A DNA stretch of 64,000 nucleotides from Longimicrobiales bacterium (GTDB lineage Bacteria > Gemmatimonadota > Gemmatimonadetes > Longimicrobiales > Gaopeijiaceae). A program made the translations under genes and the position numbers. How positions within the stretch are numbered: position 1 is the first letter of the stretch; the number at the start of each line of letters is the position of its first letter. The DNA is taken from assembly GCA_958295645.1 (NCBI GenBank), contig OY282361.1, forward strand, positions 2,260,501 through 2,324,500, read 5' to 3'. Of the stretch, positions 1 to 64,000 are shown one piece after another. The notes under the pieces are model-generated. The model was not told the origin of the DNA, ran no database searches, and worked only from the letters and a program-made list of their open reading frames with translations.

Positions 1-1956
1 GCCATTGTCCAAGGCCCCGACTTTCCTACCGGCGGCTACATCTGCGGCCGCGCAGGCATACGAGACGCCTACCGCACCGGCCAGGGACGCATCGTCATGC
101 GCGCCAAGGCGGACATCGAGGAAGCGGGCGACGGACCGCCGCGGATCGTGGTGAAGGAAATCCCCTTCATGGTGAACAAGTCTCGCCTCATGGAGCAGAT
201 TGCGAGCTTGGTTCGCGACAAGAAGATCACGACCATCCGCGACATGCGCGACGAATCGGATCGCGACGGCCTGCGCATGGTGCTCGAGCTCAAGCGGGAC
301 GCGGTCCCCCAGATCGTGCTGAACCGGCTCTACAAGCACACGCAGATGCAGTCCACGTTCGGCGCCATCTTCCTCGCGCTGGTCAACGGCGTGCCCCGGA
401 CGATTCCGCTGCGCCAGATGCTGCTGCACTTCGTCGGCCACCGCCACCAGGTCGTGGTCAAGCGAAGCGAGTTCGACTTGGCGGCGGCGCAGGAACGCGA
501 ACACGTCCTCGAAGGCCTTCGGATCGCCGTCGAGAACATCGACGAAGTGGTCAAGATCGTCCGCGGCTCGCGCGACTCGGAGGAAGCCTCCGTGCGGCTC
601 CGCACCACGTTCGATCTCTCGGAGCGCCAAGCCCGCGCCATCCTCGAAATGCGGCTGGCCCGCCTCACCGGGCTGGAGATCGAGAAGCTGGACGTCGAAC
701 TCGCCGCCGTGAAGGCCCAAATCGCGGAGCTCGAGAGGATTCTGGGCAGCAAGAGCGTCCGCATGGGCATCATCAAGGACGAGCTGCGGGAGATCGCGGG
801 CCGCTTCGGCGACGAACGGCGCTCCGAGATCGTGGGGGCGGTGCGGTCCTTCGACGTGGAAGACCTGATCGCGGACGAGGAGGTCGTCATCACGATCTCC
901 CGCGAGGGCTACGTCAAGCGCATTCCGGTGGACACGTACCGGACGCAGAGGCGGGGAGGGAGGGGCCTGCGCGGGATGAGCACCAAGGCCGAGGACTGGG
1001 TGGAGCACCTGTTCGTGGCCTCCACGCACGACTACTTGATGGTGTTCACCGACTGGGGACGCTGCCACTGGATCAAGGTGTGGGCCATCCCCCGGGGCAG
1101 CCGCCAAGCCAAGGGCAAGCCGATCGTGAACATGCTCGGGCTGGGGGCGGGCGAAGGCGTGGCCGCGGTCGTGGCCGTGCGCCAGTTCAGCGAGGACCGG
1201 TTCCTGCTCTTCTGCACCAAGAACGGCGTGGTCAAGAAGACGCCCCTGGCCGCGTACAAGAACGTGCGCGCCGTCGGCATCATCGCCATCAACATCAGGG
1301 AGGACGACAGGCTGATCGACGTGCGCGTCACCGACGGGTCCAACGAAGTCCTGCTGGGCACGCGCTACGGCAAGGCGATCCGCTTCGGCGAGGGCGACGC
1401 TCGTCCGCTTGGGCGCGTGGCGCACGGCGTGCGGGGGATTCGGCTCGCCGCGGGGGACGAGGTGGTCGGGATGGTGGTGGTCCGGCGGCCCAACGCCTCC
1501 GTGCTGGTCGTGACCGAGCGGGGGATGGGCAAGCGGAGCGAGGTGGGCAAGTACCGGCACCAGCATCGCGGCGGGAAGGGCGTGATCAACTTGAAGCTGT
1601 CCGGCAAGACGGGGCCGGTGGTAGCGGTCAAGTCGGTGACCGACGCCGACCAGCTGATGATGATCTCGCGCAACGGCGTCGTGAACCGCCAGCACGCGTC
1701 GGAGATCTCGGTGATCAGCCGGGCGACGCAAGGCGTGCGCTTGATGAACCTGGACGAAGGCGACGAAGTGGTGGACGTGGCGCGCTTGATAGGGGAGGAC
1801 GAAGGGGAGGAGGTGGTGGACGTGGCGCGCATGGTGGGGGAGGACGAAGGCGAGGAGGGGGTGGACGAGGCGCGCTTGGTGGGGGAGGACGAGGGCGACG
1901 AGGTAGTGGACGTGGCGCGCTTGGTGGGGGAGGACGAAGGCGAGGAGTCGGCGTGA
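1..1956 (+). CDS. gyrA: DNA gyrase subunit A, C-terminal part (5' end outside the window)
   Basis: The frame is open from the first base, and the visible 651 residues cover the end of the breakage-reunion domain and the whole C-terminal DNA-wrapping domain of the gyrase A subunit, which introduces negative supercoils with GyrB. The first residues (GPDFPTGGYICGRAGIRDAY) are a conserved GyrA stretch downstream of the catalytic tyrosine, which lies upstream of the window. The GyrA box that separates true gyrase from topoisomerase IV is present as QRRGGRG at about residues 316-322, so this is gyrA and not parC. Six beta-pinwheel blades follow. The C-terminus is odd: the usual short acidic tail is replaced by four tandem copies of a 15-residue unit plus a partial fifth (see the repeat entry). 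The stop overlaps the GTG start of the next gene. Identification is very secure. Confidence 0.97.
   Translation, partial: AIVQGPDFPTGGYICGRAGIRDAYRTGQGRIVMRAKADIEEAGDGPPRIVVKEIPFMVNKSRLMEQIASLVRDKKITTIRDMRDESDRDGLRMVLELKRDAVPQIVLNRLYKHTQMQSTFGAIFLALVNGVPRTIPLRQMLLHFVGHRHQVVVKRSEFDLAAAQEREHVLEGLRIAVENIDEVVKIVRGSRDSEEASVRLRTTFDLSERQARAILEMRLARLTGLEIEKLDVELAAVKAQIAELERILGSKSVRMGIIKDELREIAGRFGDERRSEIVGAVRSFDVEDLIADEEVVITISREGYVKRIPVDTYRTQRRGGRGLRGMSTKAEDWVEHLFVASTHDYLMVFTDWGRCHWIKVWAIPRGSRQAKGKPIVNMLGLGAGEGVAAVVAVRQFSEDRFLLFCTKNGVVKKTPLAAYKNVRAVGIIAINIREDDRLIDVRVTDGSNEVLLGTRYGKAIRFGEGDARPLGRVAHGVRGIRLAAGDEVVGMVVVRRPNASVLVVTERGMGKRSEVGKYRHQHRGGKGVINLKLSGKTGPVVAVKSVTDADQLMMISRNGVVNRQHASEISVISRATQGVRLMNLDEGDEVVDVARLIGEDEGEEVVDVARMVGEDEGEEGVDEARLVGEDEGDEVVDVARLVGEDEGEESA
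1753..1953 (+). repeat. 45-bp tandem repeat encoding the acidic GyrA tail
   Basis: Four 45-bp units (1753-1797, 1798-1842, 1843-1887, 1888-1932) and a 21-bp partial unit end the gyrA frame. The consensus 15-residue unit is DEGDEVVDVARLVGE, with small changes in each copy. The first copy continues naturally from the last blade of the pinwheel (NLDEGDEVV), so the repeat appears to be an expansion of the native last strand and tail. It stays in frame to the stop codon. Confidence 0.93.
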
Positions 1957-2933
1957 GCGGCCATCTGCTGGCTTCGCTCGACGACGTTCGCGGCGCGGCG
2001 CGGCGGATTCGCGGCTTGGTGAACCGGACTCCGCTGTTGCCGGACGATGGACTCTCCGCCGAGACGGGCGCCGAAGTCAGGCTCAAGTGCGAATCGCTGC
2101 AGCAGGCGGGCTCGTTCAAGGCCCGGGGCGCCTGCAACTTCGTGGCCCAGCTGTCGGAGGAGGAGTTGGCCAGGGGAGTGGTCACCTATTCCTCGGGCAA
2201 CCACGCCCAGGCGGTGGCCTATGCGGCCGGGCGGCGCGGCGCTCGGGCCGTGGTCGTGATGCCCACCACGGCGCCCCAGATCAAGATCGACGGCGCCCGC
2301 CGGCTCGGGGCGACGGTCGAGTTCGCGGGCACGACCTCGGAGTACCGCCGCGTGCGGGCCGAAGAAATGGCCGAGGCGGAAGGGTTCGTGACGGTGCCTC
2401 CGTTCGACCACCGCCGCATCATCGCCGGGCAGGGCACGGTCGCCCTGGAGGCGCACGAGGACTGGCCCGTTCTCGACCTCTTGCTGGTGCCCATCGGGGG
2501 CGGCGGACTGGCCTCGGGGTGCGGGGCGGCTCTTCGCGCGCTCAAGCCGGAGGCCAAGGTGATCGGCGTGGAGCCCGAAGGCGCGCCCACCATGCGCCGC
2601 GCTCTGGACGCGGGCGCCCCGGTCACGCTGGAGGACGTCGACACCGTGGCGGACGGCTTGGCGCCGACGCGCGCCGGCGACCTCACGCATGCCCACGCCT
2701 CCGCGTTCCTGGACGACGTGGTGCTCGTGCCCGACGAGGCGATCCAGGCCGCGGCCGCCCACCTGCTCCAGCGCCGCAAGCTCGTCGTCGAGTATTCCGG
2801 AGCGGCCACGGTGGCGGCGTTGCGGTCCGAGCAGCTGGACATCCGCGACCGCAGCGTCTGCGCGGTGCTCTCGGGCGGCAACCTGGACCGCTCCTTCCTG
2901 GCCGAGATGGCCGCCGGGAACGGAAGTCCGTGA
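1953..2933 (+). CDS. Threonine/serine dehydratase (PLP fold type II)
   Basis: This 326-residue protein belongs to the tryptophan-synthase-beta-like family of PLP enzymes and probably deaminates threonine to 2-oxobutyrate and ammonia (or serine to pyruvate). The PLP-binding lysine is K56 in SFKARGA, the substrate loop SSGNHAQAVA is near residue 80, and the phosphate-binding glycine loop PIGGGGLASG is near residue 180. There is no C-terminal ACT regulatory domain, so it resembles the short catabolic (TdcB-like) or serine-racemase-like forms rather than biosynthetic IlvA. The start is GTG at 1953, overlapping the gyrA stop as GTGA, which fits the family N-terminus and implies translational coupling. 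Serine racemase activity cannot be excluded from sequence alone. Confidence 0.9.
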   Translation: MSGHLLASLDDVRGAARRIRGLVNRTPLLPDDGLSAETGAEVRLKCESLQQAGSFKARGACNFVAQLSEEELARGVVTYSSGNHAQAVAYAAGRRGARAVVVMPTTAPQIKIDGARRLGATVEFAGTTSEYRRVRAEEMAEAEGFVTVPPFDHRRIIAGQGTVALEAHEDWPVLDLLLVPIGGGGLASGCGAALRALKPEAKVIGVEPEGAPTMRRALDAGAPVTLEDVDTVADGLAPTRAGDLTHAHASAFLDDVVLVPDEAIQAAAAHLLQRRKLVVEYSGAATVAALRSEQLDIRDRSVCAVLSGGNLDRSFLAEMAAGNGSP

Positions 2934-3023
2934 TCCGCGCGGGCCGTATCTCTTGATCGTGCCCGGTCGCGAGCGATGTTCAAGGCAAGGCGGGAATCCA
3001 GTCCAAACATGGGAGGCTAGAGG

Positions 3024-3725
3024 ATGGCAGCAAAGAAAGGCGCATCCGGCATGAAGAAGTTCTACGGATTGCTGGGATTGGTGGCGGTCGCGGGCGCCGT
3101 GGCCGTCTGGTACGGCCTGCGGGGCGGCGGCAGCGGCGTCACCGAACCGGTCGACCTGGGAGTCCTCGAGGACGCAGAGCTCGTCGCGCTGGCCTACGCC
3201 GCGGAAATGGGCAGTCCGGAGGCGACGGTCACGATCGTCGAGTTCGGCGACTACCAGTGTCCGGCCTGCGGCCATTTCGCAGGCGTCGTCAAGCCGCAGA
3301 TCGACTTGGCCTACGTCGAGACGGGCATCGCCAAGTTCCAGTACCGCGATTTGCCGCTCGACCAACACGCCCACGCTTTCCTGGCCGCCCGGGCCTCCTG
3401 GTGCGCGGACGACCAGGGCCAGTACTGGCAGTACCACGACGCGCTGTTTCGAACCCAGCTCGACTGGTCGGGCGCAACCAGCGCCGCAGGCCACTTCAAC
3501 GACTTGGCCAGGGATCTGGGCCTCGATTCTGGAGACTTCCGCGCCTGCCTGAACAGCGATCGACACGCCGAGCGAGTCAGCGCAAATCAAATGCTCGCCC
3601 AGCGCTACGGGGTCGACGGGACGCCCACCGTGATCGTTCAGAGCGGAGACGGGCTCGCAGTGCGGCTTCAAGCACGCGACTTCGCCGCGATCCAGGCGGC
3701 GGTCGAGGCCGGCTTGCAGAACTGA
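3024..3725 (+). CDS. Membrane-anchored DsbA-like thiol oxidoreductase
   Basis: This is a 233-residue thioredoxin-fold protein of the DsbA / disulfide-bond family. Residues 12-30 form one hydrophobic N-terminal anchor, so the catalytic domain faces the periplasm. The active site is C79-P-A-C82 within FGDYQCPACGHF, the DSBA-like helical insertion follows, and a GTPTVIV segment near residue 200 supplies the usual cis-proline. A strong ribosome site (GGAGG, about 3010) precedes the ATG; an internal ATG at 3051 would also leave the anchor intact. The next gene encodes a VKOR-like protein 9 bp downstream, so the pair should form a disulfide-generating system in which VKOR re-oxidises this protein. 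Confidence 0.9.
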   Translation: MAAKKGASGMKKFYGLLGLVAVAGAVAVWYGLRGGGSGVTEPVDLGVLEDAELVALAYAAEMGSPEATVTIVEFGDYQCPACGHFAGVVKPQIDLAYVETGIAKFQYRDLPLDQHAHAFLAARASWCADDQGQYWQYHDALFRTQLDWSGATSAAGHFNDLARDLGLDSGDFRACLNSDRHAERVSANQMLAQRYGVDGTPTVIVQSGDGLAVRLQARDFAAIQAAVEAGLQN

Positions 3726-3734
3726 CCCCAGGCC

Positions 3735-4247
3735 ATGGCCAGCGACGATCTCGCCGAACCGGCAAGGGACGAGGACGCCTCGCCGGGGGACGCCCAGCCG
3801 CAGGGCATCCCGTCCCCTCCCCACAACCGGATGTGGATCGCGGCACTGTCCCTCGTCGGCGCCTTCCTGGCCCTCTATCTCGTCGCCTACAATCTGGGAT
3901 GGACCGCCCCGCCGCCCTGCGGCAGCGGCGACTGCGGCACGGTGCAGGCGTCCCGGTACGCCTGGGTCGGCCCCGTCCCCGTCTCGGCCATCGGCCTGGG
4001 CGGCTACTTGGCGCTCTTCGCGTTGTCGCTGCTCGGACTGCAGGGCGCCTTCGCGGGCTCCCGCGCACTGGCCGCATTGCTCTTCTGCGGGGCGCTGTTC
4101 GGGCTGATCTTCAGCGCCTACTTGACCTACCTCGAGGCGGCCGTGATCCAGGCGTGGTGCCGGTATTGCGTCGCTTCGGCCGTGCTGATCACCGTCGTCT
4201 TCCTGGCGGCGCTCCCCGAGTTCAAGCGAATGAAAGGAAGTCCATGA
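3735..4247 (+). CDS. Vitamin K epoxide reductase (VKOR) family protein
   Basis: This 170-residue integral membrane protein matches bacterial VKOR homologues, which take electrons from a DsbA-like partner and pass them to quinone. Four transmembrane helices are visible (about 35-53, 83-103, 110-133 and 140-162). The loop cysteine pair C62/C67 and the active-site pair C142-R-Y-C145 are all present, as expected of a complete enzyme. A hydrophilic, proline-rich N-terminal 30 residues precede the first helix. It follows the DsbA-like gene by 9 bp and its stop overlaps the next start (ATGA), so the three genes form one operon. Confidence 0.9.
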   Translation: MASDDLAEPARDEDASPGDAQPQGIPSPPHNRMWIAALSLVGAFLALYLVAYNLGWTAPPPCGSGDCGTVQASRYAWVGPVPVSAIGLGGYLALFALSLLGLQGAFAGSRALAALLFCGALFGLIFSAYLTYLEAAVIQAWCRYCVASAVLITVVFLAALPEFKRMKGSP

Positions 4248-4450
4248 CCGAACAACGCCTGCACGTCCGCATCCTCTATGCCCAAGACGGCGGCTTTCAT
4301 GAACAAACGATCAGCGTGCCCGCCACTGGCCGTCCGGAGCACGAGAACCTCATGGACTTTCTCGCCAACGACCAAGCCGTGCAACGAGAGTGCTTCATCC
4401 ACTTCGGCCGGGTGTGCTCGGCCCTCGTCGTGGAAGAGGAAGCGGGCTAA
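4244..4450 (+). CDS. Small hypothetical protein, last gene of the DsbA-VKOR operon
   Basis: This 68-residue protein starts at an ATG that overlaps the VKOR stop by 4 bp, which supports real translation. It has no signal peptide or membrane segment and is acidic. It contains two cysteines eight residues apart near residues 50-58 (RECFIHFGRVCS) and ends in an acidic EEEAG. I do not recognise a family. Its coupling to a disulfide-forming pair and its cysteines suggest a cytoplasmic accessory of that system, but this is only inferred from context. Confidence 0.7.
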   Translation: MTEQRLHVRILYAQDGGFHEQTISVPATGRPEHENLMDFLANDQAVQRECFIHFGRVCSALVVEEEAG

Positions 4451-4470
4451 CCGGCGTCTCCGGGCAGGCC

Positions 4471-4542
4471 GCGTTGTGTTCAGCGGTTGCGTTGTGTTCA
4501 GCCGCCACGTTGCGCTTATCGGCCGCGTTGCCCACAGCAGCC
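4471..4542. repeat. Degenerate 18-bp tandem repeat between convergent genes
   Basis: Four 18-bp units in a row (4471-4488, 4489-4506, 4507-4524, 4525-4542) share the core gcgttgtgttcagc. The first two copies are identical over 14 bp and the later ones diverge. The array fills the space between the stops of the 68-aa gene and the reverse-strand PhoX gene. No clear terminator hairpin with a T-run is seen here. Confidence 0.6.
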
Positions 4543-4557
4543 GCGCAACGGATCGCC

Positions 4558-5988
4558 CTAGATCGGCCCGTCCTCCCACGGCCCCCAAAGCGCGTAGGTC
4601 CCGCTCGGCGCCGTCTGGGCCGTCGTCCGTCCGCCCTGCACGTTGAAGAACAGCACCCTGCCGTCCGGGCTGAAGCAGGCGCCCGCGAACTCGCCCGGCT
4701 GAGGCCCGTCGGGAGCCTTGGGGGACCTCACCAAGTCCAGGATGCGGCCCTCGCGGTCCAGCCCGCGCACGAACTGGTCGTCGGTGCCGTCCTCGCACAT
4801 CACCAAGCCGCCCCTCGGGCTCAGGACGATGTTGTCGGGGCTGTCGAGCACGTCCTTCGAGGGCGACTCGAACACCATCTCCAGCTCGCCCGTCCCCTCG
4901 GTGCGCGGCCGGTAGTGGAAGACCTGCCCGGCCGTCTGGTCGCCGCCGTTCGTGGACACGACGTAGATGCCGCCGTCCCCGAAGAAGGCGCCCTCGAGCC
5001 GCGCGAAGCGAGCCCCGCCCGCGTCCAGCCCCTGCCGGAACACCGCCAAGTGGTCGCTCCCCGCCGAGGCGGGATCGGGATCCGGGATGTCCACCCAGTG
5101 GACCGCCATCGTCCGGCCCGGCGCCTGCCCGCGCGCCGTCAGATATCCGGGCTCGCCCGTCACCGCCATCATCTGCAACCGGCCGCCCCGCACCAGCACG
5201 CCGGGTTCGCGAGGGAGGAACCGGTAGAGCCCAGCCCCGGGAAAGCGCGGGCGGTTCGGCACGTACCAGGTGTCCTCGGTCTCGTAGACGATGCCGGTCC
5301 CCGGGTCCACCGCGACGGCCTCGTGGATGAAGCGCCCCATGTCCCGCAACGGCACGGGGTCCACCGGGCCAGTCGCCTCCGCAAGCACCTCGAACACGTA
5401 CCCGTGGGGCTGCTCGAAGCCGTCGCCGCGCCCCGACGTGATCTCTTCGCAGGACAGCCAGCTGCCCCAAGGCGTCGCCCCGCCAGCGCAGTTGACGCGC
5501 GTGCCCGCCAGCGAGACGAACTCGTCCACCAGCTCCACGGCGACTTCCTCTCCATCGCCGGCCACCGCGACTTCGAGCGACGTCGTGCCGCCGCTCGCCT
5601 TGGCGTCGTAGAACGGCTCTCCGATCGGAAGGGCCGTCTCGGCTTCGTCCACCATCTCGTGGTTGCGGATCAGCCGGACGTTGCCGTTGGGAAGCGGAAA
5701 GGCCGCCATGCCGTCGAAGGCGTTCGGGACGTGGAGGCCCTCGCGGACGCCGGAGGGCATGCCGCCGGAGCTCAGGCGCAGGCACCGAAACCCCTCCGGG
5801 ACTTCGAGTTCCGGGCAGTCGAGGCTCGGGACAAGGCGTCCGTAGGGCCACGCTTTGGCGTCGTTGCGGCGGATGGAAGCAGAACCGCCGTTGAAGGCGG
5901 CCAAGCCCGCGAGCGAGGGACTCAGGGCCAGTCCTCCGCCTGCGGACGCCATCTTGGCGAGGAACCTTCGGCGGTCGACGTGCGGCAT
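4558..5988 (-). CDS. Tat-exported PhoX/DUF839 family protein
   Basis: This 476-residue protein belongs to the PhoX-like (DUF839) family, beta-propeller proteins that include calcium-dependent alkaline phosphatases. A twin-arginine signal is obvious at the start (DRRRFLAKM followed by a hydrophobic glycine/alanine stretch), so it is exported folded. Typical blocks are visible: RLIRNHEM, GGATPWGSWLSCEE, a segment on ETEDTWYVPN, LDSPDNIVLSPRGGLVMCED and GACFSPDGRVLFFNVQ near the C-terminus. The start at 5988 places the Arg pair near residue 5; an in-frame ATG at 6000 is equally possible. Family membership is firm, but phosphatase activity is an assumption, because many DUF839 proteins are uncharacterised. 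Confidence 0.88.
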   Translation of the reverse strand: MPHVDRRRFLAKMASAGGGLALSPSLAGLAAFNGGSASIRRNDAKAWPYGRLVPSLDCPELEVPEGFRCLRLSSGGMPSGVREGLHVPNAFDGMAAFPLPNGNVRLIRNHEMVDEAETALPIGEPFYDAKASGGTTSLEVAVAGDGEEVAVELVDEFVSLAGTRVNCAGGATPWGSWLSCEEITSGRGDGFEQPHGYVFEVLAEATGPVDPVPLRDMGRFIHEAVAVDPGTGIVYETEDTWYVPNRPRFPGAGLYRFLPREPGVLVRGGRLQMMAVTGEPGYLTARGQAPGRTMAVHWVDIPDPDPASAGSDHLAVFRQGLDAGGARFARLEGAFFGDGGIYVVSTNGGDQTAGQVFHYRPRTEGTGELEMVFESPSKDVLDSPDNIVLSPRGGLVMCEDGTDDQFVRGLDREGRILDLVRSPKAPDGPQPGEFAGACFSPDGRVLFFNVQGGRTTAQTAPSGTYALWGPWEDGPI

Positions 5989-6172
5989 CTGTGGACCCAT
6001 GGGATGGAGGGGAGGGACGGTACGCGACCAGGGGCCGCGGACTTCCGAATCTAGCCCCTCGTCGCGGCCTGCACGTCGCGGCCGACGCCGACGGGCACGC
6101 CAACTCGTCGACAAGAGCCCGCGTCGCTATTTTTGAGCCCCGTCACGTTGTCCAGAAAGGAGAATCTGCTCG

Positions 6173-7381
6173 ATGCCCGACCCGATCCGCCAGCAGGACC
6201 CCACCGGCGCGCCCGACCCCACGCGACGCGACTTCCTCAAGACGGCGACAGTGGCCACGGGCGCCCTCTGGGCCGGCGCCGCCTGCACCGGCCAAGCCGA
6301 CGAGGAAACCGTCGAGCGCACCGCCGGTCCCCCGGAGCCCATGTCGATTCTCGTCCTCGGCGGAACCGGGTTCATCGGCCCGCACATGGTGGAGTACGCT
6401 GTGGCGCGCGGCCACGAAGTCACCCTCTTCAACCGCGGCCGCACCAACACGCACCTCTTCCCCGACCTGGAAAAGCTGGTCGGCGACCGCGACGGCGACC
6501 TGGCGGCGCTGGAGGGGCGCAGTTGGGACGCTGTGCTGGACAACTCCGGCTACGTGCCGCGCCACGTGCGCGACTCGGCCGAACTGCTGGCGGATTCGGG
6601 CCGCTACGTGTTCGTCTCGTCCATCTCCGCCTACAAGGATCTGGGCTCGTACGGCATTAGGGAGGACTACGAGGTCGGACGGCTCGACGATCCCACCGTG
6701 GAAGAGGTGAACGGCGTCACCTACGGACCGCTCAAGGCGCTCTGCGAGGAGGCTGTGCAGGACGTCTTCGGCAGGCGGGCCACGATCGTCCGGCCCGGAT
6801 ACATCGTCGGCCCCGGCGACGGCACGGACCGCTGGACCTACTGGCCCGTGCGCACGGCGGCGGGCGGCGAAATGGCCGTGCCGGGCACCCCGGTGGACCC
6901 CGTCCAGATCATCGACGCGCGCGATCTCGGCGGATGGATGGTGCGGATGGCCGAGCAGGGGACCGGCGGCGTGTTCAACGGCGTAGGGCCGGCCCTGGGC
7001 ATCAACATGCGGATGATGCTCGAAGCCTGCCGGGAGGTGACCGGCAGCGACGCCGACTTCGAGTGGATCGACGCCGACTTCGTGGAGGAGCACGGCGCCC
7101 GCTTCCCGATCTGGACGCAGCCGGAGGACGAGAGCTGGGGAGGAGCCCATCTCGTCGACAATTCGCGGGCGCTTGACGCGGGCTACACCAGCCGCCCCAT
7201 CGCCGACACGATCCGCGACACGCTGGAGTGGTGGAACGGCCTGCCCGCCGACGCCCGGCCCGACGGCATGAGAAACGGCTTCCGCAAAGCGCCGGAACTC
7301 GGAGGCGGCCCCGCGACCCTGGAAGCGATGCGCGAGGCGGAGAACCAGTTGCTGGAGGCGTGGGCGGCCAAGGGCTACTAG
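6173..7381 (+). CDS. Tat-exported NAD(P)-dependent epimerase/dehydratase lipoprotein
   Basis: This 402-residue protein is an extended short-chain dehydrogenase with a Tat signal (TRRDFLKTATVATGALWAG) ending in a lipobox-like GAAC, so it is probably a Tat-exported lipoprotein. The Rossmann motif is ILVLGGTGFIG near residue 60 and the catalytic Tyr-Lys pair is in TYGPLK. The C-terminal half resembles the isoflavone-reductase/epimerase group seen in other exported sugar-modifying enzymes. It diverges from the PhoX gene across about 180 bp that must hold both promoters. Its stop codon shares a CTAG palindrome with the stop of the convergent DUF499 gene. The substrate is unknown. Confidence 0.88.
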   Translation: MPDPIRQQDPTGAPDPTRRDFLKTATVATGALWAGAACTGQADEETVERTAGPPEPMSILVLGGTGFIGPHMVEYAVARGHEVTLFNRGRTNTHLFPDLEKLVGDRDGDLAALEGRSWDAVLDNSGYVPRHVRDSAELLADSGRYVFVSSISAYKDLGSYGIREDYEVGRLDDPTVEEVNGVTYGPLKALCEEAVQDVFGRRATIVRPGYIVGPGDGTDRWTYWPVRTAAGGEMAVPGTPVDPVQIIDARDLGGWMVRMAEQGTGGVFNGVGPALGINMRMMLEACREVTGSDADFEWIDADFVEEHGARFPIWTQPEDESWGGAHLVDNSRALDAGYTSRPIADTIRDTLEWWNGLPADARPDGMRNGFRKAPELGGGPATLEAMREAENQLLEAWAAKGY

Positions 7382-10300
7382 TCCACCTTAAGCCCTTTCG
7401 TCACCCGCTCCAGGGCTTGGTTCACCGCCGTTCTTTCGGCGGCGTCCAGTCCTCCCTCGGCTTTGACGCCGACCTGGAAGCGCAGCTGGGCGGTCGGAGC
7501 GGCCTCCAGCAGTTCGGGGATTCTCTCGCCCAGTTCCTGCACTTGCTCCGCGTCCAGAGTCACGACCATGAACTCGCGGCCCAGAGGCGGCTGGCGGGTG
7601 CCGTCGGGGGGGTCGTCGGGGCCGTCCGGACCGTCGCTAGAGTACTTCGGCAACGACGGGCGCTCCAGCAAGAGGGCTCCGGCTTGGGCCCAGGGACAGT
7701 CCTCCACCGAAACACTGTTCGGCAACAAGGAGAGCCAGCGGGAGTCCACCGACTCCTTGATGCCGCGGGCCATCAGCGGCCATGGGAGCGCGCGACCTCG
7801 CTTGACGCCCAAGGCCTGGGTGAGCTCGGCGCCGTTCGTCCTGCCGTCCGACCACGCGGAGGGCAGGTTCTCTTCGGTGAGATCCCCAGCCGCCACGGGC
7901 GTGGGGCGGGGCAGCAACTTGGCGCCCTCTCCAATCGCCCCGTGAGGAACGTCCTCAAGCCAAACGGAAGCCGGGCCGCTGATCAGCCAGACCGCTCCCT
8001 CCTTCACCGCCTCGCGCACAGCATCGTGCAACACCTGCTCGGAACACTTGGGGATGATCGCGCTTTCCGTGAGTTCGCCCACTAGGACGGGCACCTCGTA
8101 GCCGCCCGCGAAGTACTCGGCTAGGCGGGCAAGCGTGAGACAAGCGCCACCGGACTGATCCGCACCGTCGCCTGCGTCGCCTTCGGGCCACAGCTCGGGC
8201 AACGTCCCGGGCGCCAGCAGAGTCGGCAGCAGGTGGTCGAGCTCCGCGTTCTTCGGCAACGCGACCTGCAGTTGCGGGTCGGCGCTGGAGGCTTCCTCCA
8301 CGGACTCGCGCCACCACGTGCGACGGCTGCCGTCCGGGCGCTTCAGACAGGCGACGAACAAGCCGTCCTTGACGCCTTGAAATACCGTACCGAAGAGCAG
8401 TTGCGAGTTGAGCGCCTTGGGCAGGCGGGGACGGCGGGCGAAGGCGCTGGCCAAGTCCGCGACGAAGCGGGATTCCTCGTCCTCGCGCCACAAGTCGTAA
8501 GGACCGCCGGGCGCCAGGGCTTCGGCGTTGATGACAGTCTCTTGAATGCGCGACCGTTTGTCCTTCTTGATCTCGATGAAGAGAGACTTGTCCACGCTGG
8601 CCAACTTGAACGCGTGGACTTCGCCGTCCCGGCCGAAGGTCGTGACGATGCACCAGGCGGCTCGCAACGTCCCCGGAACGCGACGTCGCGCCTCCTCCAG
8701 CCGACGGCGGAGACGCAATTTCTGAGCCGCCTCCACTCCGTGTCCCGCCAACTGGACTTCGACTTCTTCCCAGCCCAGCAGCGCACGGATTTCCCCTCGC
8801 ACGGCCTTCAAGCCATCGCGAGAAGGCGCCGCCACGACCAGCGCGTTGCGGTGCACGCGGGGGCGGTCCTCGCCCTTGGTCGCCAGGAAGCTCGTCGCCA
8901 GCTTGCTCGGCTTTCCCGACTCGGAGGCGCCCGCGATGCCCAGAACCACGTAGCGGAACTTCAGGTCGTCGGCCACGTCCTGGGGCGACGCGGGCATCAT
9001 GTGCACTTGGACTCCGGCTGCCGAGGCGCCTTCGGTCAACGACTTCGTCTTGCGAGCCGCTGCCTCCAAGTAGTGATCGACCGCCTGCTCCGTGACGCGG
9101 TTTCTGCATGCGTCGTCGTGCATCTGGCGCAGGTTCGGGCGGTTGCCCAGCCGCCAGTCCTTGGGCAGGCCGGGGCCGCGCCGCTCGCCCGGGCCCGCAT
9201 CCTCGTCGTCCAGGAACCAGGAGACGTCGCGCCACCGCTCGAGCCCCTTGTCCACTTCGATCTTGTTGGGCGCACCAGCCCCGATCATCCGGCACAGAGG
9301 CTGCGTCTGAATCTTGCGGCCTACCGGCTGCGAGTGCAGAAACACCGCGACCACCGCCTGCTCGGCTTCGCGGCCGGGGGCCAGCGCCGGAAGCTCGTGC
9401 TGTATGTCGCGCGCCTTCTCAAGCTCCTTCGCGAGCAACGGCTTCCATTCCGTCTTCTTGCCGTCCACGGGCTCGGTCGTGGCTATACCCGCCAGCTCGC
9501 CGATGGCCTCGGACACGCCGGTGTCGCCGGGCGCGGTCAGCAACGCGGCGGGGCCGACCAAAGGACTGGTGTCCCACTTCTCGGCCTCGCGCAGCGCCGT
9601 CGCCAGCGTTCGCAGGATGCCCCTCGTGCGCTGAAATCCCTCCAGTTGCGTCCAACAGGTGTAGAAGACGTCCGTCAGCTTGGGGTGGAACGGGAAGTTG
9701 CGCAGGAAGTGTTCCTCGTCTTCGGGGCGGGAGCGGTCCGTGGTCGGCTGCACCTTGGCCAAGTTCCGCACTACGCCGATGACGTGAGATCGGTACGTCT
9801 CGGGCTCCCTGATGTCTTCGGCCTCGAAGAACCGGCGGCGCAGCACCTCGGCCACGTCCTTCTTCTGAACCGGCTCCACGCCCTCTTCCTTTTGGCGGCG
9901 CACGACGTCGAAGAGGGAGTGCATCAGCGCCTTTCCGGTCTCGTCGGCTTGCTTTCGCGGGTCGGTCGCCAGGAGCGACACCACCATGGCGGCCCGGTTC
10001 ACCTTGACCACGGCCTGGGTCAGGTGCTGGAAGAAGTCCACGATGCGGTCGCCCCAAACGGCGTCCTTGCCCGCCTTGCTGCGCGCGTACATGAGGACCT
10101 CGTCCACCAGGATCAGCGTGGACATCCCGCGCTCCTGCGGCTTGGCGAGAAGCTCCGCCAGAAGAGGCTCCGCAGGCGGCGTCTCGCGCTCCTGGGCCTG
10201 CCCGTCCGCGTGGATGGCGCGCAGTCCGTCGTCGCCGACGAGCTGGTAGGCCAGCACGCTCCACGGATGCAGCAGATCGCGGGTCTCGCCGGCTGGTCCA

Positions 10301-10746
10301 CGCACGCTCTTGATGCCCGTCTCCACGTCGATCTTGTCGAAGCAGAGCGTCGCTGGATAGGCCGCGGGCAGGTCGTAGCCCACATGCTCGCGGAACTCGC
10401 TGACGGCGGGCAACTCCGGCAACGCGGTGGGATCGCGGAACAAGTGGTAGAGCGTGATGAGCGTGTGCGTCTTGCCCCCGCCGTAGGTGAGCTCCAGCTG
10501 CCGCACGGCCTTGTCGCTCTGCCCCGCTAGGCGTCCCGCCACGTCGCGGACCAAGTCCCGCAGCGCGTGCGTCGCGTAGGTGAGGCCGAAGAAGCGCTCG
10601 GGGTTCTCGTAGACCGGGTGACTGCCCCGGCCCAGGGTCACTTCATGGAGGTCGGCGGCGAACTGGGCCAGCGAGAGTTCGCCGGTCCGAAGTTCTTCCT
10701 TCAGCCGGACGACTTCGTGCCATGGCTTGAGGCGGGGCTTCGTCAC
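7378..10746 (-). CDS. DUF499 P-loop ATPase of a helicase-methylase-ATPase (Hma-like) defence system
   Basis: This 1,122-residue protein is a DUF499 family ATPase, a family repeatedly found beside DUF1156 methyltransferases and SNF2 helicases in phage-defence loci. The nucleotide-binding loop is YGGGKTH at about residues 88-94 and the Walker B strand is LILVDE at 211-216. The N-terminus (WHEVV...GELSLAQFAADL) is the standard family opening. The start is GTG at 10746, chosen because it begins the conserved sequence and has AGGAG about 8 bp upstream. It is the last gene of the operon, 37 bp after the methyltransferase. Its C-terminal 400 residues are diverse, with no recognised domain. It probably powers DNA recognition or translocation by the complex, by inference. 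Confidence 0.9.
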   Translation of the reverse strand: MTKPRLKPWHEVVRLKEELRTGELSLAQFAADLHEVTLGRGSHPVYENPERFFGLTYATHALRDLVRDVAGRLAGQSDKAVRQLELTYGGGKTHTLITLYHLFRDPTALPELPAVSEFREHVGYDLPAAYPATLCFDKIDVETGIKSVRGPAGETRDLLHPWSVLAYQLVGDDGLRAIHADGQAQERETPPAEPLLAELLAKPQERGMSTLILVDEVLMYARSKAGKDAVWGDRIVDFFQHLTQAVVKVNRAAMVVSLLATDPRKQADETGKALMHSLFDVVRRQKEEGVEPVQKKDVAEVLRRRFFEAEDIREPETYRSHVIGVVRNLAKVQPTTDRSRPEDEEHFLRNFPFHPKLTDVFYTCWTQLEGFQRTRGILRTLATALREAEKWDTSPLVGPAALLTAPGDTGVSEAIGELAGIATTEPVDGKKTEWKPLLAKELEKARDIQHELPALAPGREAEQAVVAVFLHSQPVGRKIQTQPLCRMIGAGAPNKIEVDKGLERWRDVSWFLDDEDAGPGERRGPGLPKDWRLGNRPNLRQMHDDACRNRVTEQAVDHYLEAAARKTKSLTEGASAAGVQVHMMPASPQDVADDLKFRYVVLGIAGASESGKPSKLATSFLATKGEDRPRVHRNALVVAAPSRDGLKAVRGEIRALLGWEEVEVQLAGHGVEAAQKLRLRRRLEEARRRVPGTLRAAWCIVTTFGRDGEVHAFKLASVDKSLFIEIKKDKRSRIQETVINAEALAPGGPYDLWREDEESRFVADLASAFARRPRLPKALNSQLLFGTVFQGVKDGLFVACLKRPDGSRRTWWRESVEEASSADPQLQVALPKNAELDHLLPTLLAPGTLPELWPEGDAGDGADQSGGACLTLARLAEYFAGGYEVPVLVGELTESAIIPKCSEQVLHDAVREAVKEGAVWLISGPASVWLEDVPHGAIGEGAKLLPRPTPVAAGDLTEENLPSAWSDGRTNGAELTQALGVKRGRALPWPLMARGIKESVDSRWLSLLPNSVSVEDCPWAQAGALLLERPSLPKYSSDGPDGPDDPPDGTRQPPLGREFMVVTLDAEQVQELGERIPELLEAAPTAQLRFQVGVKAEGGLDAAERTAVNQALERVTKGLKVD

Positions 10747-10783
10747 GTTGCGGGTCTCCTGGAGGGGCGGTTCATCGGCGATT

Positions 10784-13700
10784 CTACCAGAGGGCGCCCT
10801 GCCGGGCAACGGGCTGCTCGCGGACGCTGCTGCGCGAGCGCGCATGGAGAACGTGGTTCTGAATCGATTCCAAGATGGCCCGCTCGCCCGACCCCTCCTT
10901 CGCCAACTCGATGACGGCCTGGACGATTCGGGCGAACAACTCGTGCCTCCACAGCCCCCGCCGGTCCAGGTACGCGTCCACCTTCGACCGCTCGCCGGTC
11001 TTCCACAGCTGCATGACCCTGTGCACGCAGTCGATGAGCGGCGGCATCCGCCCGTCGGCCCCGACTTCGCCGAAGTTCGGACGCTTGCGGCCGTGCCAAG
11101 GCTTGATGCGGACCGTGCCGCCGGTTGCAGGTGCCACGGCTTCGTCACCCTCGGTTTCCCCGGTGGCCCCGCGCCCTCCCTTCGCGAGCAAGTCCAGCCG
11201 TCCCGTGAGTGCCGAGTCCGGCACGTCGCACGACAGAGCGTACAGAATGCAGGCCCCCGCCGGAGCGGACTCCAATCCGAAGTCGTTGCGGTGAAGCAGA
11301 TAGTACGTCGTGGGATCGTCCAGTTCGTCGTCGGCTCCGCCCTCGCGCTTGAGCAACCGGTTGACGACGAAGCCCACAACCATGCGTCGCACGCGCCGCA
11401 AGAATTCGTCGCTGGTCAACCGTTCGCCGGGAACGTCCGCCTTCTTGACGACGGGATGCTCGCTGAAGGCTTCAAGAGCCGGCCCGGTCGCCGCCCAAAC
11501 GAAGTCCGGGCCGCGAATGCCCGCGTCCCAAAAGTCGCGGAGTCGCTGGGTGATGTTCTCTTCCATCTCGGAGAGCACTTTGTGGTCCCAGCCGGCTTTG
11601 GCTCGGGCGGGGCGCTTTCGGCAGACGATCCAGATGGAGGAAGACAATGCGGCGGAGGCCATTGAGCGCTGCCGGGTCTGCATCTCGGTCTGGATGGGCC
11701 ATGAAGCGGTGACCGCGAAGCCCGCGCGGATCAGGGCCGACACCAACGTCTCCCAAGCGTCGGGAGACTTGTTGGCGAAGACGAGGACTAGGCGGCCGTC
11801 TTCGTGAAGCGCTTCGTAGAAGCTCTTGAAGGCGCGAAACATGCCGTCCTCGTAGTTCTTCTTGGAGGCCGCGCGGTCGCCGCCGAAGCGGCTAGCGTCG
11901 TCGATCAGTTCGCCGTCGTTGGTCTCGGCGTCCCACTTCGGACCGAGCGGCTCCGAGAACACTTCGTCGATCTCCGGCGACAATCCGTGGAGGGCGCGCC
12001 GAAGCCAGACGTGAAAGAAGTCCATCAGGTCCGAATAGGGGATCGCGTCGTAGTAAGGGGGATCGGTGCAGATGACGTCGAAGTTGTTCGAGCCTTGATC
12101 CTCGATGGCGCTCCGGCGACGAACCGTGGGAGCAGGAGCGGCCGCGATGGCCGGTGCCGTCCGGTCCAAATAGCGAGCGACCCATTCCGCCATTGCGGCG
12201 AACCCGCCGGTTCGTTCGGAGAGCGGGTTGACTTCGCAGTAGTCCCAGACCATGGGGAGGGCGAAGCGGGCGAAGGTGCTACGCATCTTCTCGTACCCGA
12301 CGGTCCATGAGCAGATAGTGCTGCTGTAGTCCGTCAGCTTGCTCAGGATGCAAGCGAGGTAGGCAACGATGGCTTCCTGCCATTCCTCGGGGTAGTCGGC
12401 CAAGTCGTCGCGGCAGTTGCGGACTTCGCGGACGAAGGCCCCCAGGGTGAAGAGCTGGCGGCTGTCGAAGAGGCTGCGCCAAGTGGTAAATCCATAGCCG
12501 CCCACCGAGAACGCCCTAGCCGCTCCGGCACCAGCTTCCGGCGTCGGTTCGTTCGGCAGGCCAAACGGAATCTCATCCCATACGTCTCGGAGCATTTCGT
12601 CTTCGACGCGAGCGGCTTCGACTTCCTCGTCCGTTGGCCCGCGATACTCCTTCCCGCTTTGGCCATCCACGACGACCGCCGTCATGATGGCGCCGAGGCC
12701 GCCCATGCTCCCCTCGCGACGAACGTCCGCCATCGTCATGACGGCACCGCAACAAGGACAAGTCACCCCCGTCCTGCTCATCGTGCCTGCTCCAGCCCGC
12801 CGATCGTGCTCCCTTCGCTGTGCAGGGCCGCCCTCCCCCTTCGGCACATCGGTCTCCACACCAAAAGCAAGCCCCCCGGCGTCGCCCCGACTACCCTCCA
12901 ACACAAGCCGAACCCGCTTCCGTTCCTTCTTGCAAAGCCAGCGCGTCTTCAGCAACGGGACATCAGCCCGGCAGTCGCTACACCGCACGGTCCGCGCCCA
13001 CAAGTACGCGACCGTCGGCTTCACAACCCACCGCGGATTCGCTCCGTTCGCCAAATACGACCGCTCAAACTCTGCATTGAGCTCGTCCGCCGATACGCGA
13101 CCGTCGGCCCCCGCCCCAACGATCTGCCGAGCACGTGCCTCGTAAGCCTTCGCAGCCCCCGACACGCCCGCCCGAGCCTTCTTCGGCTCGAACTCCGCAT
13201 ACGTCGGATACCGCCCCTCCACGGCCCGTCGAACCCGCTTCTGCACCCGCATCGCCCACGCCCGCAAGTGCCATCCAAAACCAGCACCATCCTCCAACGC
13301 TCCCCCCCTCAAGAACCCCGACTCCACCGATCCGCCGCCGTTCTCCCCCCTCCCCAGCCTCTTCACCTCTGCTTCCAGCCGCCCGCCCTTCAATCCCTTC
13401 GCCTTCAAGAAAGCCCGCACGAACACCTCGTCGGCAAGCGCAAACTCCGGCAACCGCCGCTTCCCATCAGCCACCAGCCTCGGATACCAAAGCGCGCACC
13501 GCAACAAGAAACACGCCACCGGACTCAAGTCCGACGCCACCACCTCGCAACCCAGCCGCATCCCCTCCAGCGGAATCGCCCCACCCCCCGCAAACGGATC
13601 GAGCACTCGCGGCGCCCGTCCGCCAAACGCCTCCCGCACTTCCTCCCGAAACCGTCGCACGCCCGCATCATCCTCCCGCCCCCACCGAAAAACCCCTCCA

Positions 13701-13987
13701 ACCGTCGTTTCCCTCCCCTCCCCAGGCTCTTTCACAACCGTCCCACCCATCCTCCCAATCACCGCCTCGCGCCCTCCCCGCGTACCCGGATCCGGCAACA
13801 GCGTCCCCAACACCGCCGCCCTGCTCGCCGCCAACGGCCGCCTAGCCGGCCAAATGTGGAGCGTCGACAAGTGCCCATGCCGAACCGCCTTCTCGTGCAC
13901 CGAATCCAACGAGACCTGGCGAAGCGGAAAGGCTACCTCGCCAATGCGGCGTTGCTCCACAATGCCATTTTCGCCGCTACTGGTCAT
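10784..13987 (-). CDS. DUF1156 DNA methyltransferase of the Hma-like defence system
   Basis: This 1,067-residue protein is a large DNA methyltransferase of the DUF1156 family, likely an adenine or N4-cytosine enzyme. The N-terminal DUF1156 block contains the conserved HIWPARRPLAASRA. The SAM-binding motif I is VLDPFAGGGAIPLEG at about residues 128-142 and the catalytic motif is TDPPYYDAIPYSDL near residue 640. The start at 13987 overlaps the KAP stop as ATGA; an upstream ATG at 14044 would overlap KAP coding by 61 bp and is less likely. In such systems the methyltransferase marks self DNA, so that the helicase and ATPase act on unmodified DNA; this role is inferred from the family and context. 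Confidence 0.92.
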   Translation of the reverse strand: MTSSGENGIVEQRRIGEVAFPLRQVSLDSVHEKAVRHGHLSTLHIWPARRPLAASRAAVLGTLLPDPGTRGGREAVIGRMGGTVVKEPGEGRETTVGGVFRWGREDDAGVRRFREEVREAFGGRAPRVLDPFAGGGAIPLEGMRLGCEVVASDLSPVACFLLRCALWYPRLVADGKRRLPEFALADEVFVRAFLKAKGLKGGRLEAEVKRLGRGENGGGSVESGFLRGGALEDGAGFGWHLRAWAMRVQKRVRRAVEGRYPTYAEFEPKKARAGVSGAAKAYEARARQIVGAGADGRVSADELNAEFERSYLANGANPRWVVKPTVAYLWARTVRCSDCRADVPLLKTRWLCKKERKRVRLVLEGSRGDAGGLAFGVETDVPKGEGGPAQRREHDRRAGAGTMSRTGVTCPCCGAVMTMADVRREGSMGGLGAIMTAVVVDGQSGKEYRGPTDEEVEAARVEDEMLRDVWDEIPFGLPNEPTPEAGAGAARAFSVGGYGFTTWRSLFDSRQLFTLGAFVREVRNCRDDLADYPEEWQEAIVAYLACILSKLTDYSSTICSWTVGYEKMRSTFARFALPMVWDYCEVNPLSERTGGFAAMAEWVARYLDRTAPAIAAAPAPTVRRRSAIEDQGSNNFDVICTDPPYYDAIPYSDLMDFFHVWLRRALHGLSPEIDEVFSEPLGPKWDAETNDGELIDDASRFGGDRAASKKNYEDGMFRAFKSFYEALHEDGRLVLVFANKSPDAWETLVSALIRAGFAVTASWPIQTEMQTRQRSMASAALSSSIWIVCRKRPARAKAGWDHKVLSEMEENITQRLRDFWDAGIRGPDFVWAATGPALEAFSEHPVVKKADVPGERLTSDEFLRRVRRMVVGFVVNRLLKREGGADDELDDPTTYYLLHRNDFGLESAPAGACILYALSCDVPDSALTGRLDLLAKGGRGATGETEGDEAVAPATGGTVRIKPWHGRKRPNFGEVGADGRMPPLIDCVHRVMQLWKTGERSKVDAYLDRRGLWRHELFARIVQAVIELAKEGSGERAILESIQNHVLHARSRSSVREQPVARQGALW

Positions 13988-15408
13988 GGGCCGCTGGAAA
14001 GTTCGATCAGGCTCACCAAGTGGCGTTTCCATCTGTCGATCCATCGGTGGCCCCTTCTGTCTTCCCAGGGCTTCGAGTTACTGGCAGTTCTGATCATATC
14101 TTCAAGTTCTTCCACGTCCGCGCGTTTTGTCGATTCAGCCAGTAAGGTCGTTGATGGGAGCTCTTCACCGCTATCATTCAAACGGTGTTGTCTCAGATGC
14201 CGCATTTGGCTAAGTGCAGTGGCATCATGTGGCATTTCTTCATCGCATACGGCATATAGAAATGCTGGTATGAGATTTATCCACGAATGATCGCCCGAAG
14301 GATAAGCAGTCTTGTCTATTCGTTTCTCTAATAATGTCAGCATTTCTCCCGCAACATGATCACCGTTCACGAAGCGTTGATACAAGTCAGGAGCAATTAG
14401 ACGAATAACGATAACAGCTACAATCACATGTGGTTGATAGCCAATTCTGTTTTGCGCCATATTGCCCGCGGCAAACGTTGCCATACGAATGCATTGTTCT
14501 ATGTCACGGAGCGACAAGTCTTCTATTGTGCTTGGAATGCGTGTTATCGCGTCATCGAAGCCTTCGGCATAGTCGGATCCCACGGATTCATCTATAATCA
14601 TCTTTGTGCGATATCGTTCTGCTACATGTGCACAATAACTACGCCGACTGACAGTTGGCAACGTGAATTCCATGTCGAAGATTCTTCTCAGGTAAATGTC
14701 TGCGTCGATATTGCCATAAAGCGATTTAATCGATTCGCATAACTCGCTTCGATTGATGCCGTAAACAAACATCAAACCGGGAATATTAAGAACGTGTTTG
14801 GTTCTTTCTAGCGTTGCAATGGCAAAGTCTGGACGGCATCGGTCAAGTTCATCGACGATACACACTAGCGGTCGATCCTCTTCCAGAAACTTGGCCATCG
14901 CCTCGCGTAGTCGACTCACGCTCGCTACTTGGTCTTCATATTTTGCTAGGATTTTGTCGCCAATTCTTGGTATCTGCAAGCCCAAGAAGCGCTTTACGAC
15001 ACTTTCAAGATTGTTGTAGGCAATCTCCTTTGCATTATCCGATAACGATTTCTTGATCTTGATGTCCTTACACTGCTTTACAATCTGCGCATTTACAATC
15101 TGCGCAAGCATTGCAACAAGAGGATCGCTACAAAAATCATCTTTCCATGCGTTAAAATATATTACTCTAAACTCGTTCTCCAATTGGTTCTTCCATCGTG
15201 TCAGGAAGAAGGTTTTGCCTGTGCCCCACTTTCCGTCCAGCGAAACGACGAATGGTCCTCGCTGGCTCTTGATCAGATTCGTTAGGGCATTTGCTGCCTG
15301 GCCACGATTAAGGGCATCATCCTTCCATGGATTCGTCTTGTCGATTTCGGGTTCAGGAAAAACGAGCTGAGGCTGAGGCATGGCCGTATTCTCGGGAGCA
15401 GTTGTCAT
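13984..15408 (-). CDS. KAP family P-loop NTPase inserted in the defence operon
   Basis: This 474-residue protein is a KAP-type P-loop NTPase. Walker A is GKWGTGKT at residues 59-66 and Walker B is LVCIVDELDRC at 181-191, both textbook for the family. The family is widespread in phage defence and signalling loci and often carries membrane helices inserted between the Walker motifs; none is evident here, so this one looks soluble. The gene is clearly AT-richer than its neighbours, as is the 3' part of the gene before it, which suggests the two arrived together. A GAGG ribosome site precedes the ATG. The stop overlaps the methyltransferase start (ATGA). KAP is not part of the minimal Hma set as I know it. 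Confidence 0.9.
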   Translation of the reverse strand: MTTAPENTAMPQPQLVFPEPEIDKTNPWKDDALNRGQAANALTNLIKSQRGPFVVSLDGKWGTGKTFFLTRWKNQLENEFRVIYFNAWKDDFCSDPLVAMLAQIVNAQIVKQCKDIKIKKSLSDNAKEIAYNNLESVVKRFLGLQIPRIGDKILAKYEDQVASVSRLREAMAKFLEEDRPLVCIVDELDRCRPDFAIATLERTKHVLNIPGLMFVYGINRSELCESIKSLYGNIDADIYLRRIFDMEFTLPTVSRRSYCAHVAERYRTKMIIDESVGSDYAEGFDDAITRIPSTIEDLSLRDIEQCIRMATFAAGNMAQNRIGYQPHVIVAVIVIRLIAPDLYQRFVNGDHVAGEMLTLLEKRIDKTAYPSGDHSWINLIPAFLYAVCDEEMPHDATALSQMRHLRQHRLNDSGEELPSTTLLAESTKRADVEELEDMIRTASNSKPWEDRRGHRWIDRWKRHLVSLIELSSGP

Positions 15409-15452
15409 GGTTTACCTCATCATAGATTGTAGTACGACATTAATGCATTGAC

Positions 15453-16196
15453 CTAAGTCAGTGTTCTCACCAGCGACAAGAAATCCTTAGCGAGTGGTAA
15501 GATGTTCTGCAGTTGCTTCTTGGTTCGTCGCCAACGATCATCGCTTATCTCGGCTACATCGTATCCAATCGATGTGACATGCAATATGTCGATCCTAGGA
15601 AACGACTCGCCTACGTAGTGCGCCATCGTGCGAATTTCCACGTATCCCTTTTCGGCTAAGTGTTGGCAATAAAGCGAAATATAATCTTCTTCGAGATTCG
15701 CGATCTCATCATTCTCGCATTCCCTCGCCAAAGATCTGATTTCCGTGCTAGGCAAAGGAAAGTCATTTGGTTCCCTGCTGGCCAGCAGGCTCAAAATGTT
15801 TCGGTATGCATCAAGGCGATCTGCTGTAGCCATCCCCTTCAACCTCACCGCGCGCAACTTCGTCAGCCGCTGGTTCCGAGGATCCACCTCCACACCCGCG
15901 GATTCCAGTGCGGTTACGCCCAGCAATGGCTCCGAGTTCGGGGCTCCGAAGACGACCAGCCCAGCGGTGAACTCGCCCATGAATTCGATCCGCGCCCCTG
16001 CGACGTCCATCGTCGCTTCGTGTCCGTCCGCCAGTTCGTAGACGCGTTGCCTCTCTGGCGTTATCCCGATGGCGTCCAGCTGGTTCCGGGGGATGACCGT
16101 GTCTGTCGCGCCGGTGTCCACCAAGAAGCGGCCCGTCCAGGTCCGGGATCGGTCGGCGAAGTTGCTGATCGTGACATCCACATGGATGGCTCCCAT
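15453..16196 (-). CDS. Retropepsin-like aspartic protease fused to a winged-helix (DUF2513-like) domain
   Basis: This 247-residue protein has two parts. Residues 1-120 are a clan AA retropepsin-like domain with the catalytic triplet in FLVDTGAT (D27-T-G-A30), the hydrophobic flap region and a conserved LLGVTALESAGVEVDP block near 91-106. Residues 125-247 look like a winged helix of the DUF2513 kind (EDYISLYCQHLAEKGYVEI, then HVTSIGYDVAEISDDRWRR). GC content drops at the junction, around 15830. The start at 16196 overlaps the preceding stop (TAATG) and matches the start of the degraded copy at 17903. Retropepsin-like single-domain proteases work as homodimers, so dimerisation is expected. Its target is unknown. 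Confidence 0.85.
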   Translation of the reverse strand: MGAIHVDVTISNFADRSRTWTGRFLVDTGATDTVIPRNQLDAIGITPERQRVYELADGHEATMDVAGARIEFMGEFTAGLVVFGAPNSEPLLGVTALESAGVEVDPRNQRLTKLRAVRLKGMATADRLDAYRNILSLLASREPNDFPLPSTEIRSLARECENDEIANLEEDYISLYCQHLAEKGYVEIRTMAHYVGESFPRIDILHVTSIGYDVAEISDDRWRRTKKQLQNILPLAKDFLSLVRTLT

Positions 16197-16351
16197 TACT
16201 CGCTGCCTTTCTGTTGAGGTTGAGGATCGTGGACGCGGAAGAGCCGGGGTTCCGGCGTCGGGTCGTCCAGGACCACGTAGAGCCAATACTCGTCGCCGAG
16301 ATTGTTGGCCTGCTTCCATTCGTTGGCCTCCCGCTGCACGCCGCCCTGGCC
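16012..16351 (-). repeat. Copy B of a duplicated helicase-end/protease-start segment
   Basis: This stretch repeats 17720-18145 in the same orientation, at roughly 95 percent identity outside gaps by eye. It holds the last helicase codons and the first 60 protease codons. Compared with copy A it has an in-frame deletion of 87 bp in the helicase tail. Boundaries are approximate. The 1.3-kb GHKL gene lies between the copies. Confidence 0.85.
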
Positions 16352-16366
16352 CATCGCCAGCTTCAT
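16196..16366 (-). CDS. Orphan fragment of the helicase DUF3883 domain (56 aa)
   Basis: This short frame begins with an ATG overlapping the stop of the GHKL gene (ATGA) and ends in a TAA overlapping the protease start. Its 56 residues repeat the extreme C-terminus of the helicase at 17900-18145: EANEWKQANNLGDEYWLYVV, then TPEPRLFRV and QKGSE. A block of exactly 29 residues found in the helicase tail is missing here. It therefore comes from the tandem duplication described in the repeat entries. Both overlaps would let it be translated, but whether the short product is stable or merely bridges translation between its neighbours is unknown. Confidence 0.7.
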   Translation of the reverse strand: MKLAMGQGGVQREANEWKQANNLGDEYWLYVVLDDPTPEPRLFRVHDPQPQQKGSE

Positions 16367-17652
16367 TGTCTATACTCCACGAGTGCTGACTTGCCCACTA
16401 CGGCCGCTACCCGAATCGTCATGTTGGCACTGGCTGAATCGGTAAGCAGCAGGTCTTGGCCCAACAAGAAAGCGGCCGGTTGCTCGATCCCTTGGTCGAT
16501 GGTCGCGCCGGAAACGTGGAGACTGGTCCTGTCGTGCACGTCCCGCACAGGATTGAGCGTAGCCAACAGGCCGGGAACTTCGCCGACCCCGTCCGCCAGA
16601 ATGACCGACCCGCCTTCAGCAAGTCGCTGGAGATCGATGTCCAAGCGCCGGTCGTCCGTTGCCGGAACCCACTTCTGCCTCACATAGGCCTCGAAGCCCG
16701 TAGCAGCTACGAACAACGTCATCGGCAGATGCGTCGAGTGCAGGTTCATGGTCGCGGCACCTTCAATGTTGCTCGATGCTTGTTCGTAGGCACCGTCGGG
16801 GAAGTGCAGGAGGATGGCGGCCTCGGCGATCGGCCTGCCAGCGGATTGCACGCAGAACGCGACACGGCCGGGAGTCCACGCCAGCGGGGCCGCTGGAATC
16901 GTGAGCCGCAAGTCGGTTTCGCCGATCAACTCGTAGAACGGGGGTTCGGCACCGAGCGCCTCGGTCTGGTGACGAATGATGCCCACGCCGTCGCCTCTCC
17001 TCTCCATGAAGAACTGGCTGTCGCCGGAGCCGCGAACCTTCTGCGAACTCATGCGGCCCAGCGTGGACGCCAGCACCTCGTTGCGGGTCGCTTGTTGAGC
17101 GTCCATGAAGGCGACCCGCAGGCCGTTGGCCAATGGGCCGGGCGACTGAATCTCCAGCCGGTCCTCGAACAGGGATAGGCGGATGCGACGTCCGCGAATC
17201 GAGTAGTCGCGGTGCGCGACAGCGTTCACGACGGCTTCGAAGACGGCCCTGTCGCTGAACTGCGGGAGGTCCACGCGGCCGGGTTCCTTTCGGGCGGCGA
17301 CGCGCATGTTGCAGAGCACGAAGGCCACCGCGGCGGCAATCTGCTTGTCCAGCGGGCCGCAGATCGTCTTCGCGTCGATCTGCATGGAGGCTCGGTCGGC
17401 GCCTCTGTAGCACGTCGCCGTGATGCAGGCGTTGTCGAGCCACTCTTCAGGCGCTCGGGCGCACAGGAGCAGACCCGCCACCGACGCCCTCGGCGTTCCT
17501 CGCTCGTCTCTCGTCAGCAATCCCATCTTCTCCAGGGCCACCTCGGGAGCGGCAGCCCCGTGAATGCTGACCAGGCTCTTCCACAAGGCTTCGTCCAGGC
17601 TCTGCAGCCCCGTGTCTGGAACGGCGGACTTGTCGAATCCCGCGAACTTCAT
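16363..17652 (-). CDS. GHKL-type ATPase (RecG-like/COG2865 C-terminal module) inserted in the defence operon
   Basis: This 429-residue protein matches the ATP-binding part of the COG2865 family (often annotated as RecG-like helicase or AlbA_2 domain transcriptional regulator). The conserved Asn box is EAVVNAVAHRDYS at residues 139-151 and the following RIRLSLFEDRLEIQSPGPL is the usual G1 region. The N-terminal AlbA_2 domain of about 130 residues normally found in the family is absent; the protein begins close to the inter-domain linker. About 180 C-terminal residues have no recognised fold. Start and stop each overlap the neighbouring frame by ATGA. It sits between the two copies of the duplicated helicase/protease junction. 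Its role is unknown; nucleotide sensing is plausible. Confidence 0.8.
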   Translation of the reverse strand: MKFAGFDKSAVPDTGLQSLDEALWKSLVSIHGAAAPEVALEKMGLLTRDERGTPRASVAGLLLCARAPEEWLDNACITATCYRGADRASMQIDAKTICGPLDKQIAAAVAFVLCNMRVAARKEPGRVDLPQFSDRAVFEAVVNAVAHRDYSIRGRRIRLSLFEDRLEIQSPGPLANGLRVAFMDAQQATRNEVLASTLGRMSSQKVRGSGDSQFFMERRGDGVGIIRHQTEALGAEPPFYELIGETDLRLTIPAAPLAWTPGRVAFCVQSAGRPIAEAAILLHFPDGAYEQASSNIEGAATMNLHSTHLPMTLFVAATGFEAYVRQKWVPATDDRRLDIDLQRLAEGGSVILADGVGEVPGLLATLNPVRDVHDRTSLHVSGATIDQGIEQPAAFLLGQDLLLTDSASANMTIRVAAVVGKSALVEYRQ

Positions 17653-17903
17653 GCGGGCAACGCTCGGCTGACCCTGGGCCAGGAATGCGGCCCATCCATC
17701 CCTTCAACCTCACCGAAGGCTTCGCGTCCGTCCGCCAGTTCGTAGAGGCGCTGCCTCTCCGGCGTTATCCCGATGGCGTCCAGCTGGTTCCGGGGGATGA
17801 CCGTGTCCGTCGCGCCGGTGTCCACCAAGAAGCGGCCCGTCCAGCTCCGGGACCGGTCGGCGAAGTTGCTGATCGTGACATCCACATGGATGGCTCCCAT
17901 CAT
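17649..17903 (-). pseudogene. Truncated retropepsin-like protease remnant
   Basis: The first 60 residues are almost the same as the intact protease at 15453-16196, including the catalytic LVDTGATDTVIP, and the DNA is about 96 percent identical by eye over the shared part. After ELADGREA about 175 bp are deleted and the frame rejoins a copy of the sequence encoding the end of the protease domain, shifted out of its original frame, so the product is only 84 residues. It lacks the flap and the C-terminal half of the fold. The start overlaps the helicase stop and its stop overlaps the GHKL start, so it may still serve translational coupling. Confidence 0.82.
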
Positions 17904-18145
17904 TCGCCACCTTTCTGTCGAGGCTGTTGGTGCCCGCGGCCCGCCGCCAGAATGTCCTTCGCCGAAATAGTGTACCGCACGCTCGTTGTCCGGCCAGCGA
18001 CGAAAGTGTCGAAGGGATCGCGGACGCGGAAGAGCCGGGGCTCCGGCGTCGCGCAGTCCAGGACAACGTAGAGCCAGTATTCGTCGCCGAGATTGTTGGC
18101 CTGCTTCCATTCGTTGGCCTCCATCAGCACGCCGCCCTGGCCGGC
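17720..18145 (-). repeat. Copy A of a duplicated helicase-end/protease-start segment
   Basis: This copy carries the intact helicase 3' end and the first 60 codons of a protease gene, then breaks. A further short match beyond the break, near 17695-17712, corresponds to sequence near 15831-15848, showing that the protease copy here was once longer and lost an internal piece. It is directly repeated at 16012-16351. Boundaries are approximate. Confidence 0.85.
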
Positions 18146-21100
18146 CCGGCCCTTGACCTCGATGTGCCGGCGTTCCCGGCCCGGGCGGTCGGACACCAGG
18201 TCGAAGCCGGGCCAGTCGGAGAAGCCCGCGACCCGGGCCAGCGCGGGCTTGGACACGTCGCGGACGGAGCCGCCGTGCTCGCGCTCCCACGCGGCGGCGA
18301 CGCCTACGGCAACCTCCTCGACTCTGGCGTCGTAGCGGTCCACGTCGCCGGTGCCGTGGATGCCTGCGGGCACCACTAGGGCGTGGGCGAGGAAGCGGAC
18401 GCCGCCGGGCACGATGCGCTCTGGTGCGGCGCTCAGCTGGTCCAGCGCGAGTCGGCGTTGTCCGGACACGACCTGCTGGCCGCGCTTGGCCTTCTCCAGG
18501 GCATCGGCGTCGTCCGGCGAGTCGGCGCCGGAGCCCGCGACTCGCTTGGCCAGCTCCTTGCGGCGGCGGGCGGCCTGGGCGGCCAGCAGACCGAATCCGA
18601 CCTCCACCTGCCGACGCCGTTCGGGGAGTTCCGCCCGCCTTGTCTCGCGCTGGCTCTCGACGAGTTCGGCGAGAATGCGGGACTCGGCGTGGGCGGCCGA
18701 CTCGGCACGCATCGACAGGCCTCGGCTCGCGAGCGGGACGGCGCCGGGAGGGAAGCCGGGCGCGCCCCTCAGGAGAAGGAAGTGCTCGACGGCGCATTCC
18801 GCCGGACCCGCGTCGCCGTCGTGACGCAACGCCAGCAGGCGACGGTCGAGGATTCGCCGGCCGACTCGGTCGGTCTCGATGCGGCCACCGTCGCCACGCT
18901 GGGGGCCAGCCTCGGTTCGCAGGCCGGCGATGGCCGTGGGGTCGGGTTGCTCTTCCACCGTGACCGTGGCCAAGTGGAAGGTGTAGGGGGCGTCGGCGCG
19001 GGGGTCCACGAAGACGGCGCCTCTGAGCGCGTCTCTGCCGAACGCCTCCTGGACCGCTCCGGCCAGGGAGTCGAAGACGGGTTCGCCGGGGCGGAGCCAG
19101 ACGGACGGGGCATCGCTCGCGGTCTCGGGCCGCCGGACGCACAAACGGGCTCGTGCTTCTTCGGGGTAGCCGTCCAAGGCGGGAAGGAGGGCGTCCAGAG
19201 CCCCGGCGCGGGCGGGCGAGAGGTCGAAGAAGCCGTCCAAGTCGCCGCGTATCTCCAAGCTCAGCAGGTCGGCGGCCCGTTCGACGAAGCGGCGCACGTA
19301 GCCGGGCAGGAGTTGCAGGTAGCGTTCGCGCTCCACGTCGCCTCGGAGTCCGGCCAGGCGGCCCGCCAAGTCGTCGTCGGCGCCGTAGAGTTCGCGTTCT
19401 TCGCCGTCGACGGCCCGCACGCGGTCGCTCGTCAGGACGCTCTCGATCTGTTGCGCGACATGCACCGGTCGCTGGCGTCCGCCATCCGCACGGCCGTCGC
19501 CTCCGGCCTCCAACGACTCCAGCATGTAGCGGCGCAGCGAGGCGTTCTCGAAGAGCCGCCCGATCACGTCGAACACCTTGTCCGAGTTCAGCTCGCGGCG
19601 GATCGCGTCCAGCTTGTCCAGCAGCACCTGGAGCACGCGGCCCTCGTGGGTCCGGCCGGCGACCAAGTTCACGATCTGCACATTGCGCTTTTGGCCGTAT
19701 CTGTGAACGCGGCCCATGCGTTGTTCCAGTCTGGCCGGGTTCCATGGAATGTCGTAGTTGGCCATCAGGCGGCAGAACTGGAGATTGATGCCCTCGCCAG
19801 CGGCGTCCGTGGCCACCAAGTAGCGGGCTCCCGAGGGGTCCCGGAAGCGCTCGACCTGCTCCTCGCGCTCCGGCCACGCCATTCCCCCATGGATGTGGGC
19901 AACCCTGCCGGCGTATCCCAGGCCCTCCAGTCGGCGGACCAAGTAGTCGACCGTGTCGCGGTGCTCGCTGAAGAGGAGCCACTTCTCGTCGGCGTGGCGG
20001 ACGTCTTCCAGCACCTCGCGCAGCTTCTCGAACTTGGACTCGCGACCCGTCTCCAGCAGTCTGCGCGCCCGGTCTCGAAGCCCGGCCACCGTGCGAACCT
20101 CCTGTTCGAGCTCCTCGATCGTGACGGCGATCACCGCGCCCAGGACGGCCTCCTCGTAGTCCTCGTTGCGTTCCTGGACGCCGGCGCGGCTTGCATCGGC
20201 CTCCTCCCAGCCGCCGTCTTGCCCGCGGCCGTCCTCGTCGGCGGTGCTGGAGTCGAAGAAGTCTTCGGAGTGCGCCCTGCCGATGTCGAGTTGGCGGCGT
20301 TCCAGCTCGTCCGTGGTGATGCGGCCTGCGGCGAGATCGGCGGCCGTCCGCTCCAGCTTGTCGATGCGGCGCTCGAACGACCGGAGCAGGGCATACGTCG
20401 AGCTGGCCAGCCTGCGCTGGAAGACGCTCATGGCCAAGCTGACCGCGGGGCGGTTCCGAAGGGCGCGGCCGTAGGTCTGGCGCAGGTAGGCCGTGGTCTC
20501 GTCGTAGAGGGCCTGTTCGCCGTCGGGGCCGGGCGTCAGGTCGTAGGAGAAGGTGTCGCAGGCCCGGTGCGGGTAGATGGGGCGGCCCTGCAGGTCGACC
20601 ATCTGCTCTTTGGTGCGGCGGACGAAGTGGCGGCTGCGCCCAGCGGACGGGAAGCGCCGAAGGGCCGCCTCGGTGGTGAAGACTTGGTCGTTCAGAAGGC
20701 GCCAAAGATGATGGTAGGGCGAGGACTTGCCCATGTGGGGCGTCGCGGTCAGGAGAAGCAGGTGCCGGGCGGACCACCTCATCCCTGCGAAGGGCGCCGC
20801 GGCGGCGCTGCAACCCGCCAGGGCCTCGGCCAGCTTGTAGCGGCGCGTCTTGCGGACGCGATGTTCGTCCGCCGTGGCGTGCAGCTTGTGGGCCTCGTCG
20901 AACACGACCAGGTCGTAGGCGGCCGCCGCGCCGGCGTCGCGGAGGGCGGAGAAGACCCGGTCGCCCGCCAGCGTGTCCAGCGAGACGATGGCCAAGTCGG
21001 CCCACGGTCCGATGAACTGGCCGGCGTCGGCCTGGCCCGCGGCCTCTCGTCCCCCGGCCGCGGCGCCGCGGCGCACGTCGGCTCCCGACACGATGCGGAA

Positions 21101-21769
21101 GTCGAGCCGGAACAGCGTGCGAAGCTCGCGCCGCCAGTTGCCGACGAGCCCTGCAGGCGGCACCACCAGAACGCGCCGGAGCCGGCCCCGCGACAGCATC
21201 TCGCGCACGTACAGGCCTGTCATGATCGTCTTGCCCGCGCCCGCGTCGTCCGCCAGCAGGAAGCGGAGGGGGTCCTGGCCCAGCATCCGTTCGTACACGG
21301 CAATGCGCTGGTGCGGCAACGGGTCGATGCGCGAGGTCTCGCTCGCGAAGGTCGGATTGAACTGATGCCCGTGGGCGAGCCGCCACGCCTCCGCCACGAC
21401 CGACACGGCTTCAGCATTGCCCGCGAAGTCGAGCGATGGGACGGACGCCGCCGCGAGCGCCTCCCAATGCCCGCCGTCCGCTCCGCCGACCAGAGTTGCC
21501 CGGCCCAGGCGTCGCGGCCGGCTCGCCAAGCTGACCCCGGCGGGCGTTGCGAGCTCGGCCGTCGCCGCGGCGGCCTCGGCAAGCTCGTCCAGTCGTTGCC
21601 GCGCCATCGGGTGAGGCCGCGACTTGCCCGCCTCCCACCGGTGCACCGTGACGGCGCTGACCCGCAAACGCTCCGCCAACTGGCCCTGCGTGAGGCCCAG
21701 ACTCTTGCGAAGCGCACGCAGCTGCGTCCCGTCGGCGCCGGTCTCGAGATTGGTCGCTGGAGTGCTCAT
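17900..21769 (-). CDS. HTH-SNF2 helicase with DUF3883 domain, first gene of the defence operon
   Basis: This 1,289-residue protein has three recognisable parts. Residues 15-60 are a Cro/CI-type helix-turn-helix (LGLTQGQLAERLRVSAVTVH). A SNF2-like superfamily 2 helicase follows, with motif I in ADDAGAGKT near residue 176, DEAH near 290, the TATPHMGK motif III, and the second RecA domain with GEGINLQF near 660 and QRMGRVHRYGQ near 690. The last 130 residues are a DUF3883-type, nuclease-like domain (IEVKGRAGQGG, then NEWKQANNLGDEYWLYVV). This order is typical of SNF2 helicases of DISARM and Hma loci. The HTH could let the protein regulate its own operon. The start is the only good one before the HTH. 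Confidence 0.92.
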   Translation of the reverse strand: MSTPATNLETGADGTQLRALRKSLGLTQGQLAERLRVSAVTVHRWEAGKSRPHPMARQRLDELAEAAAATAELATPAGVSLASRPRRLGRATLVGGADGGHWEALAAASVPSLDFAGNAEAVSVVAEAWRLAHGHQFNPTFASETSRIDPLPHQRIAVYERMLGQDPLRFLLADDAGAGKTIMTGLYVREMLSRGRLRRVLVVPPAGLVGNWRRELRTLFRLDFRIVSGADVRRGAAAGGREAAGQADAGQFIGPWADLAIVSLDTLAGDRVFSALRDAGAAAAYDLVVFDEAHKLHATADEHRVRKTRRYKLAEALAGCSAAAAPFAGMRWSARHLLLLTATPHMGKSSPYHHLWRLLNDQVFTTEAALRRFPSAGRSRHFVRRTKEQMVDLQGRPIYPHRACDTFSYDLTPGPDGEQALYDETTAYLRQTYGRALRNRPAVSLAMSVFQRRLASSTYALLRSFERRIDKLERTAADLAAGRITTDELERRQLDIGRAHSEDFFDSSTADEDGRGQDGGWEEADASRAGVQERNEDYEEAVLGAVIAVTIEELEQEVRTVAGLRDRARRLLETGRESKFEKLREVLEDVRHADEKWLLFSEHRDTVDYLVRRLEGLGYAGRVAHIHGGMAWPEREEQVERFRDPSGARYLVATDAAGEGINLQFCRLMANYDIPWNPARLEQRMGRVHRYGQKRNVQIVNLVAGRTHEGRVLQVLLDKLDAIRRELNSDKVFDVIGRLFENASLRRYMLESLEAGGDGRADGGRQRPVHVAQQIESVLTSDRVRAVDGEERELYGADDDLAGRLAGLRGDVERERYLQLLPGYVRRFVERAADLLSLEIRGDLDGFFDLSPARAGALDALLPALDGYPEEARARLCVRRPETASDAPSVWLRPGEPVFDSLAGAVQEAFGRDALRGAVFVDPRADAPYTFHLATVTVEEQPDPTAIAGLRTEAGPQRGDGGRIETDRVGRRILDRRLLALRHDGDAGPAECAVEHFLLLRGAPGFPPGAVPLASRGLSMRAESAAHAESRILAELVESQRETRRAELPERRRQVEVGFGLLAAQAARRRKELAKRVAGSGADSPDDADALEKAKRGQQVVSGQRRLALDQLSAAPERIVPGGVRFLAHALVVPAGIHGTGDVDRYDARVEEVAVGVAAAWEREHGGSVRDVSKPALARVAGFSDWPGFDLVSDRPGRERRHIEVKGRAGQGGVLMEANEWKQANNLGDEYWLYVVLDCATPEPRLFRVRDPFDTFVAGRTTSVRYTISAKDILAAGRGHQQPRQKGGE

Positions 21770-21894
21770 GGTCTAAGAACGTGGCGCCCGGCAGCGTTCG
21801 CGTCAAGGAACCGCCTCTTACAGCTTCCTACGGAGTTATCACATGCAAGATTCGCGACGCCGGCATCTTGCCCCCTGCTCCGGCCTGCTCCTCT
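21770..21894 (-). promoter_or_regulatory. Probable promoter region of the defence operon
   Basis: This 125-bp gap lies between the DUF1028 stop and the helicase start and is the only place for the operon's own promoter. Read on the reverse strand it contains TTGACG (21806-21801) about 35 bp before the ATG but no good -10 box at the matching distance, and a GATAAC preceded by TGTG around 21832-21844. No convincing operator palindrome for the helicase HTH was seen. Only the location is supported. Confidence 0.3.
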
Positions 21895-22845
21895 TCAGCC
21901 TTCTCCCGCCTTCCAGCGGTCGTAGCGCATCCTCAGCGTCGCCACCGGATTGGCGTCTTCCCCCGGCTGGATGTTCTCGTCGGTCACGTCGATGTAGAGG
22001 GAGTAGTCGCCGTCGTTGAACGACTCGCCTTCGGGGTCTCCCGTCTCGGCCACGAGCAAGTACGCCACGTGCGACGTCTTGGCCGTGCAGGGGACGCCCT
22101 CGGGATGCGGCTCCGTCTCGCAGGTGCAGCGGCCGTCTCCGCCTGCCGCGTCGGCGGCCTCCATCGCGGCCATGACCCGGTCGGCCATTGTGCCGCCCGC
22201 GGCTTCGTGGAAGGCTGCCACGGCCAGGTGCACCACGTCGTCCGACGCCAGGATGTTGCCCTGCACCGAGAAGTAGATGCCCTCGGCGGGGATGCTGTCC
22301 GCCACCGCCAGCGAGGCCGGCCTGTTGTCCGCGCCCGAGTGGCCAGCGCAGCGCCCCTGCAAGTCGACGATCCCGAACTGGCGCCGCTCGAACTGCGGAT
22401 CGGCCGACAGCATCTCGATGATGAGCGCGGGCGCCGTCCCCCTCTTCATCTCCTCGTAGACCAGACGCTGGTTGGCCCGCGTCCCGTCCACGCCAGCCTG
22501 CGCCGCGGCCACGCCCACGCCGGGCACCACGATGGCCTGGATGTCCATGAGCCCTTTCGCCGGAAAGCCCGCAAACCGTCCCTGCGGCACACAGGTCGCG
22601 GAAGCGATGATCACTTGGCCGGTGCGCGAGTCCACCGCGACCACGGACCACGTCGCCGTGAGCAACGAAGGGAACAGGAGCAGGCAGCAGGCGGCCGCGA
22701 GCGCCCGGCGGGCAGGCCGTCCGCGAACCCGACCGGAGAACCGCGCCCGCAGACGGGACTGCCTTCTGGTGGCCGGCGCCGGCGCCGCATGGGCGAGCGG
22801 CGCACGAAGACAGCGGCCTTGCCGTTCACGGGAAATGGAAGTCAT
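21895..22845 (-). CDS. Exported DUF1028 (Ntn-hydrolase-like) protein
   Basis: This protein of about 316 residues belongs to the DUF1028 family, thought to have an Ntn-hydrolase-like fold. The family signature is the opening TWSVVAVDSRTGQVIIASATC, followed by VPGVGVAAAQAGVD. A long basic N-terminus and a hydrophobic segment (RALAAACCLLLFPSLLTA) ending just before the domain form an unusual, extended signal peptide, so the mature protein is likely periplasmic. The second of two adjacent ATGs (22845) is preferred because AGGAAG lies 7 bp upstream. Two Cys pairs (RCTCE near the C-terminal third) may form a disulfide. Substrate unknown; amide hydrolysis is a family-level guess. Confidence 0.85.
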   Translation of the reverse strand: MTSISRERQGRCLRAPLAHAAPAPATRRQSRLRARFSGRVRGRPARRALAAACCLLLFPSLLTATWSVVAVDSRTGQVIIASATCVPQGRFAGFPAKGLMDIQAIVVPGVGVAAAQAGVDGTRANQRLVYEEMKRGTAPALIIEMLSADPQFERRQFGIVDLQGRCAGHSGADNRPASLAVADSIPAEGIYFSVQGNILASDDVVHLAVAAFHEAAGGTMADRVMAAMEAADAAGGDGRCTCETEPHPEGVPCTAKTSHVAYLLVAETGDPEGESFNDGDYSLYIDVTDENIQPGEDANPVATLRMRYDRWKAGEG

Positions 22846-22985
22846 CATATCTTCCTGATGTTTGAGGGGACTTGCCTTCAAGATCGGCGAGGACGCCGTC
22901 GCGCCACAAGACAGCGACCCGGTATGCCCGCGCGGCTGTCGCGGGCGGCCCCGTTTCCGCCAAGCCATCCCGAGGAGAACCGTTC

Positions 22986-24470
22986 GTGTCCAAAGTGACC
23001 CGCAGGAAATTCGTCGACCACGGATCGAAGCTGGCGATGGGCGCGATGGTGGTGCCTTCGCGAGTGCTGGGCGGCCCCGGGCGCCAAGCTCCCTCCGACC
23101 AGCTCGCCATCGCCGTGGTCGGCACCGGCGGACAGGGCACCGAGAACGCCTTCGAGTTGGGCTCGGAACAGGTCGTCGCGGTCTGCGACGTGGACTTCGG
23201 GATCGTGCACCGGCGCTCCATGGAGTTTCTCGAAGACGAGAATCCCAGCCGCAGTGAGAAGGCGCACCGCTGGCGCGAGCAGTTCCTCCAGGCGAGGCGG
23301 TACGTCGATTTCCGCGAGATGCTGGCCAAGGAAGCGGACTTGGACGCGGTCGTCGTCGCCACGCCGGACCACTTGCACGCCCCCGTGGCCAAGGCCGTCA
23401 TGGAGGCCGGCAAGCACGTCTATCTGGAGAAGCCGCTCACCTACACGGTTCACGAGGCTCGCGCAATGGACGAAATCGCCCGTCGCACGGGCGTCGTCAC
23501 GCAAATGGGCAACCAGGGACATTCGGGAGACGACGGCCGCCGCGTGAACGAGTGGATCCAGGCCGGCGCGATCGGGAGCGTCGCCGAAGTCCACGTCTGG
23601 ACCAACCGGCCGATCTGGCCCCAAGGCGTCCTCCGCCCCGCTCCCTGGAAGGAAGGACTGAACCCCGGCTGGTACCAGCAATGGCATCAAGGCGCCATCC
23701 TGTCCCTGGCCGCCGACGTCATGTCCGCAGGCTATCCCAAGCCCACCAACCTCGATTGGGACCTCTACCTGGGGCCGACGACCAAGGAGATCCCCTTCCA
23801 CCCCGTCTACCACCCCTTCAACTGGCGCGGCTGGGTCGACTTCGGCGTGAGCGCGCTCGGCGACATGGGTGCGCATCTCGTCGACCATCCCGTCTGGGCC
23901 CTGGACCTGGGCTACCCGTCGAGCGTCGAGGCCACCTCCACCCCTTGGGGCGGCCCCGAGGACGATCCCGCCACCTTCCCCCTGGCCATGCGCGCCCACT
24001 TCGAGTTCCCGGCACGCGGCAACGCCCCGCCCGTGGACCTGCATTGGTACGACGGCGGTCTCATGCCGCCTCGCCCGCCCGCACTCCCCGCCGACGTGGA
24101 GCTCAAGCGCGGCGGCGGCGTCATGTTCGTGGGCGCCGACGGCGTCCTCGTGCACGAGACCTACGGCCGCAACCCCAAGATCTATCCCGAACGCCTAGCC
24201 CTCGAAGCCGCCGACATCCCCGAGACCCTTCCCCGCATCGAAGAGTCCCACCAAATGAACTGGGTGAACGCCTGCAAGACCGGCGGCACCGCGTCCTGCC
24301 CCTTCGACTACGCCGCCCGCCTCACGGAAACCATGCTCCTCGGAATCGTCGCCCTCCGCGCGGGCCAAGGCCGCAAGCTCTACTACGACGCCGAAGCCAT
24401 GCGCGTCACCAACGACGCCGAAGCCAACCGCTACCTGACCCGGGAATATCGGGACGGCTGGGAGGTTTGA
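22986..24470 (+). CDS. Tat-exported Gfo/Idh/MocA family oxidoreductase
   Basis: This 494-residue NAD(P)-dependent oxidoreductase acts on sugars or related compounds. A Tat signal ([19 protein letters not shown]) precedes the Rossmann fold ([10 protein letters not shown] near residue 45). The family lysine-containing motif is LEKPLTY, followed by MGNQGHSG. Start GTG at 22986 is selected because GAGGAG is 8 bp upstream and the Tat arginines then lie at residues 6-7; frames opening further upstream have no such support. Export of the folded, cofactor-loaded enzyme is known for glucose-fructose oxidoreductase. It diverges from the DUF1028 gene across about 140 bp. Substrate is unknown. Confidence 0.9.
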
Positions 24471-24512
24471 GGGACGAGGGCGAGCACGCTCCCAGACGGT
24501 CTCGTCAGCACG

Positions 24513-25148
24513 TCAGTTGGTACCGAGTTCGCGGAGCCTAGCAACCAGCTTCCCGACATCCGTGGACGAATGGCCTTGCGACACGCCTGGCCGTTTGCCG
24601 CGATTCATCGCCACGCACAACTTGTCGCGACAATCGTCATAAATAGCACGACTGTTCTTCTTGTAGTCTGGCAGATGGCTCTTGAGAGCTTCAATGACCT
24701 TGCTACATGCCGAGCGGCCCGAGAGTCCAAGAAATGGCCTTGTCGTATCTTCAAAGTGAATCAGTAGCCAGTACTCGAAGCAAGGAATCGATACGACTTC
24801 ATGGATCGCAAGTTTCTTTCTTCGGCTTTCTCTTGCAGTCTCCTTGACTTCCCGCGCAAGTCTCTCGATTTCGGCGTCCCTCTCGTCGTGATCCACGACA
24901 CACCATATTTCGTCGCCCGGCTCATGGCCTTTGATTTCCTGTCGAATCTTTTCAATCATCCTACCAATAGTCCTCAGGCCGACGACCTTGACGCTGGTCA
25001 AGCCAAATTCTTGTTTCAAGGCGCTGAAGTAATTGACCTCCGTTTCCTTGCCTTCGCACAAGACCAGAATCTTCGGTTGGCGTGCTTTCGCCCCATGGCG
25101 CCTTCTCGGCGTGCGGCTTCGCCTCCCCTTGCCGCGTTTCCGATTCAA
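24513..25148 (-). CDS. RloB family protein (AbiLii-like)
   Basis: This 211-residue protein matches RloB, the partner of an ATPase in restriction-linked and abortive-infection loci. The signature ILVLCEGKETEVNYFSALK is at residues 27-45, after a strongly basic N-terminal 25 residues. Acidic residues in WCVVDHDERDAE and the conserved SIPCFEYWLLIHFED block point to a TOPRIM-like metal-binding nuclease fold. The start is a TTG at 25148 that overlaps the RloA stop, the only arrangement that keeps the conserved part and couples translation. In lactococcal AbiL the equivalent pair stops phage growth. The gene is less GC-rich than its neighbours. Confidence 0.85.
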   Translation of the reverse strand: MNRKRGKGRRSRTPRRRHGAKARQPKILVLCEGKETEVNYFSALKQEFGLTSVKVVGLRTIGRMIEKIRQEIKGHEPGDEIWCVVDHDERDAEIERLAREVKETARESRRKKLAIHEVVSIPCFEYWLLIHFEDTTRPFLGLSGRSACSKVIEALKSHLPDYKKNSRAIYDDCRDKLCVAMNRGKRPGVSQGHSSTDVGKLVARLRELGTN

Positions 25149-26428
25149 TCGCCGGCCATGGGTTCGACGATCACCGGAACACCCCCGAACCTCCCGTCCA
25201 GATAGTCTTTCGCCAGCGACTCTCTTGGGTTGCGGCGATAATCGGACAACGGAACGATTTGAGAAGCTTCATTGCTGCGTTTCTTTTCCGTGAACCAAAT
25301 CTGATCTCTATGCAATCTGTCGCGCAACAACGACACGTCGTGCATCGTCGCCAGGAGTTGAGCCCTGTTGTCGTCTCCGTTATGTCTGCTGGCATTGATT
25401 CGGCTCACAAGAGCCGCCACAAGCAAGGGATGCAAGCTGTTGTCGAGTTCGTCCACCACCAACACCCGATTGTTGTCGAGTACCTCCAACCACGGCCCTG
25501 CCAAGGAAAACAATTTCTGGGTTCCGTCCGATTCAAAATACAAGTCCAGAAAAAATGGCTGGTCATCGTTCTCCACGACGTGCGCTAGCTTGATGTCGCC
25601 AACAGTTCTAATCGGCTCGCCTTTCTCCAAGACCGGTAGCGCATCCTTCACGGACATATTCCTAACAGCTTCATCCGGCGACACTTCCCGCTCGCTTGCA
25701 CTGGCATCCACTATGCGTATGTCTGCATCGCGAAGCAACGTCACAAGCCTATCCTTGAAACCAACGTTTGAAACCATTTGAGTGGCCGTGTATCCGGGGT
25801 TAGCGGTTACCGGCGTAATAATCCGAAGTGCCTGAAACCATTCCACAACTGGCCGGAACACGTCGCTGTTCAATTGCGCTGCGACCGAAGCCAGAAGTGC
25901 GTTTTCGCGAGTGCTTGAACGCCAAAGATCCTTCGCTCCCTTGACGGACGAGCCGAATTTCCACTCTTCGGTCTTCGTCATTGGATCGTACCGGCGGTCC
26001 AAGAGCAGTCGCCTCCGCCCATACGGCGGCGGCCACGCCAGCAACCATTCCTCATGGACTCGATCGCGATCCGTCGCGAATCCATACTCGTACGCAACAC
26101 CACCAGCGATGAAGGCGACTTCGAAGACCGACGGTTGCGTCCTCGTCTCCACGTCGAAGAGGAACGGCAGAAACGGAATCGCCTCGCCCGCCTGGCTTGC
26201 CGTCGCCGATGTCGAGACGAGATGCTGCATGAAGCCGAGACCACGCACCAAGAACGACTTCCCGCTCCCATTGGCCCCATAGACGGCCGTTACGCGATTG
26301 AGCTTCGGGTACCTCCTGACGCCCGTGTCGAACGCGTAGGAGTCGTCGACCCCGCGCACGGCCTCGGCCGACAGCTCCTGACGGTCCCGAAAGCAGGTCC
26401 AGTTCGTTAGGGCAAAGGAGACGAGCAC
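25145..26428 (-). CDS. RloA-like AAA ATPase (AbiLi-like)
   Basis: This 427-residue ABC/SMC-type ATPase has Walker A in VYGANGSGKS at residues 49-58 and Walker B in RVLVVDELDNSLHP near 320-333, with the region between the two motifs typical of the AAA_15/AAA_21 families. The opening LTNWTCFRDRQELSAEA is the usual N-terminal beta strand pair. It is directly followed by RloB with a TTGA overlap. Together they match the two-gene AbiL abortive-infection system, in which the ATPase probably senses infection and the TOPRIM-like partner acts as effector. The lower GC content suggests later acquisition. Confidence 0.88.
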   Translation of the reverse strand: MLVSFALTNWTCFRDRQELSAEAVRGVDDSYAFDTGVRRYPKLNRVTAVYGANGSGKSFLVRGLGFMQHLVSTSATASQAGEAIPFLPFLFDVETRTQPSVFEVAFIAGGVAYEYGFATDRDRVHEEWLLAWPPPYGRRRLLLDRRYDPMTKTEEWKFGSSVKGAKDLWRSSTRENALLASVAAQLNSDVFRPVVEWFQALRIITPVTANPGYTATQMVSNVGFKDRLVTLLRDADIRIVDASASEREVSPDEAVRNMSVKDALPVLEKGEPIRTVGDIKLAHVVENDDQPFFLDLYFESDGTQKLFSLAGPWLEVLDNNRVLVVDELDNSLHPLLVAALVSRINASRHNGDDNRAQLLATMHDVSLLRDRLHRDQIWFTEKKRSNEASQIVPLSDYRRNPRESLAKDYLDGRFGGVPVIVEPMAGD

Positions 26429-26481
26429 GGCGGCTTCACCCGTCCCGCGACATCGACGCCGAGATCACCCCCGTCGCGCCC

Positions 26482-27741
26482 TCACCCCACCGCCTCTGCG
26501 TCCACTCCCTCTTCGCCCTCCGAGCGCGCGATGATGGCCGCGCCACAGGAGTCGCTGTAGACGTTCACGGCCGTGCGGCACATGTCGAGCGGGCGATCGA
26601 TGGCGAGCATCATGCCGACGATGGCGACCGCGTTTTGGTTGTCCCCTAGGCCGATCACGTCCAGCACGATGAAGATGATCACCAGCCCAGCCGACGGCAC
26701 GGCCGCAGCCCCGATCGAGGCGAGCAAGGCGGTCAGGACGACCATGAACTGCGCCATCACGCCGATCTCGATGCCGAGCACCTGGGCGATGAACAGGGCG
26801 CCGATGCATTCGAAGACCGCGGTGCCGTCCATGTTCACCGTGGCGCCCATGGGCAACACGAAGGAGGAGACCTTGTTCGAGACGCCGACCTTGGTCCGCA
26901 CCGAGTCGATCGTGACCGGCAACGTGGCCGCGGAAGAGCTGGTCGAGAAGGCGGTCAGCAAGGCTTCGCGCATGTTGCGGAGGTGGACCCAGGGATTGAT
27001 CCGGCCCACGAACATGAGCAGGAGGGGCAGCGTCACCAGGAAGTGAATGGTCAGGCCGGAGCCGAGCGTGCCCACGTACTTGAGCAGCGGCGTGAACGCT
27101 TCGAAGCCCGTCTCGCCGACCATCCGCGTGATGAGCGCGAACACGCCGATCGGCAGGAACTTGATGATCCCGGAGGTCAGGTTCATCATGACCTTGAAGA
27201 AGGACTCGAAGATGTCGGTGACCAGCGTGCGCGACTTCTCGGGCAGGGTCGTGATGGCGGCCCCGAAGACAATGCAGAAGAAGATGATCGCCAGCATATC
27301 GCCGGAGGCCATGGCGTCCACGAAGTTCCGCGGAACGACGTTCAGGAGCAGGTCCATGCCGGTGGGCGTCTCCAGATGCGGCAGGTCTCGTTGCGCCGCC
27401 GTGCTCAGGTCGGCCCCTCGTCCCGGGCTCCAAATGTTGAACATGAGGACGCCCACGCAGGCCGCCAGCAAGCTGGACGTGACGTAGTAGCCCAGCGTCT
27501 TGCTGAAGAGGCGGCCGATGGCCCGTCCCCCGCCCACGGAGGCCACGCCGGAGACGATGGAGGTGAGAACCAGCGGAACGATGATCATCCGCAGGAGCCG
27601 CATGAACAGATCGCCCAGCCAGCCCAGAGCGTTGGAGGCGCCTTCGCCGCCCGCCAAGCCGGTCGCGACGCCGGCGAGCATGGCGGCGGCCACTTGCCAG
27701 TGGAGCCTTCGGTACCAGGGGAGGTCGGGGTTGTATTCCAT
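26482..27741 (-). CDS. Dicarboxylate/amino acid:cation symporter (DAACS family)
   Basis: This 419-residue membrane transporter of the glutamate transporter family couples uptake of dicarboxylates or acidic amino acids to sodium or protons. Eight or so hydrophobic segments are visible, plus the re-entrant loop motifs: the Ser-rich hairpin in FSTSSSAATLPV, the NMDGTA motif (TVNMDGTAVFE) that binds cations, and the C-terminal AIDRPLDMCRTAVNV. The start at 27741 (MEYNPDLPWYRRLHWQ) begins just before the first helix. A plausible promoter lies 68 bp upstream. Substrate is not predictable beyond the family. Confidence 0.93.
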   Translation of the reverse strand: MEYNPDLPWYRRLHWQVAAAMLAGVATGLAGGEGASNALGWLGDLFMRLLRMIIVPLVLTSIVSGVASVGGGRAIGRLFSKTLGYYVTSSLLAACVGVLMFNIWSPGRGADLSTAAQRDLPHLETPTGMDLLLNVVPRNFVDAMASGDMLAIIFFCIVFGAAITTLPEKSRTLVTDIFESFFKVMMNLTSGIIKFLPIGVFALITRMVGETGFEAFTPLLKYVGTLGSGLTIHFLVTLPLLLMFVGRINPWVHLRNMREALLTAFSTSSSAATLPVTIDSVRTKVGVSNKVSSFVLPMGATVNMDGTAVFECIGALFIAQVLGIEIGVMAQFMVVLTALLASIGAAAVPSAGLVIIFIVLDVIGLGDNQNAVAIVGMMLAIDRPLDMCRTAVNVYSDSCGAAIIARSEGEEGVDAEAVG

Positions 27742-27808
27742 GGGAGTTCCCGGGAGTCGGGGCCCGCTGTCGGGCGGGCCGGGTTCCGTGCGGCGAGTTG
27801 CCGACAGT

Positions 27809-27838
27809 ATTATGGGGGACGGAAGGCGGGCGCCGCAA
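27809..27838 (-). promoter_or_regulatory. Putative sigma-70 type promoter of the DAACS symporter
   Basis: On the reverse strand, TTGCGG (27838-27833) and CATAAT (27814-27809) are separated by 18 bp, and the -10 box ends 68 bp before the symporter ATG. These are the best promoter-like hexamers in the 253-bp divergent gap shared with the desaturase gene. Confidence 0.45.
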
Positions 27839-27994
27839 CGTCCTGCGGCGACGCTGGGCCGGTTCGAGGCGGCCCTCCTGTTCCGCAAGCCGCGTCGTCC
27901 ATACTAGATTGACTGACCCGTGCGCGCTCCGTGCCAGGGTCCGAGTCGAGCGCGCCGCCCCTCTCTCATCCCTCCAACGAACCCCACCGGCCGC

Positions 27995-29020
27995 ATGAAG
28001 CCCGACCGCGAACAAGTCGAACGCTGGAAGACCGTCCTGTCCCCGTACTTCGGCCCGGATCACCGGCGCAGCACCGGGCAGCTCGCCATCACCGCAGGCC
28101 TGTACGCCGTCTTCTGGACGCTCGCCTTCCTGAGCCTCGGCGTCGGCTACTGGCTCACCCTGCTGCTCGCGCTTCCCGTCGCCGCGCTGCTGATGCGGCT
28201 CTTCATGATCCAGCACGACTGCGGCCACGGTTCGTACTTCCGCTCGCAGCGGCTGGCGAACGCCGTCGGCTTCGTCATCGGCGTCCTGGCCCTGACGCCC
28301 TACCACTACTGGCGCAAGACCCACGCCATCCACCACGCCCACTCCGGCGACCTGGACCTGCGCGCGTTCGGCGACATCAGCACCAAGACGGTCGACGAGT
28401 ACGAGGCCATGTCCCGCTTGCAGCGCCTGGGGTACCGCCTCTACCGCAATCCCTTCGTCTTGTTCGGCCCCGGCGCCGCCTTCCACTTCCTGGTCAAGCA
28501 CCGCTTCCCCTGGGACGTCCCGCGGGCCTGGAAGCGCGAGTGGCGTTCCGTCTGGTGGACCAACGCCGCCTTGGCCGCGCTCCTGGTCCTGGCCTGGCTG
28601 ACCATCGGCCTGGATCGCTTCCTGATGGTGCAGATCCCCGTCACCCTGTTCGCCTGCACGCTCGGCGTCTGGCTGTTCTACGTGCAGCACCAGTTCGAAG
28701 ACGCCTACTGGCACTGGCACGAGGACTGGAACTACTACGACGCCGGACTTCACGGATCGTCGTTTCTCCAGCTGCCGAAGCCGATCCAATGGATGACCGC
28801 GAACATCGGCCTGCACCACGTTCACCATCTGAGCAGCCGCATCCCCAATTACCGCCTTCAGCGTTGCCACGACGAGAATCGCGAGCTGTGGGCGGTCACG
28901 CGCATGACGCTTCTCGACAGCTTCAAGACCCTCAACTTGGCGCTCTGGGACGAGGGGCGCCGCAAGCTGATTTCCTTCCGCGAGTACCGAAAGCGCCGCC
29001 CCCGCATGGCGGGTGCGTGA
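27995..29020 (+). CDS. Fatty acid desaturase
   Basis: This 341-residue membrane-bound di-iron desaturase introduces double bonds in acyl chains. The three histidine boxes are present: HDCGH at residues 74-78, HAIHH at 110-114 and HHVHH at about 274-278. Hydrophobic segments cover about 29-72, 90-102 and 195-225. The sequence resembles the DesA/omega-desaturase group acting on lipid-linked acyl chains. The start at 27995 gives the standard short cytoplasmic N-terminus. The next gene follows after 24 bp on the same strand. Regiospecificity cannot be read from the sequence. Confidence 0.92.
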   Translation: MKPDREQVERWKTVLSPYFGPDHRRSTGQLAITAGLYAVFWTLAFLSLGVGYWLTLLLALPVAALLMRLFMIQHDCGHGSYFRSQRLANAVGFVIGVLALTPYHYWRKTHAIHHAHSGDLDLRAFGDISTKTVDEYEAMSRLQRLGYRLYRNPFVLFGPGAAFHFLVKHRFPWDVPRAWKREWRSVWWTNAALAALLVLAWLTIGLDRFLMVQIPVTLFACTLGVWLFYVQHQFEDAYWHWHEDWNYYDAGLHGSSFLQLPKPIQWMTANIGLHHVHHLSSRIPNYRLQRCHDENRELWAVTRMTLLDSFKTLNLALWDEGRRKLISFREYRKRRPRMAGA

Positions 29021-29044
29021 CCTGATCAGGTCCGCGCGCGCACC

Positions 29045-30490
29045 GTGAGACTGGAGGACGTCGCGGCGCGCATCGCGGAACTCGCGCCGCTGTCCAAGCG
29101 CCTCGATCCCGGCTCGGAGGTGCGCCGGCGGCTCGAGGAAGAGGTCCTGGGCTACGGCCGGCGGTTTCTGGACGGACTGCCGACGGCCAAGACGTACGTC
29201 GTGCCGGAGGACGGCGCGGCGGAGATCTTGGAGGCGCCGGTCTCGGAGGAGGGGCGGCCGATTTCGGAGTTGGTGGGCTTGGTCGAGCGGTCGGTGGACG
29301 GGTTCGGGCTGAATCCGGCGGCGGGCGGGCATCTCGGATACATCCCGGGGGGCGGAATCTATCCGGCTGCGCTGGGCGACTACATGGCGGCGGTGGCCAA
29401 TCGCTTCGCGGGCATCTGCTTCGCCTCTCCGGGGGCGGTTCGGATGGGAAATCTTCTCCTGGACTGGATGGCCGGGCTGGTCGGGTTTCCCGCGGAGTCG
29501 GGCGGCGACCTGACCAGCGGGGGCTCGATCGCCAACCTGATCGCCATCGTGACGGCTCGCGAGGCCATGGGCGTCCGAGCCGCCGACGTGCCGCGCACGG
29601 TCGTCTACGGCACGCGCCACATCCATCACAGCGTCGGCAAGGCGAGGGTCATCGCCGGACTGCGCGAGTGCATTGTGCGGCACGTCGAGATGGACGACCG
29701 CTTCCGCATGATCCCGGAGGACTTGGAGCGCAAGATCGCCGCCGACCGGAAGGCCGGCCTGCGCCCGTTCATGGTTGTGGCCTCGGCCGGGACGACCGAC
29801 ACCGGAGCGGTGGACCCCGTCGGCGAGATCGCCGCCCTGCCCGCCGTCCGGGAACTCTGGCTCCACGTGGACGCGGCCTACGGAGGATTCTTCGCCCTGT
29901 GCCCCGAGGCCCCCGCGGCGCTCTCCGACCTCCACCGCGCCGACTCGCTGATCCTCGACCCGCACAAGGGTCTCTTCCTGCCCTACGGAAGCGGCGCCGT
30001 GCTGGTGAAGAACCGCGAGGCCCTCCAAAACGCCCACTGGCAGGCCCCGCCCTACCTGCGAGACACCTGGGAGAGCGAGGAATCCCCCTCTCCCGCCTAT
30101 CATTCCCCCGAGCTCAGCCGCCACTTCCGCGCCATGCGCATGTGGCTCCCGCTACAGCTCTTCGGGCTCGCGCCGTTTCGCGCCTGCCTGAGCGAGAAGA
30201 TCTGGCTGGCGCGCTACTTCCACGAACGCGTCCGGAGCCTGCCCCACATGGAGATCGGCCCCGACCCGGAACTCTCCGTGACGCTCTTCCGCCACCTGCC
30301 GCCGGGCCGCAACGCCAACGCCGCCAACCAGGAACTCGTGGAGCGGGTCCACGCCGACGGCCGCGTCTTCATCTCGTCCACCTATCTGAACGAGCAGATT
30401 TGGCTGCGCTTTGCGGCGCTCTCCTTCAGGACGCACAAAGAGACGGTGGACCTGCTCCTGGACGTCCTACGAGGGGCGCTGGACGCCTGA
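29045..30490 (+). CDS. PLP-dependent group II decarboxylase
   Basis: This 481-residue enzyme belongs to the pyridoxal-dependent decarboxylase family (aromatic amino acid / glutamate / tyrosine decarboxylases). The PLP lysine is in LDPHKGLFLPYG near residue 308; upstream are GGSIAN (phosphate binding), the HHSVGKA segment and HVDAAYGGF with the conserved Asp. The start is GTG at 29045. Its last 24 bp overlap the 3' end of the convergent nuclease-like gene. The substrate is probably an aromatic or aliphatic amino acid; closer assignment would need alignment of the active-site loop. Confidence 0.9.
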   Translation: MRLEDVAARIAELAPLSKRLDPGSEVRRRLEEEVLGYGRRFLDGLPTAKTYVVPEDGAAEILEAPVSEEGRPISELVGLVERSVDGFGLNPAAGGHLGYIPGGGIYPAALGDYMAAVANRFAGICFASPGAVRMGNLLLDWMAGLVGFPAESGGDLTSGGSIANLIAIVTAREAMGVRAADVPRTVVYGTRHIHHSVGKARVIAGLRECIVRHVEMDDRFRMIPEDLERKIAADRKAGLRPFMVVASAGTTDTGAVDPVGEIAALPAVRELWLHVDAAYGGFFALCPEAPAALSDLHRADSLILDPHKGLFLPYGSGAVLVKNREALQNAHWQAPPYLRDTWESEESPSPAYHSPELSRHFRAMRMWLPLQLFGLAPFRACLSEKIWLARYFHERVRSLPHMEIGPDPELSVTLFRHLPPGRNANAANQELVERVHADGRVFISSTYLNEQIWLRFAALSFRTHKETVDLLLDVLRGALDA

Positions 30491-31486
30491 CTCGGCGCTC
30501 TCGGCGCTTTCCAACCAGGCCGACCACCACAGGACCGCCAGCATCTCGGCTCCGGCCGCCAGCCGGTCGGCCGCGAAGTCCTGTGCCTCCGCCCGCGCGC
30601 TCGACTCCGGATCGAAACCGAAGTCCCGCTCCATTCGGTAGAGCGTCTCGACCGCCTCGTGCGAGGCCATGACGTGCTCGCGCACCGCCTCGCGCGCCCG
30701 TCCCGCCACGGATCGCAAGGGCGCCGCCGCCCGGCTCTGCATGTGCCGTCTCACGCGGGCCGGCGTCACGTGGGCCTCGACGAAGTAGCGTTCGAAGCGG
30801 GCGTGAAAGCGGTCGTCGCGGGTGTAGCCCTCCGGATTGGGCGTGTCCGCGTCCCAGCCGTTGAAGTGGATGGTCGTGTGGTGCGGCTGGGAAGCGTCGG
30901 TCACGTAGTGGCCCAGGACGCCGGCGTCGTTGAGGATCCGCTGCTCCACCCAGTCGCGGCGGCGCGGGTCCTCCTCCTGTCTCCAGCGGCGCCAGAGGCT
31001 CACGGTGCGCTGGTACAGTTCCACGATCCGGTACGGCAGGAAGCCCGCGTCTCGTTCGGGCCGCTCCAAGCCGGCCTCGTAGAGCAGCTTCAGGTACGCG
31101 AAGCGGTCGGGCGCGTCCAGGGCCCCGTCGGGCAGGTTCTCCAGATCGACGTAGTGATCGTACGCGAACGCCTGGTCCATCTCTCGGAGCTCGAAGACCC
31201 GCCACCGATCCGGCTCCGGGTTCAGGTGCACCAACTGGTCTCCCGCCTGCCTGAAGAAGGCCGGCATGGAGACGGGCAACGCCTCGGTTGCGACCCGCGC
31301 CGCCATTTCGTGGCCCGTGAAGCCCCAAACCGCACCACCGCCGACGGCACCTGCCGAGACCAGCAACGCGGCCGCCAACGCCAGCCGCAGGACGCCGCGG
31401 TTCAAGAGGATGCGCCGGAGCGCCCTGCGAGCGATTTGCGACGCGGGCGGAGACGGCTTCCGGCATGGCCGTGGCTCTAGGTGCAT
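30467..31486 (-). CDS. Secreted S1/P1-nuclease-like (phospholipase C/P1 superfamily) zinc protein
   Basis: This 339-residue protein has an N-terminal membrane segment or signal peptide (about 28-53) and then WGFTGHEMAARVATEALP, the beginning of S1/P1-type nucleases and zinc phospholipases, in which the N-terminal Trp and the following His bind zinc. The second signature is GHYVTDASQPHHTTIHFNGW near residue 190, followed by HARFE; these supply further His and Asp ligands. The fold is all-helical. Start at 31486 has AGGAAAG upstream. The motif spacing is close to but not identical with classical P1 nuclease, so a phosphodiesterase role is likely but the substrate is open. Confidence 0.78.
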   Translation of the reverse strand: MHLEPRPCRKPSPPASQIARRALRRILLNRGVLRLALAAALLVSAGAVGGGAVWGFTGHEMAARVATEALPVSMPAFFRQAGDQLVHLNPEPDRWRVFELREMDQAFAYDHYVDLENLPDGALDAPDRFAYLKLLYEAGLERPERDAGFLPYRIVELYQRTVSLWRRWRQEEDPRRRDWVEQRILNDAGVLGHYVTDASQPHHTTIHFNGWDADTPNPEGYTRDDRFHARFERYFVEAHVTPARVRRHMQSRAAAPLRSVAGRAREAVREHVMASHEAVETLYRMERDFGFDPESSARAEAQDFAADRLAAGAEMLAVLWWSAWLESAESAESGVQRPS

Positions 31487-31555
31487 CGCGATTGCATCTT
31501 TCCTCGTGGAGCGTGGCAGGCGCGAACGGCATTCCTCGCCAAAGGAGGATAGCGG

Positions 31556-31987
31556 ATGGCCGGGTACTCGGGTACCCGTCTCGCCAAGAAGCTGGGCGTT
31601 CAGCCCGGCGGCCGCGTGGGCTGGCGCCGTGCGCCGGAGGGGTTCGAGGCCGCCTTGCAGCTGGAGCCCTCCGTCGTCGTCGATCACAGCTTCGCCGAGC
31701 CCCGGCGCTACGACGTGATCATCGTTTTCGTCCCCAACTTGGCCGCGCTCGACGGCCTGGCCCTCCGGTTCAAGCCGCTTCTCAAGTGGACCGGCGGACT
31801 CTGGCTGGCCTGGCCGAAGAGGAGCAGTTCGCTGGCCAGCGACGTCCGCGACTCGGACGTCCGCCGGACAGGCCTGGAAGCCGGGCTCGTGGACAACAAG
31901 GTCTGCGCAATCGACGAGGACTGGTCCGGGTTGCGCTTCGTGCACCGCAAGAAGGATCGCCCAGCGCGGCGGTTGGCCGCGGACTGA
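31556..31987 (+). CDS. DUF3052 family protein
   Basis: This 143-residue protein matches DUF3052. The hallmark opening is MAGYSGTRLAKKLGVQPGG, the middle has LWLAWPKRSSS, and the C-terminal GLVDNKVCAIDEDWSGLRFV is strongly conserved in the family. It has no signal peptide or membrane segment. A strong AAAGGAGG ribosome site lies about 10 bp before the ATG. The family's function is unknown to me. It stands alone between the divergent nuclease-like gene and the secreted hydrolase. Confidence 0.92.
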   Translation: MAGYSGTRLAKKLGVQPGGRVGWRRAPEGFEAALQLEPSVVVDHSFAEPRRYDVIIVFVPNLAALDGLALRFKPLLKWTGGLWLAWPKRSSSLASDVRDSDVRRTGLEAGLVDNKVCAIDEDWSGLRFVHRKKDRPARRLAAD

Positions 31988-32087
31988 AGAGCAGGCAAGG
32001 CGATTGCGTAGTTTCCTACGAACGCGGGCCGTGGCTGCGCGGGCCGCGCCGAGCGCCGACAACGACCGCAAGAAAGGAATGCGCAAC

Positions 32088-33737
32088 ATGAGGAACGCCA
32101 CGATTCTGCTGATTCTCGCGCTGGTCCCCTTGGGTGCCGCAGATGCCCAAGACCCCGCCCCGAACGCGGATCGCTTCGTCGGGACTTGGACGGGCGACTT
32201 GGAGGTGCCCGGGGCGGGCCTGACCCTTCGGCTTCGGTTCGACCTGACGCGAGCCGACACGGCCCAGGCCGACGCAGGACTGGCCGCGACGCTGCACTCG
32301 ATCGACCAGGGCAACGCGGAGATTCCGGTGGAGAGCGTGGAATGGAGCGACTCCCGGCTGTCGATGTCGATGCCGTCCGTCGGGGCTTCCTTCGAGGGCG
32401 AGTTGTCGGAGGACGGAGATGCGATCGAGGGCACCTTCACCCAGATGGGCGCCGCGATGCCCCTCCTCTTGCGGCGCACCTCCGAAGAGGAGGCGGATGC
32501 CGCGACGCGCCGTCCCCAGGACCCGGAGGAGCCCTTCCCCTACCACGTCGAAGAAGTCGCCTATCCCAATCCAAGCGAAGGCCACGTCCTCGCGGGCACG
32601 TTCACGGCGCCTGCGGAGGGCGGCCCCTTCCCCGCCGTCGTCCTCATCTCCGGTTCCGGCCCCCAGGATCGAGACGAGGCGCTGCTGGGACACCGTCCCT
32701 TTCTCGTGCTCTCCGACCACCTGACCAAGCGCGGAATCGCGGTTCTGCGCTTCGACGACCGCGGCGTCGGCGAATCCACGGGCGACTTCGCCACGGCCAC
32801 GTCCCGCGACTTCACGACCGACGCGCTTGCCGGCGTCGCCTATCTGAAGAGCCGCGAGGACGTGGATCCGAGCCGGATCGGCTTGGCGGGGCATTCGGAA
32901 GGCGGATTGATCGCGCCCATGGCCGCCGCCGAATCGGGCGACGTGGCCTACATCGTGCTCCTGGCCGGCCCTGGCGTGAACGGCGAGCGGATACTGCATG
33001 CGCAAGGAGCGCTGATCGCCCAGGCGAACGGAGCGTCCGAAGAGGAGATCGCCGGAGTTCGGGAGATGCAGGCTGCGATCTTCGCCGTCCTGAAGGAGAC
33101 CCCGGACGCCGACGAGGCGGGCGCCAAGATCGAAGAGATGGTGCGCACCCGCTTGGAAGAGGCGAGCGAGGAGGAACGCGCCGCGGCGGGCGTCACCGAC
33201 GAAGCCTCGGCGAGGCGCGTGGCGGCGGCCCAGGGCCAGCAGATGAATTCGCCCTGGTTTCGCTACTTCCTCACGCACGAGCCGGCGGACTTCCTCGAAC
33301 GGGTGACCGTTCCCGTGCTGGCTGTCGGCGGCGAGAAGGACTTGCAGGTCCCCAGCGAAGAGAACCTCCGCGAAATCGAAGCGGCGCTGAAGCGAGGCGG
33401 CAACAGCAACTACGAAATCCACTTGCTGCCCGGGCACAACCATCTGTTTCAACACGCGGAGACCGGCGCTCCGAGCGAGTACCAGAGCATAGAGGAGACT
33501 TGGTCGGTCGAATCCATGGAACTCGTCGCGAACTGGATTCTCAGGACGGCGGGCGGGCTGCCGGATTCGCCCGCTTCGGACAACGTCTTCCATCACGGGG
33601 ACTCGCTCGCTTGGGAGGACTACGGTCCCGACATGCAGGTGTCCTCGCTCTACGGCGACCCGTCCGTTGCCGGCGAGTCCGTGATCCAAGTCCACGGCGT
33701 CGGCCCGTTCACTACGGACTTCGTGAACCCGCGGTGA
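32088..33737 (+). CDS. Secreted alpha/beta hydrolase (S33-like)
   Basis: This 549-residue protein has a signal peptide (ATILLILALVPLGAADA), an N-terminal beta domain of about 130 residues that resembles lipocalin-like DUF3887/DUF4440-type preludes seen in such hydrolases, and a C-terminal alpha/beta hydrolase. The oxyanion segment is VLISGSGPQDRD, the nucleophile Ser is in GHSEGG near residue 270, and the catalytic Asp and His are likely in VPVLAVGGEKDLQVP and LPGHNHLFQ. Start 32088 is preferred to 32079 because AAGGA then lies 9 bp upstream. The TlpA-like gene overlaps the stop (GTGA). Esterase or peptidase activity cannot be distinguished. Confidence 0.88.
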   Translation: MRNATILLILALVPLGAADAQDPAPNADRFVGTWTGDLEVPGAGLTLRLRFDLTRADTAQADAGLAATLHSIDQGNAEIPVESVEWSDSRLSMSMPSVGASFEGELSEDGDAIEGTFTQMGAAMPLLLRRTSEEEADAATRRPQDPEEPFPYHVEEVAYPNPSEGHVLAGTFTAPAEGGPFPAVVLISGSGPQDRDEALLGHRPFLVLSDHLTKRGIAVLRFDDRGVGESTGDFATATSRDFTTDALAGVAYLKSREDVDPSRIGLAGHSEGGLIAPMAAAESGDVAYIVLLAGPGVNGERILHAQGALIAQANGASEEEIAGVREMQAAIFAVLKETPDADEAGAKIEEMVRTRLEEASEEERAAAGVTDEASARRVAAAQGQQMNSPWFRYFLTHEPADFLERVTVPVLAVGGEKDLQVPSEENLREIEAALKRGGNSNYEIHLLPGHNHLFQHAETGAPSEYQSIEETWSVESMELVANWILRTAGGLPDSPASDNVFHHGDSLAWEDYGPDMQVSSLYGDPSVAGESVIQVHGVGPFTTDFVNPR

Positions 33738-34252
33738 CCGGAGGCGCGTTCAAGACCGTCCTGGCCCTCGTCGCAATCGCTGTGGCGGCCTGCGCCAAGC
33801 CCGAGGCCCTTCCCCTCCGCCGCGGCGACCCGGCGCCGAGCTTCAGCGCGGAACCACTGGACGGCGGCCCCCTGGTCTCGCTCGACGACTACCGGGGCCA
33901 GGCGCTGCTCGTCAACCTCTGGGCCACCTGGTGCCATCCGTGCCGCGAGGAGACGCCGTACTTGCAAGAGCTCTACCACCGCTACCAAGCCGACGGCCTG
34001 CGCATCCTGGGCGTGTCCGTGGACCGCCGAGCCGACTTGGACGCCGTGGAGGACTTCGTTGCCGAGATGGGCGTCGAGTACGACATCGTCCTGGACCCGG
34101 AGGCCAAGGCCCAGGACGTCTTCCGCGCACGCGGCCTTCCGACTTCGGTCCTGATCGACCGGCAGGGAGCCGTCTACTTCACTTGGACCGGACCCGTGCC
34201 CGAAGAGGACCCCGCCTTCCTGGCCGGAGTGGAGGATGCGCTGGGACGTTGA
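33734..34252 (+). CDS. TlpA-like thioredoxin lipoprotein
   Basis: This 172-residue protein is a periplasmic thioredoxin of the TlpA/ResA group, which reduces disulfides in cytochrome maturation or other exported proteins. It has a lipoprotein signal with AVAAC (C20) as lipobox, the AhpC/TSA-type opening GDPAPSF, and the active site W-C67-H-P-C70 in NLWATWCHPC. The cis-proline segment is GLPTSVLI. The GTG start overlaps the hydrolase stop, so the two are co-translated. The cytochrome oxidase operon on the opposite strand begins its end just downstream, which suits a role in CuA or haem c assembly, though that link is inferred. Confidence 0.9.
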   Translation: MTGGAFKTVLALVAIAVAACAKPEALPLRRGDPAPSFSAEPLDGGPLVSLDDYRGQALLVNLWATWCHPCREETPYLQELYHRYQADGLRILGVSVDRRADLDAVEDFVAEMGVEYDIVLDPEAKAQDVFRARGLPTSVLIDRQGAVYFTWTGPVPEEDPAFLAGVEDALGR

Positions 34253-34318
34253 CTCGGATGCCCTCCCGCACGGCGACGATCGTCGCGGCGGGGGATGCCG
34301 AGCGGGTGCAACCGTGGA

Positions 34319-34600
34319 CTAGACTTCTTCTTCCGCGCTCCGAGCCCGCTTGCGAAGCCAAGCCAATACTCCCCCCACCATCCCCAAGGGCAACAACGTC
34401 AGCAGTCCCGTCGTCGCCAGGAAGGCCACCCGCGCTTCGTCGTCCCGGTCGAAGCAGACGGGGCAAGCCGCCGCCGCGCCGGGGAACGCGGCCAACAGCG
34501 CCAAGACCGCCACCGGAACCAAGACCATGCCGAACCTGGAGGCGGCACGACGCCGTTCGTCCGCCCCATCCGAATCGCTTCGCATCTTCGCGCCATTCAT
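34319..34600 (-). CDS. Small membrane protein at the end of the cytochrome oxidase operon
   Basis: This 93-residue protein has two hydrophobic segments (about 25-45 and 60-82) separated by a loop starting ACPVCFDRDDE. The first segment may be a cleaved signal, which would leave the Cys pair (CPVC) at the outer face near the mature N-terminus. The start lies 3 bp after the stop of the second subunit III gene, so it is the last gene of the operon. Later in-frame ATGs at 34585 and 34528 are alternatives. I know no named function; a copper-handling or assembly role would fit the CPVC and context but is speculative. Confidence 0.7.
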   Translation of the reverse strand: MNGAKMRSDSDGADERRRAASRFGMVLVPVAVLALLAAFPGAAAACPVCFDRDDEARVAFLATTGLLTLLPLGMVGGVLAWLRKRARSAEEEV

Positions 34601-34603
34601 GGC

Positions 34604-35200
34604 TTAAAGATACACCTGGAAGTACAGGAACGGCCAAACCAGCACCACGAAGTACCAGAACAACGCCACAACGGAGAGCGCCTCCTTGCTCAGGCGCTGC
34701 CGCAGCAGGCGCGTCCAGGCCCAACCCAACGCGCCGACCGCCACCACCGCGTGCAGGGCGTGAGCGCCGATGATCGTGTAGAACAAGCTGCCGTAGGTGG
34801 ACGACGTGAGCGTCAGGCCCTCCTGAAGCAGGGCCGCCCACTCGACGCCCTGGAGCGCGACGAACGCCGCCCCCAGCAACGTCGCCAGCAGCAGCCCGCC
34901 TCCGACGGCCGTCTTGCCTCGCTGGTAGGCGCGGTGGGCCAGCAACAGCACCACGCCGCTGGCGATCAGCGCCGCAGTGTTGACCGCGGTGCGTTCAAAG
35001 GGCAGGCGGGGCTGGTCCGGCGGCGGCCAAACGGAGCCCGGGGCGCGCGCCTTCACGATCACGAAGGCCGATATGAAGCCGGCGAACAGCATGACCTCGA
35101 CGAAGATGAAGAGCGTCATCCCCATCACGCCGTTGGACGCGAGCTTCTCCGGCCTCCTCGGGCGGGGCCGGAACGGGATGACGGTGGCGTCGGCCGGCAT
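34604..35200 (-). CDS. Cytochrome c oxidase subunit III-type protein (second copy)
   Basis: This 198-residue membrane protein of the haem-copper oxidase subunit III family has five helices, with conserved blocks TLFIFVEVMLFAGFISAF, the Glu of helix III (LQGVEWAALLQEG) and GAHALHAVVAVGAL. The N-terminal 20 residues are basic and cytoplasmic. It follows the subunit IV-like gene by 12 bp. A second subunit III lies 700 bp upstream in the same operon; they differ in sequence, so this is not a recent duplicate. Five-helix subunit III forms are common in bacterial quinol and caa3 oxidases. Confidence 0.88.
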   Translation of the reverse strand: MPADATVIPFRPRPRRPEKLASNGVMGMTLFIFVEVMLFAGFISAFVIVKARAPGSVWPPPDQPRLPFERTAVNTAALIASGVVLLLAHRAYQRGKTAVGGGLLLATLLGAAFVALQGVEWAALLQEGLTLTSSTYGSLFYTIIGAHALHAVVAVGALGWAWTRLLRQRLSKEALSVVALFWYFVVLVWPFLYFQVYL

Positions 35201-35212
35201 GGCGCCCGTCCC

Positions 35213-35878
35213 TCAGGCCTCTCGCTTGCGCCGAAGGCTCTTCACCGTCTCCAAGACGAGCAGGCCCGCCCCGATGGACAGCATGATCGCCACGGCGTTG
35301 GTCCCGATCGCCACGAGCGCGACTACGGTCCAGAAAGCCGCGTGCGTGAAGTTGTAGCCGCCCGGCAACAAGCTGTCGGTGGACTTGGAGGTCGGCACCA
35401 AGCCGAGCGGGGCCGCTTCCTCGGCGTGACTGGCCGCGGCGGCGTCCTCTTCGGCGTGGTCCTCCTCTGCGCTGTGATCCTCCGGTTCGGCGATCCCTCG
35501 CTCCACCGCCGCGCGCGCCGCCACGTTCTCCCAGTTGGTGCCGGCATGGCTCTGCACGTCCGGCGCAATGCCGCCCCAAAACAGCGCCAGCAACAGCACC
35601 GAGGCCGCCAAGAACCACTTGGCGATGGGCCGCTCGATGGACAGGTGCATGAAGTTCTTGATCACCAGCCACGCCTTGACCACGGCGATGCCGAAGGCCG
35701 TGGCCAGCATGACGAACGTCGCAACGCGAATGCCCAGTCCCGGTATCTCGCCTTCGCCCAGACGCGGCGCGACCTCCGGGCCCAGGATGCTCACGAAGAG
35801 CAGCGCCAGCAACACCAGGTAGACCTTTACGTAGTGGTTGGACAGCCAACCGGCGTTGGAATCGGAGTGAGCGGCCAT
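35213..35878 (-). CDS. Cytochrome c oxidase subunit IV-like membrane protein
   Basis: This 221-residue protein has the helix pattern of the bacterial subunit IV (CtaF/CyoD) family in its first 110 residues: a helix at about 15-33, VATFVMLATAFGIAVVKAWLV and the amphipathic KNFMHLSIERP. A third helix (about 88-105), an acidic and histidine-bearing linker (EDHSAEEDHAEEDAAAASHAEE, residues about 132-153) and a fourth helix near the C-terminus are additions. It lies 3 bp after the first subunit III. The acidic His linker could bind metal, but this is only a guess. Confidence 0.82.
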   Translation of the reverse strand: MAAHSDSNAGWLSNHYVKVYLVLLALLFVSILGPEVAPRLGEGEIPGLGIRVATFVMLATAFGIAVVKAWLVIKNFMHLSIERPIAKWFLAASVLLLALFWGGIAPDVQSHAGTNWENVAARAAVERGIAEPEDHSAEEDHAEEDAAAASHAEEAAPLGLVPTSKSTDSLLPGGYNFTHAAFWTVVALVAIGTNAVAIMLSIGAGLLVLETVKSLRRKREA

Positions 35879-35881
35879 GTG

Positions 35882-36451
35882 CTACTTCGCGATGTAGAGC
35901 AACGGGAAGAGGAATATCCAGACGATGTCCACGAAGTGCCAGTATATCCCGATGAGTTCGACTCGGTGCAGCTCCACGCCGCGCTTGGCGTCTCGGGCCA
36001 CGAAGGCCATGATCACGGCGCCCGCGATCACGTGAAAGGCGTGCAGGCCCGCCGCCGAGTAATAGAAGGCCCAGAACGTGTTGCTCGTGATGGTGTATCC
36101 GTGGGAGATCTCGTACCACCACTCGTACGTCTTGACCCCGATGAACGTCGCCGCTCCCAGGATCGTCATGTACAGGAACTTCGCCGCGGTCTTGCCGTCG
36201 CCTCGTTCGGCGGCTTGGTGCGCCAGCACGGCCGTCAGGCTCGACGTGAGCAGCACGAACGTGTTGAACGCCCCGATCTTCATGTTCGTGACGGCTGCCG
36301 CGTCGGCCCACTCGGGATGCCCCAGGCGGAACATGACGTAGGAGGCCAGGAGCCCGCCGAAGATCACCACTTCGGAGGCCAGCACCCACCAGACGGCCAG
36401 CTTTCCGGTGGCGATTCCGGTGGCGGCGCGGGTCGTTGCGATCGGTCTCAT
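35882..36451 (-). CDS. Cytochrome c oxidase subunit III
   Basis: This 189-residue five-helix protein belongs to the haem-copper oxidase subunit III family. Conserved features are WWVLASEVVIFGGLLASYVMF, the helix III Glu in GVKTYEWWYEI, SAAGLHAFHVIAGAVI and the C-terminal YWHFVDIVWIFLFPLLYI, the last being especially typical of cytochrome c oxidases. It sits 32 bp after subunit I and 3 bp before the subunit IV-like gene, as in many bacterial cta operons. Confidence 0.92.
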   Translation of the reverse strand: MRPIATTRAATGIATGKLAVWWVLASEVVIFGGLLASYVMFRLGHPEWADAAAVTNMKIGAFNTFVLLTSSLTAVLAHQAAERGDGKTAAKFLYMTILGAATFIGVKTYEWWYEISHGYTITSNTFWAFYYSAAGLHAFHVIAGAVIMAFVARDAKRGVELHRVELIGIYWHFVDIVWIFLFPLLYIAK

Positions 36452-36483
36452 CTACGTCGGCGGTCTCGGGGCGGGGCGGCGGA

Positions 36484-38208
36484 TCAGTTGGGCGCGTTCT
36501 GCGGCCAGTGGTCGTCGTCTCGGTCGGGGACGCTGTACTCGTACGGCCCCCTGTAGACCACGGGCATCTTGTCGGGGCGCCAGTTGCCGTGGGGCGGCGG
36601 AGATTCCGTCGTCCACTCCAGCGAGTTGGCCCGCCACGGGTTGCTCGAAGCCCTCTTGCCGGAACGCCAGGACTTGAAGCAGTTGTAGAAGAAGACCAGC
36701 TGGAACAAGAGCATCACCAGCAACGCCACCGTCGCCAGCACGCGCATGTTCTGGAAGCCCGGCCCCGCCAACTCGGTGAAGTGCTCGTAGTTGTAGATGC
36801 GCCGATGCTGACCGCCCATTCCCAGAACGAACAGCGGGATGAAGATGAAGTTGAAGGGGATGATGGTGCCCCAGAAGTGGATCTTGCCCAGGCGGTCGTC
36901 CATCATCCTTCCAAACATCTTGGGGAACCAGTATGTGAAGGCCGCAAAGGTTCCGATGATCGCGATGGGGAAGAAGGTGTAGTGGAAGTGGGCCAGCACG
37001 AAGTAGGTGTCGTGGAAGTAGATGGTCGCGCCGGCCGCGCCCAGGAAGATGCCGGTCACGCCGCCGATCAGGAACTCCGCGATGAACGCCAAGGCCCACA
37101 GCATGGGCGTGTTCAGCGTGATGGACCCGCCGTACAACGTGGCGATGTAGACGAAGCACAGCTCCGCGATCGGCACCGAAATCAACAGCGTTGTGATCGT
37201 GAAGATGTTCGCCATGCGGGGGTCGATGCCGGCGATGAACTGATGATGCGCCCACACGAAGAAGCTCAGGACGCCGGTGGCGACGACCGTGAAGATCACC
37301 GTCTTGTAGGCGAACAGCTTCTTGCGCGCGAACGTGGTCATGATCTCGGCCACGAACCCCATCGCCGGTAGCAGAACCACATACACTTCCGGGTGCCCGA
37401 AGAACCAGAACAAGTGCTGCCACAGGATGGGGTCGCCACCTGCCGCGGGGTCGAAGAATCCCGTGCCGATCGTCTGGTCGAAGAGCAGCATTATCGCCCC
37501 GGCCAGGAGCGGGCCGACCGACAGCATGAACAGAATGCTCGCGATCACGATCATCCACACCACGACGGGCACGTCGAAGGCCCGCATTCCCGGCGCCCGC
37601 GAATTCATGAGCGTGGTGATGAAGTTGATCCCGCCCAGCAGGAACGCCACGAACTCCAGCCCGACGCCCACCAGCCAGAGAGTGCTGCCCAGGTCGGTGA
37701 GGTTGTATTCCGCCGAGGCCGACAACGGCGGATACGCGGTCCAGGCGCCAGCGAAGCCTCCTCCTTCCACGAACAGCGAGGCCAAGATGACGACGGTGCT
37801 GACGAAGAACACCTGGAACGACAGCCGGTTGATCTTGGGGAACACCATGTCGTCCGCCCCGATCATCAGCGGGATCAGGTAGTTCCCGAAGGCGGCCAGC
37901 AACACGGGCATGGCCACCCAGAAGATCATGATGGTGCCGTGATTCGTGACCAGCGCGTTGTACTCTCCGGGCGAAACCATCCCGAAGCCCGGCACTTCGA
38001 AGCCCGGGAAGGCCAACTGCATGCGGAACACGTACGCCATGAAGCCGCCGACGATCGCCATGAACATGCCCGTGAACATGTACTGCATGGCGATGACCTT
38101 GTGGTCCGTGGACCAGAGGTACTTCAGCCATCCTTGGGGACCGTGATGCGCGTGGTCCTCCTCGCCGGCGTGGGGCGGCGGGACGGGGACGGTGGCGAGT
38201 TCAGCCAT
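36484..38208 (-). CDS. ctaD: Cytochrome c oxidase subunit I
   Basis: This 574-residue, twelve-helix subunit I of a haem-copper oxidase reduces oxygen to water and pumps protons. Visible ligands are H90 for low-spin haem, H272 with the cross-linking Y276 (GHPEVY) and H321/H322 for CuB, and H407/H409 for the two haems. The D-channel is intact (N108, D120 and E274). The K-channel is not: aligned to the classical AVPTGIKVF, this protein reads SVPIAELCF, giving Leu350 for the Lys and Ile347 for the Thr, and Ala287 replaces the channel Ser. The start overlaps the subunit II stop by 8 bp. It is of A type by its HPEVY glutamate. Confidence 0.96.
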   Translation of the reverse strand: MAELATVPVPPPHAGEEDHAHHGPQGWLKYLWSTDHKVIAMQYMFTGMFMAIVGGFMAYVFRMQLAFPGFEVPGFGMVSPGEYNALVTNHGTIMIFWVAMPVLLAAFGNYLIPLMIGADDMVFPKINRLSFQVFFVSTVVILASLFVEGGGFAGAWTAYPPLSASAEYNLTDLGSTLWLVGVGLEFVAFLLGGINFITTLMNSRAPGMRAFDVPVVVWMIVIASILFMLSVGPLLAGAIMLLFDQTIGTGFFDPAAGGDPILWQHLFWFFGHPEVYVVLLPAMGFVAEIMTTFARKKLFAYKTVIFTVVATGVLSFFVWAHHQFIAGIDPRMANIFTITTLLISVPIAELCFVYIATLYGGSITLNTPMLWALAFIAEFLIGGVTGIFLGAAGATIYFHDTYFVLAHFHYTFFPIAIIGTFAAFTYWFPKMFGRMMDDRLGKIHFWGTIIPFNFIFIPLFVLGMGGQHRRIYNYEHFTELAGPGFQNMRVLATVALLVMLLFQLVFFYNCFKSWRSGKRASSNPWRANSLEWTTESPPPHGNWRPDKMPVVYRGPYEYSVPDRDDDHWPQNAPN

Positions 38209-38920
38209 TGTTCAGCACCTCCAAGTTCGCGACTGCGGCGGGCGCGTTCGTCACCATCCATGCGGTGTGTTCGCCGGTCGTCTCGACGTGCACCTCGGCC
38301 CTCATGACCCCGTGCCCAAACCCGCATATCTCGGCGCACTGCACCTCGAAGGCGCCGGCTTCGGTCGGCTGGAACCAGCCGGTGATGCTGCGTCCCGGTA
38401 TCGCGTCCTGCTTGATCCGCCAGACTGGGACCGAGAAGCTGTGGAGCACGTCCGTGGCTTCCAGCCTGAACAGATAGGTCTTGCCGACCTCGACGTGGAG
38501 ATCGTCCACGGTGAAGATGTCGTCGTCGGTGTCCAGCACGTTGTCGGCGCCCGGGTGTTGAAAGGTCCACGCCCATTGCTGGCCAATGATCCGGAGCTCG
38601 GAGTCGGGATTGTCCGGCAGGTCGATCTTGACGTGGTGCCACACCTGGAACGAAATGACGATGATGGCGATGTCGAAGGCCAGAACGGCGAAGTGGGGGC
38701 GGGTGACCCAGCGCTTGTGACGCTTGTCCTTGCCGTCGATGTACTGGGCCTTTTCTCCCGGCTTGGCTCTGAACTTGAGAATCAGCCAGAAGAAGACGAC
38801 CTCGGCGGCGATGAACCATACCCCGACCGACACCAGCACGACGAGGATCAGGAAGTCGATCTCGCCCGCGTACGAAGACGCGACGCCGATCAGGCCGTCG
38901 AAGAAGCTGGTCTCGTTCAT
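38201..38920 (-). CDS. ctaC: Cytochrome c oxidase subunit II
   Basis: This 239-residue subunit carries the CuA centre that accepts electrons from cytochrome c. Two membrane helices (about 22-48 and 76-94) are followed by the periplasmic cupredoxin domain. All CuA ligands are visible: H160 (DVLHSFSVP), C195, E197, C199, H203 and M206 (CAEICGFGHGVM). The aromatic entry patch QQWAWTFQHPG is present. There is no signal peptide and no fused cytochrome c domain; the haem c protein is encoded separately upstream. The ATG overlaps the stop of the 58-aa membrane protein (ATGA). Confidence 0.95.
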   Translation of the reverse strand: MNETSFFDGLIGVASSYAGEIDFLILVVLVSVGVWFIAAEVVFFWLILKFRAKPGEKAQYIDGKDKRHKRWVTRPHFAVLAFDIAIIVISFQVWHHVKIDLPDNPDSELRIIGQQWAWTFQHPGADNVLDTDDDIFTVDDLHVEVGKTYLFRLEATDVLHSFSVPVWRIKQDAIPGRSITGWFQPTEAGAFEVQCAEICGFGHGVMRAEVHVETTGEHTAWMVTNAPAAVANLEVLNNG

Positions 38921-39093
38921 AGCAGGGTAGTGTACACCACCGCCGACGCCACGAAGCCGACCACGAACCAAAACGTGACCCGGAAGGTCTTCTTGGCGAA
39001 CACGATGGACTCGTTTTCCGAATCCGGCGGCGGCGGTGGAATCCGCGCGGCCAGTTCGGCGTGAGTGGGGCGTTCGGAGGAGTTGGCTTCCAT
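38917..39093 (-). CDS. 58-aa single-span membrane protein, cytochrome oxidase operon
   Basis: This short gene encodes 58 residues: a hydrophilic N-terminal half with a run of five prolines (residues 19-23) and one C-terminal membrane helix (about 38-56, TFRVTFWFVVGFVASAVVYT). It begins 7 bp after the tri-haem cytochrome c stop and its TGA overlaps the subunit II ATG, so position and overlaps support real expression. The topology, with a short tail after the helix, resembles small oxidase accessory subunits (subunit IV of aa3 or CcoQ types), but no family is recognised. Confidence 0.75.
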   Translation of the reverse strand: MEANSSERPTHAELAARIPPPPPDSENESIVFAKKTFRVTFWFVVGFVASAVVYTTLL

Positions 39094-39100
39094 GGGGATT

Positions 39101-40117
39101 CTACCGGCTCAGCGCGAACACGTAGGCGGCGACCGAGCGCACTTGCTCGTCGGTGAGCGCCGTGCCGGCCCTGGGCAGCATCATGCCGGGGTGTTCAAGC
39201 GGTTGCGGGACGCCGGTCTCGACGATGCTTGCGATGGACGAATAGGCGCCGTCGGAGTGCAGCCAGACGCCGTCCGTGAGGTCGGGCGCGAGCGGGCCGC
39301 CCGTGCCGCCTCTCATGTGGCAGGTGTAGCAGATGCCCTCGCCGTGAAAGATCTCCTGTCCGGCTTGGGCCATCTCGACTGTGACGCCTTCGGGCAGAGC
39401 CGCCGGATCCACGTCCACGGGCGGCAGAGGCGGCGGCGCGGCGCCCGCGATCACCTGCTTGCGGGGCAGCCTCGGAAGGCTCGTCACGTAGGCGGCGACG
39501 TCGCCGATCTGGGCGTCCGAGAACGCGGCGACCGGCGCGCGCATGGTGGCGCCCGCCACGTCGCCGGCCGTGGCTCCCCGGACTTGGTCGCGGTACTTCT
39601 GCAGCGAAGAGGCGACGTACCAGTCGCTCAGGTGCAGCAACGAGGGCGCGTTCAGGCTCTGCATGCCGCGGCCGTCGTCGCCGTGGCAGGCGGCGCAGAG
39701 GACGGCGTATTCCTCTTCGCCTGCTTCAGCGTCGCCGAGGCCGGTAGCCAGGGGGTCGGCCATGGGCAGGCTGGCGACGTACGCTACGACGGCGTCGATG
39801 TCCGCTTCGTCGCCCAGCACACGCGACATGGGGCGCATCCGCAGGCCGCCCTCGTCGGTGTAGTGGTAGCCGCGGCGGTCGGCCTGGAAGCCCTCCAGCT
39901 GGCTCTTCACGTACCAGGGGTCGGCACCGGCCAAGGCGGGCGCTCCGAGAAGCTGGTTGCCCGCCCCCTCGTCGCCGTGGCAGGGCGCGCAGGCGTCGAA
40001 CAGCATCTCTCCGCGAGCGACGGCCGAACTGGGGCCGCAGGCGGCAACCGAAGCCAACAGCGCCGCCGGGCCGACCCATGCGAGGAGGAAAGCCCTTCCG
40101 AAGAGAATGCGCGTCAT
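39101..40117 (-). CDS. Tri-haem cytochrome c lipoprotein
   Basis: This 338-residue protein has three class I cytochrome c domains, each with a CxxCH haem site: C43-A-P-C-H47, CAACH near residue 147 and CYTCH near 265, with the expected distal methionines downstream (for example RMRPMSR, ATMRAPV and HPGMMLP). A signal with lipobox SVAAC (C27) indicates an outer-face lipoprotein. As the first gene of the oxidase operon it is the likely electron donor to CuA, perhaps as a permanently bound subunit. The start at 40117 is the first ATG giving a proper signal peptide. Confidence 0.92.
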   Translation of the reverse strand: MTRILFGRAFLLAWVGPAALLASVAACGPSSAVARGEMLFDACAPCHGDEGAGNQLLGAPALAGADPWYVKSQLEGFQADRRGYHYTDEGGLRMRPMSRVLGDEADIDAVVAYVASLPMADPLATGLGDAEAGEEEYAVLCAACHGDDGRGMQSLNAPSLLHLSDWYVASSLQKYRDQVRGATAGDVAGATMRAPVAAFSDAQIGDVAAYVTSLPRLPRKQVIAGAAPPPLPPVDVDPAALPEGVTVEMAQAGQEIFHGEGICYTCHMRGGTGGPLAPDLTDGVWLHSDGAYSSIASIVETGVPQPLEHPGMMLPRAGTALTDEQVRSVAAYVFALSR

Positions 40118-40241
40118 TTTCCTAGCGCGAAGGACACCGTGCCGGGCCGGCCGGAGCGGCACGAACCCGGAGCGAAAAGACCGCCATGAATCTATGCCCG
40201 ATCGGCGACCTCGCAAGACCGCGCGGCGCCGTCGGTCGCCG

Positions 40242-41327
40242 CTACGGGCGGGAAGCCCCCGCAGCGTACACGTCCAAGTCGGCGGCCGAGACCGCCGGGC
40301 CGTCGTATCCGGCCTCGCGAACCTCGGCCAACAGCTCCTCGTCCGAAGCCCCCCAGAAAAGCTGATGGTACAGCACCAGCAAGCCCGGGCGGGCCTGCCG
40401 GGCGATCTCCGCGAGTTCGGTGGTGGACGTGTGGGCGCTGGCGTGGTACGCCTGCCAGTCGGGCGGGCGGCTCTCGAACTGCCGCGCCGAGTAGACTTCG
40501 TGGACCAGGAGGTCGCAGCCGTCGCAGGCCTCGACCAGCGACGGGCTCGGCCGCGCGTCGCCGGAGAGGACGGCGGTCCATCCGTCCGCCTCGAACTTGT
40601 ACCCGAGCGCGTGCGCCCAAGACCCGTGCGCCACCGGGACCGCCGTCACCTTCACGTTCTCGTCCTCGTAGACCAGCCCGCCCGTCGTCTCGGAGACGTG
40701 GGCGCGGTAGGCCTCCGGATTGGCGTCGCGGGGCTCCAAGCCGGACAGGCGCACGCGGACGTCCTCGCGCCAAGCCTCCTGGATCGCGGCCACCATGGCG
40801 GAGGCGCCCGGCGGCCCATGGACGCTGATGGGACCGGGCCGGTCCAGGACCCAGGGCGACAGAACGAGGTCGGGCAGACCCGTGGTGTGGTCGGAATGGA
40901 GGTGGGTGAGGAACACGATGTCGAGCCGGGAAGGCTGGAGGGCCTCGATTTGGTGGCGGGAGGCGGCCGCGGCGGCCCGGCGCACGATTCCGGGGCCGGC
41001 GTCCACCAAGTAGGCGCGCCCTCCGGCCACGACGGCCAAGGCGGGCCCCGACCGTTCGGGGTCGGCGTTCGGCGTCCCCGTCCCCAAGACGACCAAGCGC
41101 GCGCCGTCCGCCTGCCAGCCCCCGGGCGTCGTCGGCGCCCCCAAGAGGCCGCTGGTCCCTGCGGCCGCTGCGTAGGCCAGTGCCCGCGGCGCTCCAACGA
41201 TCGTCCCAGCGAAGGCCAGTGCCCGCGGCGCTCCAACGATCGCCCCAGCGGAGGCCGGTGCCGACGGCCCCGCGACGATCGCCCCAAAGGCGAACGCCGC
41301 CGCAACCCGAGCCCGCCGCCAGGTCAT
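40242..41327 (-). CDS. Exported metallo-beta-lactamase-fold hydrolase (RNase Z/phosphodiesterase-like)
   Basis: This 361-residue protein has the zinc motif HLHSDH (TGLPD follows), the GTGTPNADPERSGPA opening typical of the RNase Z/ElaC-like branch of MBL hydrolases, AHGSWAHALGYKF and a final His in LYHQLFW. A long Ala-rich N-terminus of about 70 residues contains a signal peptide and is partly made of a 13-residue repeat (see repeat entry), so the enzyme is probably exported and not a true tRNase Z. The start overlaps the stop of the SBP gene (ATGA). Substrate is unknown; lactone or phosphodiester hydrolysis is likely. Confidence 0.88.
   Translation of the reverse strand: MTWRRARVAAAFAFGAIVAGPSAPASAGAIVGAPRALAFAGTIVGAPRALAYAAAAGTSGLLGAPTTPGGWQADGARLVVLGTGTPNADPERSGPALAVVAGGRAYLVDAGPGIVRRAAAAASRHQIEALQPSRLDIVFLTHLHSDHTTGLPDLVLSPWVLDRPGPISVHGPPGASAMVAAIQEAWREDVRVRLSGLEPRDANPEAYRAHVSETTGGLVYEDENVKVTAVPVAHGSWAHALGYKFEADGWTAVLSGDARPSPSLVEACDGCDLLVHEVYSARQFESRPPDWQAYHASAHTSTTELAEIARQARPGLLVLYHQLFWGASDEELLAEVREAGYDGPAVSAADLDVYAAGASRP
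41174..41290 (-). repeat. Three 39-bp tandem repeats in the MBL hydrolase signal region
   Basis: Units lie at 41174-41212, 41213-41251 and 41252-41290. The first two differ at about two positions and the third is more diverged. They encode the 13-residue unit IVGAPRALAFAGT-like segment in the N-terminal, secreted-signal part of the MBL protein, in frame throughout. The repeat is confined to the poorly conserved leader and does not reach the catalytic domain. Confidence 0.88.
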
Positions 41328-42364
41328 CGCCGCATGGCGGCCCGCTTCATGAACACGGCAGAGTCCGCGCGCCACTCGGCATACCCGATCTCGCCGGCGT
41401 CGGTCAGCCACTCGACCTTGTCGTCGAGACAGGCGACGAAACGGGGCCTGCTCGCGTCCACGGTGAAGCCGCCGTATTCCGCAGCCGAGTCCAACGCCAC
41501 GATCACAAAGGCGCCGTCGGAGGCGTGGCTCGCCTCGCCGTTTCCGATCTCGCCGCGCGCCAAGACGTCGATGTCCCCGGTGCGCAAGGCCTCGAGGAGC
41601 TCGGCCTCGCCTTCGAGGTCGCCCAGATAGGCCACCTGCGGCATGGTCGGGCCGGGCGGATGCAGGCGCGTCCTTCCCATGAGGTTCTCCGAGGCGCCCG
41701 CCGAAGTGATGAAGTAGGCCGAAGTGCCGTCCGCCACCACGTCGCCGTTGGGCGTCTCGACTCGCGTCCCGGCCGCCAGCGTTCCGTCTTCGCCCGCGAT
41801 GCCGGTGATCTGGAGCAACCGAGCCTCTCCGGTCGTCCCCGCGAGCACGCCCGCCACGACTTCGTTGGTCAAGTCGCCGTAGCCGCCGAAGCGGGAGGCG
41901 TCCGCCGCGCGCGCCAGCAAGGATTGCCTGAAGGCGATGTGCGGTCTCGTGAAGCTGACGGTCGGCGCGCCGGTCGGGTCCAGCCTGCGGGACTGGAGGA
42001 TGGTGATGCCGCCGCCCACGACGTCGAACTCCCCGGCCGACCTCAGCCAAATGCCGGGCCAGGTGGGGATGGCGCGCCGCAGGAACGACAACCGGGCCTC
42101 CTCCATCGCCTCCAAGGCCGACAGCAGGTCCGCTTCGTATCCCAAGTGAGAGTCGAAGTCCTGCGACTCCATGTCGGGGTTCGCGCTGTAGCTGACGGGC
42201 GCGAAGAACGCGTAGAAGCCCAAGGTGATCGGCTGGCCCGAGCGCGTGCACGGAAAGGGCTCGGCCGAGGGGCGCACCACCGGCGAACAGGCAACGGCGA
42301 GCACAGCGGCCGCAGCGGCCAACGCGGGCAGACGGCGAGGACGGACTCGGGCGGCTTTGGACAT
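41324..42364 (-). CDS. Solute-binding lipoprotein, amino-acid type (SBP family 3-like)
   Basis: This 346-residue protein has a lipoprotein signal (AAAAVLAVACSP, with Cys near residue 26) and the shape of family 3 periplasmic binding proteins: GYEADLLSALEAMEE near the N-terminus, WPGIWLRSAGEFDVVGGGITI, SFTRPHIAF and a second lobe beginning GVLAGTTGEARL. No ABC transporter genes are adjacent, so it may work with a distant permease or as a sensor. It lies 54 bp after sucA and overlaps the MBL gene start. The ligand is unknown. Confidence 0.82.
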   Translation of the reverse strand: MSKAARVRPRRLPALAAAAAVLAVACSPVVRPSAEPFPCTRSGQPITLGFYAFFAPVSYSANPDMESQDFDSHLGYEADLLSALEAMEEARLSFLRRAIPTWPGIWLRSAGEFDVVGGGITILQSRRLDPTGAPTVSFTRPHIAFRQSLLARAADASRFGGYGDLTNEVVAGVLAGTTGEARLLQITGIAGEDGTLAAGTRVETPNGDVVADGTSAYFITSAGASENLMGRTRLHPPGPTMPQVAYLGDLEGEAELLEALRTGDIDVLARGEIGNGEASHASDGAFVIVALDSAAEYGGFTVDASRPRFVACLDDKVEWLTDAGEIGYAEWRADSAVFMKRAAMRR

Positions 42365-42418
42365 TCTGTTCTCCTGTGTGGTCGGGCCGTGGTTCGGCTG
42401 CGGTGGGGCCGCCCGCCG

Positions 42419-45388
42419 TCAGCCGCCCAGCGACTTCCTTACGATGCGCCGCTGCTCCCGAGAATGCGACCCCAGATTGCCCGCCGCTGGGCTGGCGCGT
42501 CCCGGACGAGAGACGGAACTCACCCTGACAAGCTTGCCGAACGCCGCCTGCAACAAGGGCGTGGCATAGGAGAGGGCGCCCATGTTGGCGGGCTCCTCCT
42601 GCGCCCAGACGACTTGTTCGATGTCGGGATAGCGGTCGTCCAGAGCCCGAATTTCGTCGTCGGGGAAGGGATAAAGCGACTCCACGCGCGCGATGGCGGT
42701 GCGGGTCGCCCGCGCCCGCAGCTCCGAGGCGACGAGGTCGTAGTACACCTTGCCGGAGCACAAGAGCAGGCGGCGGATTCTCTTCGTGTCCTTGCCGCCC
42801 ACCAGCGGATCGTCGATGACCTTGCGGAAGCTGCCTTCAGCCAGCTCGCTCGCCGGCGACTTGGCCTTGGGATGGCGCAGAAGGCTCTTGGGCGACATGA
42901 CGATCAGGGGCCGCTCCGGCTCGACCAGCGCCTGGAAGCGCAGCAGGTGGAACAGCTGGGCCGGCGTCGTGGGGTAGACGACGCGCATGTTGTCTTCGGC
43001 GCACAACTGGAGGAATCTCTCCAAGCGCGCGCTCGAGTGCTCCGGGCCCTGTCCCTCGTAGCCGTGCGGCAGCAGCAGCGTCAGCCTGGAGCGCTGGCCC
43101 CACTTGGACCATCCCGCCGACAGAAACTGGTCGATCATGACCTGGGCGACGTTCACGAAGTCCCCGAACTGGGCTTCCCAGAGCACCAAGTCGCGATCGG
43201 CGGCCACCGCGGCCCCGTACTCGAAGCCGATCACCGCGGCCTCGGTCAGCGGCGAGTTGTGCACCTCGAAGCGCGTGTCGCTCACGTGGGCCAGCGGCGT
43301 GAACTTGGCGCCGGTGCGGGCGTCGTTCAGCACGAAGTGGCGATGGCTGAAGGTTCCGCGCTCGCTGTCCTGGCCGGACAGGCGCACGGGAACGCCGTCG
43401 TCCAGCAACGAGGCGACCGCCAGCGCCTCGGCGTGCCCCCAGTCCAGCAGAAAATCGGAGCCGAACCCGTCTCCGCGCTTGTCCAGCTGGCGCTTCAGCT
43501 TGGGGTGCACGGTGAAGTGCTCGGGATAGTCCAGCAACGCCTCGTTCAGGCGCTCCAGACGTTCGAGCGAGACCTGAGTGAAGGGGTCGTTGTCCTGCTC
43601 GACCACGCCGAAGTCCGGGTGGGACCAGGGCATCGGCTCCTTGTCCTCCGGCGCCTTCTTGAGGGCGTCCTGGACTCTCCGGAGACGAGCGTGAAAGGCC
43701 TCGACCCGCCGGCCGGCCTCTTCGGAGGCGATCAGGCCGCGGGCCTCCAAGTCCTTCGCCCAGAGCGCGCGGGGGGTGGGGTGCTTGCCGATCTTGGCGT
43801 ACAGGCTGGGTTGCGTGTACGCCGGCTCGTCTCCTTCGTTGTGCCCGTGGCGCCGGTAGCCGACGAGATCGATCAGGATGTCGTCGTGGAACTTGGCCCG
43901 GTAGGCCATGGCGAGGCGCACGGCCGCCAGGCATTCCTCCGGCTTGTCGCCGTTGGCGTGGATGACGGGGATGTCGTAGCCCTTGGCCAAGTCGCTGGAA
44001 TAGCGGGTGGAGCGGCCGTCGCTCGGGGCGGTGGTGAAGCCGATCTGGTTGTTGGCGATGACGTGGATCGCGCCGCCCACTTCGTAGCCCTTGAGGCGCG
44101 CCAAGTTGAGGGTCTCGGCCACGACGCCTTCGGCCGCGAAGGCCGCGTCCCCATGAATCAGCACCGGCACGACGCGGTCGGGGTCGCGCGGGGCGTCGCC
44201 TTCGCCGTCGGGATGCTGGCTGATGCGCGTCATGCCCAGGATGACCGGATTCACGTACTCCAGATGGCTGGGATTGGGCGCCAGCCGGACGCGGATCGAT
44301 TGGCCGGAGCGAAGCTCGTAGTCGTGGGCGGCGCCATGGTGGTACTTCACGTCGCCCGTGCCGGGATCGGGCACCCAAAGCGCGCTGCCCGGACTGGTGC
44401 GGCCCTCGAACTCGCTCAGGATCTCTCCGTAGGGAACGCCCAGGACGTGGGCCAGCACGTTGAGGCGGCCCCTGTGCGCCATGCCGATCACGACCTCGGC
44501 GCCTCCGTTCTCGGCCGCCCGTTCGATGGACTCGTCCAGCATCGGCACCAGCATGTCGGTGCCTTCGATCGAGAACCGCTTCTGGCCCAGGTACGTGCGA
44601 TGAAGGAACTGCTCCAGTCCGTCCACTTCCGTGAGTCGCTCCAGGGTGCGCAACCGGTCTTCGTCGGTGAGTCCGGCGAAGTGGGTTCCCCGCTCCACTC
44701 GGTCCCAGAGCCACTCCACCTTCTTGGGGTCCTCCAGGTGCTCGAACTCGTAGCCCAGCGCTCCGCTGTAGGTGGACTTGAGGCGGTTCAGCGTGGTCGC
44801 GAGCGGCTCGCCGCCGCCGCCGGGGAAGAGCGCCGAGGTGGGGATCTCGGCCAACTCCTCCATGGTGGTGCCGAAGTACGCGGGATCGAGCTGCGGGTGG
44901 CCCGGCGGCTCGCTGCCGAGCGGGTCGATGCGGGCCGCTTGATGGCCGTGCTCGCGGAACGCCTGGAGGAGATTGGCCGCGCGGGCCACGAGCGGGAGAA
45001 GGCGTTCGGTCGGGGCGGGGGCGGGCGGGGCGGGTGGCGCAGCGGCGGGTGCGGGTGCGGGTGCGAGCGCGGAGGGCGCCGAGGCGGGCGGGACGGAGGC
45101 CGGGCGCGCGGGCGGCGCGGCGACTGGCGAGGCGCCCGGGAGCTGTCGCGGAGGAGGGGCGGCGTTGAGGCGCAGGAACTCCGGCGAGCGCGGAAGTCCT
45201 GCGCGGACAGGGCGGTCGCGGCCGTCCCAGGCGTCGGGCGGCAGGAGTCCGGCGGCGAAGGCGTCCTGGGGGTGGTCGCGGAACAGGTCCTGCCATTCCG
45301 GCGGCACGCCTTCCGGGTTGCGGGCGAACTCCTCCAGCAACTCTTGCACGTAGGCGGCGTTCTGGCTGTCGAAACGGAATCCGCTCAT
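42419..45388 (-). CDS. sucA: 2-oxoglutarate dehydrogenase E1 component
   Basis: This 989-residue thiamine-diphosphate enzyme catalyses the decarboxylation step of the 2-oxoglutarate dehydrogenase complex in the citric acid cycle. The N-terminal E2-binding segment (AYVQELLEEFARNPEGVPPEWQ) is present, then the family blocks GMAHRGRLNVLAHVLG, GDAAFAAEGVVAETLNL (ThDP/Mg binding), NNQIGFTTAP, YRRHGHNEGDEP and, in the C-terminal third, LPHGYEGQGPEHSSARLERFLQ. The protein is about 50 residues longer than usual because of a Pro/Ala-rich linker at about residues 90-130. The E2 and E3 genes are not in the window. Its start lies only 31 bp from the divergent pgeF start. Confidence 0.96.
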   Translation of the reverse strand: MSGFRFDSQNAAYVQELLEEFARNPEGVPPEWQDLFRDHPQDAFAAGLLPPDAWDGRDRPVRAGLPRSPEFLRLNAAPPPRQLPGASPVAAPPARPASVPPASAPSALAPAPAPAAAPPAPPAPAPTERLLPLVARAANLLQAFREHGHQAARIDPLGSEPPGHPQLDPAYFGTTMEELAEIPTSALFPGGGGEPLATTLNRLKSTYSGALGYEFEHLEDPKKVEWLWDRVERGTHFAGLTDEDRLRTLERLTEVDGLEQFLHRTYLGQKRFSIEGTDMLVPMLDESIERAAENGGAEVVIGMAHRGRLNVLAHVLGVPYGEILSEFEGRTSPGSALWVPDPGTGDVKYHHGAAHDYELRSGQSIRVRLAPNPSHLEYVNPVILGMTRISQHPDGEGDAPRDPDRVVPVLIHGDAAFAAEGVVAETLNLARLKGYEVGGAIHVIANNQIGFTTAPSDGRSTRYSSDLAKGYDIPVIHANGDKPEECLAAVRLAMAYRAKFHDDILIDLVGYRRHGHNEGDEPAYTQPSLYAKIGKHPTPRALWAKDLEARGLIASEEAGRRVEAFHARLRRVQDALKKAPEDKEPMPWSHPDFGVVEQDNDPFTQVSLERLERLNEALLDYPEHFTVHPKLKRQLDKRGDGFGSDFLLDWGHAEALAVASLLDDGVPVRLSGQDSERGTFSHRHFVLNDARTGAKFTPLAHVSDTRFEVHNSPLTEAAVIGFEYGAAVAADRDLVLWEAQFGDFVNVAQVMIDQFLSAGWSKWGQRSRLTLLLPHGYEGQGPEHSSARLERFLQLCAEDNMRVVYPTTPAQLFHLLRFQALVEPERPLIVMSPKSLLRHPKAKSPASELAEGSFRKVIDDPLVGGKDTKRIRRLLLCSGKVYYDLVASELRARATRTAIARVESLYPFPDDEIRALDDRYPDIEQVVWAQEEPANMGALSYATPLLQAAFGKLVRVSSVSRPGRASPAAGNLGSHSREQRRIVRKSLGG

Positions 45389-45419
45389 GGCCTAAGGATA
45401 AGCTATTCTCTCAAGGAAC
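45389..45419. promoter_or_regulatory. 31-bp divergent control region between sucA and pgeF
   Basis: Only 31 bp separate two divergent start codons. The strip contains TATCCT 6 bp before the sucA ATG (reverse) and TATTCT 10 bp before the pgeF ATG (forward), each a fair -10 box. Their -35 boxes would lie inside the opposite coding region. Both transcripts would start at or very near the start codons. Confidence 0.4.
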
Positions 45420-46247
45420 ATGTCCGTGCGTGCGCAAAACCTACTTGTGGCCCCCGTGCCGGGTTGGGACGACGCCCATCCCTGGCTCCAGGCGGGCGTG
45501 ACCCTGCGCGAACTGGGGCGCGGGCCGGACTTCGGCTTCTTCGGGGACGCGGGAACGGCTGCCGAGAAGGGGTTGGACAACTGGCGCAGGCTGCTGGCGT
45601 CGGGCGCCTGGTCGGGCGTGGTTCGTTCCCGGCAAGTTCACGGCGACGTCGTCCGGGTGCATCGGGAAGCGGCCCAAGGCGTCGTCACGGCGGGCGACGG
45701 CGACGCGCACGCGACGCGGGTCCCCGGTCTTCTGTTGGCCGTGACGGCAGCCGACTGCACGCCGGTCTTCCTGGCGGATCCGGTGCGAAGGGCCGTGGCC
45801 TTGCTCCACGCGGGCTGGCGCGGCGTGGCGGCCGGCGTGATCGAAGCAGGCGTTTCGGCGTTGCGCGACACCTTCGGCAGCAGACCGGAGGACTTGGCGG
45901 CCCACCTGGGGCCGGCCATCGGCGGCTGCTGCTACGAAGTCGGCCCGGAAGTCCTGGCGGCGCTGGAGACCGGCGAACCGCCCGGCAAGCTTCCGCCGGA
46001 CACGGCCACCGAAACCTCGGCAGCCGCCGGGCGCATCTTCCTGGACCTGGGCGAGGTCGTCCAAGCCCGGCTCGCCCGCAGCGGACTCCCGCCCGAGAAT
46101 CTGTCGCGCAGCGGCGACTGCACCCGGTGCGGCGGCAAGCGCTACTTCTCCCACCGGCGCGGCGACCGGGAGAGGCACGTCGCCTTCATCGGCCTCCGAA
46201 AGTCCGCCTGGCAACCGCGTCCAAGCCCCGCGGACCAAACCGCGTGA
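45420..46247 (+). CDS. pgeF: Peptidoglycan editing factor / purine nucleoside phosphorylase-like (multicopper polyphenol oxidase fold)
   Basis: This 275-residue protein belongs to the YfiH/LACC1 family, first named polyphenol oxidase and later shown to act on peptidoglycan precursors and purine nucleosides. The metal site is evident: the His in RQVHGDVV, the Cys in VTAADCTPVFLADP and the His in LLHAGWRG. The C-terminal CTRCGGKRYFSHRRG block is also conserved. The ATG at 45420 is the only suitable start, very near the divergent sucA start. The stop overlaps the next gene by GTGA. Confidence 0.92.
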   Translation: MSVRAQNLLVAPVPGWDDAHPWLQAGVTLRELGRGPDFGFFGDAGTAAEKGLDNWRRLLASGAWSGVVRSRQVHGDVVRVHREAAQGVVTAGDGDAHATRVPGLLLAVTAADCTPVFLADPVRRAVALLHAGWRGVAAGVIEAGVSALRDTFGSRPEDLAAHLGPAIGGCCYEVGPEVLAALETGEPPGKLPPDTATETSAAAGRIFLDLGEVVQARLARSGLPPENLSRSGDCTRCGGKRYFSHRRGDRERHVAFIGLRKSAWQPRPSPADQTA

Positions 46248-46657
46248 GCCCAAAGTCGCCCCGGCCCGCTCCCCGGCCGCCGCCGCCAGGGCTTTGCGGG
46301 CGTTGCAGGTGGTCGCGCACCGTCCTCGCCGCCAGGGGTTCGGTCTTCCGCCTCTGCCTCAGGCACCGCAACGACAAGACCTTCGCCAAGTATCCGGTTC
46401 TCCCCGTGCTGCAGTGCCCGGGCTTCGAGTCCGGCGACGAAGACCCGGCCGCGCCACCCCGAGAGAACAACTCGGCCGCCGATCCCCTCGGCGGCGCCCC
46501 CGCGCCGCCAATCGCGACCGCCAGCTTGGCGCCAGCATTGCGCACGGGGTATCTTTCGCAACCGCCCTCTCGGGGGCGGGGGAGCGGGACCACCCGGAAC
46601 GGAGCAGATCGGATGGGCCGACCTTACGAGCGGGCTGCCGCCCGCCTCCGCCCGTGA
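46244..46657 (+). CDS. Small Cys-motif protein linking pgeF and the NAD-GDH gene
   Basis: This 137-residue frame starts with a GTG overlapping the pgeF stop and ends with a TGA overlapping the GDH GTG, so it is bracketed by two GTGA overlaps. Its middle holds a CGRC pair (about 18-21) and then TVLAARGSVFRLC and YPVLPVLQCPGFE, which resembles small bacterial proteins with a CxxC near the start and a C-P-G-F/Y-E ending; only residues 10-65 look conserved. The C-terminal half is low-complexity Pro/Ala/Gly and may not be functional. The four Cys (CxxC, C and C) suggest a metal site. Confidence 0.65.
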   Translation: MSPKSPRPAPRPPPPGLCGRCRWSRTVLAARGSVFRLCLRHRNDKTFAKYPVLPVLQCPGFESGDEDPAAPPRENNSAADPLGGAPAPPIATASLAPALRTGYLSQPPSRGRGSGTTRNGADRMGRPYERAAARLRP

Positions 46658-49600
46658 CCAACACCGGCGGATCCGGCCAGCCCGGCCCGGCCAACGACCG
46701 GCCCAGCGACCCGTTCGCTCCCAACCCGGTCGTGGCCGACGTGCTTCGTGTCCTCCGCGACTTGGCCGGCGAACGCCATGCGCGGCTCGCCGAGAGCTTC
46801 GTCCCGATCTTCCTGGGCAAGGCGCCCATGGGGCTGCTGGAGCGAAGCCCCGACGAACTCGCTCGCCTCTGCTTGGACACGATCCTCTTCATGGACCGCG
46901 GCCGTCCGGGCCGCGTCGACGCCGAAGTCCTGAATCCGGAGCCGGGCCAGGACGGCTGGCAACCGCAGTTCACCGTAGTGCGCACGAACGTGTCGGAGAG
47001 GCCGTTCATCGTGGACACGATCCGCGAGTTCCTGTCTTCGCAGAACTTGCAGATCAGCCACTTCGTCTATCCGCTGATGACGGTCTTGCGCGACGAGGAA
47101 GGCTACGTGGCCGAGTTCGGGCGGCCGGGTTCGGAGGGCCCGCAGGAGTCCGTCGTCTACGTCGAAATGGAGCGCGTGGCCGACGCGGCGCAGCGCGAGA
47201 GGCTCCGCGAGGAGACGGTTCGGCGGCTCGAGGACGTGGTCAAGTCCACCGACGACTTCGGCTTGATGGTGGACAAGATCGCCGACCTCGTGTCGGAGCT
47301 GAGCTTCCACATCCGCAACGTGCCGGCGCGGCGCGACGAGTTCCGCGAGATCCAGGCGTTCCTTCGATGGTTGCGCGACGGGGGCTTCGTCTTCCTGGGC
47401 TACCGGGCCTACGCCATCGAGGAGATGGAACCCGGGAGCGGCCTGGCCGCAGTCGTGGAGCCCGGCTCCGGCCTGGGCATCCTGCAGGAGGAGACCGCGT
47501 CGTCCTTCGCGAAGCCCGTTCTGCTGTCAGACTTGCCCGAGGGGATGTACGAACGGGCCACCTCCGGGCCGCTTCTCATCATCAGCAAGACCAACGCCGA
47601 GTCCACCGTCCACCGCCGGGCGCGCATGGACTACATCGGCGTCAAGAGGCTGGGCCAGGACGGCGCCGTGACGGGCGAGCACCGCTTCCTCGGCCTCTTC
47701 ACTTCGCGGGCGTATGCGGAAGCCGCCCAGGACATCCCGATCCTGCGCGACAAGCTGGCCAACGTGCTCAAGCGCTCCGGGGTGGCCGAAGGATCGCACG
47801 ACTACAAGGAGATCATCACGATCTTCGACTCGCTGCCCAAGGAAGAGCTCTTCCTGGCGTCGGACGAGGAGATTCACCGCGACGTCCGCACCATCCTGAC
47901 GCGCTACAACACCGAGGGCGTGATCGTGTCGCTGCGCCGCGACGCCTCGGGCCGGGGTCTCTCGATCATGGTCGTGCTTCCGCGCACGCGCTTCTCGGGG
48001 GGATTCCGCCGCGACTTCGAACGCACCCTCGTGGACCGCTACGGGGCGGTGATCCTCAACTATCACCTCGCGATGAGCGAGGGCGACCAAGCCAGGCTTC
48101 ACTTCTACGTCGGCGGCCCGGGAGAGCGCCTCGCCGCCATCGACGCCACCGAACTCGAAGAGACCGTCGCGCGGCTGACGCGATCGTGGGCGGACGAGTT
48201 GCGCGACCGCCTGGACGCCATCCATTCCCCGGAGGAAGCGCGCCGTCTTGCCCAGCGCTACGACGCGATCTTCCCGGCGGACTACCGGGCCGCGAACGAC
48301 CCGGCCGTGGCGGTCCGCGACCTCGCCGAGCTGGAGCAGATGAAGGCGGACGGCCGCCTGGAGTCGGTCCGCTTCTTCGAGAACGACGGCGGCGGCGAGA
48401 GCTGCGAGCTCAAGGTCTACATCCGGCGCCACAAGATCATCCTGTCGGACTTCATGCCGGTGCTGGAGAACTGCGGGCTCCGCGTGATCGCGGTCTCGCC
48501 GTTCGAACTGCACGAGGACGACGGCCAAGGCGGCTTGGCGATCTACTCCTTCGACGTGCAGGCCGTCGGGGGGGCCAAAGTGGACGTGGAGGCGAGGGGC
48601 CCCGTCCTGTCCGAAGCGATCCTGGCGGTGCGGGCCGGAGACGCCACGGACGACGCCTTCAACCGGCTCGTGGAGCGGACTGGGATGGCTTGGCGCGAGG
48701 CGGACGTGCTGCGCGCCTATGCGCACTACGCGTTTCAGCTGGGGGTGGTGCCCACTCGGCAGGTCGTGCGCACGGCCCTGGCGACGCACCCTGGCGTGGG
48801 GCTGCTCCTGTTCCGTCTCTTCGAGGCTCGTTTCGACCCGGACGCGTGCGCGGGCGAGGAGGATCCGGGCAAGGCTCGTGGTGCGCGCGCCGCAGGGATC
48901 AAGCTCCAGATCGCCGCGGGGCTGGCCGATGTCGGCTCGCTAGCCTACGACCGGGCCTTGCGGGCGCTCCAGGCCGTGATCGAGGCGACCGTGCGCACCA
49001 ATTACTACGTGGCGGGCGACGGCGAGCCCGTGCGCAGGTCCGGCGGCGTCCCCTACGTCTCCTTCAAGTTCGAGTGCGACCGCCTGCGGGAGGTCCTCGC
49101 GAGCCGCCTCAAGTACGAAGTGTGGGTTCGATCCTCGCGAATGGAGGGCGTCCACTTGCGCGGCGCAATGGTCGCGCGGGGCGGAATTCGCCACTCGGAT
49201 CGCGAAGACGACTTCCGCACCGAAGTCCAGGGACTCGTCTACACGCAGATGGTCAAGAACGCGGTCATCGTGCCGGGCGGCTCCAAGGGCGGCTTCGTGT
49301 GCCTGCGCTCGCTGCCGACTCGCGAGGAGATGGCCGACGAGGCGCAGGCGCAGTACCGCACCCTCATTCGCGGTCTCCTCGACGTGACCGACAACATCGA
49401 CGGCAACGGCGCCCGGCCCGAGCGCGTCGTCCGCTACGACGGCTTTGATCCCTACTTGGTGGTCGCCGCCGACAAGGGCACGGCCGCCTTCTCCGACTTG
49501 GCCAACGCGCTGGCCGCCGACTACGGATTCTGGCTCGACGACGCCTTCGCCTCCGGCGGCACCAACGGCTACGACCACAAAGTCGTCGGCATCACGGCCG

Positions 49601-51567
49601 GCGGCGCCTGGGAATCGGTCAAGCGTCACTTCCGCGAGAAGGGCAAGGACATCCAGAAGGACGCCTTCACGGTCGCGGGCATCGGCGACATGAGCGGCGA
49701 CGTCTTCGGAAACGGCATGCTGCTGTCGCGCGCGATTCGCTTGGTGGCGGCCTTCGACCACCGGCACGTCTTCATCGACCCCGATCCCGACCCGGAGACC
49801 TCCTTCGAAGAGCGCCGGCGGATCTTCGATTTGGGCCGTTCGTCGTGGGACGACTACGATCGCGCCAAACTGTCCCCTGGAGGCATGGTGGTGCCCCGCG
49901 AAATCAAGTCGGTGGACCTCACCGAGGAGGCTGCCGCCGTCCTGGGGCTGCCCGAAGACCAGCGCTCGCTCGACGGCGAGAGCCTGATCAAGGCCGTGCT
50001 GGCGGCGCCCGTGGACCTGCTCTGGAACGGTGGAATCGGCACCTACGTCAAGGCCGGCAACGAGTCTCACGCCGACGCGGGCGACCGTTCCAACGACGCC
50101 GTGCGCATCGACGTGGACGACTTGAAGGCGGCGGTCGTGGGCGAAGGCGGCAACTTGGGCTTCACGCAGGCCGCCCGAGTCGAATACGCCTTGAAGGGCG
50201 GGCGCATCAACACCGACGCGCTGGACAACTCCGGCGGCGTGGACCTGTCGGACCGCGAAGTCAACCTGAAGATCCTGCTGAACGAAGCGCTGCGGGCGGG
50301 CGACGCGACCAGCGGGGACCGCAACCAGCTGCTGCACCGCCTCACCGACGAAGTGGCCGCCCAGGTGCTGCTCGACAACGAATACCAGAGCTTGGCCGTG
50401 TCGCTGGACGAGTACCGGGCGCGCCGCGGCGTCGATCACTATTGGGCGCTGATGGGAGACCTGGTGCGCACGGGCCTCCTCGACCGCGAAGCCGAGGGCC
50501 TGCCGTCCTGGGACGAACTGCGCGCCCGCCGCGAAGCCAACGAGTCCCTGACCCGCCCCGAGCTTGCCGTCCTCCTCGCCTACGCGAAACTGCACCTGAA
50601 GTCGGCCCTGCTCGGCTCCGGCCTGCCCGACGATCCCGCCGCCGAAGGCTACTTCTTCGGCTATTTCCCCGCCGCCGCCGTGGAGCTAGTTGGACGCGAG
50701 GGCGCCCGAAAGCACCGCCTGCGCCGCGAAATCGTGGCCAGCCAGCTGACCAACGACCTCGTCGACGTCATGGGCGCCTCGTTCCTGACGCGGGTGTCGC
50801 GCGAGACCGGACGGGGCCCAGCCGAAGTCGCGCGAGCGTGGCTGGTGGCCTCGCAGCTGACGCAGCACCGCAAGACCCTCGAGGCGATCTGCGCCCGCGA
50901 AGCCCAGGTGCGGGCCGGCTCGGCCTACCGCTGGGTGATGGGCCTAGCCCAGGTTCTGGAACGAACGACCCGCTGGGTCCTCGCCAACTGCGACCCCGAC
51001 GAGTCCTCCACCTCGCTGATCGAAGGCGACCTCGCGGCGATCGAAGCCCTGCGCGGCCGGTTCCACGAACTCGTCGCCGGAGAAGACCGCGAAGCCTTCC
51101 TGTCCAGCGTCGACCAAGCCGTCGGCCTGGGCGTGAACGAGGAGTTCGCCCGCAGCCTGTTCACCCTGCGCTACTTCGACCACCTGCTGGAAATCCTCCG
51201 CCTGGCCCGCACCTCCGAGACTACTCCCGTGAAGGCGGCCCGCACCTACTACTGGGTGACGGAAGAGCTGCGCATCCCTTGGCTCGCCTCCTGCATCGAG
51301 AAGGCCGGCGCCGAGGGCAACAAGTGGGAGCGCCGCTGGAGCCTGGGCCTGATCGAGGACATCGGCGCCACCCGCCGCCGCCTGACCGCCGCGGCCCTGG
51401 CCGGCGACCCCACGTTCGCAAACGCCTTCGACTTCGGCGGCAACGGAAGCCGACTCGACCGCTTCCACGGCCTCCTGGACGAGATGCGTAGCGAAGAGGC
51501 CGTTCCCACGCTGGCGGGGTTGTCGGTCGCGGTGCAGGCGGTGCGACAGGCGGCTGGGGCCGGGTAG
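46654..51567 (+). CDS. Large NAD-dependent glutamate dehydrogenase (GDH180-type)
   Basis: This 1,637-residue enzyme converts glutamate to 2-oxoglutarate and ammonia. It shows the features of the large bacterial NAD-GDH class: N-terminal ACT-like regulatory region (RTNVSERPFIVDTIREFL near 110; SHDYKEIITIFDSLPKEELF near 380), and the catalytic part with MVARGGIRHSDREDDFRTEV, the substrate lysine motif KNAVIVPGGSKGGFV near residue 870, VAADKGTAAFSDLAN and GIGDMSGDVFGNGML. Length is close to the 1,600 typical of the class. The GTG start at 46654 overlaps the preceding stop. Placed opposite sucA, it feeds the same 2-oxoglutarate pool. Confidence 0.95.
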   Translation: MTNTGGSGQPGPANDRPSDPFAPNPVVADVLRVLRDLAGERHARLAESFVPIFLGKAPMGLLERSPDELARLCLDTILFMDRGRPGRVDAEVLNPEPGQDGWQPQFTVVRTNVSERPFIVDTIREFLSSQNLQISHFVYPLMTVLRDEEGYVAEFGRPGSEGPQESVVYVEMERVADAAQRERLREETVRRLEDVVKSTDDFGLMVDKIADLVSELSFHIRNVPARRDEFREIQAFLRWLRDGGFVFLGYRAYAIEEMEPGSGLAAVVEPGSGLGILQEETASSFAKPVLLSDLPEGMYERATSGPLLIISKTNAESTVHRRARMDYIGVKRLGQDGAVTGEHRFLGLFTSRAYAEAAQDIPILRDKLANVLKRSGVAEGSHDYKEIITIFDSLPKEELFLASDEEIHRDVRTILTRYNTEGVIVSLRRDASGRGLSIMVVLPRTRFSGGFRRDFERTLVDRYGAVILNYHLAMSEGDQARLHFYVGGPGERLAAIDATELEETVARLTRSWADELRDRLDAIHSPEEARRLAQRYDAIFPADYRAANDPAVAVRDLAELEQMKADGRLESVRFFENDGGGESCELKVYIRRHKIILSDFMPVLENCGLRVIAVSPFELHEDDGQGGLAIYSFDVQAVGGAKVDVEARGPVLSEAILAVRAGDATDDAFNRLVERTGMAWREADVLRAYAHYAFQLGVVPTRQVVRTALATHPGVGLLLFRLFEARFDPDACAGEEDPGKARGARAAGIKLQIAAGLADVGSLAYDRALRALQAVIEATVRTNYYVAGDGEPVRRSGGVPYVSFKFECDRLREVLASRLKYEVWVRSSRMEGVHLRGAMVARGGIRHSDREDDFRTEVQGLVYTQMVKNAVIVPGGSKGGFVCLRSLPTREEMADEAQAQYRTLIRGLLDVTDNIDGNGARPERVVRYDGFDPYLVVAADKGTAAFSDLANALAADYGFWLDDAFASGGTNGYDHKVVGITAGGAWESVKRHFREKGKDIQKDAFTVAGIGDMSGDVFGNGMLLSRAIRLVAAFDHRHVFIDPDPDPETSFEERRRIFDLGRSSWDDYDRAKLSPGGMVVPREIKSVDLTEEAAAVLGLPEDQRSLDGESLIKAVLAAPVDLLWNGGIGTYVKAGNESHADAGDRSNDAVRIDVDDLKAAVVGEGGNLGFTQAARVEYALKGGRINTDALDNSGGVDLSDREVNLKILLNEALRAGDATSGDRNQLLHRLTDEVAAQVLLDNEYQSLAVSLDEYRARRGVDHYWALMGDLVRTGLLDREAEGLPSWDELRARREANESLTRPELAVLLAYAKLHLKSALLGSGLPDDPAAEGYFFGYFPAAAVELVGREGARKHRLRREIVASQLTNDLVDVMGASFLTRVSRETGRGPAEVARAWLVASQLTQHRKTLEAICAREAQVRAGSAYRWVMGLAQVLERTTRWVLANCDPDESSTSLIEGDLAAIEALRGRFHELVAGEDREAFLSSVDQAVGLGVNEEFARSLFTLRYFDHLLEILRLARTSETTPVKAARTYYWVTEELRIPWLASCIEKAGAEGNKWERRWSLGLIEDIGATRRRLTAAALAGDPTFANAFDFGGNGSRLDRFHGLLDEMRSEEAVPTLAGLSVAVQAVRQAAGAG

Positions 51568-51600
51568 GGGCCGGCTCCCGCTCGGGCCGACTCATCCGGC

Positions 51601-51629
51601 TTGACCGTCGCGCGTCCAAGTCCAATACT
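51601..51629 (+). promoter_or_regulatory. Strong sigma-70 type promoter of the restriction-modification module
   Basis: TTGACC at 51601-51606 and AATACT at 51624-51629 are spaced by exactly 17 bp, matching the consensus at five and four of six positions. Transcription would begin around 51636, next to an ATG at 51637 and 48 bp before another in-frame ATG at 51685. It lies directly after the GDH stop. Confidence 0.55.
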
Positions 51630-51636
51630 TCGTAGG

Positions 51637-52668
51637 ATGGCCGCACCGGCAACCGGTGCGCGACTCGATCATTTCCAACGTCGCATGCGATTGCGGGTCT
51701 CCCGCCGAAAGGACGCCTTGTCGCCGCACCGATCGTCCGTAGCTGTTCCCAGTCTCCCCCTCGACAACGCCGTCGGCGCGACGCCGTCTACCGTCCAGCC
51801 GTCGTCCGAGCGCGACTACGGCATTCCCCTCTCGCGGATTCCCGCCGCGAATGTGGCATCGGTGCCACAACGATCACCGTTGCGTTATCCCGGCGGCAAG
51901 ACATGGTTGATTCCGCACATTAGAACGTGGTTGTCGAGTCGCCCGACGCCTTCAGTGCTTCTCGAACCCTTTTGCGGCGGCGCGATTGTTTCGCTAACAG
52001 TCGCAGCCGAACGTCTGGCGACTCGTTGCATTTTCGTCGAGATCGACCGGGATGTCGCCGCCTTCTGGCACGCCTGTCTTTCTCACACGACCGATCTATG
52101 CAATAAGATCAGCGCTTTCGAAGCAACTAGGCGGAACGTTATTGCACTTGACAGACGTGTTCCAGCCGGTTTGGTCGATCAAGCTTTTCGAACGCTGGTA
52201 CTGAACCGCACTCGTCGCAGTGGCATTCTGGCACATGGCGCTTCCTTTACCCGTGTCGGAGAGAACGGCAAAGGCGTAGCGTCACGTTGGTATCCGGCAA
52301 CGCTTGTACGACGGTTGCGCGACATCGCAATGTTGTCCAATCGCATAGCGTTTTGCGAAGCTGATGGAATGAAGATGCTGGAATCTATTGCTTTGATCGA
52401 CGACGCAGTGATTTTCATTGATCCTCCGTATACCGCGGGTGGAAAGCGTGCAGGCCGCCGTCTCTATTTGCATCATGAGATCGATCACGCACGTATTTTT
52501 GCCATCTTGGCAGACACGAACGTAGACTTTCTGATGACTTACGACATGGCGCCAGAGATCGTCGACTTGGTTCACCGACATGGCTTTACAGCGGCCCGCG
52601 TCGCCATGAAGACTTCCCATCATGCTCGCTTGAACGAATTAATCGTCACGCGACATCGCGTTTTCTAG
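51637..52668 (+). CDS. D12-class (Dam-like) DNA adenine N6-methyltransferase
   Basis: This is a D12-class adenine methyltransferase. The SAM-binding motif is LRYPGGKTWLIPHI, followed by LLEPFCGGAIVSL, and the catalytic motif is FIDPPYTAGGK near residue 262. The domain needs only about ten residues before the YPGGK motif, so the first 70 residues of the frame are uncertain; alternative starts are ATG at 51685 and GTG at 51853 or 51862. The gene is AT-richer than the chromosome from about 51850 on. The NotI-like endonuclease gene follows after 30 bp, so the two likely form a restriction-modification pair. Confidence 0.85.
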   Translation: MAAPATGARLDHFQRRMRLRVSRRKDALSPHRSSVAVPSLPLDNAVGATPSTVQPSSERDYGIPLSRIPAANVASVPQRSPLRYPGGKTWLIPHIRTWLSSRPTPSVLLEPFCGGAIVSLTVAAERLATRCIFVEIDRDVAAFWHACLSHTTDLCNKISAFEATRRNVIALDRRVPAGLVDQAFRTLVLNRTRRSGILAHGASFTRVGENGKGVASRWYPATLVRRLRDIAMLSNRIAFCEADGMKMLESIALIDDAVIFIDPPYTAGGKRAGRRLYLHHEIDHARIFAILADTNVDFLMTYDMAPEIVDLVHRHGFTAARVAMKTSHHARLNELIVTRHRVF

Positions 52669-52698
52669 TATGGATGCAAACCCAGCGGCGTCTTTTTC

Positions 52699-53595
52699 GT
52701 GACGCGTGACCGCTACGGCATAGCAGACTGGTACGGTCAACACTTATTGACCTTGACGCCGGACGAGCGCATTCAGCTGGCTGGGCAAGCCCTCCGGCAC
52801 AGAGGTGCGACGGACGACAGCCTCCCTTGTCCCTTTCAAGACGGCCAAGCCTGCAAGAAGCCCGGCGGTGTCTGCGGAATCGCGCGATATGCCAATGACG
52901 ATGGGCGAATTCGTGCAGAAATAGAAGAGATGGTCGTAATGTGCCCGAAACGCTTCGAGCAAAACGAAGTGGTTCTGCATTGGCTTGCAGAAATCGTTGG
53001 ATTTGATCCCGAGGAGATCCAGGTCGCCCGCGAGGTGCCGTTTATGGAGAGCACTCAAACCGGCAAGCCCGCTGGAAAAATCGATTTTGTGATCGCCCAG
53101 CGTCGCTACGATAAACTAGAATGGCATGGCTTAGAGATGCAGGCAGTCTATTTCTCTGGCGAAAACATGCGTCACGACTTTCTTTGCCTCCACAACGACG
53201 ACCATGAACGGCCACCGTTTCCACAGAAGGTGCGGAGGCCGGATTGGCGATCTTCCAGCGCCAAGAGACTTTTGCCTCAACTTCTGATCAAGGCACCAAC
53301 CCTGCGACGCTGGAATGCAAAACTAGCTGTATGTGTCGATCCTCGATTCTTCGAAGCCATTGGAGGCCCTAGCGACAAGCCGCGCCATGACATCGATTCA
53401 GGCGACATCATATGGTTGACGCCCGACGTCACCGAAGACGACAATGGAACGCGTTGTCTTCAACGAGGTCATTGGGAGGTCTTGACCCTGGAGGAATCGC
53501 AGAAGAAGCTGCAATCGTCGGAGACGCTTTCCCGCCAGGCTTTTGAAGTCATGTTGACCAGCAAACTCGGACTGTCGCGACGCCGTGAGTGGTGA
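52699..53595 (+). CDS. NotI-family type II restriction endonuclease
   Basis: This 298-residue protein matches the NotI restriction enzyme family. The N-terminal metal-binding fold has four cysteines at about 44, 52, 59 and 82 (PCPFQ, ACKKPGGVCG, MCPKRF) and the opening YGIADWYG is family-typical. The nuclease centre is D129 in GKIDFVI and E146-x-Q148 in LEMQAV, matching the D...ExQ form of the PD-(D/E)XK site known from NotI. It is shorter than NotI (383 residues). The GTG start is 30 bp after the D12 methylase. Because the partner looks like an adenine methylase, the site may contain A, unlike the GCGGCCGC of NotI. Confidence 0.82.
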   Translation: MTRDRYGIADWYGQHLLTLTPDERIQLAGQALRHRGATDDSLPCPFQDGQACKKPGGVCGIARYANDDGRIRAEIEEMVVMCPKRFEQNEVVLHWLAEIVGFDPEEIQVAREVPFMESTQTGKPAGKIDFVIAQRRYDKLEWHGLEMQAVYFSGENMRHDFLCLHNDDHERPPFPQKVRRPDWRSSSAKRLLPQLLIKAPTLRRWNAKLAVCVDPRFFEAIGGPSDKPRHDIDSGDIIWLTPDVTEDDNGTRCLQRGHWEVLTLEESQKKLQSSETLSRQAFEVMLTSKLGLSRRREW

Positions 53596-53624
53596 CTAGG
53601 TTCCTAGATGGAGTCTAAAACAAT

Positions 53625-54125
53625 GTGGTGCAAGCCGCAACGACTATAATGGCTTTTCTGTCGTCTCTCTGCAACGCTGTCGCTAGCAAGATCTTCGGTC
53701 AACTATGGCAGACCTTCAAGCGGCATCGATTCGAACATCACGTCACGATTGCCTACGGAATAGTGGAGTTTTCTCCTAAAGAGATTCGTACCCCTCACGT
53801 CTTCGAAAAGAAGCTCCATATTGGTCCTTACCGAATTGCTCCGCCCCCTCGTCCATCAACAAGATTAAGATGGCTTGACTTTGCTCTTCTACAAATGAAC
53901 GATTTCGGCTTTGCTGATCATACAGTGAAATATAAGGGTAAACCAATCGGCACGATCCACGTAAATCCCGCGAAGACCGAAGGTCTTTGGTGCGTCACGA
54001 TAAGCCGTCGCGACGGCACACCCGTTCGCGACTATGCTCAATACCTATCGGCACCAAGTAGTGATGTCTTTACTCACGGCATTCTCCGAGCCTTACAAGC
54101 CCTCAAGGATCAAATCGGGACTTGA
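53625..54125 (+). CDS. Hypothetical protein within the restriction-modification module
   Basis: This frame of 166 residues (158 if the ATG at 53649 is used) lies 29 bp after the NotI-like gene and shares its AT-rich composition. A weakly hydrophobic N-terminus (MAFLSSLCNAVASKIFGQLW) is followed by a basic middle, a Pro-rich turn (IAPPPRPSTRLRWLDF) and a C-terminal half of predicted beta strands. No motif is recognised. Neither start has a clear ribosome site. Its position suggests a module component, for instance a third subunit or a controller, without direct evidence. Confidence 0.6.
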   Translation: MVQAATTIMAFLSSLCNAVASKIFGQLWQTFKRHRFEHHVTIAYGIVEFSPKEIRTPHVFEKKLHIGPYRIAPPPRPSTRLRWLDFALLQMNDFGFADHTVKYKGKPIGTIHVNPAKTEGLWCVTISRRDGTPVRDYAQYLSAPSSDVFTHGILRALQALKDQIGT

Positions 54126-54388
54126 TGCATCTCAGGGCCCTATCGCTGCAAGGGCCAACCGACATCGATCCACTTCCGCTTGGTGCAGGCAGCCTACGTT
54201 TCCAAGACGGCCGGGATCGGTCGTCGGCCTGCTCGAGGAGATGAAGATGCCGCTTGTAGGCTGGCGGGTTGTTGGTCGCGGTACAGGCGGCTGGGCTGGA
54301 TAGGCGATGACGGCCGTCGACGCGGCCTGGGACGCGTTCCATCCTTCCAATCTTGACAAAGACGTCCAGACGTCTCACCTTTCGTAGC

Positions 54389-55573
54389 ATGGAACACAGA
54401 AGGCGTCCCGGCGAAGTGCGCGATGCCGTGGTCAAGGTGTTGGAGACGAAGCCCGGCGGGGCTTCCGTCGCCGAGATCGTGGCTGGCGTGCACGACGTGA
54501 TCGGAGACGTGCCGAGGTCGAGCGTTCGTTCGTACCTTCGGCTCAACACGCCCCGCATGTTCGTTCGCCAGGGCCGTGGCCGCTACTTGCTGAACGAGGC
54601 TCTGGCCCCGCCAGCGGGCGTCCGTATCTCCGCCGAAAACGACCTTGAGGCCGAAGCCGACGCCCAGATCCGCTGGCCGAGCCGCTCTCTTGGGCGAACG
54701 AAGCTCTACCGAGCCGACTGTCTCGACTGGTTGGCGCGGGCGGAACCGAATTCCGTTCACGCCGTCGTCACGGACCCGCCGTATGGACTCGTGGAGTACT
54801 CCGCGAAGGAGCAAGCCAAGCTCCGCAGGCGACAGGGCGGCGTGTGGCGGTTGCCGCCTTCCTTCGACGGCGCGAAGAGGTCGCCGCTCCCTCGCTTCAC
54901 CGTGCTTTCGCAAACAGACTTGGATCACTTGTCTTTGTTCTTCGGGCGCTGGGCGCAGGCGCTGAAGCCAGTCCTCGTACCGGGTGCCAACGTTGTCGTC
55001 GCGGCAAATCCGCTGATGTCGTACTTGGTCGCCGTGGCGCTCGTGCAGGCGGGACTGGAGCGGAGGGGAGAGATCGTCCGGCTCGTCACCACCATGCGGG
55101 GAGGAGATCGGCCGAAGGGAGCTCACGACGAGTTCAGTGGCGTCAGCGTGATGCCGAGATCGATGTGGGAGCCCTGGCTGGTCTTCCGCAAGCCTCTGGA
55201 GGGCAGGGTTCAGGACAACCTTCGCAAGTGGGGCGCTGGAGGCTTTCGCCGTCCGTCTTCGGCGAAGCCCTTTGGCGACGTGATTCGTTCGTCGCCCACG
55301 CGAACAGAAGAACGAACGCTCGCGCCGCATCCCAGCTTGAAGCCTCAAGACTTCCTGCGCCAAGTGGTCAGGGGCGTGCTACCGCTGGGCGAAGGCGTCG
55401 TGCTCGATCCGTTCTGCGGCAGCGGTTCCACGCTCGCGGCAGCCGAAGCAGTGGGCTATCAGAGCATCGGCGTCGAGAAGGACTCCCACTACTTCGATCT
55501 CGCGTGCGAAGCCGTTCCGAAGCTGGCACGTTTGTCGTCGAGGTTACAACCCAGCCTGTCGTTGCAAGACTAA
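54389..55573 (+). CDS. Winged-helix-fused beta-class DNA methyltransferase (N4-cytosine or N6-adenine)
   Basis: This 394-residue methyltransferase has motif IV (TDPPYGLVEYS, residues 128-138) before motif I (LDPFCGSGSTLAAAEAVGY, near 340), the order of the beta class. Its first 75 residues form a winged helix-like domain (RDAVVKVLETKPGGASVAEIV, then VRSYLRLN and FVRQGRGRYLL), an uncommon addition. The ATG at 54389 starts right at that domain; an upstream in-frame TTG is less likely. Unlike the three genes before it, it has the host's high GC content, so it may have a separate origin. The upstream 263 bp (54126-54388) hold no convincing gene. Confidence 0.87.
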   Translation: MEHRRRPGEVRDAVVKVLETKPGGASVAEIVAGVHDVIGDVPRSSVRSYLRLNTPRMFVRQGRGRYLLNEALAPPAGVRISAENDLEAEADAQIRWPSRSLGRTKLYRADCLDWLARAEPNSVHAVVTDPPYGLVEYSAKEQAKLRRRQGGVWRLPPSFDGAKRSPLPRFTVLSQTDLDHLSLFFGRWAQALKPVLVPGANVVVAANPLMSYLVAVALVQAGLERRGEIVRLVTTMRGGDRPKGAHDEFSGVSVMPRSMWEPWLVFRKPLEGRVQDNLRKWGAGGFRRPSSAKPFGDVIRSSPTRTEERTLAPHPSLKPQDFLRQVVRGVLPLGEGVVLDPFCGSGSTLAAAEAVGYQSIGVEKDSHYFDLACEAVPKLARLSSRLQPSLSLQD

Positions 55574-55593
55574 GCCTCGGCTACGCCAACCCC

Positions 55594-56505
55594 CTACCGC
55601 CGCGTCACGCTACGATGGACCGCCCGCACGAACCGTTCCGGATTCGCGCCCCAGGTCGCGTCGAGGTCTTCGGTGGGACGGGCCGCGACGGCCTCGTCTT
55701 CGGTTTGGCCGGCGGCTACTAGGCGGGCGACGCGGAGGCGGACGGTCTCCAGCATGTCGCGGTAGGCGCGCAGGTCCTCGGGGGAGGCCATGGGGCCGTG
55801 GCCGGGGATGATGCGGGTGTCGGCGTCGGCTCGCTCCAGGACGAAGTTGGCCGCGGCGATCACGCCGTCGATGTCGCCGCCGCTGTCGACGTCCACGAAG
55901 GGGTAGCGGCCGTTGAAGAAGGTGTCGCCCATGTGGAAGACGTTGGCGCGGGGGAAGTGGACGATGGCGTCGCCGTCGGTGTGGGCGGCGGGGATGTGGG
56001 CGACTTCGATGTGCCGGCCGTTCCAGTGGAAGCGGATGGAGTGGTCGAAGGAGACGACCGGCAGGGCGGCGGGGGGAGCTTGGCTGGAGCGGCCTGCGAG
56101 TTCGCCGAATTCGGCGGGGTTCATGCGACGGTAGACGTTCTCGTGCGCGACGATCATCGCGCCCGCCTTGCCCAAGTTCTCGTTGCCGCCGGTGTGATCG
56201 CCGTGCCAGTGCGTGTTCAGCACCCAACGGACGGGCTCGTCGGTCGCCGCGGCGACGGCGGCCAGGATCTTCTCGGTCAGCGGGGCGTATTGGTCGTCGA
56301 TGAGGAATGCGCCGTCCTCGCCTACCGAAAGGCCGATGTTGCCGCCTCGCCCGACCAGCACGAACAAGTCCTCCTCCAACTCGATGGTCTCGATCACGAC
56401 TTCCGACATGTCCTGCTGCGCCTGGGCCTGCGCCGGAATTGCGCCCATGGCGGCCAACACGATCAGAAGGGCTGGGACGGGCGTGGCTGACGATATGTCG
56501 TTCAT
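55594..56505 (-). CDS. Secreted metallo-beta-lactamase-fold hydrolase
   Basis: This 303-residue protein has a signal peptide (PALLIVLAAMGAIPAQAQAQ) and the full MBL zinc motif HWHGDHTGG near residue 98, with later His in HIPAAHTDGD and the final IIPGHGP. The family is the glyoxalase-II/quinoprotein-associated type rather than the ArgRS-like branch of the MBL gene at 40242. Start 56505 gives the best signal peptide. It converges on the methyltransferase gene with 20 bp between stops. Substrate unknown; it is not clearly a beta-lactamase. Confidence 0.88.
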   Translation of the reverse strand: MNDISSATPVPALLIVLAAMGAIPAQAQAQQDMSEVVIETIELEEDLFVLVGRGGNIGLSVGEDGAFLIDDQYAPLTEKILAAVAAATDEPVRWVLNTHWHGDHTGGNENLGKAGAMIVAHENVYRRMNPAEFGELAGRSSQAPPAALPVVSFDHSIRFHWNGRHIEVAHIPAAHTDGDAIVHFPRANVFHMGDTFFNGRYPFVDVDSGGDIDGVIAAANFVLERADADTRIIPGHGPMASPEDLRAYRDMLETVRLRVARLVAAGQTEDEAVAARPTEDLDATWGANPERFVRAVHRSVTRR

Positions 56506-56719
56506 GGCTCTGCTCCTATGGCTTGCCTGCCTCCCTCGGGAGACGAGGCTGGTGTGGTCGGTGGAGGCGACGGCTGTCAAGCATCAACCTTGCATCCACC
56601 TGCCACAATGACGCAAGCTAGGACGACCTGTCCGGCCCAAGAGGCAGCCGCAACCCAGCAACAAGAGGCAACCGAAGAAGACTGGGACGTCACGCTGGCC
56701 CGGGGCGACACCCGAGACG

Positions 56720-57742
56720 CTAAGGCGGCGCGCTCCCCTCCAACGAGGCTTGGAGCGCCGGGCGGCCTCCGGCGGCCAAGTCCAGCAACACGCCGTCCTT
56801 GACGCCGACGTTGGGGACCACGATGCGGTCGGCGCCCGCGAGTTCGGCGAAGCGCTGATAGACGAGAGCGGCGGGGAGGATGACGTCGGCGCGATCCGGG
56901 CGCAGGCGGAGCCGCTCGATTCGTTCGCGAACCGTCATGCCGGCAAGCAGATGCACGACCGCGTCCAGCCGGCGTTTGGAGAGCACGGCAACGCGCGAGG
57001 GGTTCACGTAGTCGAGCGCCAGCTTGGCGATGGATTCGGCGTTGCCCCCGGTCGCCGCGAAGGAGACAGGGTCCGCGCCGTCCGGTGCGACGGACATGGG
57101 GCTCGGTGCGCTCGGTATGTCGAGGGTTCGGATTTCGCGTTCCACCCACTCGCGCACGGTGTCCGCGCAACCCTCGGCCGCCTCCATTCTCTCGAGCAGC
57201 CGCACGGTGCCTATCCGGTGCGACTCGCTTCGGAGGATGCCCGCGTGGTTCACCAACGAGACTTCCACGCTCCCGCCGCCCAGGTCGACCAGCACCCAGC
57301 GGCCCCGCGAGAAGTCCACGCGCCGGCTTGCGGCGAGATGCACGAGGCGCGCCTCCTCCCGGCCGTCGATCGGCTCCAGAACGATGTCAGATTCTTGGTA
57401 GATTCTGTCCAAGAACTCGTCGCGATTGGCCGCCTCCCTTGTCGCGCTGGTCGCCACGGCCTGTTGCGAGTCCACGCCCAGCCGGTCCAATTCGGCGCGA
57501 AAACGACGAAACGCGGCTACCGCTTCGTCCATGGTCTCCGGGTCGAGCAATCCCCGCGTGAAGACGCCGTGGCCCAAGCGGACGGGAAAGCGAAGCCTCG
57601 CGACGACGGAATAGTCCGATGGGACGGCACCGCCGGGATCCCCGGGGACCCCCGCCGAATCCGGCGCACAAGCGAAGTCGGCCGCCACAAACCGGATCGC
57701 GTTCGACCCGGCGTCGATCGCGGCTACGCGAAGTGCAGCCAT
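56720..57742 (-). CDS. Ppx/GppA family exopolyphosphatase
   Basis: This 340-residue protein belongs to the ASKHA-fold Ppx/GppA family, which cleaves phosphate from polyphosphate or pppGpp. The P-loops are AAIDAGSNAIRF at the start and LVDLGGGSVEVSL in the middle, with EAVAAFRRFR and SATREAANRDEFL between. The second ATG at 57742 places AAIDAGS at residue 8, as is usual. The C-terminal HD-like domain of the longer enzymes is absent, so it is the short form. The region of 214 bp between its stop and the MBL gene has no gene. Confidence 0.9.
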   Translation of the reverse strand: MAALRVAAIDAGSNAIRFVAADFACAPDSAGVPGDPGGAVPSDYSVVARLRFPVRLGHGVFTRGLLDPETMDEAVAAFRRFRAELDRLGVDSQQAVATSATREAANRDEFLDRIYQESDIVLEPIDGREEARLVHLAASRRVDFSRGRWVLVDLGGGSVEVSLVNHAGILRSESHRIGTVRLLERMEAAEGCADTVREWVEREIRTLDIPSAPSPMSVAPDGADPVSFAATGGNAESIAKLALDYVNPSRVAVLSKRRLDAVVHLLAGMTVRERIERLRLRPDRADVILPAALVYQRFAELAGADRIVVPNVGVKDGVLLDLAAGGRPALQASLEGSAPP

Positions 57743-57879
57743 CCGCACGCGTTCAGGGAATCAGCCACGGCGTCGAGCGCGGCAAGCACGCGACCACCCG
57801 CAACACTGGGCGAGCCGCGCTGGCCGACGTGCGTGACATACGGCCATCGGCACGCGATCGAAGGAGTCGGGCGGCGCGG

Positions 57880-60642
57880 CTAACTGGCGGGGCGGTCTCG
57901 TCGTGCGGCTCCGTAGTGGATGCTGTTGAACAGCAGGGGGAAGGTACCGTGGGGCTGCGAGCGGAAGGTGATCTTCGGGCCGAAGAGGAAGAGCTTGCCG
58001 GCGCCCACATCCGCCTCGACCATGCTGGTCCCGCCTTCCAGATGCTCTTGGCCCCACGCCCAACCGCTGATCAGGGGCTCCGGCGAGTCGTACCAAGCCA
58101 GGCGGCGGACTCCGTCGGCGCCGGGGGCGATCCGGAACACGGGGCTGTGGCTGTGGAGAATCCGCGCGCGCGCACCAAGGCCATAGGTGACGGGACTCCC
58201 GTGCTCCACGCGGACTTCGTGAACGGAGCCCGGCGTGAAGTAGTCGTCTCGGCTCAGGGGGGCGCCCTGCCCGTCAAGCAGATAGTCTTCCACCGGCAGG
58301 CCCAGGCGACCGGCCAGCGCCGTGGACGAACCGACCGCCACCACCGCGCCGCCCTGCTCCAGGAACTCCCGCAACGCCGGCACGCTCCGCTCCGCCGACA
58401 GCGATCCCACCCTCGCGCGCAACGAGTCGGGCAGGCTCGCCAGAAACTCGTCGCTCGGTCCGCCCCGGAATCCCCGGCCTCCGCTCCCCAATGCGCCGTC
58501 GGGCAGCACGATCACGTCGAACCGGCCCGCGAGCCCACCTGCGTCCACTTCGGGCGGATAGATCACCTCAAAGTCGAACTCGAAGTTCTCCAGCACGTAG
58601 CGCGTCCAGCCGGAGGGCATCGAACCGCCGTAGCGGTCCCACAGGCCGACTCTCGCGTCCGAAAGCGCCATTGCGCCGCCCGCGGCGGGCGCTTGGTCCA
58701 CGCCGTGGAAGGAAATCCCCAGCTCCGCGGCCCACTCCTCCACCCTTTCCCGGCTCGCCGAGGCCGCCGGGAAGTAGAAGGCGCCGGGCGCAAAGCTCAT
58801 GTCCCCAGCGGCGAACTCTTCCGCCAGCCAGGACACCTCGCCGCCGTCGCGCAGCACCCGGTTCGCGACAACGAAGGCGTCGTTCACATGCGCAGTCACG
58901 AAGCCCGCCGGCGAGGCCGCTCCGGTCACGCGCCCGGGCCGGGGCTCGGCCATCCAGTCCACCTCCTCGAAGGGGCCGCTGACCGGCTCCAGGACGCGGT
59001 CGAACTCCACGCCCATCTGAAGCGCCAGCGTCCAGCCCGCATTGTCGTAGGGCGCGATGGGCGGGCCGCCGGGGTACTGGAAGTCGTTCGGATGGTTCTG
59101 CGGCTCGAACATGTCGATCACGTGGGGCCTGAACGCCTGCGCCGTGACGACCACGTAGGAGCCCTCCGGATAGTCCTTCCCCGCTAGGGCGAAGTCGCGG
59201 GCGGCGACATGGACGGTTACGCCGTTCTTGAGCAACGCGTTGACGAACTTGGTCGCCGTCGCGAAGTCGCGCTGGTCCGAAGGCAACACGTACGCGCGCG
59301 CGTCCCGGTTGGCAGGGTCGCGCAGGTGGGCCTCGTAGTCGGCGAGCGAGCCGCGCGGGCCCACGTCCTCCGCCACGCGGTCGATCCACTTCGGCAGCAC
59401 CGTCCAGGAGTCCCGGCTGCCCCGCTCGATCGAGTTCATCCCCATGCGCCAGATGTTGAAGAGCAGGTGCTCGCGGTTCCGCGCCGCATAGTCCAGCACC
59501 GCTCGGTTTGCAGTCTGCGAATAGTCGACGGACTGCCTGAAGCGCCAGGTGCCGGGCGGCACGGGCATGGGCAGATCGCCGTGCGTGATCTGCCGGTTGG
59601 GAAGGAACGGTATCTCAATGGGCGTGGGATGGCCGATCGTCTCCGTGAGGAGCCCGATCATGTTGTGGAAGTACGGAGTCGTGCGCAGTCCTCCGTTCCA
59701 CCAAGTCGAATAGCTCGCGCCGCGCCGCATGGTCGTGCCGCCCTTGCCTTCGACCACCATCCTGTGGTGCATCGCGGAGCCCACTTGGTCCAGGCTCGTG
59801 ATGATGATGGGATCGAGGTTGTGGTTCGGCGGATCGCGAAACGGGGGCGCGAACATCACGGTCCCCTGCGGGCCGGTCTGGTGATGGTTGTAGACGATCT
59901 GCGGGAACCACTCCCGGTAGACCACCCGGTTCATGTTCTCGGTCTCGGCCAGCGAGGCCATGTAGAAGTCGCGGTTGTTGTCGTGTCCGGCGTACTTGTT
60001 GTAGAGCGCGGGGACGCCTTGGGTCGTGCGCTCGAGCGGATCGTCGTGGCGCATGTACCAGTTCGCGACCAAGGCGTGGCCGTCCGGATTGGCATGGGTC
60101 GCCAGCAGGACGACTTCGTCCAGGAAGCGCATGGTCTCCGCGTCCTCCCGGCTCACCATCTGCCAGACGAGCTCCATGAGCTGCTGGGCACCCAAGACCT
60201 CCGTCGCGTGGAGCCCGCCGTCGATCCACACGACCGCCTTGCCCTCGGCCGCCAGCGCGCGGGCCTCGTCCTCGCCGATTCCTTCGGCCAGGGCCAGCCG
60301 GCGCGCGATCTCCTTGTAGCGGGCCAAGTCGGACCGGTTGGCGGGAGAGGTGAGGACGGCCATCCACTGGTCGCGGCCTTCGGACGTCTTGCCGATGGAC
60401 TCGACGGTCATGCGGTCCGACTGCTCCGCCAGCAGATGCCAGTACTCGGTCAGCCCTTGGTAGTTGACGAGCTGGTAGTCGGTTCCCAGGCGGAATCCGA
60501 ACTGCTCTTCGGGAGAGGTGAGCTGCGCAGAGGCTCCGCTGGCCGGAAGGACGACGGCGGCGAGCGCGAAGGCAAGCGCAGGACGGGCCAGCGAAAGCTT
60601 GGCGAGAGAGACGAGAGAGCGAACGGCGGCGAATCTGCCCAC
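57880..60642 (-). CDS. Secreted M14-family zinc carboxypeptidase with C-terminal extension
   Basis: This 920-residue protein has a signal peptide (residues about 17-40, ending SGASAQ) and an M14 peptidase domain with the zinc ligands H145 and E148 in GGLHATE, a third ligand His in YNHHQTG near 250 and a TETIGHPTP block near 340. The 450-residue C-terminal part includes a glutamine-amidotransferase-like or lyase-like region around VIYPPEVDAGGLAGRFDVIVLPDGALG. It is typical of large secreted peptidases with this two-part plan in several phyla. Likely a periplasmic or outer-surface metallopeptidase. Confidence 0.92.
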   Translation of the reverse strand: MGRFAAVRSLVSLAKLSLARPALAFALAAVVLPASGASAQLTSPEEQFGFRLGTDYQLVNYQGLTEYWHLLAEQSDRMTVESIGKTSEGRDQWMAVLTSPANRSDLARYKEIARRLALAEGIGEDEARALAAEGKAVVWIDGGLHATEVLGAQQLMELVWQMVSREDAETMRFLDEVVLLATHANPDGHALVANWYMRHDDPLERTTQGVPALYNKYAGHDNNRDFYMASLAETENMNRVVYREWFPQIVYNHHQTGPQGTVMFAPPFRDPPNHNLDPIIITSLDQVGSAMHHRMVVEGKGGTTMRRGASYSTWWNGGLRTTPYFHNMIGLLTETIGHPTPIEIPFLPNRQITHGDLPMPVPPGTWRFRQSVDYSQTANRAVLDYAARNREHLLFNIWRMGMNSIERGSRDSWTVLPKWIDRVAEDVGPRGSLADYEAHLRDPANRDARAYVLPSDQRDFATATKFVNALLKNGVTVHVAARDFALAGKDYPEGSYVVVTAQAFRPHVIDMFEPQNHPNDFQYPGGPPIAPYDNAGWTLALQMGVEFDRVLEPVSGPFEEVDWMAEPRPGRVTGAASPAGFVTAHVNDAFVVANRVLRDGGEVSWLAEEFAAGDMSFAPGAFYFPAASASRERVEEWAAELGISFHGVDQAPAAGGAMALSDARVGLWDRYGGSMPSGWTRYVLENFEFDFEVIYPPEVDAGGLAGRFDVIVLPDGALGSGGRGFRGGPSDEFLASLPDSLRARVGSLSAERSVPALREFLEQGGAVVAVGSSTALAGRLGLPVEDYLLDGQGAPLSRDDYFTPGSVHEVRVEHGSPVTYGLGARARILHSHSPVFRIAPGADGVRRLAWYDSPEPLISGWAWGQEHLEGGTSMVEADVGAGKLFLFGPKITFRSQPHGTFPLLFNSIHYGAARRDRPAS

Positions 60643-60787
60643 GGTCGGAAGGCTCCTGGATGGCGAGACGACGTTGGATGACGAATCAGCCTCTAGAGTA
60701 GCGCGGAAGGGGGCCGCGGAGAAAGGGAGGCGGGTTCGAGCGGGGGATTGCGCGGATTGCGCGGACGCGGAGGATTTGCTCGGACGA

Positions 60788-61228
60788 TCAGTCCTCCCCG
60801 GACTCCAGCGCTTCGGCGAAGGCGTCGAAGGCGAGAACCGCGCACCGAATTCGGCTGGGGAAGCGGCCCACGCCTTCCAGCGCGCGCAGGTCTCCCAACT
60901 CCGGGGGCAGGCCGGGGCCGTTGGGCTGGAGGCCCTGTGCGAACTCGCGGCGGAGTCGGGCCACCGTGTCCACCGTCTTGCCCTGGACCGCGACGGTCAC
61001 CATCGACGCGGCCGCTTGGGACAGCAGACATCCCCTGCCGTCGAAGGTCGCTTCGGCCACTTTGCCGTCCTGCACGCGCGCCCAGACCTGCACCACGTCG
61101 CCGCAGGCGGGATTGTCGGCCTGCCCGGTGGCGGAGGCGCGAACCAGCGGGCCTCGGTTGCGCGGTCGGCGGAAGTGGTCGCCGATCACGGCTTGGCGGA
61201 CCTCTCGGGTCGTCTCGGCTCCGGTCAT
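60788..61228 (-). CDS. SufU/IscU-like iron-sulfur cluster scaffold
   Basis: This 146-residue protein has the three scaffold cysteines C42 (NPACGD), C67 (GRGCLLSQAAASM) and C near 128 (RIRCAVLAF), with the conserved Asp at 44. The layout and the long insertion between the second and third Cys match SufU-type scaffolds better than IscU. The start overlaps the stop of the MscS-like gene (ATGA). No other suf gene is nearby in the window. It may supply sulfur to clusters or act as a zinc-dependent sulfurtransferase, as SufU does. Confidence 0.9.
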   Translation of the reverse strand: MTGAETTREVRQAVIGDHFRRPRNRGPLVRASATGQADNPACGDVVQVWARVQDGKVAEATFDGRGCLLSQAAASMVTVAVQGKTVDTVARLRREFAQGLQPNGPGLPPELGDLRALEGVGRFPSRIRCAVLAFDAFAEALESGED

Positions 61229-62358
61229 TCGGCGTCCCGGCCGGTCGGCAGCGGTTGTCCCCGTATGTACAGTTCCCGCCGGGGATACGGAATCTCCACG
61301 CCCTCCGCCGCGAAGGCGACCAGCATGTTGCCGGTGATCTCGTCGGCGATCCGGCGGCGCACCCTCGCGTCCACGATCCACACGCGGAGCTCCAGGTTGA
61401 TCTCGGACGGGCCGAAGCCGCGCACGATCACGATCGGCACCGGGTCCGCCTTGATGCCCCGAACCGCGCCCGCCGCCTCCACCAGCAGCGCCTTGGCGCG
61501 CTCCAGATTGGATTCGTACGCGACCGAGAAGGGAATCCGGAGGCGGATGTCCTTGCCCGACATGGTGTAGTTGACGATGTCGCGCCGCATGATCTCGTTG
61601 TTGGGCACGACCACCACGAGGTTGTCCGGATTGCGGATCTTCGTGGCGCGCAGGCCGATGTCGACCACGTCGCCCCAGGTTCCCGTCTCGTTCGGGGCGC
61701 TCCACAGCTCGATCCTGTCACCTACCTGGAACGGGCGGTCGAGGACCAGCAGGACGCCCGCGATGAGGTTGGACAGCGTGTCCTTGGCCGCGAAGGAGAT
61801 GGCCAGGCCCATCACCGCCGAACCCGCCAGGAAGGGCTGGATGTTGATGCCCAGGCGGTCCAGGGCGAGCATCGCGCCCACGGCGATCAGGAGAAAGCGG
61901 AGGACCCGCGTGGCCAGGGGCAGCGCCGTGGCGTCGAGGGTGGCCCGGCGGCGCGAAGCGACCTGCGTCCCTACGATGAGCAACAGGTCGCAGGCCAACC
62001 GGCTCAAGGGCACGAAGAGGAGCGCGATCCACAGCGCGACAACCCATTCGGCGGCCCGGGGGGGCGCTCCGTCGGCGCCCGGGGGGAACCAGACGAAGGC
62101 CAGCCGCCACAACACCCACGTCAGGACCGACCACGACAGCGCCCGCCGGATGGAGTGCAGGATTTGGTCGTCGAGGTCCGTCTTGGTGCGGGCGACCACC
62201 CGCCCGGCGGCCCGGATCACGAACTTGCGGACGACCAGGTAGACGATGCCGGCCAGCGCCAGGATGCCCGCCGAAGGCCCCAAGCGCGGAACCGCAAAGG
62301 CGACCAACTCGTTCCACCAAGCGGTGACGTCGGCCCACACGAAGTCGAATCCCAGCAA
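61225..62358 (-). CDS. Small-conductance mechanosensitive channel (MscS family)
   Basis: This 377-residue protein has an N-terminal extension of hydrophobic helices (three segments in residues 10-150), the pore-lining helix region with GSAVMGLAISFAAKDTLSNLIAGVLLVLD (residues about 180-210) and the cytoplasmic beta domain with PFQVGDRIELW, RATKIRNPDNLVVVVPNNEI and a mixed alpha/beta end. Such channels release solutes on hypo-osmotic shock. It overlaps the SufU gene start by 4 bp. It diverges from the aminotransferase gene across about 176 bp. Confidence 0.93.
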   Translation of the reverse strand: MLGFDFVWADVTAWWNELVAFAVPRLGPSAGILALAGIVYLVVRKFVIRAAGRVVARTKTDLDDQILHSIRRALSWSVLTWVLWRLAFVWFPPGADGAPPRAAEWVVALWIALLFVPLSRLACDLLLIVGTQVASRRRATLDATALPLATRVLRFLLIAVGAMLALDRLGINIQPFLAGSAVMGLAISFAAKDTLSNLIAGVLLVLDRPFQVGDRIELWSAPNETGTWGDVVDIGLRATKIRNPDNLVVVVPNNEIMRRDIVNYTMSGKDIRLRIPFSVAYESNLERAKALLVEAAGAVRGIKADPVPIVIVRGFGPSEINLELRVWIVDARVRRRIADEITGNMLVAFAAEGVEIPYPRRELYIRGQPLPTGRDAE

Positions 62359-62534
62359 GTCGAGTCTCCTTGGCGCGGCGCCTCACCGGAAATGCCCGGC
62401 GAAGACGAAGACAAAGATAGGGACGGGCGGCCCGGCCTCGCCATTGGGACGGGCGGCGCGGATCTGGCCAGGGGCGCCGCATCGGGATACCATCATTGAG
62501 CCGACGCGCAACCAACTCTCGCAGGGAGAACGCC

Positions 62535-63836
62535 ATGAAGGCCTGGAATCGCCGGAACTTCGTCAAGACCACGGCAACCGCGGGGCTCGCGGGGGTGACG
62601 GCCGTTCGGAGTCTCGCGCAGGAAATTGAACGCAGGGAGACGAGCGGCGCACCGGGTGGGGCCGAGACGCGGGCGGATGCGGCCGGGAGCCGACGGTTCG
62701 GCACGAGCCGGGGCGCGGACGATCCGTTGGGCGTTCGGGACGCGTTTCCGGTCACGGAGGAGCTGGCTTATCTGAATACGGCGTCGGTCGGGCCCTTGTC
62801 CATAGCGGTACGGGACGTTTTGACGGCCTACGCCGAGGAGAAGTCGCTTTACCGGGACCCAGAGAGCCGGAGTGCCGCCCTCGAAAGCGCCAGGGCCGGA
62901 TTCGCGCGCGTGTTCGGCGCCGACGAGGACGAAGTGGCGATGCTGTATTCGACCAGCGACGCCGAGAACGTGATCGCGAACGCGGTCGACTGGCGCCCGG
63001 GCGACAACGTGCTGGTCGACGAACTCCACTTCGTCACGACGTTCGTGTTGTACCGCGAGCTGGAGCGGAACAAGGGAGTCGAGTTGCGGATCGTGCCTGC
63101 CCGGGAAGGCGTGGTGTCGCCCGAGGACTTCGCCGCCAGGGCCGATCAGCGCACCAAGTTGATCAGCGTGGCATGGGTGTCCAACCGGAACGGCTTTCGA
63201 CACGACCTTCCAGCGCTGGCTGAACTCGCGCACGCCCACGGCGGATACTTGTACGCCGACGCCGTCCAGGCCTTCGGCACGTTTCCGGTGGACCTGCACG
63301 CCGAGAACGTGGACTTCGCTTGCGGCAACGGATACAAGTGGCTCTTCGCCGACTACGGTTGCGCTCCATTCTATGTCCGCCGCAAGCACCTGGAGTGGAT
63401 GACGCCCGACCGCTACGGCCACAAACAAGTCGCCGAAAAGCTGCCCGAACACCGCTATCGCCTCAAGACGTCGGCGGCCAAGTTCGAGTACGGCAGCGCA
63501 GCCTACGGGCCCGTTTCCGTCATGGACGCGGCGCTTCGCTTCCTTGAAGAAGTGGGACCGGACCGCATCGCGCAGCACACCCACGCGCTGGCCGCCGAAC
63601 TTCGAGAGGGAGCGGCCGAACTGGGCATGAACTTGTTCACGCCGCCCGGCAATCCGTCCCCCATCGTGAGCTTCTACCACGGCCTCGACCCCGAGGTTCT
63701 GGCGGCGGCGCTCAAGGACGACGGCGTGGCCGTCACTTTCCAGGAAGACGATAGGCTGCTGCGCGCGGCCGTCGCCATGTTCAACAACCGCGACGACGTG
63801 GACCGGCTGCTGAGCGTCGTCGGGAGACTCGTCTGA
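62535..63836 (+). CDS. Tat-exported class V aminotransferase-like PLP enzyme
   Basis: This 433-residue protein joins a Tat signal (NRRNFVKTTATAGLAG) to a class V aminotransferase (cysteine desulfurase-like) fold. AYLNTASVGP is the family opening, the cofactor Asp is in LYADAVQAFG and the PLP lysine is in CGNGYKWLF near residue 267. AGGGAGAA precedes the ATG. Upstream of the domain there is an extra linker (residues about 28-60). Substrate unknown; isopenicillin epimerase-like proteins share this form. A hairpin follows the stop. Confidence 0.9.
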   Translation: MKAWNRRNFVKTTATAGLAGVTAVRSLAQEIERRETSGAPGGAETRADAAGSRRFGTSRGADDPLGVRDAFPVTEELAYLNTASVGPLSIAVRDVLTAYAEEKSLYRDPESRSAALESARAGFARVFGADEDEVAMLYSTSDAENVIANAVDWRPGDNVLVDELHFVTTFVLYRELERNKGVELRIVPAREGVVSPEDFAARADQRTKLISVAWVSNRNGFRHDLPALAELAHAHGGYLYADAVQAFGTFPVDLHAENVDFACGNGYKWLFADYGCAPFYVRRKHLEWMTPDRYGHKQVAEKLPEHRYRLKTSAAKFEYGSAAYGPVSVMDAALRFLEEVGPDRIAQHTHALAAELREGAAELGMNLFTPPGNPSPIVSFYHGLDPEVLAAALKDDGVAVTFQEDDRLLRAAVAMFNNRDDVDRLLSVVGRLV

Positions 63837-63837
63837 C

Positions 63838-63861
63838 ATTGGCGCGGCGCCTCGCGCCGAT
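63838..63861 (+). terminator. Terminator-like hairpin after the aminotransferase gene
   Basis: A nearly perfect 9-bp stem (attggcgcg paired with cgcgccgat, one G-T pair) with a 6-base loop begins 2 bp after the stop. There is no T-run after it, so it is either an atypical terminator or a stabilising 3' hairpin. Confidence 0.4.
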
Positions 63862-63903
63862 GCCCGAATCGTCGCACATCTCATGTCTTCGGAGGATCAT
63901 GCA

Positions 63904-64000
63904 ATGACCCAACGCCGCCTTCCCACGACCCACGACCGCCGGGGGATCCGACTCTTCGATTGTCCGGCTCTGCTGGCCGTCGCGGCCGTTCTGGCCATGG
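63904..64000 (+). CDS. Start of an exported protein (3' end outside the window)
   Basis: Only 32 residues are visible: a basic start with two Arg pairs, then a hydrophobic run (ALLAVAAVLAM), a signal peptide or first membrane helix. A strong GGAGG ribosome site lies about 10 bp upstream. The protein cannot be identified. Confidence 0.6.
   Translation, partial: MTQRRLPTTHDRRGIRLFDCPALLAVAAVLAM

Follow-up and report, generated by a model that had tools for sequence, protein, structure and literature searches.

The Hma system was reportedly described by Payne in 2021. Its core corresponds to the DUF499-centred BREX-related (BR) systems, and Schlafen-kinase genes have been reported near BREX/BR loci (PMC12839542). 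In addition, Hma-embedded candidates (HEC) and candidates found by embedding (PDC) are cited in a second source (PMC12988326). The window analysed here, namely the whole stretch of 64,000 nucleotides (bases 2260501-2324500 of its genome), contains an operon in which the SNF2 helicase HmaA, the DUF1156 methyltransferase HmaB and the DUF499-type AAA+ ATPase HmaC are each recognised by PADLOC; it is a genuine Hma system whose A-B interval holds additional genes (Table 1).

In the direction of transcription, on the minus strand, the operon comprises hmaA, a retropepsin remnant, an HATPase gene, a scar, an intact retropepsin-winged-helix gene, a KAP gene, hmaB and hmaC. The sequence-only reading had placed an HTH-SNF2-DUF3883 helicase, a DUF1156 methyltransferase and a DUF499-type ATPase at the operon ends, and Pfam and PADLOC agree with it, HmaC being identified by PADLOC. 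The C-terminal NOV_C domain of HmaA (1.6e-13) carries a PD-(D/E)XK-like motif, GFDL..IEVKGR, recognised by direct reading of the sequence. HmaC also matches the PADLOC DUF499 model (4.9e-17); the Pfam DUF499 model (PF04465) gives no match to the window protein, and its identification rests on PADLOC. Pfam likewise recovers the retropepsin with a C-terminal extension and the KAP NTPase that had been proposed between A and B, while the count of four extra genes given there holds only if the inactive remnant (17903-17649) is included. The genes had also been described as mostly joined by 4-bp overlaps; ATGA overlaps are found at three of the six junctions (hmaA/remnant, remnant/HATPase gene and KAP/hmaB, the last with the likely hmaB start at 13987), whereas the other three are gaps of 166, 44 and 37 nt.

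Table 1. Features of the Hma operon and of its rearranged segment, in window coordinates.
Feature	Coordinates	Strand	Evidence or remark
hmaA: xre HTH (residues 14-70), SNF2 helicase, C-terminal NOV_C/DUF3883	17900..21769	-	Pfam; PADLOC HmaA 1.3e-155
Retropepsin remnant	17649..17903	-	About 61 first residues kept, including DTGA; remaining protease deleted
HATPase_c_4 gene, C-terminal Schlafen-HATPase part without AlbA_2	16363..17652	-	Pfam; G037 homologue
Scar, decayed duplicate of hmaA 3' end	16197..16351	-	Repeat; alignment
Intact retropepsin-winged-helix gene, 247 aa	15453..16196	-	Pfam gag-asp_proteas 8e-8; AlphaFold/Foldseek; G037 homologue
KAP P-loop NTPase	13984..15408	-	Pfam KAP 1.8e-33; PADLOC PDC-S20 2.2e-90
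hmaB, DUF1156 adenine methyltransferase, DPPY motif	10784..13987	-	Pfam DUF1156 6.5e-18; PADLOC HmaB 1.3e-107
hmaC, AAA+ ATPase of DUF499/HmaC type, GTG start	7378..10746	-	PADLOC HmaC 5.4e-74
Direct repeat copy 1, retropepsin 5' end	17719..17926		94% to 16015-16222
Direct repeat copy 2, retropepsin 5' end	16015..16222		94% to 17719-17926
Low-GC block, winged-helix half of protease gene plus KAP	13984..15833		46-47% GC

A near relative of the window genome (G000), the Longimicrobiales MAG G037, has the order hmaA, retropepsin-winged helix, Schlafen-HATPase, a type IIG-like enzyme, a 219-aa protein, a DUF2806 protein, hmaB and hmaC, with no KAP gene within its Hma operon and with a retropepsin 57% identical to the window copy. 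Its Schlafen-HATPase (L044:10720-12576) carries SLFN_AlbA_2 (5e-14) followed by HATPase_c_4 (1.6e-17), and the window protein, 70% identical over the shared part, starts exactly where the AlbA_2 domain of this homologue ends; no AlbA_2 domain was found by Pfam in the window gene. The GHKL ATPase of the sequence-only reading is therefore present as an HATPase_c_4 protein, but as the C-terminal part of a Schlafen-HATPase and not as a whole gene. Lacking the RNase-like AlbA_2 half, the Schlafen-HATPase of the window is probably defunct, although the truncated gene could have a new role, since its reading frame is uninterrupted over 429 aa and is connected to the preceding gene through an ATGA overlap.

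By using a repeat search, a second direct repeat was found (16224-16351 / 18015-18142, 91% identical) next to the one listed in Table 1, and alignment of the scar to hmaA 18015-18142 gave 91% identity with an internal deletion. Both repeats jointly duplicate the hmaA 3' end and the retropepsin 5' end on either side of the HATPase gene: in copy 1 the hmaA end is intact and only about 61 protease residues are left, and in copy 2 the protease is whole and the hmaA end decayed. The start at 16319 listed for the intact retropepsin reflects an extension of its reading frame into the scar. The winged-helix half of the protease gene and KAP have 46-47% GC, compared with 64-71% in the remaining operon genes and 67% in the surrounding region. 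Neither the repeat (16015-16351 / 17719-18142) nor the low-GC block had been seen in the sequence-only reading. An assembly artefact was rejected as the source of the duplication, because a divergence of 6-9% separates the copies and the assembly consists of one contig (2.9 Mb). Two retropepsin copies, a repeat flanking the Schlafen remnant and a low-GC block mark the locus, as far as its sequence can tell, as a recombination mosaic and not a designed six-gene machine. In the simplest account, a G037-like hmaA-retropepsin-Schlafen arrangement would have been joined to a second segment, hmaA 3' end, retropepsin-winged helix and KAP, from a related operon; such recombination would leave the direct repeat, the hmaA scar and the truncated first protease, the succession of steps being deduced from a single genome and a single relative. 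In G037, another retropepsin (L052) is likewise preceded by an hmaA-like 3' remnant.

Related loci show how variable the interval between hmaA and hmaB is. The A-B distance ranges from 67 bp (G010), 171 bp (G023) and 184 bp (G012), genomes with a bare A-B-C core and a nearly empty gap, up to 8.9 kb; more than 700 bp separate the two genes in 34 of 37 such loci, and the B-C gap is that wide in 11 of 26. Among 72 cargo proteins of Hma junctions, Pfam identified AAA_21/AAA_15 in nine, AbiJ_NTD4 in six, SLFN_AlbA_2 in four, and KAP, UvrD, TIR, SIR2, OLD-TOPRIM and zeta in two each; PADLOC matches include GajA, AriA, AbiL, HEC-01 and PDC families. The hmaA-hmaB gap is thus, by its predicted gene content, a cargo site that is filled by Gabija-, OLD-, AbiJ-, SIR2-, Schlafen-, KAP- or zeta-type genes. 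One junction (L061:8792-13650) holds a Tle1-like phospholipase, a retropepsin and an argonaute-associated SIR2 protein (Aga_SIR2). Between the two options left by the sequence-only reading, a composite system or a nested, hitchhiking module, the nested one is right, because cargo families vary among loci and the core exists bare. The same reading could name no known system of this composition, which is correct for the exact list only, since Hma-embedded genes have already been described as HEC/PDC.

The window KAP matches PDC-S20 over its full length (residues 18-412). KAP genes occur at two other Hma junctions (G336 and G442), both without a retropepsin, and in forms remote from the window protein (phmmer 2e-28 and 4e-26); plasmid searches likewise gave only distant homologues, below 35% among the matches listed. 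It had been proposed that a functional combination would be unlikely if no other genome had the protease/KAP pair near these genes. The pair was found at no other Hma locus, and at Hma junctions the retropepsin has many other partners; a specific protease-KAP combination is for this reason unlikely, and the idea of a fixed pair, which was found nowhere else, was rejected.

The intact protease has Pfam aspartyl-protease matches and shows both the DTG(A) motif and the fold of clan AA retropepsins. DTGA is invariant in the 32 relatives chosen for alignment. The AlphaFold model has a pLDDT of 83, above 90 in the protease part, and Foldseek aligned it with HIV protease at TMt 0.63-0.77; the C-terminal part is modelled, at lower confidence, as helices plus a wing of two strands. 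With a single DTG in each chain, the protease would act as a homodimer. A full match to the small PDC-M08B protein was sought and rejected: the match is weak and confined to the active-site motif, at 3e-4 for the window protein and 0.001 for that of L061, and five other retropepsins tested gave none.

Through a genome-wide scan based on the protease, a retropepsin was found 3' of hmaA at eight loci in seven groups (Longimicrobiales, Pseudomonadales, Latescibacterota, Spirochaetia, Binatia, Vicinamibacterales and Dehalococcoidia). Sampling through hmaA instead gave a full-length copy in four of 25 loci (G037, G464, G668 and G669) and a fragment in G489. The gene is also found between HTH-HsdM and HsdS of type I systems in Latescibacterota, Gemmatimonadota, Acidobacteria, Nitrospirota and Dehalococcoidia, with HsdR downstream in L069. 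In L073:8133-16556 and L088:8139-14661, HTH-HsdM, retropepsin and HsdS are followed by Piwi (pAgo) and SIR2 genes 3' of HsdS. At one Hma junction (L230:9779-10285) the active site has been lost (FLVNTFATDS). The window genome carries a retropepsin pseudogene (G000:C1:28791-29192; L051:9807-10190) that contains an in-frame TGA and that a deletion has apparently linked to a fragment of a Schlafen-HATPase, and elsewhere a retropepsin overlaps an HATPase_c_3 gene (L052:7626-10299 / L066), where an SduA_C (Shedu) match is weak and below the Pfam cut-off. As for mobile elements, there was no match among plasmids and no confirmed relative in viral contigs.

The account that we consider likely is that of a three-gene, restriction-like Hma system whose A-B junction serves as a cargo site, whose present order was produced by recombination, and which has the retropepsin as an optional companion. 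Judging from the respective families, HmaB would mark self DNA by adenine methylation, HmaC would act as an AAA+ scaffold or sensor, and HmaA would translocate on unmodified DNA and cut it via its C-terminal PD-(D/E)XK-like domain, while the intact KAP protein is probably a separate back-up effector of the abortive type. The retropepsin would have been acquired repeatedly by such operons, and the core complex or a phage inhibitor would be its most plausible candidate substrates.

It is possible, though we hold it only tentatively, that the retropepsin is a dispersed passenger for which Hma and type I loci are just two landing places, without a function there. About 60 of its best 79 relatives lie outside recognised Hma or type I loci, the scanned ones mostly beside metabolic genes (glutamate synthase, CoA transferase, Ldh, monooxygenase), and each genome has one to five close copies. 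On the retropepsin tree the Hma-linked copies are scattered (11 changes for 13 rows, with shuffles as low in 71 of 500), which suggests several independent recruitments, and decayed copies are known from the window remnant, G489, L230 and the G000:C1:28791 pseudogene. Against this, the four of 25 Hma loci compare with 0.011-0.042 expected (p about 5e-10 to 1e-7), under a uniform scatter model that ignores the hotspot nature of the site and counts the G464 copy without DTG; DTG is retained in 12 of 13 Hma-linked copies; and among close HsdM relatives, sampled through HsdM, seven of eight keep the retropepsin before HsdS (G328 does not), these type I-linked copies being clustered on the tree.

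A further proposal gives the retropepsin a working accessory role in DNA-modification immunity: after several recruitments beside hmaA and fixation in one type I lineage, it would cut a core subunit, as restriction control, or a phage anti-restriction protein; we judge this rather unlikely. The cutting of HsdR by ClpXP in restriction alleviation provides an analogy for the control of restriction by a protease.

An improbable alternative is a two-gene module of retropepsin and Schlafen-HATPase, broken in the window, in which the protease would control an RNase-like effector. The two are adjacent in G037 (L044), L062, L080, L092, the window and the G000:C1:28791 pseudogene, yet most retropepsins, including most Hma ones, have no Schlafen gene nearby, and the Hma junction of L235 has a Schlafen gene without a retropepsin. 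That all genes form one composite defence machine, as their single direction and the ATGA overlaps at three junctions might suggest, is very improbable: the bare core exists, the cargo differs nearly everywhere, protease and KAP meet at no second locus, half of one cargo gene has been lost, and of the two protease copies one is inactive. Hardly credible at all is a tie of the retropepsin to the N-terminal HTH of hmaA or HsdM, by which it would clear an HTH-bearing autorepressor in analogy to ImmA/ImmR, for although an xre HTH is present on all complete HsdM upstream of a retropepsin and on most retropepsin-bearing hmaA, many HTH-bearing hmaA and the HTH-HsdM of G328 lack the protease, G037 and L130 have it without the HTH, and the strict link, strong at first, was mostly refuted on a wider sample of hmaA and HsdM.

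With the restriction-like core and its optional companion as the preferred account, the locus represents a familiar type of system carrying familiar types of cargo; its rearrangement is unusually easy to read, and it has one recurrent, so far unexplained companion gene. It makes visible how the Hma cargo gap is rebuilt, recombination at a shared gene giving half-deleted effectors that resemble new genes, and it calls for care when a new system is declared on the basis of one locus. If the retropepsin works, regulated proteolysis would be tied to Hma as well as to type I restriction, and if the functional-accessory proposal were true, bacterial defence against phages would gain its first retropepsin with such a role; no such role was found in the literature searched, and the survey of DUF499-centred BR systems does not mention a retropepsin (PMC12839542). 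The same genome has a second SNF2/DUF1156/DUF499 locus (G000:C1:2118000-2138000; L050), 26-31% identical to that of the window, and just upstream of the Hma operon lies an RloAB/AbiL-like module, a pair of RloB (1.1e-29) and AAA_21 (1.2e-32) genes (24513-26428, minus strand).

Compared with the DUF499-centred BR systems, the operon shares the SNF2 helicase-nuclease, the DUF1156 N6-MTase and the AAA+ ATPase, their order and their phyla-wide spread, but it carries cargo between A and B, and its HmaA begins with a predicted xre HTH where Type-1/3 BR helicases have TUDOR (PMC12839542). The AlbA_2 and HATPase_c_4 gene at the G037 Hma junction resembles the Schlafen-HATPase-wHTH of BREX/BR loci, of which the window keeps the HATPase part alone (PMC12839542). 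With the HEC/PDC families of "guilt by embedding" (cited in PMC12988326), the operon has in common defence genes nested in Hma, the window KAP being PDC-S20 and GajA, HEC-01 and PDC families occupying the same junction in relatives, while the retropepsin differs in its weak resemblance to PDC-M08B at the active-site motif. This protease is like HIV protease in fold and in its DTGA motif, and a profile match links it to the rickettsial ApRick (0.0026); unlike both, it is a small bacterial operon protein fused to a winged helix.

Follow-up and report, generated by a model that had tools for sequence, protein, structure and literature searches.

A direct repeat of the helicase-protease junction, probably a duplication scar, in a predicted Hma defence operon of a Longimicrobiales bacterium

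Introduction

The Hma system was named in PMC8565338 and is treated in PMC12839542 as a DUF499-centred system related to BREX. Variable effectors, among them nuclease or Schlafen-type genes, have already been described inside BREX/BR operons (PMC12839542). The words retropepsin, aspartic protease and aspartyl protease are absent from PMC12839542, and no description of a retropepsin in Hma or type I restriction operons was found in the literature searched. Here we describe an Hma-type operon in which the junction between the helicase and a retropepsin-like protease occurs twice. All positions refer to the window, i.e., the whole 64,000-nt stretch of DNA that was analysed (contig OY282361.1, positions 2,260,501 to 2,324,500).

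Results

Identity and layout of the operon

By profile matches, the gene cluster can be assigned to the Hma (DUF499/BREX-related) anti-phage defence operons, as a SNF2-family helicase (HmaA), a DUF1156 DNA methyltransferase (HmaB) and a DUF499 ATPase (HmaC) were all recognized by their PADLOC profiles. On the minus strand, the order is HmaA, truncated retropepsin, GHKL ATPase, orphan helicase tail, intact retropepsin, KAP NTPase, HmaB and HmaC:

17900..21769, minus strand: HmaA, SNF2-type helicase (PADLOC HmaA, PDLC00659, E 1.3e-155; Pfam HTH_31, Helicase_C, NOV_C)
17649..17900, minus strand: truncated protease frame of copy A (frame read from the sequence)
16363..17652, minus strand: GHKL ATPase, HATPase_c_4 (Pfam PF13749, E 9.6e-16)
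16196..16366, minus strand: orphan HmaA tail, an open 56-codon ORF (sequence)
15453..16196, minus strand: intact retropepsin-like aspartic protease, DTGATD, 247 codons (TIGR03698; HIV-protease fold)
15453..15833, minus strand: C-terminal extension of this protease, AT-rich (47.5% GC), with a weak DUF2513 resemblance
13984..15408, minus strand: KAP-family P-loop NTPase, cargo (PF07693, 1.8e-33; PDC-S20, 2.2e-90)
10784..14044, minus strand: HmaB, DUF1156 DNA methyltransferase (PADLOC HmaB, PDLC00661, E 1.3e-107; PF06634, E 6.5e-18)
7378..11379, minus strand: HmaC, DUF499-type ATPase, ORF as listed (PADLOC HmaC, PDLC00662, E 5.4e-74; DUF499, PDLC02192, E 4.9e-17)

In Pfam, HmaA carries an XRE helix-turn-helix (HTH) in its N-terminal part (residues 14-70) and a NOV_C domain near its C terminus (1187-1241). 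The KAP stop overlaps the HmaB start (ATGA), for which 13987 is the likely position, and the conserved part of HmaC begins at approximately residue 210. An AbiL-like pair (AbiLi 4.1e-79, AbiLii 2.1e-27) adjoins the operon at 24513-26428, and the region can therefore be regarded as a defence island.

Extent and divergence of the direct repeat

A first-pass annotation of this DNA had proposed that the helicase/protease junction is duplicated in direct orientation. Self-comparison gave a direct repeat, detected as two families in register, 16015-16222/17719-17926 (94%) and 16224-16351/18015-18142 (91%), and repeat finding together with alignment delimited two copies:

17719..18142, minus strand: copy A, last HmaA codons and head of the protease
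16015..16351, minus strand: copy B, 87 bp shorter

The spacings of the two families are 1704 and 1791, so that 87 bp are missing from copy B; in the alignment this in-frame deletion, likewise proposed before, is the single gap, and 195/208 plus 117/128 positions, i.e., 312/336, are identical. Such identity is far beyond chance, and the homology is collinear and in direct orientation, as expected of a duplication. Only the GHKL gene (17652-16363) stands between the copies. As the annotation had it, copy A combines an intact HmaA with a broken protease, and copy B an orphan helicase tail with an intact protease.

In the protease part (182 nt) the copies differ in 7 codons (dN 0.022, dS 0.095) and in the helicase tail in 9 codons (dN 0.070, dS 0.177). 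With the related genome G025 as outgroup, 13 changes were polarised as derived in B and 5 in A, with 7 unassigned to either; by our reading of the alignment, 4/5 amino-acid changes of the helicase tail belong to copy B. This suggests that the orphan tail, though still open, has been drifting, and faster than copy A. An assembly artefact is contradicted by the 25 point differences, the 87-bp gap and the one-contig genome, and a template/variable repeat of the diversity-generating kind was rejected, as bases other than adenine also differ between A and B.

Losses in copy A

HmaA is intact in copy A, with its stop at 17900. The protease that follows has approximately 61 native codons and then runs out of frame to its end at 17649, where its stop overlaps the GHKL start (ATGA). 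We consider it probably inactive, since no strands would be formed after about residue 61. The end of the protease core survives just before the GHKL remnant:

17700..17714, minus strand: 15-nt remnant of the protease core end in copy A, equal to 15835-15849 in copy B (sequence comparison)

A loss of about 175 bp from copy A had been suggested. The loss itself stands but its size does not: judged from the 15-nt remnant, approximately 161 bp net are gone from the core, and comparison with G025 adds further losses. The GHKL protein of the window is 70% identical to the G025 orthologue from residue 3 on, and its N-terminal SLFN_AlbA_2 half is absent; along with this half, the C-terminal domain of the protease has disappeared from copy A, and both losses are visible only against G025. 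Two deletions would explain this: the first would have removed approximately 161 bp net from within the protease core, and the second, which was longer, would have reached from the core end into the GHKL gene. Together with the 87-bp gap and the drifting tail in B, these losses agree with the later decay of both copies that the annotation had postulated.

The orphan tail and intact protease of copy B

The orphan-tail ORF is joined to its neighbours by an ATGA overlap with the GHKL stop and a TAATG overlap with the intact protease. Its ATG at 16366 matches the site of the next cargo gene's ATG in G025 and at locus L134, with the same overlap with the GHKL stop, which places the joint approximately 13 nt into the old next gene.

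With 70.0 bits against TIGR03698, the copy B protease lies above the curated clan AA cutoff (57.35), and residues D27-T28-G29 were invariant in 16 sequences. Foldseek searches with its structural model (mean pLDDT 72; core mostly 80-94, C-terminal part weak) gave HIV-1 protease as the best matches, with E values of 3e-6 to 1.5e-5 and TM-scores by target length of mostly 0.64-0.78. Comparison with the G025 protease (dN 0.34, dS 1.76) is consistent with past constraint. The intact protease is presumably the one in use; on the likeliest reading, the operon retained one working protease, and the loss could have struck either copy. Among the genomes searched, its C-terminal extension was otherwise found only in G025, and none was found in 47 protease-rich genomes, a set without a positive control. 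Carriage of the protease by a mobile element was dismissed, as no relative was present in viral contigs or plasmids.

Gene order in relatives

The protease was searched for in 98 relatives, none of the 97 other genomes being labelled with the genus of the window's own. One strong full-length match was obtained, in G025, which belongs to the same family and is the nearest relative. It has a single junction, in the order HmaA, protease with the same C-terminal extension, full AlbA_2/GHKL gene, MmeI-like methyltransferase, two more genes and HmaB. Single helicase-protease junctions were seen at G025/L020, L051, L056, L063, L091 and L099, in line with the earlier proposal of an ancestor in which the protease came immediately after the helicase. 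Protease and AlbA-GHKL are also neighbours in L029, L044 and L134 and, as a ruin, in L022 (below). As the GHKL gene follows the protease in G025 and this neighbourhood recurs, it appears to be the old downstream neighbour of copy A; copy B and the KAP cargo would then be the added part, the GHKL gene having been present already rather than newly captured.

The annotation had offered two origins, tandem duplication or gene capture at the junction. The former is supported by the direct repeat and by the single junctions of relatives, whereas capture of the GHKL gene conflicts with the G025 order helicase - protease - AlbA_2/GHKL. No relative was found that conserves the two copies independently and in full; among the genomes searched, which include none of the same genus, we saw neither a duplicate before its decay nor the single-copy state immediately preceding the event.

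Further protease copies were observed in both genomes. Elsewhere in the window's genome (L022, C1:20000-39900), a third, ruined retropepsin (8807-9268; approximately 61% identity, one stop) runs into a GHKL stub, and at a distance of 6 kb there is an intact AlbA_2/GHKL gene (42%). In G025, a second protease (L021, 10298-7626) is preceded by a short, decayed piece of helicase tail and followed by another GHKL gene, a HATPase_c_3 with a weak Shedu C-terminal match.

Base composition and the cargo slot

The KAP gene has 46.6% GC and a GC3 of 47%, vs. a GC3 of 79-87% for HmaA, GHKL and HmaB; its composition is foreign. An AT-rich block from approximately 13950 to 15830 spans KAP and the protease C-terminal domain, the GC3 of this extension being 53% in copy B vs. 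67% in G025. The protease core and the helicase tail of copy B are host-like (GC3 approximately 80%; core 81%). As to a KAP donor, no family match was obtained at E <= 1e-30 except a partial one (35%) in G004.

A protease scan of genome contigs gave 79 loci from many phyla, and the isolate names of many of the metagenome-assembled genomes (MAGs) concerned suggest sponge symbionts. Slots were compared for the loci with complete Hma genes and for those retrieved by a helicase-tail search in 49 genomes. What lies between HmaA/protease and HmaB varies, and the 16 slots compared hold mostly unrelated genes, identified by profile matches:

L152 slot: Gabija GajA/GajB
L137 slot: SIR2-APAZ with a Piwi-domain partner
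L051 slot: TIR-APAZ
L139 slot: class II pAgo
L136 slot: NsnB-like ATPase
L141 slot (G105): KAP, distant (25% identity) from that of the window
L134 and G025 slots: AlbA_2/GHKL with a methyltransferase

In sum, the cargo of these 16 related operons includes Gabija, Argonaute pairs, KAP and Schlafen-ATPase. Since variable effectors are already known in BREX-related operons (PMC12839542), the slot represents a variation on a known theme.

Each slot was then compared with its own core genes, exact matches being overlaps of the fetched pieces. Partial core-gene copies were found only in the window, in L153/G127 and in L143/G125, apart from one weak 76% match in L146. The window slot holds 128 nt of the HmaA tail at 91%, plus the protease; the other two hold the HmaB head between stacked cargos (67 nt at 92.5% in L153/G127, 29 nt at 93% in L143/G125). 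As G125 and G127 share cargo, their scars count as one event. Two apparent orphan helicase tails in G105 were set aside because they lie at contig ends.

Decayed parts were also encountered at other loci. In G128, 97 nt of the HmaA tail (L149, 6580-6676; 93% identical) stand behind HmaC, outside the slot, and G141 has a decayed operon (L147). L134 and L135 are near-identical operons, one with a truncated protease plus AlbA_2/GHKL and the other with an intact 517-aa gene. At L148 (367-1004), beside HmaC ruins, approximately 250 bp split a protease gene whose residues 58-66 are present on either side.

The retropepsin in other operons

In about a dozen loci, of which L038 was examined in detail, the same protease lies between an HTH-bearing HsdM-type N6 methyltransferase and an HsdS-like gene. 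Loci with the protease behind such a methyltransferase, mostly before an HsdS-like gene, are L036, L037, L038, L041-L047, L052, L061 and L103. Helicases with the HTH occurred 8 times with and 3 times without the protease, and those lacking it once with and 5 times without (p 0.05), in genomes picked through the protease and confounded by relatedness. In Acidobacteriota the protease was present for 5/12 HTH-bearing helicases vs. 0/17 without HTH (p 0.007), again confounded by relatedness. With both samples so confounded, the association is suggestive and only a lead.

Discussion

We interpret copies A and B as the scar of a duplication that ran from the last approximately 80 HmaA codons into the protease, located in the stretch of variable content that separates HmaA/protease from HmaB, and put the probability of this reading at roughly 0.78. 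The duplicated segment probably extended through the GHKL gene as well. As to the order of events and the mechanism, we infer an ancestor arranged as in G025, with HmaA, a protease with C-terminal domain, an AlbA_2/GHKL ATPase, further cargo and HmaB. Decay would then have been complementary: in copy A the helicase stayed complete and GHKL kept its ATPase half, with most of the protease lost, and in copy B the protease stayed complete, with only an orphan helicase tail remaining and the AT-rich KAP gene now following instead of the ancestral cargo. A local tandem duplication, after which the second GHKL gene was replaced, would be slightly favoured; an unequal exchange with a near-identical sister operon carrying protease-KAP would also fit. 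No remnant of a second AlbA_2/GHKL gene was seen behind copy B. The C-terminal domain of the copy B protease, more AT-rich than that of G025, speaks against duplication and could mean that copy B was partly imported.

A full import is possible, though we consider it doubtful. A fragment of a related Hma operon, comprising HmaA tail, protease, KAP and HmaB head, would have entered by recombination, anchored in HmaB and joined illegitimately behind GHKL. This would account for the AT-richness of KAP and of the protease C-terminal domain relative to the genome; the distant KAP fills the same slot in G105, and import predicts the polarity seen in G125/G127, where an HmaB-head scar stands between two cargos. 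Yet GC3 is host-like in the protease core and the tail of copy B, and their identity to copy A reaches 93%, vs. 66% protein identity to G025, so that the donor would need to be a near relative.

A broader and unlikely scheme makes the retropepsin a shared regulatory part that acts on the XRE HTH fused to the lead enzyme, in Hma operons (HTH-HmaA) and in type I restriction operons (HTH-HsdM, protease, HsdS) alike, with a logic like that of ImmR/ImmA. Helicase tail, protease and HmaB head would anchor homologous recombination that exchanges the slot behind the retropepsin, and one such exchange, half decayed, would be preserved in the window.

Entry of the GHKL gene into the helicase-protease junction by homologous recombination, doubling the junction, would leave exactly one gene between the copies, as observed; it is nevertheless a quite improbable origin, and we rejected it on the gene order of G025, where the GHKL gene (70% identity) already stands behind the protease, and on the further loci at which protease and AlbA-GHKL are neighbours. 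With copies in direct orientation that share identical stretches of 36-47 nt, a RecA-dependent A x B deletion that loops out GHKL and leaves a helicase-protease-KAP operon would be feasible, but we give a functional switch of this kind hardly any credence, as both copies are visibly decaying, with B under relaxed constraint, the excised state was not seen, and the deletion would be one-way.

Returning to duplication, we regard the site as a recombination scar of an ordinary kind, lying in a cargo slot that is of interest. Such a scar belongs to everyday genome evolution; this one is valuable because the ancestral gene order can be fixed from it. It also shows how cargo is stacked in Hma operons, with flanking core-gene fragments left on the helicase side here and on the methyltransferase side in G125/G127, and it points to a retropepsin found repeatedly in operons of both the Hma and the type I restriction kind.

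Scars of tandem duplication and unequal exchange occur in bacterial genomes, and the window shares with them a direct repeat with complementary decay; nothing essential differs. With clan AA members recognized by TIGR03698 (retropepsin-like), the protease shares the score, the DTGATD motif and the HIV-protease fold, and it differs in the C-terminal extension that it has in common with G025 alone among the genomes searched. With Hma as defined in PADLOC (PMC8565338) and as a DUF499-centred BREX-related system (PMC12839542), the operon shares the SNF2 helicase, DUF1156 methyltransferase and DUF499 ATPase, in the same order on one strand; what sets the operon apart is that its helicase has an N-terminal XRE helix-turn-helix and is followed by a retropepsin, and that defence cargo separates helicase/protease from methyltransferase. 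Like the auxiliary or backup effectors of BREX/BR operons (PMC12839542), the cargo consists of variable genes lodged inside the operon; unlike those, it includes whole systems (Gabija, Argonaute pairs), all in one slot, and leaves behind partial copies of the adjoining core genes.
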